DNA of 64,000 nt from Selaginella tamariscina (lineage: Eukaryota; Streptophyta; Lycopodiopsida; Selaginellales; Selaginellaceae), in NCBI GenBank assembly GCA_003024785.1, contig PUQB01000281.1:124001-188000 (forward strand), in the 5' to 3' direction. Below, in pieces: positions 1-64,000 of the stretch. Position 1 is the first letter of the stretch, and each line of letters starts with the position of its first letter. The notes beneath the pieces were generated by a model. The model searched no databases and was not told the origin of the DNA. It saw nothing but the letters and a program-made list of their open reading frames with translations. A program made the translations under genes and the position numbers.

Positions 1-214
1 CAACGGTGGAGCTCATGTGGAAGCTCCCATTCACTGTACGTAGCCTGGTGCTTGCATAAGCATGTGTTTACTTCGTATTTATGCAAATAAAATATTCTTA
101 TTTATTTGCCAGCCCAGCAAAAATAAATTATTAATAATATTATTATATATATGGATATCATTCATATTGTGTAAGCACGTTATATTCTTATGTATGCATA
201 TAAGCATTGGTGAT

Positions 215-249
<35 letters not shown>

Positions 250-3200
250 AACACACACGTGGACATGCTACGCATGTATACTCATTGAATACTTGAAATT
301 GAGTAGTAGTCGTTTACTTGAATGCATATGACTGATCCAACTTATATACATAATATCTCTCTCTCACACACGCACACACGCACAAAACGTTAAGGGAAGG
401 GATCGTTTTCATACATAAATGTTTTGTCTACATTACATTAATGTTAATGCAGACAAAACGACTTCAAATTTTAACTGACATTAAATTATTGTCCATACAT
501 TTAGCTAAGTTTAACTCTGTCTTACTCACTTTAACTTAACAAGGTACCACATTAAACAAGATAATATATAAGTTTATCCCTTGTCTTACTCATATTAACC
601 TTAGTAAGCAACAAGTTATTAACATATAATATGTGCACTACACTTATATATCCAACTTATTCTCTTCACGTGCGCAACCTTTTACCCTTCAAACTTTGAA
701 GCTTACTAGAATGTACATTGTTGTATTCTATATTGTTTGAAATTAAATAATTATTTATTTATTTTAATGTAGATATGTTTCGTTGCTAACAACACTTTAA
801 ATTATATTATAACTTAAGTATAGTAACAAATGTAGGTTAATACGTATTAAACTTCAATGTTATTTTGTTACTATTGTATTATGACTTCTATTAACATAGT
901 ATGAGAGTAACTAAGAGGTATATTCTTAGTATTTTATTGTATGCATGTGTTTTACATTATACACGATTATAACTCCATATAATGACGTCTCTCTCTCTCT
1001 CTGCGAGCGCGTGGTGTGTGTGTGCGTGTGCGTGTGTATGTGTCTGACGTAGATGCAGGTACTATTAAACATGCAAACTGCATGCAGATAATTCCAAATA
1101 ATACAGAGAAGAACAAGGTGGTACTAACTTATGAACGTGCAACAACAAACAAATGGTTTCCAAAGAGAAGGATCCAGCTGCCAAGGACCAAAACAAAGGC
1201 AGCAGATTGCCCGTGCTTCTTATACCTATTATTTATTATTTTCATACAGTATTTTAATTATTATTTTATATTTTTCCACACAGTATTTTAATTATTATTT
1301 TTATATTTATCTGGCTATTTCCCGTGAAACATGGAATTTGCCAGTTTCATTTTTTAATTTTTTAAATATATATTCTTAACTTTGTAAGGGACAAACCTGA
1401 CTACTCCATATGTCCAACCGGTTTGAAAATTCTCTATAAAAGAATTGTATATATATATATATATATATACATTCGTTATATGAAAGTAACCTATGTTGCT
1501 GACAAGTGTCATTTTTCAGGGGAAAATATTTTTAATCTTAAATAATATATGATAAATATCAGAAATGGCCGAAAAATATCAAGGTTAATACAAATATATG
1601 CAATATAAGAAAATTATTATTACAGTTTAACTTGACTAAAATGTTAAATAAATTTTACATTTAAAAGAAATAAATATAACATTTAAACACGTCTTGACAT
1701 CCTTTGTGTGTGGTAATATAAATGATTGATACGATATTATTAAAGTTTTAATTTCAAGGGTTAACATACGATTACCGAGTGATCGTCACTATGTACAAGC
1801 AATGTCAAGTAATAACCCTATAGGGTATAAATTTGGACCTTTACATTTTATAAGGGTGATTGAGTGTACATTGACATACATAAATATTTTTTTAAATAAG
1901 ATCCCAAGGCTAAGGTTTGATAACCATGAGTATGCTTTTATGAAAAGTGATTATACATGTGTATTTATGAAAGTCCTTGTTAAAGAGTCTAAGTTGCTTA
2001 ACACCCTGATGTCCAACATACTTAGTCATGTGTGTTAATAAGCATATTTGATTAAGACTCTTTAGTAAATGCCCAAGGCTGAACTCCACTGTTAAACCCT
2101 AAACCCTAAACATCGTATACTTAACCTAACCCTAAACCTACCTAAAATCAAATAAGCTATAACGGTAACCCTAGACCAGTTAATGTTGAATAATTATACG
2201 ACAGGTGTATAGAAGCGAGACAAGCCACTGTTTTCAACGGTTTCGATTAATCATGGAAACCTTCAAAGTTCATATCATTGCCTGCGAATATTCATCTATT
2301 TGAAATCGAAGAGTGCATAATTTAATCAATATATATATCGAATTTTCAAGTTCATGAATGGAATTATCGGTGTGCGAGTCTTTTGTACCACTCGTACCAC
2401 ACAAATTATATATATATATTTGTATATATATATATGTATATACATTCTTGTCATGTATAGATTTGTCTTATAGATTCTGCTTCTTCTTCCAAAAGACAAT
2501 AATAATATTAATCTTCCTTCCAAAAAACAATCATGTTGGCTTTCACTTTCAATCTCTACGTGATTGACAAACTCACATGTATATATATATATATATATAT
2601 ATATACGTAAAATACAAAAATACATGAATCCATTAGCTTACAAAACCTCTCTTTGTTTCATTTCAAGTCAGAGTTTAATAAGTTTAATCATCCTATAGTT
2701 ATTAAATACTGCATATTCGATTCCGCTGCAACTGCAGTTTTTCATACTATATACTATCAAAAGCTACAAACAAGCATTAGTTTTCACGTCTTTTGCTTGT
2801 CTTTTCCAAAGCTCACGGGGTGTCTTACAAGTACATATATGATTAGTCATTAAAGCTCTTGTTAATCATGTGTATTTAAGAACTATATTAATTTGACAAA
2901 TCCAAACAAAGAACAGAAGGAATGATTCATTCATGAAAGCTCTCTCAATATATATATATGAAAAACCAGGTGTTTTTATTGGGCAGAATAAACAATCTAG
3001 TTAAGTTTTGGAGTTTACTAGCAATGAATTAAATAGTATTGAATAATACTTATTCAACTGTTTGCTCGTTAATACTACCAAAGTAAGCGTTCAGATTGTA
3101 AAACTTCAACCCAATGCAACAGTTCACATGACTCAGTCGTGCTACACAAAATCCTACCTCTCTTACATATATTGGATTCTTCTTTCTTTGGGATTCTCTC

Positions 3201-3289
3201 GGTAAATGACAAGACAAAATTCTTGTCAAAGGGAATATATGTGTTGTCACAAATCACTGTTTAGTGTCTTAATCAAAATCGTGGTTCTT
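1..3289. other. Gene-free AT-rich spacer with microsatellites
   Basis: I see no supportable gene here. The stretch is AT-rich and holds a TC tract running into an AC tract at about 217-260, a second mixed CT/CA tract at 355-384, CT then GT tracts at 990-1040, and TA tracts near 1449-1468, 2410-2440 and 2581-2604. Two adjacent CCCTAAA units lie at about 2095-2108, an interstitial telomere-like motif. The short open frames (for example at 62-331, 1016-1291 and 2326-2625) are low-complexity translations of these tracts, with no recognisable domain and no splice-consistent continuation. Confidence 0.6.
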
Positions 3290-3948
3290 TATAATGTAGA
3301 TTACATGAGATTGGGACACATTTGTATACCTAAAGACAACGCGTATACGTGCATGCGCGTGCGTTTGTGTGTATGACATTATATCTATACATTTAGTAGA
3401 TAGCCTTGTGGTATACCGTCTATCTACATCTCTCAAACACGCACACACATATTTTAAAATTAGATGAGATTAGGACACATTTGTAGACCTAAAAGACACC
3501 AACGTGTATACGTGCATGCCCGTGCGTGTGTGTATGACATTATATCTAGGCATTAAGTAGATAGCCTTGTGGTATCTACATATTCTCTCTCTCTCTCAAC
3601 ACACACACACACACACGCATAGATTAGATAATACCCATTTATCATACTCACTCTTTCTCAAACACACACACATATTTAATTTAAGGTTAGAACACGTTTT
3701 TATACCTAAAGATACCAACGTGTATACGTGCATGCACGTGCGTGGGTGTGTGTATGACCCAAAATAGGTATAGTATACCCTAGTATCTATACATTAAGTA
3801 TGTGGTATATCCATCTATCTACATACTCTCTCTCTCTCAACACATATTTTAAATTAGACGAGATTAGGTATACGTGCGCGTGTGTGTGTATGACATTATA
3901 TCTATACATTAAGTAGATAGCCTTGTGGTATACCGTATCGACATATTT

Positions 3949-3983
<35 letters not shown>

Positions 3984-4215
3984 TATTTAGATTAGATGAG
4001 ATTAGGACACATTTTTTATACCTAAAGATACCAACGTGTATACGTATGTGTGTGTATGATGCCAAAGGTGTAACCGTATCTATACATTAAACCCATTTAT
4101 CTACATACTCTCTCTTCTCTCTCAAACACACCACATAATTAATTTAAGGTTAGAACACATTTTTATACCTGATGTGTATGACCCAAAAGAGGTGGTATAC
4201 CCTAGGTGAAAGCAC
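3290..4215. repeat. Minisatellite of about six degenerate 110-220 bp units
   Basis: A compound unit recurs about six times. It contains GAGATTAGGACACAT, then ACCTAAAGA, CAACGTGTATACGTGCATG, a GT tract, ATGACATTATATCTA, AAGTAGATAGCCTTGTGGTA and a CT/CA microsatellite. Units start near 3306, 3466, 3685, 3850, 3990 and 4145. They differ mainly in the length of the microsatellite, and two of them replace the ATGACATTATAT segment with ATGACCCAAAA. No coding potential is seen. This looks like a locally amplified tandem array upstream of the heat-shock factor gene. Confidence 0.75.
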
Positions 4216-4570
4216 TCTCTCTCTCTCTCTCACCACACACGCGCGCGCGCGCACACGCACACACAACACACACGTAGTGGATGAAAACAACAAGTTTCTA
4301 TAGAACACGTCATGATTCTTCTTCCTTCTTCTGTTACTCTCATTGATGGAAATCATGAAAACTCCACCTTGTTAGGAATATTGCCACTTTTCTAACATAA
4401 TGGAAAAATGTATTTCACGGGACGACACGCCTTTATCAAAAGGAGTTCACGGATAGCCTCCCTTACATACATTCCAACATTAGGTTAATTAAGATCGTTG
4501 TTAAGGTGGAATATCCACCCTTTAGGTTACACTCAGTAAAGGGTTAATTAAGGGTAAAGGAAGGAAACAA

Positions 4571-4607
4571 GAAAACATTCTGAGACATTCTAGCGGATAT
4601 TCCGGAA
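4571..4607 (+). promoter_or_regulatory. Heat-shock-element-like cluster upstream of HsfB
   Basis: A perfect inverted TTC/GAA module (TTCCGGAA, 4600-4607) is preceded by further GAA and TTC blocks at 4571-4590 (GAAAACATTC, GACATTC). The cluster lies about 515 bp upstream of the heat-shock-factor start codon. HSEs are built from alternating nGAAn units, and class B factors are commonly heat-induced through them. A TATA-like TACTATATACA lies near 4832-4842. Autoregulation by heat-shock factors is inference. Confidence 0.45.
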
Positions 4608-5120
4608 CGTGTCTTCACCGCAACGGTGGGGCCCACCGCATCGCCGGACGGCTCGTGACGGGCGCCGTCGGCCGTAAAGATGATCGCTGGAAAAAACCAG
4701 ACAGAATTTTTCGAAGTCTTATTTTTACTAATCCTTGTTGTGCTCAGTATTATATATAATATATATATATCAAATACCTTCTTGCACAATAGAACGTTTT
4801 CAGTATTACCAAATCGGACCTCTCCCATGTGTACTATATACACTGTAGCCGTTTGTAGGCCTCCCACGCTTTAACAATCTTCTTTGTGTGCTCACTCATT
4901 CTTCCCAAGCATTCTTTAAAGATATCTGTTTGCACTCGTACATTTTATATATATGTATACCCACCTCTGAGCAGTCTCTGTAGAGATCAATCCATCAATA
5001 TACTGCAAGTTCGTACTGATTCCATAAGCTGGAGGAGAGTTCAAGTTTCAGGATCCCATCGTTCTGCCTGCGAGCGAGGATGGAGCTTTCATTCGATACA
5101 AGCGAGGCAGTCTGCTTGCA

Positions 5121-6179
5121 GTGGACTCTCACCGGACTGTGCCCGCCCCATTCCTCACCAAGACGTTCCAGCTCGTCGACGACTCGAGCACGGACGAGAT
5201 TGTTTCGTGGAGCGAGGACGGTACCACTTTCGTCGTCTGGCGTCCACCTGAGTTTGCCAAAGATATACTCCCAAACTACTTCAAGCACAACAATTTCTCA
5301 AGCTTCGTCCGACAGCTTAACACTTATGTGAGTCTCTCTCTCTCTCTCTCTCTGCAATCATCAGTAGGAAAACAGTTAGCTAATGACTCACTTGCACAGG
5401 GATTCCGAAAGATAGTGTCGGACAGATGGGAGTTTGCAAACGAGTTCTTCCGCAAGGGACACCAGGAGCTTCTATGTGAGATCCACCGGAGGAAGACGGG
5501 GCAGCAGCCCACCACAACGATGCAACAGCAGACACTCCGGAGCGGCTCCGAAGACTTCTTCACTTGGTCCCAGGCATCCTCCCACTCGGTTCACTCCCCG
5601 CGCGGCGCCTTCACCACGGCGGTATCCATATGCGACGAGAACGAGAGGCTGCGGCGGGACAACTGCCTGCTCATGTCCGAGCTAGCGCGTCTCAGGAGGC
5701 TCAACGAGGACGTCCTCTTGTTCTTACAGAACCAAGTCAGAATGCCTCTACAGGACCTCAACTGCATCAAGTGGCTGCGGTACAACTCGCTCCCTCCGCT
5801 ACTACCGCTCACTACGAGGCCGAGGGTGGAAGAAATCGTCGACGACAATGCTCCTGGGAAGCCCTTCACCGCAGTAAAGCCACCTGCAGTCTTGAGTTAC
5901 GGAAAAGACTTCAAGGTCACGTCTGCAACCACCACTTTGTCTCTCCTCGACAATAAGAATAACACAGTAGACCGTTCCTCCTCCACGGCAACCACACCGG
6001 ACTGCGATGACGATTCTCCCAGGCTGTTCGGAGTCCCGTTAAATGGAAAGAAAAGGCCACTCTCTCAGGATTCGTCCTCTCCGGCAAAGAGTCCGAGGTC
6101 GGATGTTGAGCTGCACCTTGGAAGTGATCCTTGCTGGTTGAAAGTCTGCAAATCTGTAAGTGAGAAAGTCTTTATCTGA
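5121..6179 (+). CDS. HSFB: Class B heat-shock transcription factor
   Basis: This is a two-exon gene: exon 1 at 5121-5327, a 72-bp intron at 5328-5399 (GTGAGT...CACAG with a CT tract) and exon 2 at 5400-6179. The predicted protein has 328 residues. The N-terminal DNA-binding domain spans about residues 9-95; the intron falls between the tyrosine and glycine of RQLNTY/GFRKI, the conserved intron position in plant HSF genes. A compact heptad region at about 149-182 is the HR-A/B oligomerisation domain without the class A insertion. The motif RLFGVPL (277-283) is the LFGV repression motif of B-class factors, followed by a basic KKRP stretch (286-289) as a likely nuclear signal. DVELHLG (304-310) resembles an EAR-type repressor motif. 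The intron stays in frame, so retention would insert 24 residues. A GTAAGT near the 3' end could donate to a further exon; I take the nearby stop at 6179 as the end. It probably acts as a nuclear repressor or coregulator in the heat response. Confidence 0.93.
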
Positions 6180-6522
6180 ATTTTTTAAGAAGAGTTCCAA
6201 TTTTACCATATTCAGCTCTGCATCCGTGTCCCTTTGCTCTATCCTATCTGTATGTACACGCGGACACACGTACACACACATATACATATAATATATTGTT
6301 ATAATGGTTCTGAACTACGAGAGTAGCCACCTAGAGTTTCGTACTTAAATATAAATAGACCGGTAAAAGTCTCTTCTGCCATCCAAAAGCCATCACAAGC
6401 TAGTAATATCCATGTAGAAATTCGAACACACACACACGCATGCAACACAGAGAGAGATAACAAAACTCCTCCATGTATTAGTTGAGGATAAACAAAATTG
6501 GTAGTAAAATGTTTCTTACTAG

Positions 6523-8052
6523 TCAGTTTGGAGACGGCTGTGGTGTTGGTCTTGATGGTGTTTTAGATTTCTTTCTACCTGAAGAGGGTCTTTTCAGAAC
6601 GGGGGAATCGCCCACGTCCGCTTCAGTTGGATCATGTCGCTCATGTTTCTCTGTGAACGATTCTGGAGAGGCTTGTATGCATGCTTGCATAGCTAGAAAT
6701 GGCTCTATACAGTCCGACCCCTGATCAGACATCATAACTTAGTGTAGATATGTATACATATACATACATATTTATTAATATACTAATCAATGTTCAAATA
6801 GGAGTTATGAGATACTAAACTACACTGGGTGCACACGTGATGTGTATACGGAGAAATATGTACCTTCTCTTCTGCGGTGCTTTTGAAGTAACATATAAAA
6901 GCCTCGCTGAATTGTCTGCCACAGGGGCCATCACGGAGATCAGCGACACAGGGACATTCCAGTGCCTTGCGTGCCATGTCCTCGAGAGTCTGTATGTAAC
7001 CAGATACATGAAAAAGATATAAACATATAAATTAAAGATATGTATAAATATATGAAAAGTGGAAAAAAAGAGAAAAAGAAAAGACAGAATTGAATAGATA
7101 CATTCACACGGAGAATAGGTAGAATAAGCAGAAAGAGTACAAACATGTGTATGGATCGGATTGTGTATAACGTATGACAACTGCTAAAGATGCCAGAAAC
7201 TCAAGAGTATTATTTCATGGTAATAAGAATAGTTAGTATAAACCAATATAACCTATAAGATAAACCATTCTACTGTATTAAGACTGTTAATCCCCATAGA
7301 GAGAAGTTAAACCTCAAGGGTAGAGGCTAATGTACTCACATTTAAGAATGATAATATATACACTAGTATAATGTCTATATAAGTCTTATGTAAAGATAAA
7401 CCAAATGTTTGGGATATGTTATATACCAAATGTTTGCATAGACAAGATAAACATAACATAAACATAACAGAGTGTCTCAAACCTATCGTCCCACTATTGT
7501 GTAAGTAAAACTTCTAATTCTAATCCACAAGATAAACCAGCAGTTAGCTACTTCACGTGCACGCGTGTGCGTGCGTGTGTGTGTGAGGGACAGAGAAAGA
7601 GCCGTTGTACTGAGAGATAAAAACGGTTAAAATCACGCATCACAACAGCGAACTCTGTGTGTCTATATGTGTGGGTGTGGGTGTGTGTGCGTGGATATCC
7701 GTGTGTGCTTATATATACATATGCATACACATGTACACAAAGATACGTACAATGTATACATATAAATATGAACACACACACACACACACACAATGTCTTT
7801 ATATGCATAAAAAGATCTATATCAACATATATATGTCTATGTCCATACCCCGTGTGTATGTTTGTTGTATATACACACTATACAAATGTATACATGTATA
7901 TAATATATGTCGTTATATGTAAATGCATACCTGTTCGGTGTTCTGGTTCTGTGGAGAATCTGCAGAAGAACAAGATTATATATAAGTTCATATTAAATTA
8001 AAATGCTATTACCCGGTTGATCATCCTCCTTTCCCTTCTCTTGTTCACCCAT
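6523..8052 (-). CDS. MIA40: Mitochondrial import and assembly protein Mia40
   Basis: Four exons on the minus strand give a 130-residue protein: 8052-8013, 7959-7931, 6989-6864 and 6720-6523. All junctions are GT-AG and keep frame; introns are 53, 941 and 143 bp. The redox-active CPC motif is at residues 35-37. A twin CX9C pair follows (C46/C56 and C69/C79), the signature of Mia40, the oxidoreductase that traps cysteine-rich proteins in the mitochondrial intermembrane space by disulfide relay with Erv1. Conserved blocks CPCVADLR, FSEAF and STAEEKGSDC match plant Mia40. The C-terminal tail after residue 85 is basic and low-complexity. No N-terminal transmembrane anchor is present, as in plant rather than fungal forms. 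The gene is transcribed divergently from a Josephin-like gene that starts 28 bp away. Confidence 0.92.
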
Positions 8053-8080
8053 AATCCCAGTTTTAGGGCAAAATCTTGCG
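8053..8080. promoter_or_regulatory. 28-bp divergent gap between MIA40 and Josephin-like start codons
   Basis: Only 28 bp separate the two initiation codons (minus at 8052, plus at 8081). The gap contains TTTTAGGGC, a half telo-box. Promoter elements of each gene must therefore overlap the other's leader or first exon, unless one start is misplaced. Both starts are supported by conserved or spliced downstream coding. Confidence 0.6.
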
Positions 8081-8643
8081 ATGGATATCTATCACGAGCG
8101 CCAGCGCCTTCAATTCTGTCTTTTGCACGCCCTTAACAATCTCCTACAGGTGCGTGCGTGTGTGTGTGTTCGGATAGAGAATAGATATATAATACATACT
8201 TACACAGGGCGAGCCTAGATTCAGCAGGAAGGATCTGGACTCCATAGCCGACAGCCTCCAAGAACAGAAGACGAAGAAAACCCTAAACACAGGTTATCTC
8301 TCAAATTGTTTAACAAACAGCACAGGAACATATTCACGGGTAACTATGATGCCAATGTTCTCATGGCTGCGTTGTCCACTCGAGGATATAATGCCCGATG
8401 GCACGACAAACGGAGACCCATATCGGACTCCGATCTCTCCGACATTGCCGGTGTCATAGCCAACATCAGTACTCTCAGGTGTGTGTGTGTGTGTGTGTGT
8501 GTGTTCATGTAATACATACAGCATGTATATACACAGACACACACATCTAATAATGTTTAAGCTTGGTTTTAGCAGCTTATTCCACACAACACACATGTTG
8601 TACATATATGTATTTCCAAAACTACAGAACTTTATAATTCAGC

Positions 8644-8711
<68 letters not shown>

Positions 8712-8838
8712 TTACTTAAAAGCGTGTATGTGTAGTTCATTTGTGTGTGTGCTTGAGTTAGTATGTGTGGTTTTGTAGATATACATGTGTGTGAGCTGTA
8801 GCACATATATGTTCATTTGTTCGGGGCATGCTTATGTT

Positions 8839-8873
<35 letters not shown>

Positions 8874-9104
8874 CACACACACGTGAGCGTGCTAAGTATG
8901 CAGTGTTTTAACAAGCGTGGCGTATTCAGATTGCTTGGATTGTGGAAAGGTCGGCATTGGGTTGCACTCACACAAGTTAACAAGGAGTGGTATAACATGG
9001 ACAGTGACTTGCCGGCTCCTGTTTTAATCCCAGATCTGACGGTAATGCTTAAAGAGCTTCTTCATCAAGGGGCTGAGGTGTTCTTCGTTACCCAGGTTAA
9101 ATAA
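8081..9104 (+). CDS. JOSL: Josephin-like deubiquitinase (one frame break)
   Basis: Exon 1 (8081-8149) encodes IYHERQRLQFCLLHALNNL, the Josephin N-terminus with the catalytic cysteine in QFCLLH. After a 58-bp intron, exon 2 (8208-8478) encodes the helix region and TGNYDANVLMAAL. Exon 3 (about 8897-9104) supplies GRHWVALT with the catalytic histidine and WYNMDSDL with the third catalytic residue. The order and spacing match the short plant Josephin-like proteins (JOSD1/2 group), cysteine proteases that cleave ubiquitin. The frame shifts by one base inside exon 2 between about 8270 and 8300, near the run GAAGAAAACCC; either a base is missing in the assembly or the gene is damaged. Intron 2 is about 420 bp and full of GT, GA and CT microsatellites. 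The exon 3 acceptor is uncertain within a few bases. About 170-180 residues are expected. Confidence 0.82.
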
Positions 9105-10100
9105 ATTACTATTTTAAAGTCTTAATCGTCCAATAAACACTTAAAAAGTAGATTACTTAGCTTTTATAAATTATTTCATGTAATTAATTTACATTCCTTA
9201 AAGGATATAAATCGGAACAGGGCACATTCAACTAAATAATTTAATTAATCATAAGTAACATATATATGTGTGTGTGTGTGTGTGTGTGATCAGGATTAAC
9301 ATTCTCTCTCTACATACACACACATGCTCTTGTGTTGTACAGGAAAAAGCCTCCATGCTCTCTCTCTCTCTCTCTCCCCCACACACACCAAGCTAAGAGT
9401 ATGTTAGGATTATTTTATATTAGATTATGTTTATGATATATACTAAGCTATTTCATGAGATAGAACTATATGGAATATATATGTTTGCAGAATATACAGA
9501 ACTACATATATCAGTATACGGTGTGTTAACTTCTTTGAAAGTATTCAAGAACATAAATAAGAAAAAACTGTACTTTCAGAGTACTAAGTTGTATTTTCTG
9601 GTTATATGATTTTAAAAAAATAATATATGGTCCAATATACATATTGTTAATAGTTATATGTACGTAAGTCTCTTAGATTATTTTATATTTATGTTTTTCC
9701 ACAAAGATACGCTAATGAATATTTTAATTAAGTTTACGTGTCCATATATATGTCATATAACACAAATATCACATCAATCGCAATCCGTGGTTCAAATCTC
9801 TTAGGGTTGCATTTGAGGTTATAAATTAAATCTATCATCTTATTTTATTTATTTAATTTTATTTTTATGTTTTCCACATAGGTACGCTAATGATAAATTT
9901 ATTAAGTGAAAATTTGGAAAGTAATCATCAGATATCATCAAATTAGCAAAATAACCTTTAAAAGTTTAAAAATATAAAAATAACCTTGTGAAAATACGTC
10001 AACTCATAAATATTAGGTTGTGTATATATGTATTAAATTATCTCTGGTAAAATAATTTTTTTAAGAATTTATGTTTGTTAAATTTAGAATTAAAAGTACA
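9105..10100. other. AT-rich spacer with SINE-like remnants
   Basis: No gene is seen. GT and CT/CC tracts lie at 9270-9290 and 9358-9385. Two partial copies of a motif (TTATGTTTTTCCACA...TACGCTAATGA) occur near 9690 and 9870. GTGGTTCAAATC near 9786 resembles a pol III B box. The block at about 9905-10030, with ATCAAATTAGCAAAATAA and TTAGGTTGTGTAT, resembles the complement of 40430-40620, suggesting dispersed copies of one short repeat family. Confidence 0.4.
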
Positions 10101-10271
10101 TGAGGTCTTAAGTGCACGTGTACGTACGGCTGCATGCACACATACTATTACTAACTTATTAGCATAGTGGATTTTAATATCCATCAGATTGGTTTCAATA
10201 TAAACCATTCATTCTTGTATATAAGTTAAGGTTTTGAATTAATATGATATACACTATTCCGAATTCTCACA
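10101..10271 (+). repeat. 5' LTR of gypsy copy A
   Basis: Aligned by eye to the LTRs at 14787, 40045, 50552 and 55227. It carries GTATATAAG as a TATA-like signal and ends CTCACA. The left edge is approximate. Confidence 0.6.
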
Positions 10272-10721
10272 TTAGTGGAGGTAAGGGGCACCTCTAATTG
10301 TCCTTACGAAATGCATGTTTTTTTTTATAAATCTTTGTCTTATTAAATCTAACTTTTCTATTGTTTAGATCTATTCTTTCTTTGTAGATTTTTGTTTTTT
10401 TCTTTTTTTGTTTATGAATGCATAATAAGCAAATCCTTTGTATATGGAATAGTTACTCATGCAATTGTTAAATGCCATGCGGATGCAACTGAATAATCAC
10501 TCTCAGTTGATGACAGCATTCACAACCTATGGTACTCCTCTTACTCATGCTACAAATCCTTGCATCTAGCCAGATTTCTTTCGGGAAAGTCTTAGAGATG
10601 ATGTGTACCATTGATTTGACCACTTCACTATGGCCGCCACATATCATTCATGGGACAATGCTTAATGTTTGTGAGAGTTTTTACTTGTCTTCAAGGGACG
10701 ACATTGCAATGATACAATGGT

Positions 10722-11227
10722 TTGGACGTCGCAACTTGTATGGATTGGAGTATTCTTTTAGGAATCTTCAAATGTTTGTTTGAGCATGCTGATGACTGTG
10801 ACGATACTTTTCAACAATTGCATCGTATTCGTCAAGAGCTATCTGAGTTGGTGATGCAGTTTGATGTTCATTTTCAGAGCCTTTTGCTGCATGCAAAGCC
10901 TAACATGTTAGAGCGCATCAAGTTAGGTATGTTGTGGCTAGCACTTCGTCAAGACCTTGTAGGGCTTGTGCATGCACTGGCTCTAGTGACTCTTAACAAT
11001 GCTTTGGGCTGGCACAACGATATGAGCCGTTGCCCCTCCAACTTGCAGCTTCACATTCTTTAATTCCTCTTCATGTTAGGGATGGTTTTGCTCCAATGGA
11101 GGTTGACGCTGTTGCTGCACATGTACTAGCACACAATTGGGGCCATGAATGTGGATGTGCAGTTCATTGTTGGGTGTGTGATGAGGTTGCACACACATAT
11201 CGGCGTTGTCGACGTTTTTCCGATTGA
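10722..11227 (+). pseudogene. gag remnant with CCHC zinc knuckle (gypsy A)
   Basis: The frame at 10722-11063 reads as a gag fragment (LSELVMQFDVHFQSLLLHA...LRQDLVGLV...TLNNALGW), comparable to the retrotransposon Gag helical region. A frame-shifted continuation holds CWVCDEVAHTYRRC (about 11169-11210), a perfect CX2CX4HX4C knuckle that would bind nucleic acid. It is broken by stops and frame changes. Confidence 0.7.
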
Positions 11228-11899
11228 CATACTCCATTTCTAAGGTGGAGGCCTTGGCAACAACAACGTCCGGTTGACGTTGTTGTAATGGAAAGTCTTG
11301 ATGTAGTGGATCTTCCAAAAAACGACGAATCTCATGAGTAGAGAAGGGTCCTCGTGCGAATAAGTTAGTGACCCCTCCGTCTTTCTTTCGAGAGTATCAT
11401 CAAGGGGTTCACTCGACATCATTTCATCTAGTCTTTACTTTTCAAACTCAATTCAATAACATGACATGTCATGTTTTTCTTTTAGTGTTGGTTGATACAG
11501 GTTCGAGTTTGTAATTTGTTGCTACATGTTGTAGTCTTTATTTGCACTGTGCAGTCGAACCAGTCTTTATTCTTTACGAGAACGGACACATTCATGCTTG
11601 TTCACGGGATGAGAGTGACATCGTTGTTCATATGGACGATCATGAACTTAAGCTTCAATCTTTGCGGGTGGTGCTGAGTTAAGCTTTTGATTTATTCTTA
11701 GTATGGATTAGTTAATTCACAATCATTAGTGTAACTTTGAAAAGTCTCTCTTGTTTAACTCTCCCTCATTTTTTTTTCATTCTTTTTACTTTTATTCCAT
11801 TTTGTCCATCTACTTTTACCTTTGCTTTCATCATTTTTGTTTCACCTTTACTTTTTACCGTCTTTCCTTCATGTTTTTTCATTCCTCTTTAGATCTCTC

Positions 11900-14650
11900 A
11901 AATGATCGTCATGAGGCAGTTGTTGATCAACTTAAGAAGGAGTATGCTGATCTTTTTGATTTCAACTTGTCGTTTGGAGCTAAGATCGCAACACGTCACC
12001 CTATTCCCACTAAGGATGTTAGGTCGATTAAGGTACATGTTCAACGTCAGTCACCGAAGGAGCTCAAAATCTTGCAGGCAATTGTTAAGGGATGTTAAAA
12101 AAAGGTGTTATCCAGAAGTCTCGAAGTCCTTAGGCGTGTGAACCTCATCTTGTGCTGAAGCCGGATGGGAGCACTCAGTTCTACATCGACTATTGCTCAT
12201 TAAACGATGTGACTATTTCGAATGTTTACTCACTTTCTCATATTGTAGATCTTCTTAATTGATTAAGGCAAAACCGTTAGTTCACTAAGCTAAATCTCAC
12301 ATCTAGATATTGGCAAGTTCTGATGGCTGACATGGACATTCCCAAGATTGCTTTTCGAACACCATTTGGCTTGTATGAGTTTCTGGTGATGCCTTTCAAT
12401 TTGAGCAATGCTGCAGCAACTTTTCAACGTATGATGGACGAGGTTTTTTATGATTGTCGGAGGTGATTGCCGACTTCATTGACAATTTTTTGATCAACTC
12501 AAAAGGAACATGGGAGAAATATGTCTGTGATGTATGCAAGGTTTTGGATTGGTTGTGAGAAGTTAGTTTGGAGATGAAGCAATCTAAGAATGTGTTTGGA
12601 TCCAAAACACCACTTATGTTGGTTATTGCATTTCTCGTAAAAGTTTGCAAGTCGATCCTGACAAACTTGTTGCAGTTTTGAAGTTCCCTACACCGAAGTG
12701 TGTGAATGATGTGCAACACTTTCTTGGCAAAGTATAATATCTTGGCTGTTTTTATGAATCATCTTTTGGATTGTACTGCACCATTGTAGGCATTGCTAAA
12801 GTCATTAACAACATCTCTTGTTTGGTCTAAGGATTGTGAGCAGGTGTTTGCAGATCTTAAGGAATTGTTGATGATTACTTCAGTTTTGATGTACCTTGAT
12901 TACACTCATCCTTTCGTCTTGAGTGTGGATGTTTTTGACATCGGTCTCGGAGGCATGTTAATGTAGGAGAGTATGAGTGTGCCTGGTCAACATCATCCCA
13001 TTGTGTACATCAGCTGTACAGTGTAGCCAGTAGAGGTGAACTACTCCATGATAGAGAAGGAGTGTTTAGCAATGGTTTAGGGTTTTAAGAAGCTCCTTGT
13101 TTACTTGCATGGTTCTTGGATGTTGTTGAAAGGCAATCATGTTGCAATCACTTCGTTGTTGAAACGAAAAAACTTGGTTGGTTGTACTACTTGATGGGCC
13201 TTGAAGCTTCAGATTTACGACTTCAAAGTTGTTCATCGCCTATAGAGTTCCATGGATGATGTTGACGCTCTTTTTCGAGCTCCTCTTCCACCTTCTTTTT
13301 CTTCTTTTATTTATGAGGAGCTAGTTGTTTTAATATCAATAGATTTTTTGGACAAGGATTTGGTATCATCAATAGTTATTGTGCTTAACATTTAGTGTCC
13401 GCAAGGTGCAGACTTTATTTGCCTTCTTTAGATGAGGTTTGGGAAATTTAAAAGGTTGAACTGTGGATTTGAAGGCTTTGTAATGGATTTGAATTTGAGA
13501 ATCCTGCATTGCTTATTAATAACTTGCCTTTAAGCACTTACATTTGAAATATCACATTTAAGATGACCTTTTTATTTTGTGGGGACTGATCTAAATGATT
13601 ATTTATTATTGGTGATGCCTTCGATTTTCATTCCATGCTTCTTCCACACTTACTAGGCACATGGGACATCGTCATGTGATTAAGAAGCTATGTAGATCTT
13701 TCTATTGGCCAAAGTTGTGAGGAGATGTGATTCAATATGTGTATAGTTGTGTGTTGTGCCAAGCTTGCAACACCCCCCTGTGTACTTCGGAAGGATGGTT
13801 GGAGTCCATTGAATTTTTCTGTCCATTTGAGTTGGTGGCATTTGATTTGATGAAGCCTTTTCTACAATCGATTGTTAGTAATAAGTATGTGATTATTGCT
13901 TCTGACTACTTAATTCGTTGGGTGAAAGTTGGTGCTCTTGTTAGTGTGACTACTTTTGTTGTTGGTTAGTTTCTCCTTAATCGGGTAGTGTTCTACCATT
14001 CTTGTCCGAAGCGAATTTTTTCAGATAATGGTCTTGCATTTATGATTGAGGCATTTTGTGTCTTGACATCTTGGTTAGGGATACACTACACTTTCATAAG
14101 TACTTATCATTCTTAGACAAATGATTTGGTAGAATGGCTTGTCAGGATAATCAAGGGATGATCGTGAAATACGCGAACTTTGATTGAGATGGTTATATGT
14201 CGTCTCTTCAATATGCTTATGTCATTGGAATATAGAGTTTTATTGGTACTTCACCATATAAGCTCTTATTTGATCATAACCCAGTGTTACCAACAAAGTT
14301 GGGTCTACCTTCTCGCTTGCCGTAAACTATTGACGCTAGGTCCTAGGATTAGTATTTGACAAGCATTTTTCCATTGATCTGAGCATAGTCTGCAGAACAC
14401 TTAAGCCGCATACAAGTGAGACAATAATGACGTTACAACTCTCATCATCATCCACATGTAGAGTACAAAGTGGATGAATTAGTGTTGATTCGTTTTTCCA
14501 AACTTACAATACATGGTTTAGCTAAAAGTCTCTTTGCTCAATGGAAAGGACCATATCGAGTGATGTGGCAAGTAGGGCCACAAGTTTATGAGGTTTGACA
14601 TGACATTCAACCTAATCCTCCAGAGATTGTATATAATTTAACGATTTAAG
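11900..14650 (+). pseudogene. pol remnant: RT, RNase H, integrase (gypsy A)
   Basis: Recognisable pieces in order are: KPDGSTQFYIDY (about 12160), a reverse-transcriptase palm block resembling FRTPFGLYEFLVMPF (about 12355) and FQRMMDEVF; a divergent YLDD equivalent FIDNFLI near 12478; an RNase H core FVLSVDVFDIGLGGMLM near 12915; the integrase zinc-binding HHCC region at 13680-13790; and the integrase core (LVAFDLMKPFLQSI...YVIIASDYL) at 13830-13920. Multiple stops and shifts interrupt every domain. Confidence 0.8.
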
Positions 14651-14786
14651 CGTTTTGTGCAATGGGGTTAAAAACAAGTTGTGCTGCCTACAGATTCACC
14701 AGTGCCTCCTTCTAATGTTCCTTAAATCTGGGCCCATCTACCAAAGAACCCTAACTACCTTCAATCCTTCCAAAAGAAGGGAACGA

Positions 14787-14942
14787 TGTAATGTCTTCGT
14801 GTACGACTACATACACACATATTATTGTTATTGTAGTAGGATTTTGATATCCATTGGATTGGTTTCAATCTAGACCACTCACTTTGATATATAAGGGTTT
14901 TGAACTAGTAATATATACACATTTTTATATTCCTATCTCTCA
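14787..14942 (+). repeat. 3' LTR of gypsy copy A
   Basis: It starts TGTAATG directly after a purine tract and ends near CTCTCA. It shares GATTTTGATATCCAT, TTGGTTTCAAT, GATATATAAGGG and ATATACACATTT with the other four LTRs. Confidence 0.65.
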
Positions 14943-15471
14943 AAGTATTTAATTTTGTCCTAATTTTTTCTTCATTTTTGTTGTTATTTATTTTAATCTC
15001 TATTTAATGTGCTATCTATTTTAATCTTTGTTTAATGATATGGTATAAACAGGGTTTAGGGTTTAGGGTTGACTTTGCTCATCGTTATCTTAAAACAGGA
15101 GATAATTGTAGAAAACGATATGTTTATTGAGTTATTAAATTTTTTAATATTTATATATGTTTTATTTAAATATATGCTATATTTGTCTTTTAGTTCTTAG
15201 TGTAAAGATGCTAAATAAATAATTAAATATTAATCGCAAACTATAAAAAAGGAAACAAGTCGATGCTTTCAAAAAGAATGGTCATTTTATATTTACATTT
15301 CAAAATTTTAAGCCATGTACTTTTATTATTTCCCACTACGAATTGTACTCATATAGGATGTAGAACATTTGTCTTATGCTCTGTAAAACACTATCTATCT
15401 TAATCACAGTTTTATGCCATGTACTTCCCACTATGAATTAATACATAAATATTTCTTTCTTTGCCAAAGCT
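14943..15471. other. AT-rich spacer, telomere-like repeat at 15052-15071
   Basis: No gene is seen. GGGTTTAGGGTTTAGGG (two to three telomere units) lies at 15052-15071. The same flank recurs at 55357-55700 (TTTAATTTTGTCCTAATTTT, then ATGGTATAAACAGGGTTTAG), showing that the spacer belongs to the duplicated block. Confidence 0.6.
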
Positions 15472-17137
15472 TTATAGTATATCAGTAAACTGCTGGTTAA
15501 TCTGCGGAATTAGCTCCAGGTGAGATTTTCTTGGTATAACAACACCAATTCCTTCACTCATGTCTATATCTTCGGGATGCATACCATCCGGTAAGCTCCA
15601 ATCGAAGACATTCAACAGGCTCCCCAGTGTAATATAAGCTTCTGCAAGTGCTAGCTGTGCCCCCGGACATATCCTCCTCCCTGAACCAAACGGAAGTAGC
15701 TCGTAGTGCTGCCCTCGTACATCTATAGAAGAATTCAAAAACCTGCAAATACGTATGCAGTGAGTACACACAATTCTAGATACACACACACACACACACC
15801 TGTCGGGATCAAACTTGAGTGGCTCCTCCCATACGGATGGATCCCTTCCAATGGCATAAGCGTTGATCATCAATCTTGTCTTAGCAGGTATGACATATCC
15901 GAGAACCGTACATTCTTCGGTGGACTCATGGGGAAGCATAAGAGGTGTTGGCGGGTGAAGTCTAAGAGTCTCCTTAACAATCGCTTGCAGATAATTCATC
16001 TTGGGGATATCTTCTTCTTCCAAATGTCTCTTTCTTCCTGTAATTCATTATTTACTAAATATTTAAATAATATTAGTATGTATTTACATGATCAGTGTTA
16101 TTAATGTACCCGTGACTTCCTCTAGCTCCTCTTGCGCCTTTCTAAGTAGCACTGGATTCCTTAGAAGCTCTGCCATAGCCCATTCGACTAACAAAGCAGT
16201 GGTGTCGCTTCCTGCCACAAGCATGTCCTGTGGAAACTCTAATTAGCTAGTTATTCTTGATTAGTAAAGTACTTACAATGGCGACTCCCTTCATGGCAAG
16301 CTTTGTTACAGAACCATCTCTTGTTAAATTAAGCATGATATCTATGAAATCTTTGGATTTCCGGTCTTGATTTGCTTCATGTTCATTGATCTCGTGCTCT
16401 AGAAAGGCGTCCATTTCTCTATGGAGTGCATCAAGTTTCCTAACAGCGAACGTGTCCATCCACCTGAAGTAAGGCTGCACGTCCCCAACATACACCTTCG
16501 CACCCAGCGAGAGCGCCTCAAGGTAGTTCTTCTTAAACTGCAACGCACGCTTCTTGTCGCCAGCGTCAGAGACAGTCGAGAAGCTTTTGCTGAAGCAGAT
16601 TTTCATGATGTAGTTGAGTGTAAGGTCGCCTAGCTTTACCGAGAGGTCGACTTTCTCGCCATTAAGAGCGTAGCGAGAGAGATCGGATAAGAAATGCATA
16701 AGCTCCGTCTTCCTTGTGCTCTGGAAGAGATTGACTTGCTTACTAGTGAATAGCTCGAGGTTACTTATCTTTCTCATGTTCTTCCAGTGCTCCCCGTACG
16801 GTGCCCACACTATGTCGTGCGGTTGATACGTCAGCCGGATGGCTTGCAAGTTGTAAGGCCTCGATGCGAAAACGTGATCATGCACTTTGAGAACCTCCCT
16901 TGCAGTGCTTGCAGAGGAAGCCACAATAGCGTTAGCCGAGCCGAGCTTCAGGAACATGAAATCTCCGTGTTTCCTCGCCAGCTCGAGTAAAGAACGATGT
17001 GGAGCTTTGCCCATGAGATGCAGATGCCCGAATATCGGAACCGGCCAGCCAGGAGAAGGTGGCAGCTTGTGCTTTCGAGGATACAATGCATAACAAAGTG
17101 TAAGTATTAGCAATCCTAGAAGAAGAAGAAGCTCCAT
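15472..17137 (-). CDS. Cytochrome P450, CYP71 clan, copy 1 (intact)
   Basis: Four exons (17137-16277, 16227-16110, 16037-15800, 15742-15472) join in frame to a 495-residue protein, normal for plant P450s. A hydrophobic N-terminal anchor (about residues 2-19) is followed by the proline-rich hinge PPSPGWPVPIFG, so it should sit on the ER membrane. The I-helix oxygen-binding motif AGSDTT is at 292-297, the K-helix ETLR at 349-352, FDPDR at about 402-406 and the heme-binding FGSGRRICPG with cysteine 431. This is a heme monooxygenase using NADPH-P450 reductase. Its sequence style is that of CYP71-clan enzymes of secondary metabolism (phenylpropanoid or flavonoid hydroxylase-like); the substrate is not deducible. 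The third intron begins in a GT microsatellite. Exon 1 is unusually long and carries over half the protein. A TTTAAATAG TATA-like box lies about 25-40 bp upstream of the start. A near-identical broken copy lies at 55996-57629. Confidence 0.93.
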
Positions 17138-17205
17138 GGCTGTTGTGGATGTGTGCTCTCTATGAGCTCTATTTAAAGTGGTAATGAACCTTCCTTTGAT
17201 CATCC

Positions 17206-17705
17206 TGAAATTAGTAAATGGTGAAAATCTCTTGTACGTGGGTGTGCGTATGTGTGGTGCGTGAAGGTGAGACGTGATTGCATGTTACTGTTTTTAGATT
17301 GACCCTTTCACTGGTCATTTCTTTGCACGTAAGGATGTCCGACATTCTATGTAGAAATGTGGTTGTATGTCAAAATGTAAAGATAAGTTTGACAAACTGC
17401 ATGTAACAAACTCAAAGTCAATTATATTGCTTGTCCCAAGGATGCTGCGCGTAAAAATGACCTATACATGATCTCACTTTTGACTACTGTTTGTACGAAA
17501 GCCCTAATTATGACCGACACGTGATCCTCCCATCCAGATCGTATTTCTCTAGGTACAGTCAGAATCAATGAATGCATAATATATGGATTTTTCAAATAAT
17601 ATGTGCAGGATATCCAGGACGTATTCAACATGCATCTTTTTAATATACAATTTATGTGATCAAGTTGCACGTACAATTTGCACAACGACAAGTTCGCACT
17701 TTGCT
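17206..17705. other. Spacer between P450 copy 1 and PPR fragment
   Basis: No gene is seen. It is closely similar to 57690-58290 (shared GGATGCTGCGCGTAAAAATGAC and ATCCAGGACGTATTCAACAT), with small indels, and so is part of the duplicated block. Confidence 0.6.
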
Positions 17706-18138
17706 AGTTGTGGGCATACATGTTGGCCAACAGCACGAGTGACGAGCTATTGTCCGGGTCAAGATGAAGAACCTTTCCAGTTCTTTGGGATGCCCGAACC
17801 AAGTCTTGCTGCGTTCTACACGAGCCAATAAAGCTCATCAAAGCTGCACTGTCCGCCTCGAAAGGCATGTTCTCAACGAGATCCTGAGCATCAAGAAGCC
17901 TCCCACACTGCCCAGTATATCAACCATACAACAGTAGTGATCCACCATCACCGAAACACTGCAGTCTTGCAACATACTAACAAAGAAAACCCTTGCCTTT
18001 TGCGGCTTATCACCGTGGCTAAACACACTAAGCACGCATGTCAGTGTGGCTTTGTTGGGTTTACCACCCTCCAAGTTTAGCTCGTGTGTTAGTTCTATAG
18101 CTTCCTTGATACGCCCAATATGGGCATATGCATCAACC
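17706..18138 (-). pseudogene. 3' fragment of a PPR gene, truncated by a retrotransposon junction
   Basis: Read on the minus strand, this is the C-terminal end of a PLS-class PPR protein: HIGRIKEAIELTHELNLEGG, a post-PPR repeat (ATLTCVLSVFSHG), DHYCCMVDILG and the E-motif-like tail. It matches 58302-58740 of the longer PPR gene. Homology stops abruptly near 18138, where the sequence becomes gypsy pol (TCGATCCTGACAAACT). More than 300 codons of the 5' side are missing, and there is a frame break near GCGTTCTACACG. It should be non-functional. Confidence 0.8.
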
Positions 18139-19581
18139 AAGTCGATCCTGACAAACTCGTGGCAATTTTAAAGTTTCCTACATTGAAGTGTGTGAACGAT
18201 GTATAACGCTTTCTTAGCAAGGTACAATATTTTGGCCGTTTTGTGGATCATCTTTCAGATCGTATTATACCATTGCGAGCGTTATTAAAATTGTTAACAT
18301 CATCTTTTGTCTGGTTTAAGAATTTCAAACAAGCGTTTGCAGATCTTAAAGAGATGTTGACAACTCCTTTAGTTTTGATGTACCCTAGTTACACTTGTCC
18401 CTTTATCTTGGGCGTGGATGCTTCTAACATTGGACTTGGGGGCATATTGATGTAGGAGAGTACGAGTGTACTTGGTCAAAGACATCCCATTGTGTACATT
18501 AATCGTACGTTGCAGCCAGCATAGGTGAATTGCTCCATGATAGGGAAGGAGTGTTTAGCAGCAGTTTGGGGTTTTGAGAAGCTCCATGACTACTTGGACG
18601 CTATTGGAAGGCGATCATGCTGTAGTCATTTCATTACTGAAGCGAAAGAATTTGGTTTGGTTGTACTGCTGAGTGGGCTTTGAAGCTTTAGATTTACAAT
18701 TTTCAAGGTTGTTCGTCGCCCAGAGAGTTCCATGGTTAATGCTGATGCTCTTTCTTGAGCTCCTCTTTCACCTTCTTTCTCTTTTTCTGTTCCTAAAGAG
18801 CTAGTTGTTTCAACATCAATCAATTTTCTGGACAAGGATTCAATACCATTAATAGTTGCTGTGTTTGACATTCAATATCTACAAGGTGTAGAGTTTAGAT
18901 TTGCCGTCTTTGAATGAGGTTCGAAAAGTTCAAAAGGTTAAGTTATGGATTCGACGGCTTTGTGATGGGTTGAGAATCCTACATTATTTGCTTTTCAAGC
19001 ACTTACATTCGCAATATCGCTTTCAAGACGACCTTCTTTATTTTGTGGGGACTGATCCAGATAATCATTTGCAGTTGGTGGTGCTTTCGATCTTTGTTCC
19101 ACGCTTACCATGACTCCCTTGTTCTCGACGGGCACATGGTACATCGTCATGTGATTGAGAAGCTGCGTAAATCTTTTTATTGGCCAGAGTTGCGAAGAGA
19201 TGTGATTCGATATGTGCGTAGTTGTGTAAGTGTCAAGCTCGCAATACTCCCCCATGTACTTCGAAAGGACAATTGGAGTTAATTGTAATTTCTTGTCCGT
19301 TTGAGTTGGTGACGTTTGATTTGATGAGACCTTTTTTACAATCGATTGTTGGCAATGAGTACGTTATTATTACTTCTGACTACCTAACTTGTTGGGTGGA
19401 AGTTGGTGCTCTTGCTAATGTGACTACCTTTGCTGTTGGTTAGTTTCTCCTTACTTGAGTTGTGTTCTAGCATTCTTGTCCTGAGCAGATTCTCTTAGAT
19501 AATGGTCCTACATTTATGGCTAAAGCATTTCATGTCTTGACATTTCAGCTGGGGATACATCACACCTTCATAAGTACTTAT
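18139..19581 (+). mobile_element. Gypsy copy C, left part (RNase H to integrase)
   Basis: A decayed pol fragment of the same family as copies A and B. It starts inside the reverse transcriptase/RNase H junction and runs through the RNase H core (FILGVDASNIGLGGILM, 18405-18455), the integrase zinc region (19140-19270) and integrase core (19300-19440). It ends at AGTACTTAT (19573-19581), where a large TIR element has inserted. The remainder resumes at 39386. Its 5' LTR, gag and most of RT are absent; the break coincides with the PPR junction. Confidence 0.85.
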
Positions 19582-19608
19582 ATGCACGTTGTAACTAAAA
19601 TGGGCATG
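19582..19608 (+). repeat. Left terminal inverted repeat
   Basis: 27 bp beginning ATGCACGTTGTAAC and ending TGGGCATG. It matches the complement of 39355-39381 at 25 of 27 positions (differences at positions 4 and 6). It is preceded by TTAT. Confidence 0.88.
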
Positions 19609-19789
19609 ATACGTGAAAATGGGAATATAAAATAAATTACTAATTAATACTTAAGTTTTAATTATTAATTAATCATTTAATTAATATGTAATTAAGCCTT
19701 AAATATTAATTAATTAATTAATTAATCCTTCAATAACCACTAAACATAATTACAAATGAAATCATTTCCTTATCAACATGTTAATTTAT

Positions 19790-20972
19790 TTATAAATACT
19801 TTTTCCTAACATACAGAGAAATCTTCATTTTGTCTAAATCATCACTCTCCGGATTAATCAAATCATTTTGGTCAATATCTTGATGTTGTTGCCACCACCT
19901 AACACTCTCACGAATGCAATTGGGAGTTGCCATCCTTGTTAATACATAAGATGTAATAAGACCAGGTCTGCATAAAGGCTCATCTAAAAATGACGTTCCT
20001 TAAGAATAATATTATAAAGCGCCCGGTTGCTATCCTTCATTTTATAAAATTCAAAATCACGAGAAAGAAAAGCTTCAGGAAATGTTTGATACGGTGGATA
20101 CTGCTCACAAAAATTTTCGAGATTCTTCTTTCTGAGGCACGTATCCAAGTAGTTCACTAGCTCATCCATGATATCGTATCAGAATATGGATCGAAAGTGA
20201 TTGGATGAATACAAGCAATGTTTTGGTTGAGCATAGCCTTCTGAGGAGAGTCGTCTACCACTAAGATATGTGCATTCTTCATTATCCTTAAGCGACTGAT
20301 CTCCCCATGAGTCCCAATTATTCTTTCATTCTTGAAGAAGTATGGCTTGCTTTCCTTTCTTATATTGTGAAATTCGAGAGGTTTATAACATATTCGCTGG
20401 TCAAAAATCCAATCTTTACGAATCACCTCTTCTGCAACACTACAATGTTTCTTAAGCAAATTCAACAGCGGTGTTAAGTTATGAATCTGCATGCATGACC
20501 AAATCCCCACAAGCGCACCCATCTCCTTAAGCTTTTGAAAGAGACGATCCAACCCTGGACGAAAAATAATATCATATCGAAATTTACCATGACAAGGAAT
20601 GAAATCTCCTTGTTTGATTTCTTTTTTCCTATCCTCGGGCCTTTGTCGATGAAGCAGAACACCATTGACATCCAACAACACAATATGGCCATGAGTAACA
20701 TGGATAGCGTTGCCTCTTGAATACTTTGCAAATCACTTGTTTGCTCCCTTTCACATTTATCGTTGCACTATCTCGTTGCCTATCCCTTCATCATTTAATT
20801 GTACATCATCCTTACAAGATTCAGATATTGCATGCGCTGAAGAAATTGATTTCGGAACTGAAGCCAATAAAAATGATGATGAAAAAACTGAAGTGGCCCC
20901 CATGGTAACGATGTTTTGAGCTGCATTATTATCCATTTCCTGCATGAACTCTGTCATTCTGACATGTGGCAC
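19790..20972 (-). pseudogene. FCP1/HAD-type phosphatase-like gene of the TIR element
   Basis: The main frame (20681-20157) reads as a HAD-fold domain of the FCP1/NIF type: LLDVNGVLLHR at the start (first motif, with asparagine at the second acidic position), GIWSCM (second motif), WIFDQRICY, and LVVDDSPQKAMLN (last motif, DD metal ligands). The C-terminal part continues in other frames at 20169-19984 (DELVNYLDTCL) and on to a stop at about 19790 (CRPGLITSYVLTRM). A candidate N-terminal segment lies at 20972-20757. At least three frame changes are needed, several next to short homopolymers (for example the T run at 19984-19990). Loss of the second catalytic aspartate suggests altered or absent phosphatase activity, though DxN variants exist in HAD-like plant proteins. 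It is the first gene inside the left end of the element. A role in transposition is unknown. Confidence 0.65.
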
Positions 20973-21225
20973 AAGAAATTGTCGCCAAACCCCTCTCTTA
21001 CCTCATGCCAATGCTGAAAATCCATGTTCTCAATGTTTCATTACATCTGCAAAATGATAATTAGCTGACCTTAAAATTATCAAGGTATATTATTTACCTT
21101 GTTAATGTGTGACCCATGTTTGAACTAAAAGCTTCATTAATCCTTGAGAATTTATTTTCTGTACAAATATAAACGAAATATACAAAAATGCCTTATGTTA
21201 CACTCATTTACAACTATTCGTCACT

Positions 21226-24110
21226 CTAAGAACTCATTAACAATTCTTCTTCGCTATTACCTTCTGAGTGAGGCGAAGAAGGTCTAAGCCGCTTGTGAGA
21301 TGGTTCAAGATCTTCTGTATCTTCTATTGATGTTTCCATGGGTAATGGAGTGTGAATGTTCTGTACTCCTCGAGATAACTTCCGGTCTAATATCTGATTG
21401 AAGTTCGTCCTCAGACTCCGACATTGAACCAGATTCGTCTTCAGAGCTATCGCACTTATCGGAGGGAACTTTCTCAAATACTCCTTTATGGATTCGTTGG
21501 GGTAGTCAGTTGAGAACCTATCTATCCACTTGTTCAGGTCCTCAACCATGGTCTTATCCTTTTCAACGGCAAACACACATGTATCCCGAAGGTAACACTC
21601 CTTCAAGACGGACCCCCTAGTGCAGTAGTCAAAAAACGCATCACTGTGAGGACCCCTGATCAAGTTGACGATGCTCCGTGCCGCTTGACTTGTGATGTTT
21701 GGATAACGTACATTGCCGAATACGTCACTCTCAGCTATCGGTGTATCGGATGGAGGTTCAGGGCCGTTGGAGTGCAAACAGATGCCTGGCCAGTCATTTG
21801 GAAGTTTGAAACTGTTTGGCGCATTCCTAACAACCAAGTGAACAACCGAATCAATGCACTTCGGATCAGCATCATTCATATAAAATCCTGTCCAACGATG
21901 TTTATTCCTCTTGGCAAAGGAGAAGGCAAAGGTATCGGTGACATGAGCAAGAATCAAGAAATAAATACCTGAAAACTAGTATCAGTCAAGAGTGCAAGTA
22001 TGAATTCAATAATAAATACCTTCTTTGTACATGCTTGCACGGCTAAGTTTCTCCACCAAATCCTCTAGTGTCCTGTCTGTCGAAGGATTTTTTGACACCC
22101 GCCGATCCATCACGAACAATTGAAACGGTTTCCTACAAGCAGTGATGGTACCCCATAAAGTCTCCGAATCCAACAACAAACATCTGTAGGGCTTGTCGTG
22201 ATTCGTAGCATCCTCCTTTATAAGGTTCAACTCGGTTCTCCGCTGAAGGACTGCCATAAGAGAAGGCGTCATCGCAATGTTCTCCTTCTTGGCGTTGGCG
22301 TGCAATAGATTCTTGCCCAGATCTTCCGATTGATTCACCCATTCGACAAGCATATCATCATTTGTCACATGCAAATATTTGCTGACCTCTTCGTATGTTG
22401 AAGCCGAAATCCAACCCAGTTTGTGGCAGTGTATTCCCAACCACTCCTTGAAGTGCCTGACCGTCTTCAACTCCATTGCCTTGAGATGAAAAGGAGAGGT
22501 GGGGCTGTTTGTTAATGTAATTTGCCATCAATCACCAAATCAGCCAAGACTTTCTCCTCCATCGTTGTTCCATTTAAAGGCTTCAACCATGTGAGCTTGA
22601 AATCGTTGTCTACATCCTTTATAGATTGAACAGACTTAGCCTTCGGCGTCTTACTGGGTTTCTTTGCAGACTTCTCTGAGGGCTCCACTTCACTTGTCTG
22701 CTTCTTCTTCAGTGTTCCTTTTGCAAAGGATTCCATAATCCCCAACCATTTAAAGATCCTATCCTCGGGACAAGAAATCAACATCATCAAAAAGGATGTT
22801 TCCTTCCCGCCCACACTGGGCAAAATCAACTGCTACAATTTCTTCAACTCTCTAAAAAAAAGACAGATTAATATACCGCGAGATAAATCCCGCCCAAACA
22901 ATTTGCTTACCCGGTAGTCCGCAGATTGTGTATTCCCTGTAGTAGCTCTTTGTGGTCGCTGAAGAGATTCCCACACACTCGTGTGTGTTTGAACTTCTCC
23001 ATATTTTGCTGTGTAGTGGTTGGTGTCTGCAGCGTCCCATTCCGCCGATAACTTATGGTACTGCTCGATTGTGAGATTCGGCTTCGCTAAAAACGCCGAT
23101 CTTTTTGTCAGCTTCTCACGGGTATGCTCGGAAAGTTTTGTTGCCATCGTTCCTTTGTTGTGTTCGTCGAGAAGTCGTTGGGCTGCCGTTATTGTGTGCT
23201 GGCCACTAATGATGTAGTACTTGATGATTTTCTATTCTCCGTCTGAACCTTCCTCATTTGTTCCGGTGTTGTGATCCACACTTTGTCAGCGCCTTTGTTT
23301 CTCTCGTAGTATGCGCACAAAACAATTATGTGGAACGGTGTAAGAATTGTCGTCCTTCATCTTCTCCATGAGCTCAGCTACACGTTCCTGATTGAGTGGC
23401 CTGTAATTGAAGTTTGGGTTGACGCTGCAATACTTAACCCTACACTCGTAAATCCTATCATCCAACATCATTTCCTTGTGGCTTATTGCAGCATGGGACG
23501 CCACAGGTGCAGCTGACAAAACGAGATTTTCTTCTACGATCCGAATCAACATGTGTGATCCCCGATTGATGCTGTTCTAATGTTCTCGGCACACTCTTCC
23601 AGCTCCCGAAATTTGCTAAGCAAATTGAACGTGATCTGTAAAACCTGAGACCAAGCCACCCTCTCAATCTCCTTATGATGTCGCTGTGTTCTTCTTCAAT
23701 GTGAAGAGAAGATTGCTCCACTTGTGATTTTTGTATTGTGAAGCAATATCTCTGAGAATACACCTACTCGATGAGTCTGAAGATCTTCGAAGTAACATCC
23801 AGTTGGATCCCCTCCATAGATGGGCTTTCGTTGAGTTGAAGAAGAACTCCACGGTCAACATCATTAGTGAACACGTGAACGTCATTATCCACAAGTCGAC
23901 AAAACCACCCGAAATTAATGTTGTAACTGGCGACCTCTGGATCCGAGAACGTGACATTGGATGGAACAAGGCATATGTGTCGAGCATCGTCAATCTGGGT
24001 TGCAGCATGCTTTCGGATGCTTGACTAGCACACCCACTTTCCATTGTTTTGCTTGTCCATGCGATGTGACAGAGGTTAGTTTGACAGCAACCATGGTTGT
24101 TCCAATGCGC
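21226..24110 (-). CDS. ParB-like plus methyltransferase-like protein of the TIR element (several frame breaks)
   Basis: A multi-segment minus-strand coding region of roughly 850-900 residues. From the N-terminus: a segment at 24000-23777 (DDARHICLVPSN...IFRLIE); an intron with GTAGGT donor; a helical segment at 23705-23570; a ParB/sulfiredoxin-like block with NYRPLNQERVAELMEKM (about 23405-23355) and, after frame changes, KYYIISGQHTITAAQRLLDE (about 23223-23164); then 23147-22903, an 80-90-bp intron, 22838-22512 (lysine-rich), 22476-22018, an intron of about 58 bp with clean GT-AG frame restoration, and 21957-21226. The last part resembles a beta-class amino-methyltransferase: QLFVMDRRVS at the place of a DPPY motif (about 22125-22090), then GIYFLILAH, then FFDYCTRGSVLKECYLR...VFAVEKD like the FxGxG/E-x-D motif I (about 21640-21560). 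The DPPY and glycine residues are degenerate. Family calls are by eye. The C-terminus is rich in Ser/Glu with a KRLRP basic stretch. Confidence 0.55.
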
Positions 24111-24631
24111 TTCTTTTTAGTTTGAAATATGGCCAAGTTGATTCCAGAATCCCCCTGCCCATCTCTTCTCCTGCTCTCGTCTTTAATGTCACCTCAATTC
24201 CACATCTGAATACAAAAATGATTAGTTCAAGCACATATCCGAGTATAACAGATTTTTTTTAATTCTTACCCAGAATTTGACGACGACTCCATACTAATGA
24301 CTCGATCTCCTTGTTTAATTAAATCGTCCTTCTGCAAAATAATACACTATGAATACAAATCATATAAAAAGCACACACACTTGTATAAACCCGAATATAC
24401 AAAAATAATACACAGAGAGAAGTGACGGAATTAACTGTCCAAAGCTCACTTTGTGTAGTGCAAAAGAAAGATAACATTTCGTTTTAGAACCACCACAAAT
24501 GTGAGCTCTGGACAGTTTTACATAGATTCCTAGCTTTTACTCGAAATATTATGATAAGATGATAAAAGTAAATAAAATGAGATATGCAACTTATATATAC
24601 TAATACACATATATATTCACATGGAAGGTGC

Positions 24632-25571
24632 GGCGGGATTAATCTCGCCACCCCTTCAATGCCTCCTGAAAGAGTGGGCGGGATTAATCTCGCCACCTTT
24701 CTGGAGGCCTTGAACGGGAGTGCGGAATTAATCTTGCCACCCTTCTCGGTCTCAGAGAGAACTTCAGGATTTATTTGCACACCCCTTCAGTGACTCCAGA
24801 AAGGCGGCGGATTAATCTCGCCCACCATGTAAGGGATGGTTAAATGAATTTCGCCACCCTTCCCAGTTCTCTCCATTGGTATGTTGTAAACCTTCTACGT
24901 CTCAGACAGAAACGTTTGGGATTGGTCCGACTCACCAATGGAGAAAAAAGGAAGGGTGGCGGATTCATTCCTCCAACAGGCATTGAAGGCTCGGCGGGAT
25001 TAATCCCGCCAGGGCCCTAGGCGCGGGATTAATCCCGCGGACGCCAATTCCCTCGCGGAATCGGGGATTAATCCCGCCGCCTAGGCCCTTCAGGCAGGCC
25101 TTTGGCGGGCGGGATAAATCCCGCCCGATTCCGCACAGGCATGCGTACGCGGCGGGATTAATCCGCGCCGGCCCTTCACTCGGGCCTTAGTCGGCGGGAT
25201 TAATCCCGGACGCCAATGCCCTGTGCGGAATCCGCGGGATTAATCCCGCCGCCTAGGCCCTTCAGGCAGGCCTTTGGCGGGGGATTAATCCTGCCGGACG
25301 CCAATGCCCTATGCGGAATCCAGCGGATTAATCTCGCCGCCTAGGCCCTTCAGGCAGGCCAATGGCGACGGGATAAATCCCGCCCGATTCCGCGCAAGAC
25401 ATGCGTAGGCGGCGGGATTAATCCCGCCGCCCAGGCCCTTCACTCGGGCCCTGTGCGGAGGATTAATCCCGCCGCTCATTTGGCTAACCGAATAACCCCT
25501 GAAATGGCGGCGGGATTAATCCCACCGCTACACACGTCTCAGCATATAGCGGCGGGATTAATCTCGCCGCT
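24632..25571. repeat. Palindrome array 1: about 18 copies of an 18-bp palindrome
   Basis: The perfect self-complementary 18-mer GGCGGGATTAATCCCGCC occurs exactly at 24993-25010 and 25411-25430, and with one to three changes about sixteen more times. From about 25020 to 25571 copies recur every 39-50 bp, mostly 44-46. Spacers include repeated GCCTAGGCCCTTCAGGCAGGC and GACGCCAATGCCCT. The array is strikingly GC-rich against an AT-rich background. It lies upstream of the minus-strand ParB-like gene. Confidence 0.9.
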
Positions 25572-25790
25572 ACACACACACACACATATGTATATGTGTG
25601 TGTAGGAGAGTGCGTGTGTGTGCCAGAGATAAACAAATCAGATAAAATTATACAGATACACACACACACACAATATATGTATATGTATATGTATATACAG
25701 GAAGTGCGTGTGTGTGCGAGAGATAGATAAATAAATAAAATTATACAGAAACTGGTACACATAATATATGTATGTATATATGTACATAGG

Positions 25791-25833
<43 letters not shown>

Positions 25834-26542
25834 ATGTATATCGTGTGTATGCGTGTGTGAAACAAATAAAATCATACAGATAAACAAAACACACACACAC
25901 ATATATATATACAGGAGTGTGCGTGTGTGTGCGAGAAATAGATAAATAAATAGAATATATATATATATATATATATATAAATATACAGATATATATAGAT
26001 ATATATATATCTGTGTGTATATGTATACGAGTGTGTGTGTGTGTGCGAGAGATAGAGATCTAAATTATATTATTAAGATACACACACATATAAATATATA
26101 TGTGAATAAAATAAATAAATAAACTCAGAGGAGTGTGCGTGTGAGAGAGAGAGAGAGATTTCACCTATGTCAGAGAGAGAAGGAGATTTCACCGCCGCCG
26201 CCGCTGCCGCTTACAAACCCTAGGAATATACTTAAACCTTAAAAGGAATAGAATATATATTAACCCTAATCGAATATTCCTTTTAAGAATATACTTAAAC
26301 CCTAAAAAGAATAAACTATAGATTCGCCCTAAACGAATATTCTTTCATTATATTATCAGCGTGTGCGTGTGCGTGGGTGTATCACATACACCCAAGAATA
26401 AATATCATGCAAGAGTTTAACACGTGTGTGTCCATGAGAGTGTTAAAGTTTCACGTGCAAAATACATATATACACACATAGTATTATACACATAGACATA
26501 CATACATATTAGTACATATTAATATTAGAGAGACAGAGTACA
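25572..26542. repeat. Microsatellite-rich centre of the TIR element
   Basis: No gene is supported. CA/TG, TA and GATA-like tracts alternate (AC at 25572-25586, TG at 25811-25832, TA at 25957-25978) with a recurring phrase GAGAGATAGATAAATAAAT. A short pair of related AATATACTTAAACCCTAAAA blocks lies at 26224-26345. Open frames here are low-complexity. Confidence 0.6.
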
Positions 26543-27020
26543 GGATCATGTATGGTGTGTATGTATGAGAGAAGTGATAATACATATGGATCATGCATGG
26601 TGTGTATGTTTGAGAGAAGAGAGACAGTACATATTTACATGGATCATGCATGGTGTGTATGTATGAGAGAAGAGAAAAGTGTTAACAAATTAAATTCATA
26701 CACAATGTCATTGCATATTAGTACACACATATACATACACACGTGTATACACATAGACATACATACATATTACATGTGTAAATTCAATGTGTTACATAGG
26801 GTTTAGGGTTAGGATGGATCATGCATGGTGTTTATGTATGAGAGGAGTGAGTGTTATACACATATATACATTATACATATTACATAATATTGTAACATCA
26901 GTACATATTATGGATCATGCATGGTGTGTATGTATGAAAGAAGAGACAGGCTACATATTATGGATCATGATCATGCATGGTGTGTATGTATGAGAGAAGG
27001 GATTATGCACGGTGACACTG
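26543..27020. repeat. Dispersed-tandem repeat of a 32-bp unit
   Basis: The phrase GGATCATGCATGGTGTGTAT followed by GTATGAGAGAAG recurs at about 26543, 26588, 26641, 26815, 26911 and 26963, with a decayed copy at 27000. Spacing varies from 45 to about 170 bp. The core contains the palindrome GATCATGCATG-like stretch. The open frames over it simply translate the repeat. Confidence 0.75.
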
Positions 27021-27218
27021 TGTATGATGTTTTTCAATAAAAAAGCAACATATAATTTCCAAGTTTAGTTTAGGGCAATGTGCATGTGTGTGCATATGTG
27101 TCTTTGTAAGTGCTTCTAATGCGTGTGCATGTGTATATATAAATTTATAATCGTGTTTATATATATATGTGCAAAACAAACATCGAATAATTAAGAAAAT
27201 ATTAATTAATATACACAC

Positions 27219-27925
27219 TATGAACATATTTTAAATTATACATAATAATATATGATTTTATCTAATATATAGCCATATATAGTTTTAATAATAATATATA
27301 ATTTAATATTGATAATAAGGTTTAACATTAGAATATTCTTGAAATAATAAGAAATTAATTGAGAAAATCCCATTAATATATACAAATGTAAATCAAGTAC
27401 TGAAATAATTAACTAAATTAATTATGATAATCATGTTTAATATTTAAATATTCTTGGAATAATAAGAAAATAATAAAGAATATCACATTAATATAAAGAA
27501 ATTAATTACTCAAGTAATTAAGAAAATGAAATTAATATACACACTATGAACATATTTTAAATTATATAATAATACATCATTTTATCTAATATATAGTCAT
27601 ATATAGTTTTAATAATATATATTAATTTAATATTGATAATAGGTTTAACATAGGAATATTCTTGAAATAATAACAAATTAATTAAGAAAATCCTATTAAT
27701 ATATACAAATGTAGAATAATTACTGAGATAATTAAGAATAAGACTAATTTAATTATGATAATCAGGTTTAATATTGAAATATTCTTTCAATATTAAGAAA
27801 ATAATAAAGAATATCCCATTAATAGTAGGAAATGTAAATTAATTACTCGAGTAATTAAGAAAATAATAATAATAACAGACTATGATATATTTAAATGATA
27901 CATAATAATATATCAATTTATTTAT
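27219..27925. repeat. Tandem repeat of 326-335 bp, two full copies and a partial third
   Basis: Units start with TATGAACATATTTTAAATTA at 27219 and 27545 and with TATGATATATTTAAATGATA at 27880. Internal landmarks repeat in order: GTTTTAATAATA, AGGTTTAACAT, GAATATTCTTGAAATAATAA, AATCCCATTAATATA. Very AT-rich; no coding potential. Confidence 0.8.
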
Positions 27926-27935
27926 TGTATTAGTG

Positions 27936-27966
<31 letters not shown>

Positions 27967-28555
27967 AACTCAATAATATATACTTGAATATTAAGAATGT
28001 AGAACAATTACAAAAATTTCGTAATATTAAACAGCTTGAAGCACTTGAATAACATTAAATGCAATTTTAAAACACTCACTGGAATTGGAGAGTATATATG
28101 TCAGACTGTCGATTATTTATTTCAACTCATCTTAATTTTCTTTTCTGTTATTTCAAAAATTTCGAATTTCTGACATAAATATTATCAGTCTGACATGTAA
28201 ATTTGAAAATGCATTTAATTTCCCACTCAAATTCAGATCTAGTTCTTTCTCCGGCAAGGGTTTCTTTATTTCTTTATTTTTCACTCTTTAGATTTTCTTT
28301 TTTCTTCTTAGTAATCAGCTCAGTAGCGACATTAAATTGGGTGCGCTATTGTTTATAGGAAAGCACGACGCCTTCAGTGCTGTTACAAGTAAGTATTATA
28401 AACAAATTTAGATATATTTATAAAGATTCATTCTTTTACATTCTCTCTTAAATTTTAGAATTTAGGGATTTAGGAATGCATTAAGATTACAATATATTTT
28501 GTTAGGGATTTATCCCGTTTAAATATATCTTTAACTTAATATTCTCGGTTAGCCG
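27926..28555. other. Spacer, possible leader of the plus-strand element gene
   Basis: A TA tract lies at 27936-27962. Near 28330-28395 a GC-richer stretch ends in ACAAGTAAGT, a good 5' splice site, which could be a leader exon for the gene whose first clear coding exon follows an acceptor at 29419. No protein match. Confidence 0.3.
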
Positions 28556-29272
28556 GGGCAGCGGGATTAATCCGGCCATTTTTTTTCGCCTCTTTGAAGA
28601 GGTGGCGGGATTAATCCCGCCACCATCTCTTTCATAGCTATGGCAGAATTAGTTCGGGCAATGCTTCTCCGTCTCTTAAAAGAGCGGCGAGATTAATCCC
28701 GCCGATAACTCTCTCAACTGATAATGATTTATTTGAATTTATTAAAAAAGAGTTGTCGCGGGATTAATCTCCCAACCATTTTAGGAGGCAGAGAAGGGTG
28801 GCGGGATTAATCTCGCCACTACTTCCCTGTTTTAAATATTTGTGGGCAGGATTCATCCCGAATCTCTTTGAAATAATAGTTTCGGAGAGAGTTGTGGGCG
28901 AGATTAATCCCGCCGCTTATTCCCCATCGTCAGAGTTGTGGGCGGGATTAATCCCCGCCACCGATTCTCCGTCATTAGTGTTTGTGGACGGGATTAATCC
29001 CGCCCCTCTTCCTTGTCGGAAGAATTTGCGGCGGGATTAATCCCGCCAACTCTCACAAACGAGGAAGATCCGGCGGCGGGATTAATCCGCCGGTACTTCC
29101 TTGTCGGAGGGAGCCCACGGCAGGATAATCCCGTCGGTACTTCCTCATTGGAGGGAGCCCGCGGCGGATTAATCCCGTCGCTTCTCTCCGACGAGGAAGT
29201 ATCGGCGGCGGGATTAATCCCGCCGACTCACTCTGAAGGGGTAGAGTCTATGGCGGGATTAATCCGCCCATC
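28556..29272. repeat. Palindrome array 2: about 16 copies of the same 18-bp palindrome
   Basis: The 18-mer GGCGGGATTAATCCCGCC of array 1 recurs here, perfect at 28604-28621 and near 29030 and 29205, otherwise with small changes. From about 28894 to 29250 copies are spaced 44, 46, 45, 44, 43, 44, 44 and 46 bp apart. Spacers differ from array 1 and carry CTTCCTTGTCGGAGG-type repeats. The array ends about 150 bp before the first coding exon of the DUF7869-type gene. Confidence 0.9.
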
Positions 29273-30915
29273 AGTTAATATTAATAAAGCATGAGATATT
29301 TTCTTTATATATAATTATGTATTATTGCACATGCATATTATTAAACAACCGCAGTTATTGATTTTCTTAGAAATATTGCATAAACAGATATCATAAATAA
29401 CACAATTATTTATGTGCAGGACAATATGTATATACTGAAGATAAAGTATGTCTTCTTCGGAACAACGAGATAGTTGGCACTGGAACTGTGAAAGTTCGAG
29501 ATGAAATGCATCATGTCACAATATTGCCCAAGGATCTTATGTGTATGTATGGGTGAACACCATTTTCAAGCATGTTGAGGTTCATGAATGGAATTTGATG
29601 AGGGTTCTCCTGTATTGTGGAATTTGGATGAAGTCAAGGCTGACACAGATATACAAGTCACAAACAACAGTAGCACGAGTTTTCCAGATGATGGCTTGCA
29701 TGCTGTGATGGATGAGGTGATCTCTTTCTTCATGAGATTGAGGTTGGGAGAGGCATCATCATAGCTATAAATCCAATGGAAGCATGTCAGAAGAGAAACT
29801 AGGGTCTGACTTCGTGGGTGTAGTTGTGACAAAGGTTTCACCTAATAGCACTTTGCATCCTGGATCCCTCGTGAGGTGGCGAACATTTGAATTAAGACGG
29901 CAAGATGGTTCAATATATTCTGGGTTGGATTTCAATAATAACAATCCGGAAGAACAACTCATATTTAAAGAGGTTCCTTGCATTGGTCCTATTATAAGAA
30001 AAAGGCGATTCATGGGTTGCAGATCTTCCCCTGCATGTTTCAGCAAGAGGGTGAAGATGGATCCTACATCTTTCGAAAGTGTTACAGCATTTCCACGATT
30101 GACTGCTGCAAGAAGAAGTGTTGTCAGATGGCAGACCGGAATGAAATTACCCAATGTAGACATGTCTTTCGTACGTTCACCCAAAAGCAAAGGCATGAGT
30201 TTGTATATGCTGCACTAACTGGGTGTATTGATGGAATGGCCTCGGACACAGGTTATCAGAGTACATCCATGGTATTTAATAAGGTGGCCATCTGCTTCAA
30301 AAGCTTGGTAAGTATATACGGGATCCCAAAGACCACGTTCTACTGTCGGAGGATGAATGGTTAGATGGAGCGTGAACCTCAGTACATGGGAACACTGGCT
30401 TGGTCAAAACCCACTCTCACATTATGGCAGCCATAGAGATACTCAAGGCTTTTATGGAAGCAAATGCAGACAGGATGCCTCACAAATGCCAACCACAAAT
30501 GCAGGGGTCAGGGAAAATCTCAAGGTTTTGCCTTCGATCTACACTCAATTGAAGCTGTGTGAACATGTTGAACAAGTGCCTCAGCTTTATGGGGCTGCAA
30601 GCAATCTGCACTGGTACCTTCAACAACATATGGAATACTCATTTTAAGGATGTGGAGATTGCAAAAAACTCTAGCTTTTCCAAGTGTGACACTTGTACAT
30701 CGTTGAAGGCTGCAGAGGCTTGTGCAAAAACCTTGGTGGAGAATCACTGCCATTCAAAAGAAGATGGAGCCCACATGAATTCACAACAAACTTGCCGGTC
30801 TCAGTACTATGCACACCGCATGCTTTCTGTGTCACGCCCATCAGAGTACCTGTGCTTGATCCATGACAGATGGATCATTCAAAGACCAGCATTCCAAAGC
30901 TCGTTGCAACACCAA

Positions 30916-31528
30916 TGTCAAGCCACGATTCAGGAACCAGGAAGAGAGCAGGATTCCAAGAATAAGGAGGCTTGACTCAGGAACAGGACAAAGAGCAGGA
31001 CAGGAACTAGGAACTCAGGAGCAAGACTGGAACCGGATAGGATCCGGAGAGACAGGAACAGGATAGGATCCAGAAGCCAACAGGAAGGCGCAGGACAGGA
31101 TCCAGGAACAAGATAGGAACATGATAGGATCCGGAAGCAGAACAGGATCCGAGAGCAAGACAAGAGCAGGAGGCAAGGAGCAAGAACACGAACAAGACAA
31201 GAACAAGAATGATCATAAAATGACTGGTGTTGATAGTAACTGATTGTACAACAATTAGGTCGCAGCTTTTATGCTCACAACTCCAAGCTAATCTGGTCAT
31301 GAGTCTAATCTAGTCATGAGTTTAATCTAGTCATGAGCAAGAATAGTGTCCCTTATCCTCTAGGCATATCCTGTAGCATATCCTATATGGCAATATCTAT
31401 AGGAATATCCTATAGGTATATCCTGTAAGAATATCCTGCAGGCATATCATGTAACCCATATCCTTATCCGAAATTCTGCATCCTGTATCCTGTATCCGGA
31501 ATCCTGTATCCTGTATCGGGTTGTGACA
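30916..31528 (-). repeat. 3' LTR of the chromovirus
   Basis: 613 bp, ends TGTCA/TGACA. The outer half is packed with GGAACAGGA/AGGATCC-like short repeats; the inner half carries repeated ATATCCTATAGG and CCTGTATCC. It matches 36571-37254 except for internal repeat-number differences. Confidence 0.9.
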
Positions 31529-31539
31529 ACACCTCCTCC

Positions 31540-31836
31540 CTAAGGACGAGTTCCACGAGTCTTAGGACCTGGTTTAGCAGGATAATGCTGAATGGAAGGC
31601 AGCAACTTTGAAAGAAGTATGGAGTAAGTTGGATGCAGGTTCCCAAGTGCGATGGTAGGCAAATAACCTTTCCAATCCACCAAGTATTGAAGTTGGCGGC
31701 GATGAAGACGAGAATCAAGGATGGCTGCAACTTCGTACTCAGGTTTACCAGCAATGACCACAGGAGGGGGAGGAGAAGAAGCACGACCAGGAAGAGAAGA
31801 AGGATGATACGGCTCCAACAAGGAGGTGTGAAACAC
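31540..31836 (-). pseudogene. Chromodomain at the C-terminus of chromovirus integrase
   Basis: The frame reads FHTSLLEPY then [12 protein letters not shown]...[10 protein letters not shown], the core of a chromodomain with its aromatic residues (Y, W), and a typical [15 protein letters not shown] tail. Chromodomains target new copies to modified histones. A shift within the WKGYLP...LGNLHP segment breaks the usual TWEP helix. Confidence 0.8.
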
Positions 31837-31839
31837 AGG

Positions 31840-33010
31840 ATGAAGTTTTCACCAATAGATGGTAACTCGAGTTGGAAAGCTACAGGATTAACCTCCGCCA
31901 CAATCCTATAAGGGCCCAATCGTTAAAAATCCAACTTAGAAGAAGGCCTGTGGTGCGAATGTGTCGACGAAGAAGCCACACGAGATCGCCAATCTTGTAT
32001 GCAGGTGCCGGTTGACGGTGAGCATCAGCATGATGCTTGTATCGTTCCTGTGCCTGCTGAAGATGAACCCGGAGATCATCCTGTACCTGACAAGAGCTGG
32101 AGACGATCCTGTACTGCAGGAGCGGAAGAAGGAGAAGCAGGAGGAGCAAAGTCAAAACGTGGATGGTGGCCTGTAAGAGCAAAGAAAGGTGTCTGGCCTG
32201 TAGATGCGTGAATGGAGTTGTTGTAGGCAAACTCCGCCATAGGAAGAAGGTCCAACCAATTATCCTGTTGGTAACTGATGAAGCAGCGAAGATATTGCTC
32301 CAAGGTCTGAATTGTGCGTTCTGACTGCCCATCAGTTTGCGGTGATATCCTGAAGAAAGATCCGCTTTAACCTGTAACTCCGAGAAGCTCTCGCCAAAAC
32401 TTGGACATGAATTGTGGACCTCGATCAGAAACAATGCTCTCAGGAAGACCATGGTGTCGGAACACTTCGCGGATCACCAACTCAGCAGTTGTCTGCCTGT
32501 AGCAGTCTTGTTACATGGTAGGAAATGAGCCTGTTTGGTGAAACGGTCAACCACCACAAGAACTGCATCAAATCCGCGAGAAGGAGGAAGATCTGTGAGG
32601 AAATCCATAGAAATGGATCTCCAAGGAGCAGAAGGAACAGGAAGAGGACGAAGAAGACCAGAGGTGCATGATGAGGCATCTTCGACCTGTTGCAGGTGTC
32701 ACAACTCCGTACAAACCTTTCCACAAAACCTCGCAACCCAGGCCACCAATAGTTGTGAGTCACCAACTCAACTGTCTTGGCCACACCAAAATGTCCTGTA
32801 GCCGGGGTATCATGACAATCCTGTACCACACGAGTCCTGCAAACACCAACAGGAACGTACAGGAGACCTTCCCGTACAGGAGTCCTCCTGTATGGCAAAC
32901 AGCGTGTAGTCTGAACGGGAACTGGAGGAAGAGGAGCTTGCAATGTCAGGACTAATGTGTGAGAACACATTCCTTGCCAAGTCGTCTGTAGCCAATTGCG
33001 AACGGATGTC
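31840..33010 (-). pseudogene. Integrase region of the chromovirus
   Basis: The HHCC zinc domain is visible at about 32640-32830 (CHDTPATGHFGVAKT...CDTCNRSK), followed in other frames by the catalytic core (DFLTDLPPS...[11 protein letters not shown] near 32520-32600) and [18 protein letters not shown] at 32180-32260. Several single-base shifts separate these pieces. Confidence 0.8.
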
Positions 33011-34340
33011 CTATAGAAGTGTTGAATCTGCTGGAGCCTGATGAACCTGTAGTGCCGCAAGCCGGAATCGATCAGGACCCAACAGCACTTGTCTTTGACA
33101 GTCATATGCAGGATCGCCTGGGACCGGTGCAAGGTAAGAGCGCCTAGACAATGCGTCCGCCTTGCCATTCCGAAAACCGGGCCTGTAGACAATGACGAAA
33201 TCAAAACGTGATAGGAACTCTGCCCACCTAGCCTGTCGTTGACTGAGAACTCGAGCCGTTTGAAAATACTCCAGGTTCTTGTGATCCGTAAGAACTTGTA
33301 CAGGATGCGCAGCACCTTCCAGGAAATGCCGCCACTCCTCGAACGAATCCACAATGGCCTTGAGTTCCTTGTCATGAATCTCGTAATTGATCTCCGCCGA
33401 AAGGAACTTACGAGAGTGAAAAGCTACAGGATGAAGCAACTTGTCTTCTCCAACTTGTGATAGGACGGATCCTACTGCAAAATCCGAGGCATCTGCTTCA
33501 ACGAAGAAAGGACGAGAAGGATCAGGATGTGCTAAAATCGGAGCTGTCGTGAAGGTGTCCTTGAGTGTTGTGAATGCATGTTCCGCCTTGTCGGACCAAG
33601 AGAAAACCTCTGTGCGCTTGGTGAGTTCCGTGAGTGGAAGTACACGCTTGGAGAAGTCCTGTATGAACCGCCTGTAGAAGTTTGCAAAGCCAAGGAAACA
33701 TTGTACATCTCGTACAGACTTGGGCCTCTCCCACTCCACGATGGTCTTCACCTTGTGCATGTCCATGGAAACGCCAGCAGGAGAGACGATGTAGCCCAAG
33801 AACTCCACAGAATCCCTATCGAAAAAAACACTTCTCCAACTTCGCATACAGGCCATGCTCGCGAAGCCGCTGTAGAACCAATCGTACATGCTTGTCATGT
33901 GCCGCCTGGTCCTTGGAGAAAATCAAAATGTCGTCGAGGTAGATCACCACAAACTGGTCCAAGAAGTCACGAAAGATGTCGTTCACCATGTGTTGGAACA
34001 CGGCTGGGGCATTGGTAAGGCCGAAAGGCATCACCGTGTACTCGAAGTGTCCATACCTTGTACGAAAGGCAGTCTTCCACTCATCGCCTGGACGAATCCG
34101 TACAAGGTTGTAGGCCCCTCGTAAGTCGATCTTGAACACCTTTGCTCCTCGCAGCCGATCGAGAAGTTCCGGGATCAATGGCAACGGGTACCGATTCCGA
34201 ATGGTGACTTGATTCAAACCCCTGTAGTCCACAACCAAACGTAAGCTCCCATCCTTCTTCTTGACAAAGAAATAGGCGCTCCTGCAGGGGACTTTGAGTG
34301 ACGAATGAAGCCGGATGCCAAGTTGTCCTCGATGTACTGA
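33011..34340 (-). pseudogene. Reverse transcriptase and RNase H of the chromovirus
   Basis: RT at about 34238-33816 includes [33 protein letters not shown] and the catalytic [13 protein letters not shown]. RNase H at 33898-33011 includes FLGYIVSPAGV, FFVEADASDFAVGSVLSQ and LTDHKNLEYF. One frame change near 33830 (a seven-base A run on the plus strand) separates RT from the connection domain; otherwise both frames are long and open. Confidence 0.92.
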
Positions 34341-35509
34341 CGAAGAACCTCCAACTCTGTGGGTGACAATGCATAAATCGGTCCGAACGGTGGAGTCTTT
34401 CCTTCCGCAAGATCAATAGGACAGTCGTAGGACCTGTGAACAGGAAGAACTGCAGCCTTGTGCTTGTCAAAAACGTCCTTAAAGGAGTACTTGGATGGTA
34501 GGGAAGAAGAAGGAGAAGGAGGGCAGGAGAAGGAGATTGAAAAACAGGAGAGTCAGACACAGGAAAGGTAGAAGAGGACGTAGGAGTTACTTGAAAGGCA
34601 AAAAGGTGGAAAGGAGCAGGATCAGTGGTAAGTTCATGCATGGTAGTGGTAAGAACTCGGAGAGGAGAAGGAGGGAGCTGTGACTGAAAAAGAGGAAGGA
34701 TCTTGGGGGGTGGAACAGAAAAGTAACAAAAGGAGGCAGGATTGGGAAAACAGATGTGGATGTTGACAAGTGTACAGGATTGGGAATCCTGTACAGAAGT
34801 CCGTGGTTGCACAGGAGTGAGGAGAGCCTGTGAGTGTGCTGACGAACCAACAGGAGGTGGATCCTGTTGAGGAGGAACCTTCGACACTGATACAGGATTG
34901 GAAGAACCCTGTACAGGAATCCGCAAACTTACAGGAGTGGAGAGAGCCTGCGGATGTGCTGAGGAACTGACATGAGGTGAATCCTGTCGAGGAGGAGCTT
35001 CAACACTGGTACAGGAACAGGCACGGTCAATCCTGTAGCTTGTACTGCCTCAGACACCAAGGATGTATCCTGCACGCAGGAAGGTACAGGATTGATCCTG
35101 GCTGCTGGAGAGGAAAACGTGAGCGTCCTAGACCTCCAGTCGATCTGCGGATTTGCAACAACGAACCATGGCATGCCAAAAATGATGGGAGTCGACCGAG
35201 TCTTGATCAAGTTGAAGGAAATCGAACAGTTGAATGCGCCATGACTGCAAAGAGAGGTGTGGTAGCGTGGGTAACTGCGCCAGAAGCAATCAAACGACCA
35301 TCGGCCACCTCTACAGGAACTGCACGCTTCAACTTCACCACCGGAATGCCATGCTGAGCTGCAAAAGTGTCATCCATGAAACATGCATTTGCACCAGTGT
35401 CTAACAGGGCAAACTCCTTGAGCTCTCGGTTATTGAGGCGAATGTGTACAGGAAACTTGAGTGATGGAATGGTATGAGCAGCACCAATGGAGCCTGCACC
35501 TACGTCCAA
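34341..35509 (-). pseudogene. Protease region of the chromovirus
   Basis: The 35509-35207 frame contains FALLDTGANACFMD, the aspartic protease active-site motif, followed in another frame by PIIFGMPWFVVANPQIDW. A proline/serine-rich linker to the RT follows (34926-34400). Frames are interrupted. Confidence 0.82.
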
Positions 35510-35600
35510 CTTCGCGGCTCCTAGACGAAGTGGACATTGAAGTTTTCCGACTGAACTTCAGCTTCGGCTTCACGCGTCTTGAACTTTCTGGCTTTATTAG

Positions 35601-36480
35601 GACATTCCGCCACCTTGTGTCCTGCTTCACCACAATACAAGCATAGGTTCTCACCCCACGACGTTGCTTCTCAGCAGTTGAAAGTGGGCCACGCTTGGAT
35701 TTGTTAACCTCCATAGGAACTGCTCCAGAAGGTGTCGTAGGAACATGTGCTACGGCTACAGGATTGGCTGGCAGGAACTGCTGACGGAATTTTTCTGACG
35801 GCGCTCGAACAAACGGTTGTCGCAGCGAACGGCCTGTTGCATGATCTCCGCTAACGTTTGAGCATCCGGTAAGTAAGGAGAAGGTCCTTCACGTCATCCC
35901 TCAGCCCAAAACGGAAGTGTTCGATCAATGCAGTCTCGTCCCATGGAATGTTCGTGCACAATTGCTGAAATTCGGATGCATAAACGGAAGCTGGTCTGGA
36001 TCCTTGTGTGAGCCTTCGTAACTTTGTGCATGCAGAACGGTACTTATCGGGATCTCCAAAGCAGGCTTCAAAGGCAGCCACGAAACCTTCAAAATCTTCC
36101 ATCAATGGGTCGTCACGTCCAGCAAGGGGCAACCCAAGCCGTGGAGATCCACTAGTAAGGATGCCAAAAGGCCAACCTTTTGTGCATCAGTAGTAGCGGC
36201 GTGGTTGCATGCGGATCAAGAGCCGGATCTGATTCAGGAAACCTTGGAAATCGGTGCAATTTGCCACTGAACTTTTCTGGCATGCTGATCTTCGGCTCCG
36301 AAGAAAAGTTCGATGAGAGGAAACCACCGATGCTTGAGAGAGAGCCTGCGCAGCAGCCTTGGAGGATGCATCAGCAGCTGCATGCGCCGCATGGTGGAAC
36401 CTTGCAGATCTGTGACCACTTGGCGCAAAGTGTGAAGCAACATTTGGTGCTCGCGTTGAAAGTGCTCAAAATCGCCATGA
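35601..36480 (-). pseudogene. gag of the chromovirus with zinc knuckle
   Basis: The frame at 36132-35851 is a canonical Ty3/gypsy gag segment (DFEGFVAAFEACFGDPDKYRS..., VYASEFQQLC, LIEHFRFGLRDDVKDLL). A CCHC knuckle CLYCGEAGHKVAEC lies at about 35601-35644. The N-terminal part toward 36480 is in a different frame. Confidence 0.85.
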
Positions 36481-36570
36481 TCTATGAAAGAAAAAAAAGA
36501 GGAAAAACGAAGGAAGAAAACCAAGGAAAAAAATAGGAATCGGAGAGCTATGGGACAGTTACTATCAAAC

Positions 36571-37254
36571 TGTCAAGCCACGATCCAGGAACCAGGAAGA
36601 GAGCAGGATTCCAAGAACAGGAGGCTTGACTCAGGAACAGGACAAGGCAGGACAGGAACAGGAAAGAGCAGGACATAACAGGAATCAGGAGCAAGACTGG
36701 AACCGGATAGGATCCGGAAGAGACAGGAACAGGATAGGACCGGAGCCAGACAGGAAGGCGCAGACAGGATCCAGAAACAAGACAGGAACAGGATAGGATC
36801 CGGGAGCGCAGACAGGAAGGCGCAGGACAGGATCCAGAACAAAGAACAGGAATAGGATAGGATCCAGAAGCAGAATAGGATCCGAGAGCAAGACAAAAGC
36901 AGGAGGCAAGGAGCAAGACAAGAGCAGGAGGCAAGGAGCAAGACACAAACAAGACAAGAACAAGAATGATCGTAGAATGACTGGTGTTGATAGTAACTGA
37001 TTGTACAACAATTAGGTCGCAGCTTTTATGCTCACAACTCCAAGCTAATCTGGTCATGAGTCTAATATAGTCATGAGTTAAGAATAGTGTCCCTTATCCT
37101 CTAGGCATATCATGTAGCATATCCTATAGGAATATCCTATAGGTAATCCTGTAGGAATATCCTACAGGCATATCCTGTAACCCGATCCTGTATCCAAAAT
37201 TCTGCATCCTGTATCCTGTATCCGGAATCATGTATCCTGTATCGGGTTATGACA
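36571..37254 (-). repeat. 5' LTR of the chromovirus
   Basis: 684 bp, TGTCA...TGACA. About 70 bp longer than its partner because of extra GGAACAGGA-type repeat units around 36740-36860 and 36900-36950. Confidence 0.9.
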
Positions 37255-38785
37255 ACCAAAGTGCCTTGGAAATGTCATGAAACTTCGATTTCATTGACAG
37301 TGTGTTAACACATGGACACGGTTATGAATCATATGGACACTTTTCACTTCCACATTGGTCTAGCGACTCCAATTTCACTATTGGTCGTTGGCCATGTGTT
37401 TCAGAAACCTTGAAGCCCACTCACAGACAAGTCTTATCAGTGATCTCAAAGTGAAGAAACAACACCTTCAACCTTTACATAATGCTCTCATGAACACGTC
37501 TGCACTTAAGGCTACTTGGAATATGAGAGGCATTGTCAGCAACCTACACAAAAAAACAGATGGCCCTGTTGAGAGTTCAGGTTCAGTGGAGGGATCTAGC
37601 TCAAATAGTGTACATGTGTCCTCAACATCAAATAAGCTTCCTCGTCATTTGCTTTTACAGATGGATAATTGTGCAGGCGAGAACAAAAATAGGTAAATCA
37701 TTTTACTTAAGGGTTTCTCAAGCTCATACTTACTTTTATTTTCTAGATATGTGCTAGCATACTTGTAATGCTTGTTGCCAAAGGTGTGTTTGAAAACAAT
37801 CACGCTCAGTTTTCTTATGGTTGGTCACACTCATGAAGATATTGATGCGTTCTTCAGCAAGGTCTCCAACTCTACAAAAAGGACAAGTGCACTTACCTTA
37901 CCGCATATGATGAATCTTTTTGAAAATTGCATCTCCAAAAAAAGTTGTGCTTTGCTTGTGACTGAGGTGCCAGATTTCAAAAATTTCTCAAGAAGTATAT
38001 AAAAGAGGGGAATGATTTTTAGTTGGTCACCTTGTGCCGCTACAATTCTTTTTCTCCATATGAGATGTATACTTATTATGCAATACAAGTTACGGCCATC
38101 AAAGCAGGAGTGGTTACCTAAAGAGGGGTTAATGCTCTTCAAAAGTGGAGAGAATGGAAAACCACTTCTCCCAGAAGGACAACCAGACCCTATTCCATTG
38201 AGTGCCAGCTCAAGGAACAAGAGGTTATTATTGATGCATCAAAAAATATGTGGCATGGGTTCAAAAATCGATGCTAAAGAATTCTGATAAGGCAACTGGT
38301 TACTCAGAACTATATAAGCATGTGGTCGACTATTGGGAGACTGTTGTTCGAGAGTTGGAAGGGCCTACTGTCACAAGTACAGAATTGCAACACCCTTTTT
38401 GGCCTAAAACAAGGTGGCGAGAGGAGATTGAAATGACATCATTGAGCACAGACGACATAGAAGCCAGTAGTGATGTGGAAGTGCAAACCCCACACTTTGT
38501 TGGACAAAGGAACCAAAAACCTAAAGCATACTTTGATTCTTGCCAGGATCTTCAAAAACTAATGATGGTTCTCATTACTCCAGATGCGTTATATAATCAG
38601 CTTATTTGGATGGGTCAAATTATCGACACACCTGAAGTAATCACAAAAAATAGTATTGTTAAGGTTGCATGGTTCAAACCACAAAAAAAGGCAACACGAG
38701 AAGGAGAGCGAAAGATATAATGGATGCCTAGAGAAAACATGGTCTCCCAATTAAAAAGACCCAGCATGTTTTATAAATGTTAAAT

Positions 38786-39354
38786 CCATCCGATATGGGT
38801 GGATGTCAAGAAGCGTTGATAAAGTCACGATTAACAAAACTGCAAGGGAATGTATGTTTTCTGAAGCTTAAAGCAATTACAAAATTATAAAATATCATAT
38901 ATTTAATATTCATAATTATTATAAACTCTTTAATAATAGTACCAAATTGTTTACTTAACTATATAAATTTAAAAAACGATATGGAAGATTGACTATATTA
39001 TTATAGGATTTTGTATTATATATATATTATTACTATTACAAATTTTTAATTAATAATGTTATATTTAAATATTAATATTTTAATAACAACATCAATATTT
39101 ATATAATGTACCTCTTATGCTCTTCCTTAATTGTTATATTAGGCAATATATTATATAATTTAATACCTTCTATTTTATAATGTTATTAATTTTTGTTCAA
39201 TGAATGCTATAATTTATTAAAGGGTCGAATACAAAATAGAATATTCTAAAGAATATTTGTTTTCAAACATATATTCTAAAGAATATTTCTTTAATATTAG
39301 AAAATGCTAATTAAATAGCTAAAATTGCTAATTATTAGGAAATGGGACTATAGC
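38786..39354. other. AT-rich right flank inside the TIR element
   Basis: No gene is seen. ATATTCTAAAGAATATTT occurs twice (39238-39258 and 39270-39290) as a short palindromic subterminal repeat. The left flank (19609-19790) is equally AT-rich but not evidently homologous. Confidence 0.5.
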
Positions 39355-39381
39355 CATGCCCATTTTAGTTACAACTTACAT
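39355..39381 (-). repeat. Right terminal inverted repeat
   Basis: Complement of the left TIR at 25 of 27 positions; followed by the target duplication TTAT at 39382-39385. Confidence 0.88.
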
Positions 39382-40195
39382 TTATCATCTTCAAACAGAT
39401 GGTTTGGTAGAACAGCTCGTCAGGACTTTCAAATGGATAATTGTAAAGTACATGAACTTTTAACATTCGGATTGGGATGATTATTTACCGTTTCTTCGAT
39501 ATGCCTATGTCATTGGAATACAGAGTTTTGTTGGTACTTCACTATATAAGCCAACATAATTGGGTCTACCTTCTCGTTTACCACGAGTTATTGATGTTAA
39601 GTCTTAAGATCAGTATTTGATGAGCATTATTTCATTAATTTGAGCACAGTCTGTAGAACACTTGGGCCATGTACAAGTGGGACAACAATGATGCTACAAT
39701 TCTCATCATCGTCCACCTGCAAAGTATAAGGTGGATGAGTTGGTGTTGGTTCGTTTTTCAAGCTTATGGTACGTGGTTTAGCCAAGAGTTTTCTTGCTTA
39801 ATGGAAGGGACTATATCGAGTGCTGCGGCATGTAAGCCACAAGTTTATAAGATTCGACACAACATTCAACCCGATCCTATAGAGATCACATGTGTGACGG
39901 TTGAAGCGTTTTATGCATCGGAGTCAAGAACAAGTTGTGTCACTTATAGATCCACCAATGCTTCCTCCTGATGTTCCTCATGATCCGGGCTCATTTATCT
40001 GGAGAACCCTAACCACCTTCCATCCTTCCAAGGGAAGGGGACAATGTAAAATCCACGTGTACAGTTGCATGCAAGCGTAGTGTAATGGATTTTAATAATT
40101 ATCGTATTGGTTTTAATTTGGACCACTCGCTCCTGTATATAAAATAGAGTTTTAGTCAATATAATATACACATTTCTATACTCCCAACTCTCACA
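39382..40195 (+). mobile_element. Gypsy copy C, right part with 3' LTR
   Basis: Resumes the integrase reading exactly where 19581 stopped (TTATCATCTTCAAACAGATGG), continues through the integrase C-terminus and ends in a purine tract (AAGGGAAGGGGACAA) and the 3' LTR at 40045-40195 (TGTAAAATCC...CTCACA, 151 bp). The coding sequence is decayed. Confidence 0.85.
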
Positions 40196-40839
40196 AGGTC
40201 TTATTCTTAGGAAGTGTTATGTTCAATTCTTTTTAACAAAATTAAAAGATAAATAAATAATATAAATCATAACTGTTGCGTTCATAAATTCATGTTCACA
40301 GTAGTCTTAACACATAATCGAAACGGTATAATATACACTATATGTTTAATTAAACATATAACGTATATTATTTTTATAGAACTTATATGCTATACACTGT
40401 ACACGTACTTAGTAATACATACATATAGTTTGAAATTGATACACAACCCAATAAATATTTGACATTTAAGGCGTTTTTGATAATGAATTTCAGGATTATT
40501 TTGTTAATTTGATAATATTTGAGATTACTTTTCAATTTTCCCTTTAATTACATAATAAATTTCAGAGTTATTTTATTAATTTGATAATATAGGAAGGTAT
40601 TTTTTCAAATTTTCCTTTTTGATTAAATAACCCACGACCACGTGATTAAAGCCAAACGCTCTACCAGATGAGTTACCTTACACCTTACACCTTAACTATT
40701 ACATTAGCATACGTTTCTGAAATATAAAATTTTAATGATGCTTATGTCATAAGAATGGTACATTTCAGGGGAAATTACACGTGGACTTTCCAGCGTGACC
40801 CGTGGTATCTATCTCAAAGAAGCAAGAAAAACAGGAACC
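40196..40839. other. AT-rich spacer with SINE-like repeat
   Basis: No protein gene is seen. Two direct copies of a block with TTTCAGGATTATTTTGTTAATTTGATAATA-like sequence lie at about 40485-40540 and 40558-40610. Together with the tRNA-like segment at 40631-40675 they look like a minus-strand tRNA-derived SINE; a related block lies at 9905-10030. Confidence 0.45.
40631..40675 (-). repeat. tRNA-Lys-like head of a SINE or a tRNA pseudogene
   Basis: The complement reads GTAACTCATCTGGTAGAGCG then TTTGGCTTTAATCACGTGGTCGTGGGTT, closely matching the D arm, anticodon region and variable loop of plant tRNA-Lys (A box TAACTCATCTGG). The acceptor 5' half and the T arm (GGTTCGA) are lost, so it is not a functional tRNA. 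Confidence 0.6.
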
Positions 40840-41376
40840 ATGCCAAACTTCTTTGGCCTCACCCAATTGGGACCCCCAAATATATTTGCTTCAAGTTCGA
40901 AAGTACATTGCCAATTCTGTAGTCAAACTCCCCATAAGAGCGTTGCACAGGTATACATTTTTATATATTTATTTAGTTTTTTTAGCAAACCCTGTGTATA
41001 AGTACACACACACACACACACACACATACAAAATTTGAAATGTGCAGGTTCCTTTATATGTTTATGGAGGTTTTCCAACAAAGGCAGGAGAGTGAGAATC
41101 TGGTCCATCAAGTTCGACGAATCAACGTTCCAGATATCATTGAGAAAGCACTTGGAAGAAAACTTAATGATGAAGAGTATGAGTCGATGCTCAGGCAAGT
41201 AATTAACACTAAATACTAAATTAATTTAATAAATATAATATATAATGATCTATATGATTTAAATAAAATTATAAAATTTGTCATCTGCAGGTTCTTTCAG
41301 TTAGAGCAGGGGAATATAAGTTTGTCTGAGTTTCAGTACTGTCTTAAGAGATTTCAAGAAGCTCAATGTATATAGT

Positions 41377-41437
<61 letters not shown>

Positions 41438-41554
41438 CGTCTACGTATGGTGAATATGTATAAAGATGTACTATTTAGGTGAGGTTGATGCTTCAAATCA
41501 AGCCACATGGAAAGCAAGCATGTGTGGAGGTGAGTACTAAACGTAGGCCTGTGG

Positions 41555-41590
<36 letters not shown>

Positions 41591-42039
41591 TGTATCTCTC
41601 TCTCTCTCTCCACACACACAGACACACTCACACATTATGTATGTGTACGTGTATACATACAATAGTGAATATGTATATAGAGAGATGCATATAATGTACT
41701 TTATAAACAACCAGTTTACCATACATAGGTCGTGGCTGTGAAATGCCAAAGAGAATCTCAAATGGAGAGGTATTAATTAATTTTAATAATAAATTAATTA
41801 GTTAGTACTATTAATTTTTATTAATTGTTATTGTTCAGATAAATGATTTGAAAGTAAAGCATATAAGGAACAGGTTTGCACCGTCAGATGTGTTCCAGTA
41901 TCCAACGACAGACAATCAGCAGTATGGATGGGATATTCAGGCGAGAACAAAGTCCAAAGAGGAATATTATCCCCGCAAACAGGCGGATGTGACCAAGAAC
42001 GAAGGAATATGCCTTGATAACTATTACCCCACGTTTTAA
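40840..42039 (+). CDS. EF-hand-like small protein of unknown function
   Basis: Six exons join in frame to 201 residues: 40840-40950, 41070-41194, 41291-41367, 41479-41529, 41729-41769 and 41839-42039. The second intron uses a GC-AG pair (CTCAG|GCAAGT ... CTGCAG); reading it as GT-AG gives an immediate stop. The N-terminus has FFGLTQLGPPNIF. Residues about 65-100 (KLNDEEYESML, NISLSEFQYCL) look like a degenerate EF-hand helix-loop-helix without clear calcium ligands. The C-terminal third holds YPTTDNQQYGWD and YYPRKQADVTKNEG, tyrosine- and proline-rich segments that recall small axonemal microtubule-associated proteins; in a plant with swimming sperm that is possible but only inference. The exon 2 acceptor was chosen because it alone preserves frame with both neighbours. 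Confidence 0.7.
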
Positions 42040-42469
42040 TTTATATTAAAATCGAATTTCTTAAATATGGAAAGTCATTAAGATTAAGATTAAGATTTGC
42101 TTAACGTCCTTTAACAGCCACTGAATACTACAAATGAATTATATAAAACGATTCATTAATGGATTATTATTATTATTCATTAACAAAGTCATATTCCAGG
42201 AATATACACATATATGAGGGTTTCTTTTCTAGGGCAGCATCTGACCGAGGGTTTTGAACCGACAAGGGAGCGGCATTCGGGGCGCATCAAGAGGTAAGCT
42301 AAGGCGCCGATCGCATTGCACGCATCCTAGGTGCATACTGCTCAAGAACAATGCAAATTTCATCCGATTCTGGCCACGGATCGGACTAAAGGATGTTTTG
42401 AGCGATGCATTGCATCCTCCCATCTGCAGGGTAGCGATTTTCGTCTCAATTTCCTATGTTCTTGCACAG
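42040..42469 (+). promoter_or_regulatory. Intergenic promoter and 5' UTR intron of NUP50
   Basis: A GC-richer leader at about 42235-42293 ends in AAGAGGTAAGC, a good splice donor. The matching acceptor TTCTTGCACAG ends at 42469, immediately before the ATG of the next gene. This implies a leader intron of about 175 bp. Confidence 0.55.
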
Positions 42470-44002
42470 ATGGGCGATGCCGGAGCGAACAAGAAGCGGG
42501 GGCTGTCCGGCAGCTCACCAAGGACGATGATCCTGATGAGGAGGAAGAGGCACCAACAGACGGTGGAACATTCAAAAGAGCAAGCGAGGAAGTTCTAGCG
42601 ACACGGAAGATCTTTAAAGTGCGTCGGCCTGCCACGGAATCCACCGGCCCGAATCTCTTTGCCAACATCCAACTCGTCCCACCCACTGTTCCGAGCTCCA
42701 CGAATTCTCAGGCCACGGAGTCTGTTACCAAGCCGGCGGATACTACTGATGCAAATCAGGCTGTCCGAGGTGCAGAGGCTGTCCCTGAGGCCGCCGTGGA
42801 CACGGTTGTTGATAGTACCAAGGACGAGAATGTCAACGGCAATGGCAAGGTGGCTGCAAACAGGTATTGTGTGTGTGTGTGTGTGTGAGTGAGAGAGAGA
42901 GAGACTCGACTGTTCATGTCTATATAAAACAGTTTCGTTTTCAAAATGAAGGGTTTTACTTAGAGAACGGATATATGTTTTTCAAATACATACAACAAAC
43001 ATAGCCTATATAAAAATCGTATAAACTGTTTGTTTCCTTCCAACTCATGTACGTATAACTTATATACACATATACAGATATACGCAGCAAATATAAATTA
43101 CATCATATGCATACACGCACAGAACGCATGGATACACACACACACACACATATATATGTATGTATGTATATGTTATTCCCATATAGTCAATACAGACGCT
43201 TTATGCATGTGAGTGTGTATTGTGACAATGTTTTGTAATGTTTTAATAGTGAGCCCACGGAGAATGGAGAGAAAGAAGCAAATACAGATGCACCAAAGAC
43301 ATTCCAACAGGCATCCTCGGCACAGAACGCATTCGGTTCATTCGGTACAACATTCTCCTCATCTGGCTTCACTTTCGGGTCGTTCAACCGGAGGGAGCGC
43401 TTCGTCTTTCTCAACAGGGACTCTTCCGTCATTCAGCTTTGGAAGCACTCCATCGTCCTCCGCTTTCAGCTTCGGAGGCTCCTCGCTTCACCTCATTCGG
43501 GAGTTCGAATCCGAGCTCTTCAAGCTCGCCTTTGCCCGCCCCACAGAGCACGGTCTCACTTCAGGAGGTACGTGTAGAGACAGGGAGGAGAAAGAGAAGG
43601 CAGTGTTTACAGGGATGCGATACTATACGAGTTTGTGGACAAGTCATGGAAGGAGCGTGGTAAAGGGGAGCTGAAGATGAATTTATCGGAGGATATGAAG
43701 GCCAGACTAGTGATGAGGTCTAAGGGGAACCTGAAGCTGCTGCTTAACGCGAGCCTGTTCCCGGACATGCGTGTTAGCAAGATGGACAACAGGAGCGTTA
43801 CATTTGCGTGCGTGAACAGTGCAGTGGATAAAGAGGAGCTGTTCTTACTACGTACGCTGTTAAGTTGAGAGACCCTGCTGGGATTCCAGATTTTTGTCTC
43901 TCATTGAGACACACAAGGGTAGCAAGTCTGAAGATGCCAAAGGAATCTGGGGAAGATACTAAGGGGGAATATGCTAAGGAATGTGGAGAGACAGTGGTTT
44001 GA
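42470..44002 (+). CDS. NUP50: Nucleoporin Nup50 with Ran-binding domain (several frame breaks)
   Basis: Exon 1 (42470-42863) starts [10 protein letters not shown] and, after a one-base shift in the G run at 42498-42502, reads [33 protein letters not shown], the N-terminal Nup50 motif that binds importin alpha. Exon 2 (about 43250-44002) encodes FG-rich sequence ([16 protein letters not shown]) and a C-terminal Ran-binding domain: [57 protein letters not shown]. Nup50 is a mobile nuclear-basket nucleoporin helping importin alpha/beta cargo release with RanGTP. About six single-base frame changes are needed, several in runs of G (near 43580 and 43612); each missing base restores conserved sequence, so assembly error is as likely as pseudogenisation. 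The intron starts GTATTGTGTGTGTG, another donor fused to a GT tract. Confidence 0.8.
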
Positions 44003-47000
44003 CCATTTTGTGGTTGACTGTATTTCTTATTTTATTTTTCTCTTACGTTTTGTAGAGTCTGTCAACAACAGACGTTTCATGCTCTTATTCAAAGACAAGC
44101 TTAACGAGCTCTGTGTGTATTTGAATTAGGATATGCTATGAAAAAGTATTTTAAATATAAGAAAAAAAAATAACCATATATTTTAAATATATAAGAAAAA
44201 TAAAATAACCATATTTAAATCTTTTTAACATCTCACTTATATTATACAACCTACAATCCCCAGCAATTTCCCTGTGGAGATAAGAGTGTCCTGAGACTCT
44301 TACAAACACAGTTTTTACATGGTATAAAAAATTGTGCACTTAAATGATATACCCATAATGGGCTTTGTGTACATAAATAATAATTTATATAATAAAATAT
44401 TATTAATTGTCATGTGATATGAAATGAAAAACGTATTTATAAAGAAATATATTATATAGTGATAAATGATTACTAAAGGTGATAATTATGTGTTCATTGA
44501 TTAAACAAATTTATTAAGTTAATTTTCATAATGTATATTATTCTTCATTATTTATTTAAATTTTTTTATTATTTTTTTTTTCATTTGTTTATCCAATTAA
44601 AGTTTAGCATACACATTTACATAATGCTTTATCTCTCCCCACACATTTAACATCTAATATTTAACTTTGGTGCAATTAATGACTCTGTTTCTAATGCTTT
44701 ATCTCTCTCCACACATTTAACATTTAAGATTTAACTTTGGTGCGATTAGTGACTCTATGTCTAATAAAGTGGGATAGACATCCTTACAACGTGACAATGG
44801 GTGTTGTATATATGTTATAATGTTATCCATTTTAATGTTATTTGTTTATGTGACAGTGTTTCCCAAAACTTAAGATATCAACATGGCCTAGATTACATAT
44901 GTCAATCCTAAAACTCTTTGATGCGAACACTTAAGAAACATAGTGATGAGAACCTGTCTATTAAGATTCCACATTCATATTTAAATAAGGGCATGAACAA
45001 TGCAGGTTGTATCACAAATTTAATGTTGTGGAGTTGGAGATTTTGATAAACAGTTGTGTTTGTGTTTGCATTAGAGGGTTAATTTTTAAACATTTACTTA
45101 AAAGAGGTTAAGTATTATAATTGTGCTTGTTAGCACATTTAGTTAGAGGTATTTGATATTAGGGATTTTCTTTGGCACCATTTAAGGCGCACTAAGTAAT
45201 AACCCTAAATCGATATAGTTTGACCACACAAACCCTTAAGGATTAACTGTGGACATCTTACTAAAGAGGGTGACCTCAACATGCTCATGCCCTAACATGT
45301 TCTAGTCTTAATACCTTAACCCTAAATATATTAAGATTAGGTTTACTTAAGTTATCCTTTAAAAGGAGGTAAACTCTTAGGGTTGTTTTGCAAGTGTTAA
45401 TCACATAGGTAATGATGTTGGATGGGCACTAAGTAGCCATGTGCAATGTGTTAGGTCTTCAAGTCAAAACTATACTAAAATACGAAGTTGTTACTATCTT
45501 AAATTTTAAATTTCTTCATAGTAAGTTGTACTACCTTAATAATTAGGTTGATTACTTTTCAAATGATTATAAAGTTATTCATATAGAATCAATAATTATG
45601 TATGAATGAGTCTTATGTTGGATATAAAAAGATTTCAAATATGATACAAAAATCTGTATTCACACATATATGTGTGTGTACATATGTATATTATTATTGA
45701 TAAAATTATTTCCGACTTAACAAAATCATAATTAAGATAAAATCTTGTTATTTTATTTTAATTATCAACTTATAAATGCATTTAATAAAGTTATTAAGCA
45801 TATATGTAATCATTTGTTAAGTGTGTGAGGGAGAAAGATGTAGAAAGTAGAAAAAGCTTAATGGATTCAACATATATTACTGTAGTTAATATTAAAATAA
45901 TTTTATTTCTTACTCTTATGATAACTCTTTTTCTTTCTTTTTTTTAATTTTTTAATTAGGTGTAAGTATAAGGTTTTTACATCTCAATTTACATGTTTAA
46001 AAGGTAACCATGTTTTGTAATAAAGTAATATATGAATAAAAATTAATAATTATTAAAAAATATCAAAACGAATTCTAACTTGAACTTTGCATTGATGTTA
46101 ATTTTATCAAATGAAATATTATTATAATATTTCTGATTTGATTAGTAGTGTCATTTATTCAATTAATTAAGTTATTAATGTTAATTATAACATTAATAAA
46201 TTTAAAACAAATTTGAATTAACATTTTCAAATTTTATTCTTAATCATTTTACAATGATGAATCATAATTAATATTTTATTTTCATAAGTAATAATGGCTA
46301 CACATTCGAACTTATCTTTTAAACTTTTTTTTTTTTAATTATATTTTCAATTTTATATCTTTTTTTTTAAAATTAGCAATGATGGCATCCTATTCAAATC
46401 ATAGTTGATTATATTTTTTTTTCTGTAACATAAATATTACTAGCCATATTTTTTTTTAAATCTTAAGAATTATAAAGAAGTTATTTTTTAAATTCAACTT
46501 TTAAAAAAAAATAAAATAAAATCTTTTATTGTATTAACAAGTTATATAAAAAAACATTATAATAGTGATAATGTAACAAATTTGGATTTTAGATAGCATT
46601 GTAAATTTATTTAAATTTAGATTTAAAAAGTTATTGAAAATTAATTTTATAAGTTGTTAAAAATGAAGTTCTTATTTAAATCAATGAAAAAATCAAATAT
46701 ATTAAACATTTTGAACAAATAATAAGAATTAAAATGTAAAATATTTTTAATTTATAATAAAGGCGATACATTTTAAAAATATATATATTTATTATAACAT
46801 TGAAGTATACTAATTTTGTATTAAAAAATCACGATTTCAACTTGGTAAATAAATTGTTCTTATAAATATTCAAATATAACAAGTTTATATATATTAATTT
46901 TCTTTAATTTAAGTTGTTATATTCTTTTGAACATCTCTTAATTGAACTTTATATTAATTTATTTATTTGAACTTTGAAAAATACATATACATCAATATTA

Positions 47001-47600
47001 TTAATACATATATAACTTATAAAATTTGTTGTTATAATGATAACATATGCAATAAAAAATTATTAAAATTCATTTGTGAAACACTTGATAAGAATTATAT
47101 TGTACTTGAAGATAATGAACATATTTTTTAATTTGTTTATTAATTAATAATATAAATCAATAAACAAACTATTTTTAATATGAGTAGCATTAAATAAATT
47201 ATGCAACTATACACATTTTAATAAAAAAAATTAATATGTAATTCTAATTAATATGTTTATTATTGAATACACTTCTTCCTTTTCCATATAATCCTATATC
47301 CAATTATTTTAATGATAATTTAAATTATTTATTATATATATTATGACTCTTTTATGTGTTGATATGTGTATCCCTACGCACTAATCTTAAATAATTCAAA
47401 TATTTATAATAAATGTCTCAATAATACTTAATTTTCTAAATCATTTTTTATATTAATTGTATGGGTCTTCTATTTCAAAATGAACATTAAATAAAATAAT
47501 ATTTATAGGTTGACACATCTTTGAATAATGGAGAAGTGTCATAAAAAAGAATTAAAAATAATTCTTTAGTTATTTTTTTTAAAAACTCATATACACCCTT

Positions 47601-47647
<47 letters not shown>

Positions 47648-48480
47648 TATATATATATCTTAAAATATTATGCATTTCAAAATAAAAATTAAACATATAA
47701 ATCATTATAAATAAAATAAGATAGTGCAACAAATTATAAAGTTTGAGAAAGGTCTTCATTATATAGTATAACTTAATTTTTATAAAAAATTAAAATTTTT
47801 ATGTATAAGAGAATTTCAGAAAGGATTTTAAGAATATTACATATGTTGTTTCATGCTTAACTACTATATAATTATTTTTTTCTTCTCATTCTTCATTACA
47901 AATAGATTTACCCTATTACATATAAGTTATAAATCATAAAATATTCTTTAATTAAAAATGGCACACAAGTAATCATGCAAAAATTCTTCAAAAATTAATA
48001 AAAAATTATAAATTAATATGTATTTTATTATATTTAACTTTGAAATGCAGCTAATTAAACATATATATTGCAATATATTATAATTATTTTAAAAATACCT
48101 ACACTTTTTAATATTTGTTAGTATGATATTTTTAACATTTAATACTTAATAAACTTATTTTATTTTATCTAAATATGTTTTAAGTTATATATATATATAT
48201 AATATAGTATTTCGTTTTAAAAATCAAAAATATAATGATTGAACTTTTTAAGGATATATATATGTAAATTTAAATTTTTTAAAAGGGTATAAATATAAAA
48301 TTTCACATATATACCCTTGATTTCTTTTATCATAATATAATAAATTTAAAGCCATGCTTATTATGTGAGGACATTTATAAGTTTTTATTCTTGTTATATT
48401 TCATAAAAAACAAAATTTTATGTATGCATAAAAAATGATGAAGACCATGATCATTTATATGACCTAATAAGTCTCCCTTC
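44003..48480. other. 4.5-kb AT-rich intergenic region
   Basis: No gene is supported. A 71-bp direct duplication (AATGCTTTATCTCTC...ACTTTGGTGC) lies at about 44621-44690 and 44691-44762. Poly-T and poly-A runs are common at 45930-46560, and a TA tract occupies 47605-47660. Fragments of CCTTAACCCTAAA-type sequence occur near 45310. Open frames are low-complexity. Confidence 0.6.
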
Positions 48481-48483
48481 AGA

Positions 48484-49930
48484 GCATGTTAATTAAGAAA
48501 AAAGATGGGTCTATGAGACTGTATATTTTAGTCGAATTTAAGAGAAAAGCTTACATTGAGGCCCTTGAATATGGTTGGAGAAGTAAGACGCGACGATCTT
48601 GTCGGTGTCTCATACATGAAAGCATGGAGAGGCAAAGAAACGGCGATGAGCAAGATACATGGGGATTTGATTCATGCTCAAGCTTATGTTACACTTACAA
48701 TGTACAACCAGAAATTGATGGAGAGTAATCTAGGCAATAGAAAATCCTTAGAGAAGGATGATGAGAGGAGCTTCAAGCATTTCTTTGTTTCTTATGGAGT
48801 ATCATTAGTTAGCTTTCAGTATTGTAGATTATTGATTAGTTTATATGGAACACACCTCAAGGGGAGGTTTATGGGTTGCTTGCTCACTGCTACAGCTATG
48901 GATGCGAAAGGAGCATTATTTCCGTTAGCTTTTGGGGTGGTGGATGCAGAGAATTATGCAAATTGGGCTTGGTTTTTGCAACATTTGACAGATTCACTTG
49001 TTGATCAGAGACGTTTCACCTTTCTTTTTCAATAGACAAAGGTGTTGTTGATGGAACTCAGCAAGTTTTTGGCAATGTGGAGCATGGTTATTGCATGAGA
49101 CATTTGGCAGAAAACTTTTAGAGGGAGTTCAAGTGTTTGGAATTGGTGCATTTGTTTTGAAAGACTGCTCGAGCTATCTCTTTGATGGCTTTTGAGGAGG
49201 CAATGACTGAGATGAGAGCGAAGAAAGTTGAAGCAACTACAGGGGTGCTATCTACTGCTGATAAGAGACATTGGGCAAACTGCTTTTTTTGAGGTGACAT
49301 CCAACATAGCAGAGTTTCTTAATGCATGGTTGTTGGAAGCTTGGGAGATGCCTATTGTAGGCATGTTGGAGGTTATCAAAACCAAGTTGATGACTTGGTT
49401 TTGTGATCATCGTTATGATGGCATGGGATGATGCTGGGGAGAATCCTACAAGCACTCTTGTGGAAACTGCTGAGCCAGTCATTTGTGACTCATGTGCTCG
49501 TGGACGTTACTACATCATATGTCTAGTAGATCTCACTGTTTTGAAGTTCAGACAAATGAACATGTTCATGTTGTGAACATAATAACACAAACTTGTTCTT
49601 GTTTGGTTGGTAGAAGCTTGGGATCCCATGTGCTCACTCGACAGCAACTTTGTTATATTGTTGAGATCGAGTGTAGTTGTATGCACATCAGTGCTACTTG
49701 CTTGAGTCATATTATTGCGGTACTTATGCTGGTGTTATATACCCATTTGACTTGGAGGGATTACTGGTTGATGATACACTATCACCAAAGACACGTTGCC
49801 CACTTGGACACCCAAAGAAGAAGCGGATCCTACTGAAGACATTGGTAGAGAGAAGAAAGCAATTCGTTGTGGTCGATGTAATGAACTCAGCCACAATTTG
49901 CGTACTTGCAGACAATCCATTTAATTTTGT
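48484..49930 (+). pseudogene. Decayed MULE (MuDR-type) transposase
   Basis: Pieces of a Mutator-like transposase are readable in several frames: YMKAWRGKETAM (about 48617), GTHLKGRFMGCLLTATAMDA then LFPLAFGVVDAENYANWAWF (48848-48978), EHGYCMRHLAENF, SNIAEFLNAWLLEAWEMPIV (about 49305-49365), a SWIM-like CSC region near 49590 and a CX2CX4HX4C knuckle CGRCNELSHNLRTC (about 49868-49910). At least five stops or shifts interrupt it, so it is dead. No terminal inverted repeats were recognised by eye. Confidence 0.82.
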
Positions 49931-50551
49931 TGAGTGATCATGTTTTGTTTTCTTAATAAGTTTACTTAGTAAATTTTGTTTAATTCAACCTAAATCAGTG
50001 AATTTGCCCAATTTGAAAAAAATATTCTGAATGAAGTGTGTTGAAGTGCCAAGCAAGGGCAACTTTGTAATATTGAAAAGTTCTTAGGGGCAAATTGTAA
50101 TTTTAAAAACTTCAAATTTGTAATTTTAGCAAATTTGAGGGGTATATCTGTAATTTTCAATGAGTGTATTTTTTTTATTTTTAATAATATGTTACATAGT
50201 TGAATTTAAAATATTATATTAATACATATATATATTTACATTGCATTAAAATCATGTTATTGATTTAAAAGTAAATCTATAAATTACAAATCTAAATAAT
50301 TTAAACTAATTTTAAAACCAACAGTGGGATTTCAATATACATATCACTATTGATTAAAACATTAAAAGTAAAATATGGAAGTTATATATTTGCATTATAA
50401 ATTGAAATTGAACAATAATAATGATGAATTTCTTAATGTTGCAATGTTATACTATTTTTATTTATATAGATAATATTGTTATGTCATAAAGAATTCACTA
50501 GTGGACAATATTATAATGAATTTATTTGTCCTAATTTGTTTTCACATGTAT
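49931..50551. other. AT-rich spacer
   Basis: No gene is seen. A short internally repetitive stretch (GGGGCAAATTGTAATTTT, ATTTGTAATTTTAGCAAATTTGAGGGG) lies at 50090-50150. Confidence 0.5.
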
Positions 50552-50710
50552 TGTAGGGTCCACGTGTATAGTTGCATGCACACATACTATTATTAGTGTA
50601 GTGAATTTTAATAACCGTTAGATTGTTTTCAATTTGTACCACTTGCTCATGTATATAAGCTAGGGTTTTGAGCTAATACGATATACACATTTCTATATTC
50701 TAAGCTCACA
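50552..50710 (+). repeat. 5' LTR of gypsy copy B
   Basis: TGTAGGGTCCACGTGTA...TATATAAGC...CTCACA; about 159 bp, similar to the other family LTRs. Confidence 0.65.
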
Positions 50711-53700
50711 TTGGTGAATGTGAGGGGCACCTCTAATTGTCCCTAAGGAGCGCTCGGATTTATGTCTTTTTTGTAGTAGCTTTCCATTGTTTATATTTAT
50801 TACGTTCTTGTAAATTTCTCTTCTTTTTTTTTGTCCATTGATGTTAAACAAGAAAAATCCTTTTGTATGGAGCAGTTACTCATGCAATTGTTTAAATGCC
50901 ATACAGGTGCAATTGAACAATCACTCTTAGTTGATGGCAGTGTTTACATCCCATGGTACTACTCCTCATGCTTCCTCGAGGCCGATTGAATTTCTTTTGC
51001 AAAAAATCTTGGGGATGATGTGTACCATTGGTTTAATCACTACACCACGGTCACCACATATCATTCATGAGACGATGTTCAGTGTTTGTGCGAGTTTGCT
51101 ACTTGTCTTCAAGGGATGGTGTTGTTGTGGTACAATGATATGGACATCGTAACTCATAGAGATTGAAGTATTCTTCTAGCGATTTTTAAATGTGCATTTG
51201 GACATACTGATGACTGTGACGATGCTTTTCAGCAGTTGCATTGTATATCATCAGGTTCCATCTGAGTTAGTGGTGCAATTTGGTGTTCACTTTTGGAGTC
51301 TTTCAACTACAGCTAGAGTAAAACGCAAGCCCAATAATGGATCCATGAGTTATCCTTCAACTTTAAGTTATGATCGGCTTGTGCATGCACTAGCTCCAAT
51401 GACTCTTGATGATGCTTTGTGGTTGGCACAATGATATGTGACATCACCTCTCCAACTTGCAACTTCACGTTCTCTAGTTCCATTTCATGTTGGGGATGGT
51501 TCTACTCTGATGGAGGTTAATGCTGCCACTGCCTGTGTACTAGCACAAGGTTGGGGCCGTGGATGTGGACATGAACATGAATGTGCAGTCATTATTGGGC
51601 GGCTGATGAGGTTGGACATACTTATCGGCATTGTCGATGTTTCCCGATTGGCATTTTCATTTTTGAGGTGAAGGCCTTGGTGACAATAATGTCCAGTTGG
51701 TGCCACTGTAGTAAAAGGTTTGATGCAGTGGATCTTATGGGAAATGAAGAATCACATGAATAGAGGAAGGTCCTTGTGCAAATAAGTTGGTGACCCCTCC
51801 ATTTTTCTTTTGAGAGTATCATCAAGGGGTTCACTTGGCACTAATTCATTCGGATTTTACTTTTCAAAATTCAATTCAAATAACACAACACGTCATGTTT
51901 TTCTTTCAGTATTGGTTGATACAGGTTGGAGTTTGTTCTTGTATTTTGCAGTTTGTTGCTACACATTCATTTGGCACCATACCGTCTTCATTCTTTATGT
52001 CAACAAACACAATCATGCTTGTTCACAAGATGAGACTAACATCGTTGTTTATGTGCATGATCATGAACTTGAACTTCAATCTTTGCGAGTGGTGCTGAGT
52101 CAAGCTTTTAACTTATTCTTAATATGGATTAGTTAACTTACAATCATGTTAAGTGTGACTTTAAAAAGTTTTCCCCTTGTTTAATTATCCTTCATCTTTT
52201 TTTTATTCTTTTTACTTTTATTCCACTTTGTCCATTTGCTTTTACCTCTGCTTTTATCACTTTTGTTTCATCTTTACTTCTTACCATCTTTTCTTCATGT
52301 TCTTCTATTCTCTCTTTGAATCTTGTAAATGATCATCGTGAGGCAATCGCTAATCAACTTAAGAAGGAGTATGTTGATCTTTTTGACTTTAACTTGTTGT
52401 GATCGCAACACATTGGGATGCTAGGCTGATTAAGGTACCTGTTCGGTGTTAGTCACTAAAAAAAGTTCAAAATCTTGTGGAAAATGTTAAGGAGATGTGG
52501 AGAAAGGTGTTATTCAGAAGTCTTAAAGTCCTTAGGTGTGTGAACCTCATCTTGTGACAAAGTTAGATGGGAGCACTCAATTCTGCATCAACTATCGCCC
52601 GTTAAATGATGTGACTATTTGAATGTGTACCCACTTCCTCATATAGATCTTCTAAGGCAGAGCCGTTGGTTCACGAAGCTAAATCTCATATCTAGATATT
52701 AATAAGTTCTGATGGCTAACATGGACATTTCTAAGACTACTTTCCGGACACCATTTGGTTGTATGAGTTTTTGGTGATGCCTTTCGGTTTGAGTAATGCT
52801 TTAGCAACTTTTCAACATATGATGGACAAAGTTCTTTGTGATATACCAAAGGTGATTACTTTATTGTTGATTTTTTGATCCACTCAAAAAAACATGGGAA
52901 GAGCATGTTTGTAATGTATACAAGGTTTTGAATAGGTTGTGAGAAGCTAGTTTGAAGATGAAGCAGTCTAAGAGTGTGTTTGGATCCAAGAACACCTTTT
53001 ATCTTGGCTATCACATTTCTTGTGAAGGTTTGCAAGTCAATCCTGACAAATTTGTTGTAATTGAAGTTCCCTATGCCGAAGTGTGTGAATGATGTGCAAC
53101 GCTTTCTTAGTAAAATATAATATCTTAGCTATTTTGGATCATCTTTCAGATTGTACTACACCATTGCGGGCGTTGTTGAAGTCATTAACATCATCTCTTG
53201 TTTGGTTTAAGGATTGCGAGCATGTGTTTGCAGATCTTAAGGAGCAATTGACGATTCCTTTAGTTTTGATATACCTTGATTACACTCGTCCCTCCATCTT
53301 GCGCATGAATGTTTTTGACATCGGTCTCAGAAGTGTGTTAATGTAGGAGAGTACAGGTGTTTGGTCAACGTCATTCCATTGCGTACATCAACCATACCTT
53401 GTAGCCAACAAAGGTGAACTACTACATGATAGATGAATGTCTAGTAACGGTTTGGGGTTTTGAGAAGCTCTATGCTTACTTGCATGGTTCTTGGATGTTA
53501 TTGGAAGGTGATCATGTTGTAGTCACTTTATTGTTGAAACGGAAAAACTTGGTTGGATGTATTGCTTGATGGGCCTTGAAGCTTCATATTTACGACTTCA
53601 AGGTTGTTCATCACCTAGAGAGTTCCATGGCTGATGCTGATACTCTTTATCGAGCTCCTCTTCCACCTTTATCTTCTTTTGTTCATGAGTTAATTATTCT

Positions 53701-55226
53701 AGTATTAGTGAATTTTCTAGACGAGGATTTGGTACCATCAGTAGTTATTGTGCTTGACATTCAGTGTCCGCAAGGTGCAAAGTTAGATTTGCTTTTTCAA
53801 GAAGTTTAAAAGATTAAACCATGGATTCAAAGGCTTTGTAAGGGGGTTTGAAAATTCTGCATCGCTTACTAATGACTTGCCTTTCAGGCACTTACATTCG
53901 AAATACCGCATTCAGGATGACTTTCTTTATTTTGTGAAGATTGATCCGAATGATCATTTGCTATTGGTGGTGCATTTGGTCTTCATTCCATGTTTTTTCC
54001 ATGCTTACCATGACTCTTCTGTTCTTGGCTGGCACATGAGACATCGTCGTGAATTAAGAAGCTATGTAAATCTTTTTATTGGCCAGAGTTGCAAAGAAAT
54101 GTGATTTAGTATGTGCGTAGTTGTGTGTGGTGCCAAGCTCACAACACTCCCCCGTGTACTTTAGAGGGGTGGTTGGAGTCCATTTTTTCCTATTTGTTGA
54201 GTTGATAGCATTTAATTTGATGGAACCTTTTCTACGATCGATTACTGGCAACAAATATGTGATTATCGCTTCTGACTAGCTAACTTGTTAGGTGAAAATT
54301 GGTGCTCTTGCTAGTGCAACTACTTTTGCTGTTGGTCAATTTCTCTTTAATCGGGTAATGTTTTAGCATTCTTGTCCAGAGTGAATTCTTTCGGATAATG
54401 GTCTTGCATTTATGACTGAGGCATTTCGTGTCTTGACATTTTGGTTGGGGATACGCCACTTTCACAAGTACTTATCATCCTCAGATAGATGGTTTAGTAG
54501 AACAGGTTGTCAAGACGATAATCGTGAAATATGTAAACTTTTAACATTTGGATTGAGATGGTTATATGCCGTCTCTCTTATATGCTTATGTCATTGGAAT
54601 ACAGAGTTCCGTTGGTACTTCATCATATAAGCTTTTATATGGTCATGACCTAGTGTTACCGACGAAGTTGGGTCTACCTTTTCGCTTGTCACAAGCTGCT
54701 GATGCTAGGTCCTAGGATCAATATTTAGCAAGCATTCTTCCATTGGTTTGAATAGAGTTTGTAGAACACTTAAGCTGGGACAATAATGGTGTTACAACTC
54801 TCATCATCGTTTACCTATGGAGTATAAAGTAATGAATTGTTGGTTCATTTTTATAAGTTTATGGTATATGGTTTAGCCAAGAGTCTCATTGCTTAGTGGA
54901 AGGGACTATATCGAGTGTTGCAGCAAGTAGGGTCGCAAGTTTATGAGGTTTGACACAACATTCAACTTAATTCTCTATATATTGTACATGTACAATGGTT
55001 AAAGCATTTTGTGCAATGGTTGAAGCATTTTTATGTAACGGTTGAAGCATTTTGTGCAATAGTTGAAGCGTTTTTGTGCAACGATTGAAGCGTTTTATAC
55101 AACAAAGTCAAGAACAAGTTGTGCCACCTACAGATTCACTAATGCCTCTTTCTGATATTCTTCAAATCTGGACTCATCTACCAAATAACCCTAACCATCT
55201 TTCATCCTTCCGAGAGGAAGGGACGA

Positions 55227-55356
55227 TTTAAGGTTATGTACGGCTACATACATATATACTATTGTTAAAGTAGTGGGATTTTGATACCCAATATGAACCC
55301 TCACTCTTATGTATAAGCTAGGGTTTTGAACTATTCTATATTTTGAGCTCTCACAT
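55227..55356 (+). repeat. 3' LTR of gypsy copy B
   Basis: Follows a purine-rich tract (GAGAGGAAGGGACGA), contains GTACGGCTACATACA, GGGATTTTGATA and TGTATAAGCTAGGG, and ends CTCACA. Shorter than its partner through internal deletions. Confidence 0.6.
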
Positions 55357-55995
55357 TATTTAATTTTGTCCTAATTTTTTCTTCATTTTTTGTTGTCACT
55401 TATTTTAATGTGCTCTTTATTTTAATTTTTATTAATGATATGGTATAAACAGGGTTTAGGGTTTAGGCATTAGTTAAGAAAACGATATGTTTATTGAGTT
55501 ATTAAATTATTTAATATTTATATGTATATTTGTTTATTAATTCTTAGTGTAAAGATGCTAAATAAAAAATTAAATATTAATCGCAAACTATAAAAACGAA
55601 AACAAGTCGATGCTTTAGAAAAGAAATCATTATAATATTTCTGGAGATACTGTTTCAAATTTAAAAATAATTAGTTCATGGCTCGTATGTACGCACGCAC
55701 GCACGCACTGTAGTTCACTGAAACATATACACATGTGCGTGTGCATGCATAAATGTCGTGTGCCTATTCTACCACGTGTTTGACTTCTTTGCCTGAAATA
55801 GCAATTTTCTTATTATAAGAAACTGCAGTTTCAAACTTGGAGTCTCAAAGAAATGTTCTACATTTGTCTTATGCTCTGTAAATCTTAATCACATTTTTAA
55901 GCCATGTACTTTATTATTTCCACTATGCTCGGTAAAACACTATCTATCTTAATCACAGTTTTAAGCCATGTACTTCTATTATTTCCCACAAAGCT
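55357..55995. other. Spacer of the duplicated block with telomere-like repeat
   Basis: No gene is seen. Matches 14943-15471 in order, including AACAGGGTTTAGGGTTTAGG at about 55449-55468. It also contains extra sequence, such as an ACGCACGCACGCACGC tract near 55690, and a local duplication of TTTTAAGCCATGTACTT. Confidence 0.55.
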
Positions 55996-57629
55996 TTATA
56001 GTCTATCAGTAAACTGCTGGTTAATCTGCGGAATTAGCTCCAGGTGAGATTTTCTTGGTATAACAACACCAATTCCTTCACTCATGTCTATATCTTCGGG
56101 ATGCATACCATCCGGTAAGCTCCAATCGAAGACATTCAACAGGCTCCCCAGTGTAATATAAGCTTCTGCAAGTGCTAGCTGTGCCCCCGGACATATCCTC
56201 CTCCCTGAACCAAACGGAAGTAGCTCGTAGTGCTGCCCTCGTACATCTATAGAAGAATTCAAAACCTGCAAATACGTATGCAGTGAGTACACACAATTCT
56301 AGATACACACACACACACACCTGCTGGGGTCAAACTTGAGTGGCTCCTCCCATACGGACGGATCCCTTCCAATGGCATAAGCGTTGATCATCAATCTTGT
56401 CTTAGCAGGTATGACATATCCGAGAACCGTACATTCTTCAGTGGACTCATGGGGAAGCATAAGAGGTGTTGGCGGGTGAAGTCTAAGAGTCTCCTTAACA
56501 ATCGCTTGCAGATAATTCATCTTGGGTAATCTTCTTCTTCCAAGTCTCTTTCTTCCTGTAATTCATTATTTTAGTACGTATTTACATGATCAGTGTTATT
56601 AATGTACCTGTGACTTCCTCTAGCTCCTCTTGCGCCTTTCTAAGTAGCACTGGATTCCTTAGAAGCTCTGCCATAGCCCATTCGACTAACAAAGCAGTGG
56701 TGTCGCTTCCTGCCACAAGCATGTCCTGTGGAAACTCTAATTAGCTAGTTATTCTTGATTAGTAAAGTACTTACAATGGCGACTCCCTTGATGGCAAGCT
56801 TTGTTACAGAACCATCTCTTGTTAAATTAAGCATGATATCTATGAAATCTTTGGATTTCCGGTCTTGATTTGCTTCATGTTCATTGATCTCGTGCTCTAG
56901 AAAGGCGTCCATTTCTCTATGGAGTGCATCAAGTTTCCTAACAGCGAACGTGTCCATCCACTGAAGTAAGGCTGCACGTCCCCAACATACACCTTGGCAC
57001 CCAGCGAGAGCGCCTCAAGGTAGTTCTTCTTAAACTGCAAAGCACGCTTCTTGTCGCCAGCGTCAGAGACAGTCGAGAAGCTTTTGCTGAAGCAGATTTT
57101 CATGATGTAGTTGAGTGTAAGGTCGCCTAGCTTTACCGAGAGGTCGACTTTCTCGCCATTAAGAGCGTAGCGAGAGAGATCGATAAGAAATGCATAAGCT
57201 CCGTCTTCCTTGTACTCTGGAAGAGATTGACTTGCTTACTAGTGAATAGCTCGAGGTTACTTATCTTTCTCATGTTCTTCCAGTGCTCCCCGTACGGTGC
57301 CCACACCATGTCGTGCGGTTGATACGAGAATCGGGTGGCTTGCAAGTTGTAAGGCCTCGATGCGAAAACGTGATCATGGACTTTGAGAACCTCCCTTGCA
57401 GTGCTTGCAGAGGAAGCCACAATAGCGTTAGCCGAGCCGAGCTTCAGGAACATGAAATCTCCGTGTTTCCGTGCCAGCTCGAGTAAAGAGCGATGTGGGG
57501 CTTTGCCCATGAGAGCAGATGCCCGAATATCGGAACCGGCCATCCAGGAGAAGGTGGCAGCTTGTGCTTTCGAGGATAAATGCATAACAAAGTGTAAGTA
57601 TTAGCAATCCTAAGAAGAAGAAGCTCCAT
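55996..57629 (-). pseudogene. Cytochrome P450, copy 2 (frame-broken)
   Basis: Same four-exon layout as the gene at 15472-17137 and nearly the same sequence, introns included. AGSDTT-region exon, ETLRLHPP and FGSGRRICPG are all present. Breaks relative to copy 1 include small deletions in the N-terminal anchor and near 57515-57540, a lost G near 57180, a lost C near 56960, and one T lost in the T run that opens exon 4 (TTTT against TTTTT), which brings a stop at once. These are mostly single-base losses, so either the copy is a recent pseudogene or the assembly is under-polished here. It starts at 57629 and shares the TTTAAA box upstream. Confidence 0.88.
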
Positions 57630-57689
57630 GGCTGTTGGATGTATGCTCTCTATGAGCTCTATTTAAAGTGGTAATGAACCTTCCTTTTG

Positions 57690-58296
57690 ATCATCCTGAA
57701 ATTAGTAAACTTTTTACATGGTGGGTGTGCGTACGTGTGGTGCGTGAAGGTGATACGTGATTGCATGTTACTGTTTCTAGGTTGACCGCATGAAAATCAC
57801 CCTTTCTCTGGTCATTTTTCTTGCACGTAAGAATGTCCGACATACGCCTAGGGATTCTATGTAGAAATGTGGTTGTATAATATGATATACACCTTTGACA
57901 TAAAGTAAAATAAGTTTGACAAATTGCATGTAACAAACTCAAAGTCAATTACATTGCCTGTCCTACTTGCACAAGGATGCTGCGCGTAAAAATGACCTAT
58001 ACATGATCTCACTTTTGACTAGTGTTTGTACTACGACAAACCCTAATTATGACCGACACGTGGCCTTGACATATCTGTACACGCACAAAACACACGCGAG
58101 ATAGTGTTGACAATGATGGCTATCCTCCCTTCCAGATCTCCCTAGATACAGTGAGAATCAATGAATGCATACTATATCGAATTTTCAAATAATGTGTGCA
58201 GGATATCCAGGACGTATTCAACATGCATCTTTTTAATATATAATTTATGTGATCAAGTTGTACGTACAATTTGCACAACGACAAGTTCGCACTTTG
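57690..58296. other. Spacer between P450 copy 2 and the PPR gene
   Basis: No gene is seen. Homologous to 17206-17705 with extra segments (for example GACATATCTGTACACGCAC near 58070). It probably holds the P450 promoter and the PPR 3' end. Confidence 0.5.
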
Positions 58297-59905
58297 CTAG
58301 CTGTGGGCATACATGTTGGCCAACAGCACGAGTGACGAGCTATTGTCTGGGTCAAGATGAATAACCTTTCCAGTTGTTCGGGATGCCCGGACCAAGTCTT
58401 GGTGCGTTCTACACGAGCCAATAAAGCTCATCAAAGCTGCACTGTCCGCCTCGAAAGGCATGTTCTCAACGAGATCCTGAGCATCCAGAAGCCTCCCACA
58501 CCGGCCCAGTATATCAACCATACAACAATAGTGATCTACTGTCACCGACACACTGCAGTCTTGCAACGTACTGACAAAAGAAATCCCTTGCCTTTTCCGG
58601 CTTACCACCGTGGCTAAACGCATTAAGCACGCACGTTAGTGTGGCTTCGTCGGGTTTACCACCCTCCAAGTTTAGCTCGTGTGTAGCTCTATAGCTTCCT
58701 TGATACGCCCAAGACGGGCATATGCGGCAACCATTGCATTCCAGGCAACGGTATCCTTCGAAGGCATACAACTGAAGAACGCCCTTGCTTCCTTCACATG
58801 CCCTCCCTGGGCATATGCAGCAACCATGGTCGTCAAAGAGATCGTATCCCAACAGGGCATTTGCTCAAATATCAGTGCATCTCTCGATAGCAAGGAGTTC
58901 CAAGCAGTGATGTTCCTTACCGGCATTGCATCGAAAATGCATCTGGAACTCCCTGAAGCTCGAAGGAACGAAACCCAGGAAACCATGTTCCACTGAGGCA
59001 TTCTATGAAACAGAACTTGAGCACCCACGAGATCCCCAGTAAGCATCAAGGTCCATATGGTTACATTCTTTTCAGGGATCGTATCGAACACCTCTTTCAA
59101 ACTCTCGTAGCTTGCACATTGAACATATGCATTCAGTAGCGTGGCAAATGTGACAGTATTCCACGCTGGCATCATCCCATATACGCGTCTAAACTCGTCC
59201 ATATGTCCAACATGGGCATATGCATCAAGGAGACATGTCCACGATATAATATCTCTAGACGAAGCATTTTCAAAGACTTCCTTTGCTTCGTGATACCTCC
59301 CACGGTCAGCAAGCACAGACATGGTTGCATTCCAGGAACGACATCCTTTAGAGGCATTCGATCGAGTACAGCCAATGTTGTTTCCACGTCTCCTATACGG
59401 ACATTCGCGGTAAGTATAGAGTTCCACGAGACTATATCCCACGCAGGCATCATTTCGAATGCATGCAAGTGATAGTTTACTGCTATCAGTGTGTTCCACG
59501 ATGTTATGGTTCGCTCCGGCAGTTCATGAAAGAGTCTTTCAACTGCATCAAAATGCCCATTCTGGGCATATGCTATGAGTAAACCGTTCAAAACGACGCA
59601 GTTCCATCCTGGTAACTTATAAAAGACTTCAATGGCTTCACCGAGATATCCGTAGCTCGCGTAGAGGTTTAAGAGGGCTCCCCAGGCTACTACGTTCTCT
59701 CTGGCATGTTATCAAAGACTTTGCTTTGCTTGTGAGAGTGCCCATTATGGGCAAATGCTGTAAGTAAGCTAGTCCAGGAGATTACGTTCCATTGAGGCAT
59801 TTTATTGAAGGTCTGTATAGCTTCTTGCAGAAGGTTCCTCTGGTAACATTCAGCGATCTTAACATTCCAGGATATCACATTTCTACAGTAAATCCGAGTT
59901 AGCAT
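58297..59905 (-). CDS. PLS-class pentatricopeptide repeat protein with E-type tail (frame breaks)
   Basis: Intronless minus-strand gene of roughly 535 codons. It starts MLTRIYCRNVISWN and runs through about twelve PPR units with the recurring pattern NVISWTSLLTAFAHNGH ... AKEVFENAS ... DIISWTCLLDAYAHVGH ... ARAFFSCMPSKDTVAWN. The end has EATLTCVLNAFSHGG, DHYCCMVDILGRCGRLLDA and SFIGSCRTHQDLVRA...LVLLANMYAHS, an E domain; no DYW deaminase domain follows. Such proteins bind organellar RNA one base per repeat and usually act in C-to-U editing, with a DYW domain provided in trans. At least four single-base frame changes occur (near 59695, 59335, 59470 and 58600), so it is either damaged or mis-assembled. 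Its 3' third is duplicated at 17706-18138. It is divergent from TSR2 with about 106 bp between start codons. Confidence 0.8.
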
Positions 59906-59978
59906 TTGTAAATTAATTAAAAAATCATTTTTAAAATAAGAATTTATAGAGTCACTAAACTATTCGAAATTGATCTGG

Positions 59979-60004
59979 TAGGGTTTATGCAGAGTTTAGG
60001 GTTT
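59979..60004 (+). promoter_or_regulatory. Telo-box pair just upstream of TSR2
   Basis: TAGGGTTT (59979-59986) and TTTAGGGTTT (59995-60004) lie 8-33 bp before the TSR2 start. Telo-boxes (AAACCCTAA and its complement) mark promoters of plant ribosome-biogenesis and translation genes, which fits TSR2. The PPR start codon is 106 bp away on the other strand, so the sites may serve both genes. Confidence 0.55.
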
Positions 60005-60011
60005 ATAAGAA

Positions 60012-60894
60012 ATGGTGGAGTGGAACGAGAAGCGGCTGGGGATGCTGGCGGAGGGTGTACGGATCTGCTTCTCCAAATGGACGGCGCTGCAGCTGGCCGT
60101 GCAGAATGAATGGGGAGGGCGCAATTCCGCCCAGAAGATGCAGCAGCTCGTCCAGAATGTCGTCGACTTCATGACCCAATCCAAAGGTTAGATCTCCCTG
60201 TGTGTGTGTGTGCGCGTGCGTGGACCTGTGTGTATTGAGTTTGTCTCCTTAGTTTTACAATTTCATTTATTTGCATTGGTTTATAACTCCAGAAATGCGT
60301 TACATTGATGATTTGGAGGATTTACTGGATGAAGCCCTGCTTGTTTCGTTCAACACCGAGATAGATGATGGCAGCATTGAAGAGGTGTGTATTGGTCTGT
60401 GTGTGTATATATACATATATATTATCACTCATTATATATAGTTTACTATCGATGTTTTCATATGCATTTGAAGTAGAATTGTTTGATCAGGTAGCAGAAA
60501 TAGTGTTGCACTTGGTTGAAGAATGCTCAGTTGGAGACTACCACAGGGTTCAGCAAATGTCTGGGCTTCCCTCTGGAGTCCAGGCATCAGTCTCCCGCGA
60601 CCAAGAGGTATTATATATATATAAACCCTGACTGAGCATTCCAGCTCAGCGAATGTATACTAATAATATGAAATATATGATATATATTAGGAAGGAGATG
60701 ATAATGATAATGATAACGAGGATGGTAAGGAGGAGCAGGCTTTAACATCAAGTACTGCGGAGGCTATGAACATTGAGAGTTCAAATGAGAACAAGGCTAC
60801 ACAAGGATTATCTGCAGAGGACATTGCCGATGGTTGGCAAGTAGTCCTACCCAGGGGAAAGGGTAAGGGAAAGGGTAAGCGTCATGCTAAATAG
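60012..60894 (+). CDS. TSR2: Pre-rRNA-processing protein TSR2
   Basis: Four exons (60012-60186, 60293-60384, 60491-60607, 60691-60894) join in frame to 195 residues. The TSR2 domain (about residues 12-105) shows ICFSKWTALQLAVQNEWGG, an acidic DDLEDLLDEALLVSFNTEI and DDGSIEEVA. TSR2 is a chaperone that brings ribosomal protein eS26 to the pre-40S particle and is needed for 20S pre-rRNA processing. A highly acidic linker (EGDDNDNDNEDGKEE) and a basic GKGKGKGKRHAK C-terminus follow DIADGWQVVLPRGK, as in plant TSR2. Introns 1 and 2 carry GT tracts at or near their 5' ends. No damage is seen. Confidence 0.95.
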
Positions 60895-61320
60895 TGAAGT
60901 TAATATCATGTTAAAGGTTTTGTTTTTCCAAATAGAAGATACGTACCTATTTAGGAATGTAGAACTTACATACACATGTATTATTCAGGCTTTTTATTAT
61001 CCAATTTATATAAGTCCCTGTGCAAACATTACTCAAAATCGCCACTTCGAAAAGGTTCTCCAGTAGTGCCTGACAAGAATACATTAGACATTACTCCTCG
61101 TGTGTACATATATATACATACATAGACATACACATAAAGTTATACTCATATTAATATTTATATACAATAAGAAAATCTCTCTCTAGTTGCAAAACATTAA
61201 CACACACACACACACACATATATATTTCTACACACATACATCTGGGAGCTGATGTATAATGCTTATACGAAATATATAAGAATGCAAATTGTCTAGCTAT
61301 AACTTTTAACATACCCTCGA
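60895..61320. other. Spacer with CA tract between convergent genes
   Basis: No gene is seen. It holds the 3' flanks of TSR2 and of the next, convergent gene; an AC tract lies at 61200-61217. Confidence 0.5.
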
Positions 61321-61644
61321 TCAATGCAGGGAGTCGAAAATGTACTTCAGCCTTGTAGGAAGAGGGGGCAGCTTCTTGCCATCTTTATTCACCTCATCCA
61401 GCACACGCTCTCTGAGACCCATCAAACCCTCCTTCAATCGCCGATTCTCTGTAATGACTTCATCGGATCTGCCACACAGCCCCATCCTGTGCTCGTTAAT
61501 CTCCTCCTCCATCTTCTTCATCTTCGTGATCATCGTGATCGCCAACAGTACACCGCCCAGCACCCCAATGTGCCCGCTGTACTTGTTCATTTTCAAGAAA
61601 AGCTTCGCCCCGAGCGTCCTCTTCGGCTCAATTATTTCCCCCAT
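61321..61644 (-). CDS. Small membrane-anchored coiled-coil protein, unknown
   Basis: A single intact frame of 107 residues starting MGEIIEPKRTLGAK. A hydrophobic segment at about residues 25-38 (IGVLGGVLLAITMI) is followed by a lysine-rich boundary and a charged, heptad-like stretch (KKMEEEINEHRM, ENRRLKEGLMGLRERV) to about residue 85, then KKLPPLPTRLKYIF. This suggests one membrane helix with a short coiled coil. No family is recognised. It is convergent with TSR2 and divergent from the gene starting near 61946. The balanced base composition and domain-like layout support a real gene; the overlapping plus-strand frame (61340-61888) is its shadow. Confidence 0.6.
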   Translation of the reverse strand: MGEIIEPKRTLGAKLFLKMNKYSGHIGVLGGVLLAITMITKMKKMEEEINEHRMGLCGRSDEVITENRRLKEGLMGLRERVLDEVNKDGKKLPPLPTRLKYIFDSLH

Positions 61645-61702
61645 TTCCTTTCTCTCTCACAGGAAAATGAAGAACAGATGGAAAGCGCTTCAAGCAGACA
61701 TG

Positions 61703-61944
61703 AACCCTAAGCGCATAAACCCTAAATTCATTGGTGAAGCGGGTGCAGCCCTTGTTCATTTCTGCGCCATGGCGCTTGTACGATCGAAGAGTTTGGACAG
61801 TACGGTAAATGAGCAAGAACATACATCTTTGATCGGACTGGACACGTGTCCGATAATCATTTGTTGTGGCTCGAAATCAAAAATATAGCTGCATTTGTGT
61901 GTGTTTTCTTCTTTGTAGATTATTTTGTTTTTCCGGGTTTAGGG
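61703..61944. promoter_or_regulatory. Telo-box-bearing divergent promoter region
   Basis: Between the two divergent starts lie AACCCTAA (61703-61710), AAACCCTAAA (about 61717-61726) and GTTTAGGG (61937-61944). These are telo-box-like sites in the likely leader or promoter of both genes. Confidence 0.4.
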
Positions 61945-61945
61945 C

Positions 61946-63960
61946 ATGGAACAGCGCCTTGGCGGTGGCGCCGAGCTTCTTGAAGCGTGTATGATTGGGT
62001 GTGAAGCATTGGAAGACGGAAGAGATTGCATCTGCGGCGTTTCCACTGCGCTTGCGCACGCATTTGATGAAGAATCCGAGTCGGAGGCCGAAATCAGGTA
62101 CTAATTCCCTCTTCCGTCGAAAAGTGTCTCTTTAAATCCTTGGCGCTATGGATTTTCTATGAAACATCACAGCGACAAAGATTTCACAACGTCGACATGA
62201 ACTTTACAGACGGAAAATCCTTGTCGCGTTGCATTTTCGTGAAAGAGATCGCAACATTGTGATGAAATCGCACTACATTTGTAAAATATATACGTTTCGT
62301 AAAGTCCGCATTTTTCCTGGTTCCGACATTGTCATCTTCTCATTCCCGTAGACTTTGTGTGTTTCGCTGCATGAGTCTTCCTGCATTCTTTGCAGGGCAT
62401 ACAAGCTTGGGAAGCATAAGTGTTCGTACAATCAGGTGAACCTCACCATCCGTGATGTGATCGTACCCAATACAGAGTTGAGGATTTCCGAGGCGGTTGA
62501 CTCTCCAGTCGGAGAAGAAGTTAACGAGCGACTCCGCGAAAGCTGTTTGAAATTCGATGTTCACTTCACAAGTGGGAACAGCGTAAATCTCTACGTCCTG
62601 CTCGTATTCTCCTGTCCTCCAAACAATCGGCCCCCGTAAGTCACATTCAGATAATATATTTGTACGTGGTACATATACATAGACGTACATACATGCATAA
62701 CACACACGTATACGCACACATATACAACGAAACGTTATACCTTTTTTGCAGTTATAGATGGTGTCCAGTTACTCGCACATTGTGCAAAAAGCGTTGTACA
62801 GGTCCAGTACTTCGAGGCCTTCAGCGGTTCGGCACTATGAAGGAGCCCAGGCACTTGTATATTGCAATCGACGAAGCAAGTACGCATCTTATCCCCACGC
62901 ATGACGGAGAGGCTCCTAGGTTCAGGTTCTTGATCGTTATTTATGATAATGAGCGTCAACTCTTGGGAAGTGCTGTATCCCGCCCGATCAGAGTCCTTGC
63001 CAACAATGATACTCCTCTTGGGGCTGCATCACTCGAGATTCACTGCAATATCAATGGTTGGTATTCACACACACACACACACACACTATGATTACTTCAA
63101 TAAAGTGAAACTAGTTAAGGCTGGCTATTTAGATGAGAAAAATAATTTTCAGCGTCCGGGATGTGGCGACTCCAGACTCAAGTTGACCGGAACAGCTCAC
63201 AGGAGACCGGTATGCCATTGTCAGGTACTTGTTATATTTTCTTTGTTTATGAACGAATTACGATAGTCAAAGTAGCTTGGCGTGTGTGTGTATGCGTGTA
63301 TTGAAGTATCTATTGTGTCGGTACTCACAGACATGACCAACCGATGGGGATGGCTGAGGAAGTGTAGTAAATTGACACCTGGGAGATCTTTAAGTTATGA
63401 CGAGCTGAAGAGCTAGCTGCTCAAGCAGAAGCAAGAAGAAGAGCCCAAGAAAGAGCCTGCTAAGTTAAATGAGGAACACCAGAAGCAGGAACCCGAGGTT
63501 GTGCAGACTCGGAGCTTCGAGCCTTTTCAATATCTCGAGAGCTTATTTACTGCTAAGCAGATTGATTATTTACAGAAGCAGAACCCAGGTACGTATAGTT
63601 ATTGGTAGTTCTACATTCCCCTGTTAAAGTACCACAGACAATAGAAGATAATTCCATTGCCCGTTTTATGTACAGTACAAGCATAAATAATTGATTTGTA
63701 TATCTTTGTATATCTATCACAAATACACAAGTAAGTGTCTTCTATATGTTGCAGCTTTTCTGTTCAATTTCGTACGCTACTCAAGAGAATTATACAACAA
63801 ATTTTGTCGAGATTGTTCACAGGAAGTTACACGCCCGACGCCCAAGCGACCATTGCCAAGCGCATGTATTGAAAATACCCGTTCTCAGAGGCATTTTCGT
63901 TGAGTGGTACGTGACTTTAAAACTAGGTTCAAACACACACACACACATTCAAATTAAGTA
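61946..63960 (+). CDS. Unrecognised multi-exon gene, incomplete at window end
   Basis: A spliced gene with clear exons at about 61946-62098, 62396-62635, 62752-63056, about 63153-63210, and later pieces at 63318-63591 and 63755 onward. Exons 2 and 3 join perfectly in frame (CPPNNRPP|YRWCPVT) and encode about 180 residues. They include KFDVHFTSGNSVNLYVLLVFS and RFRFLIVIYDNERQLLG then SRPIRVLANNDTP, beta-strand-rich sequence. The last segment is faintly reminiscent of the end of Rel/STAT-type Ig-fold DNA-binding domains, but I do not assign it. Exon 1 (starting MEQRLGGGAELL) needs a one-base shift to reach LAHAFDEESESEAE before the splice. Exon 5 has a stop in the main frame amid Glu/Lys/Gln-rich coiled coil (KQKQEEEPKKEPA). 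The function is unknown. Confidence 0.5.
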
Positions 63961-64000
63961 AAAAATTTCTTAGTCCCACTTTAGCTTATATGCACTTGCT

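Follow-up and report, generated by a model that had tools for sequence, protein, structure and literature searches.

The 64-kb window, that is, the whole stretch of DNA that was analysed, carries a terminal inverted repeat (TIR) element that is exactly bounded at positions 19582–39381. This element is probably an old and broken giant cut-and-paste transposon of the autonomous type, from the Sola superfamily or close to it and probably Sola1-like, in which a gene of the DUF7869 type would encode a DDD transposase, a long accessory gene would be the counterpart of a known ParB–methyltransferase protein, and two arrays of palindromes would be the target of that protein.

The element spans 19,800 bp, and its ends are 27-bp inverted repeats (left, 19582–19608, + strand; right, 39355–39381, − strand) that are identical at 25 of 27 positions; inward of these repeats, agreement between the two ends is merely scattered. 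The termini read ATG...CAT, with ATGCA and ATGTA as the first bases, and a copy of TTAT lies on either side as a target-site duplication (19578–19581 and 39382–39385). The 20-bp core of the TIR occurs twice in the window, against 0.01 occurrences expected, and had no exact match in viral_contigs or prokaryote genome_contigs, in which a plant element would not be expected. When the flanks were joined in silico, they aligned with an unbroken junction to two other gypsy copies of the same window (13808–14263, 80.8%; 54197–54632, 79.5%), and the gypsy integrase that served as target is therefore restored as an empty site. The inverted ends, the TTAT on both sides, and the restoration of the integrase by excision had been described in an earlier note on this DNA, and all were borne out at these positions.

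The earlier note had also listed a DUF7869-type gene within a cargo unlike that of any plant DNA transposon. The gene was confirmed by profile search: two frames of the unaltered DNA match PF25273 (DUF7869) with E 1.4e-6 (37364–37693) and E 1.5e-18 (37769–37999), and a pieced reading gave E 5.5e-35, or E 8.4e-32 in another search. Its description as cargo probably does not hold. The 5′ part of the gene (29420–30915, + strand, exon start placed by eye) contains a Cys-rich region and a first Asp motif, HD..MDHSKTSIP, that appears by eye to be broken by a frameshift, and this part has no Pfam match to DUF7869 of its own. The 3′ part (37255–38720, + strand), which holds the PF25273 matches, contains second and third Asp motifs, QMDNCAGENKN and VGHTHEDID, likewise read by eye. 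With three Asp motifs, as in a DDD enzyme, the gene is most probably the transposase of the element. Motif strings of the GHTHEDVD type were found in no paper of the literature searched. Searches with a piece of the gene matched a pattern in 15 stretches of viral_contigs and 80 of prokaryote genome_contigs, none of which was confirmed as a relative, and found no match among plasmids.

The two parts of the DUF7869 gene are separated by a nested gypsy LTR retrotransposon of 6339 bp (30916–37254), with its reverse transcriptase encoded on the − strand, LTRs at 30916 to about 31530 and at 36571–37254, and a flanking 5-bp duplication, ACCAA (30911–30915 and 37255–37259). The DNA of the TIR element itself therefore amounts to ~13.5 kb. 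The nested element was not part of the earlier note.

The HAD-like gene of the earlier note was identified as a NIF/FCP1-like phosphatase gene (19984–20732, − strand, two frames as read), which its profile matches indicate to be a real gene (PF03031, NIF; E 2.1e-10 for the ORF and E 8.4e-11 with a second piece added); a sequence search against the PDB returned four matches, all attributable to chance. As read, all three genes (phosphatase, accessory, and DUF7869) contain frameshifts or stops, which the earlier note did not list either. Such decay would also suit a non-autonomous element, or a small TIR unit with captured genes (Pack-type), in which DUF7869 would be a passenger gene and the transposase would be encoded elsewhere; in Ectocarpus, several giant families that lack a transposase are presumed to be non-autonomous (PMC12477816). 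This reading is nevertheless quite improbable, as a gene with a DDD-type arrangement lies inside the element with a palindrome array at its start, and a divergent gene pair with an array for each gene is not what the capture of chance genes would produce.

An autonomous-type element with these characters belongs probably to Sola, as judged from the published marks of that superfamily rather than from Sola transposase sequences. Sola elements encode a DDD transposase, produce 4-bp duplications, have TIRs of 11–1124 bp, are known from moss, and are mostly 2–9 kb in size, with some longer than 15 kb (PMC10741241). The element described here shares with them the 4-bp duplication (TTAT, with the empty site restored), TIRs whose 27 bp fall inside the published range, DDD-like motifs, a size in the upper range, and a report from plants (moss), whereas its 19.8 kb exceeds the length of most members; this likeness is one of published description only. 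Sola1-1_Ec32 from the brown alga Ectocarpus has a similar size (21.5 kb) and carries a gene for a 1104-amino acid ParB-like and DNA methyltransferase protein on the strand opposite its transposase (PMC12477816), as the long accessory gene does here (21226–24292, − strand, versus 29420–38720, + strand). In most of the giant Ectocarpus families, other elements are nested, and the transposase gene is frequently dead (PMC12477816); the present element likewise has a nested element and a broken, probable transposase gene. The two differ in that ParB and methyltransferase domains are recorded for Sola1-1_Ec32 and lack profile support here, in that the available part of PMC12477816 contains no mention of a phosphatase gene or palindrome arrays, and in their hosts (brown alga versus plant-like); this comparison, too, is one of published descriptions. 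A term search of the giant-transposon review PMC6431247 found neither "Sola" nor "ParB".

The evidence agrees with the earlier note on a bounded TIR element that has a 4-bp duplication and falls outside CACTA, MULE, hAT, PIF/Harbinger, piggyBac, and Helitron. It does not support a cargo unlike that of any plant DNA transposon or a new family. Sola, which occurs in moss and combines 4-bp duplications with a DDD transposase, was missing from the families that the note compared. A new TIR superfamily, in which DUF7869 would be a DDD transposase lineage apart from Sola and the 4-bp duplication convergent, is improbable: the Pfam entry does give DUF7869 as a domain of unknown function, this name was found in no paper of the literature searched, and the likeness to Sola is one of published description, but the published giant Sola1 agrees with the element in its 4-bp duplication, its size, its DDD-like motifs, and the accessory gene on the opposite strand.

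Other assignments were rejected by their ends or duplications. Ginger elements share 4–6-bp duplications and occurrence in plants, but have TIRs of 40–270 bp, 5′-TG...CA-3′ ends, and a gypsy-like integrase (PMC10741241), whereas the TIR here is 27 bp, the ends are ATG...CAT, and no integrase of the element's own was recognised. Kolobok and piggyBac share a 4-bp duplication but are specific for TTAA (PMC9587614), not TTAT. CACTA (EnSpm) was dismissed because the ends are ATGCA/ATGTA and not CACTA/CACTG and the duplication is 4 bp and not 3 bp, and MULE, hAT, and PIF/Harbinger because their duplications differ in length (in part from PMC10741241).

The accessory gene (21226–24292, − strand) is a broken multi-exon gene with ParB-like motifs, recognised by eye, at about 23130–23440. 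The order of these motifs, NPNFNYRPLNQERVAELMEKM ... YYIISGQHTITAAQRL, resembles the ParB N-domain by eye, and the C-terminal part is methyltransferase-like by eye alone. Of the three proteins for which the earlier note had suggested a profile search, NIF and DUF7869 matched, but its ParB/methyltransferase label for this gene found no support in Pfam, NCBIfam, PHROGs, PADLOC, or PDB sequences and goes back to the motif reading. All profile matches of the gene were weak and unrelated (best, DUF3879, E 0.017, under its cut-off). A DNA N4/N6 methyltransferase domain was not found in these five collections or with a nine-protein phage profile, an absence that is weak evidence because the gene is broken.

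Phage ParB–methyltransferase profiles were prepared from 10 phage loci (L002–L011, from the 40 listed of 628 records), with nine proteins used; L004 was left out, its annotated gene being short (140–745) and without the methyltransferase part, and L008 is cut at the locus end. They were run against 1195 window ORFs of at least 30 amino acids, one stitched accessory protein, and 500 shuffles of the latter. On the ParB profile, the top score went to a shuffle (E 0.79), and the ORF with the ParB motifs ranked fourth overall and second among ORFs (E 5.5), outscored by two of the shuffles and by an unrelated ORF, with the stitched protein 34th (E 56). On the methyltransferase profile, no piece of the accessory gene placed higher than 13th (E 17), and the stitched protein placed 147th. 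With this nine-protein profile, the accessory gene is not separable from chance. The ParB piece matched two stretches of viral_contigs, neither confirmed, and gave only two chance matches among plasmids (E 6–7), and neither it nor the C-terminal part matched the PDB by sequence. Against phages (tblastn), it gave nine weak records, the best of which (E 5e-3) was dropped as chance because it lies antisense to a 455-amino acid ORF. Single-sequence fold predictions (mean pLDDT 36.5 and 58.0) were too poor for searching.

With all profile and sequence tests run negative, the gene could be an unrelated plant or transposon gene, a possible but doubtful reading, against which the ParB-like order of its motifs can be set. 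Its opposite-strand place is also that of Sola1-1_Ec32, and it is likely the counterpart of the ParB-like and methyltransferase protein of that element (PMC12477816).

Both palindrome arrays claimed in the earlier note were recovered by site scans of the window. Array 1 (24632–25568; 18 sites related to GGCGGGATTAATCCCGCC) begins upstream of the accessory gene, 340 bp from its probable start codon, and array 2 (28560–29269; 14 such sites) ends ~150 bp before the first exon recognised in the DUF7869 gene, giving 32 sites in all; an isolated palindrome-like site with 3 mismatches lies inside the accessory gene (22877–22894). All 27 window sites with at most 3 mismatches fall inside the element, as do 33 of those with at most 5 (+ strand scan), with 1 outside. 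Spacings are 39–47 bp in 22 of 30 cases and 82–87 bp in 3 more. Identity within arrays is 0.81–0.82 for the palindrome core versus 0.30–0.34 for the adjoining 13 bp, and between arrays 0.81 versus 0.27–0.28, figures for the core that are somewhat inflated by the choice of sites on palindrome similarity. These conserved arrays are the least expected feature of the element.

Tandem Repeats Finder reports periods of 88 and 44 bp at the arrays, and palindromes can expand as repeats, so the arrays might be an ordinary decayed satellite, functionless, whose unit has by chance persisted only in its middle. This is rather unlikely, given that mean spacer identity is near random (0.30–0.34) whereas the 10-bp core stands at 0.92–0.93, alike in both arrays (subject to the same selection of sites), and that CpG observed/expected is 1.02 and 1.18 in the arrays versus 0.37 for either part of the DUF7869 gene, although it is 0.56 and 0.79 when only the spacers are counted.

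In the proposed mechanism of the Sola-like transposon, the DUF7869 protein would act as the transposase: after binding to the 27-bp ends, it would cut the element out and integrate it where the target is cleaved with a 4-bp stagger (here TTAT). The two main genes are divergent, and just upstream of each lies a palindrome array that would serve as an operator. The arrays may have been bound by a dimer of the accessory protein or, with lower probability, of the transposase; one protein bound at both divergent promoters would thereby regulate or mark both. Tentatively, the transposon might even be self-addressing: its ParB-like (methyltransferase) protein would have bound both arrays and altered or protected the control region of the element, with the remainder left open to silencing by the host. 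This picture agrees with CpG being kept in the arrays and depleted in the DUF7869 gene.

The overall plan resembles that of a giant Sola already described in a brown alga, and the arrays suggest where its accessory protein may bind. For DUF7869, a function at the core of a transposase becomes likely. Giant algal transposons are reported to carry accessory proteins that may bind and mark their own DNA, for which the available part of PMC12477816 mentions no target site. If the present element belongs with them, its arrays are a concrete candidate target that assays of binding and methylation could test, and they connect regulation carried by transposons with a plant-like genome. The self-addressing reading, if true, would provide a DNA target for the accessory proteins of algal transposons and place such a system in a plant-like genome.

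The TIR element (19582–39381, 19,800 bp) is bounded by inverted ends: read in reverse complement, the right end matches the left (ATGCACGTTGTAACTAAAATGGGCATG) at 25 of 27 bases, with only scattered agreement further inward. TTAT flanks the element on each side, and the 20-bp TIR core occurs twice in the window, both times at the element ends (≤3 mismatches; 0.01 occurrences expected). The joined flanks could be aligned without a break to two gypsy copies (13808–14263, 80.8%; 54197–54632, 79.5%), and detailed alignments showed the junction intact in both cases. The boundaries drawn from sequence alone in the earlier note are therefore right. The duplication and empty site show an insertion with a 4-bp stagger; mobilisation by cut-and-paste and the enzyme responsible are inferred. 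Domain matches were found for five of the six neighbouring ORFs scanned, namely HSF, cytochrome P450 (two), PPR, and NUP50; together with the wording of the earlier note, these are consistent with a land plant as host. Two blocks, 15465–18139 (matching P450 in Pfam) and 55989–58733, are 92–93% identical, whereas the adjoining gypsy stretches (10131–14665 and 50573–55019) are only 78% identical; the blocks and these stretches seem to have different histories.

Within the element, a plus-strand gene is interrupted by a nested gypsy LTR element (30916–37254; 5-bp duplication ACCAA), an insertion that the earlier note does not mention and without which the element measures ∼13.5 kb. The LTRs are 80.1% identical over 658 aligned columns, with 41 mismatches and gaps accounting for the remainder. 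The gene was expected to be of DUF7869 type, and a match to this domain, confined to the 3′ part (37255–38720), was obtained in two frames of unaltered DNA (E 1.4e-6 and 1.5e-18) and in a pieced reading (E 5.5e-35). Its motifs HD..MDHSKTSIP, QMDNCAGENKN, and VGHTHEDID would supply the three Asp residues of a DDD transposase. An ORF of 143 aa (29765–30196) overlaps the 5′ part (29420–30915) on the opposite strand, probably by chance. On the minus strand, the predicted HAD-like gene matched an NIF/FCP1-like phosphatase profile (E 2.1e-10; 8.4e-11 once a second piece was added). Canonical HAD phosphatases carry a DxDx motif. Here DVNG, within DVNGVL, replaces this DxD-type motif (20157–20681); phosphatase activity is therefore doubtful, and the protein may be inactive or a member of a special class. 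As read, all three element genes contain frameshifts or stops, so this copy is probably inactive.

The third of these, a multi-exon accessory gene on the minus strand (21226–24292), had been called ParB/methyltransferase-like in the earlier note. ParB-like motifs can be recognised in it by eye, but searches of Pfam, NCBIfam, PHROGs, PADLOC, and PDB sequences gave this reading no support. Weak matches, such as DUF3879 (E 0.017) and DUF6942 (E 0.12), were below cut-off and unrelated. A purpose-built profile from nine phage ParB-MTase proteins was likewise unsupportive when searched without filters against 1195 window ORFs, the stitched protein pieced from this gene, and 500 shuffles: the ORF with ParB-like motifs reached E 5.5 (second among ORFs and fourth overall, with two shuffles higher), and the stitched protein ranked 34th. 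A methyltransferase profile run on the same target set ranked the gene's best piece 13th (E 17).

The two palindrome arrays reported earlier are present. Scanning the plus strand for GGCGGGATTAATCCCGCC with ≤5 mismatches gave 33 sites inside the element and one outside, and 32 of the 33 fall in the arrays (18 in 24632–25568 and 14 in 28560–29269); a lone palindrome-like site lies within the accessory gene (22877–22894), away from both. A scan of both strands at ≤3 mismatches gave 27 sites, every one of them within the element, and all 19 exact window occurrences of GGATTAATCC are in the arrays (0.04 expected). Of the 32 sites, 31, 32, 32, and 29 are complementary at the inner four dyads, respectively, and 19–23 at the outer five. 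Within each array, the 18-bp core has a mean pairwise identity of 0.81 and 0.82, its inner 10 bp 0.92 and 0.93, and the adjoining 13 bp to the left and right 0.30–0.34; comparing sites across the two arrays gives 0.81 for the core versus 0.27–0.28 for these adjoining 13 bp. Most spacings are 39–47 bp (22 of 30), with three at 82–87 bp and five others. With gene starts placed by eye, the accessory gene's probable ATG lies 340 bp downstream of the point where the left array begins, and the first exon recognised in the DUF7869 gene lies ∼150 bp downstream of the end of the right array; each divergent gene therefore has an array at its start. Between the arrays, 25580–28500 is largely taken up by diverged repeats and by microsatellite runs of GT/AT; the repeats include a unit with ATGGATCATGCATGGTGTGTATG in ∼6 copies and a 123-bp unit, and GC drops to 18%. 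For the arrays, the observed/expected ratio of CpG is 1.02 and 1.18, and for their spacers alone 0.56 and 0.79. Elsewhere it is 0.37 (both DUF7869 gene parts), 0.78 (accessory gene), 0.76 (phosphatase gene), 0.64 (nested gypsy element), and 0.73–0.74 (element flanks), a contrast partly built in because the consensus used to pick sites holds two CpG. Symmetry, rhythm, conservation, and position suggest that a dimeric element-encoded protein binds the arrays; methylation or shielding would be a speculative extension.

According to PMC10741241, Sola is one of seven plant TIR superfamilies, with a DDD transposase, 4-bp duplications, TIRs of 11–1124 bp, and sizes mostly of 2–9 kb, some >15 kb; it is known from moss and seems to be uncommon among flowering plants. 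PMC12477816 describes giant Ectocarpus elements of the Sola-1, KDZ, and EnSpm groups; most families contain nested elements, and the transposase is frequently dead. Among them, the 21.5-kb Sola1-1_Ec32 encodes, opposite its transposase, a 1104-aa ParB-like and DNA-methyltransferase protein; such proteins, for which earlier green- and red-algal reports are cited there, may, its authors suggest, bind and modify their own transposon. The element described here resembles this published description in its ends, size, and gene layout, and by these features it would fit with the giant Sola kind.
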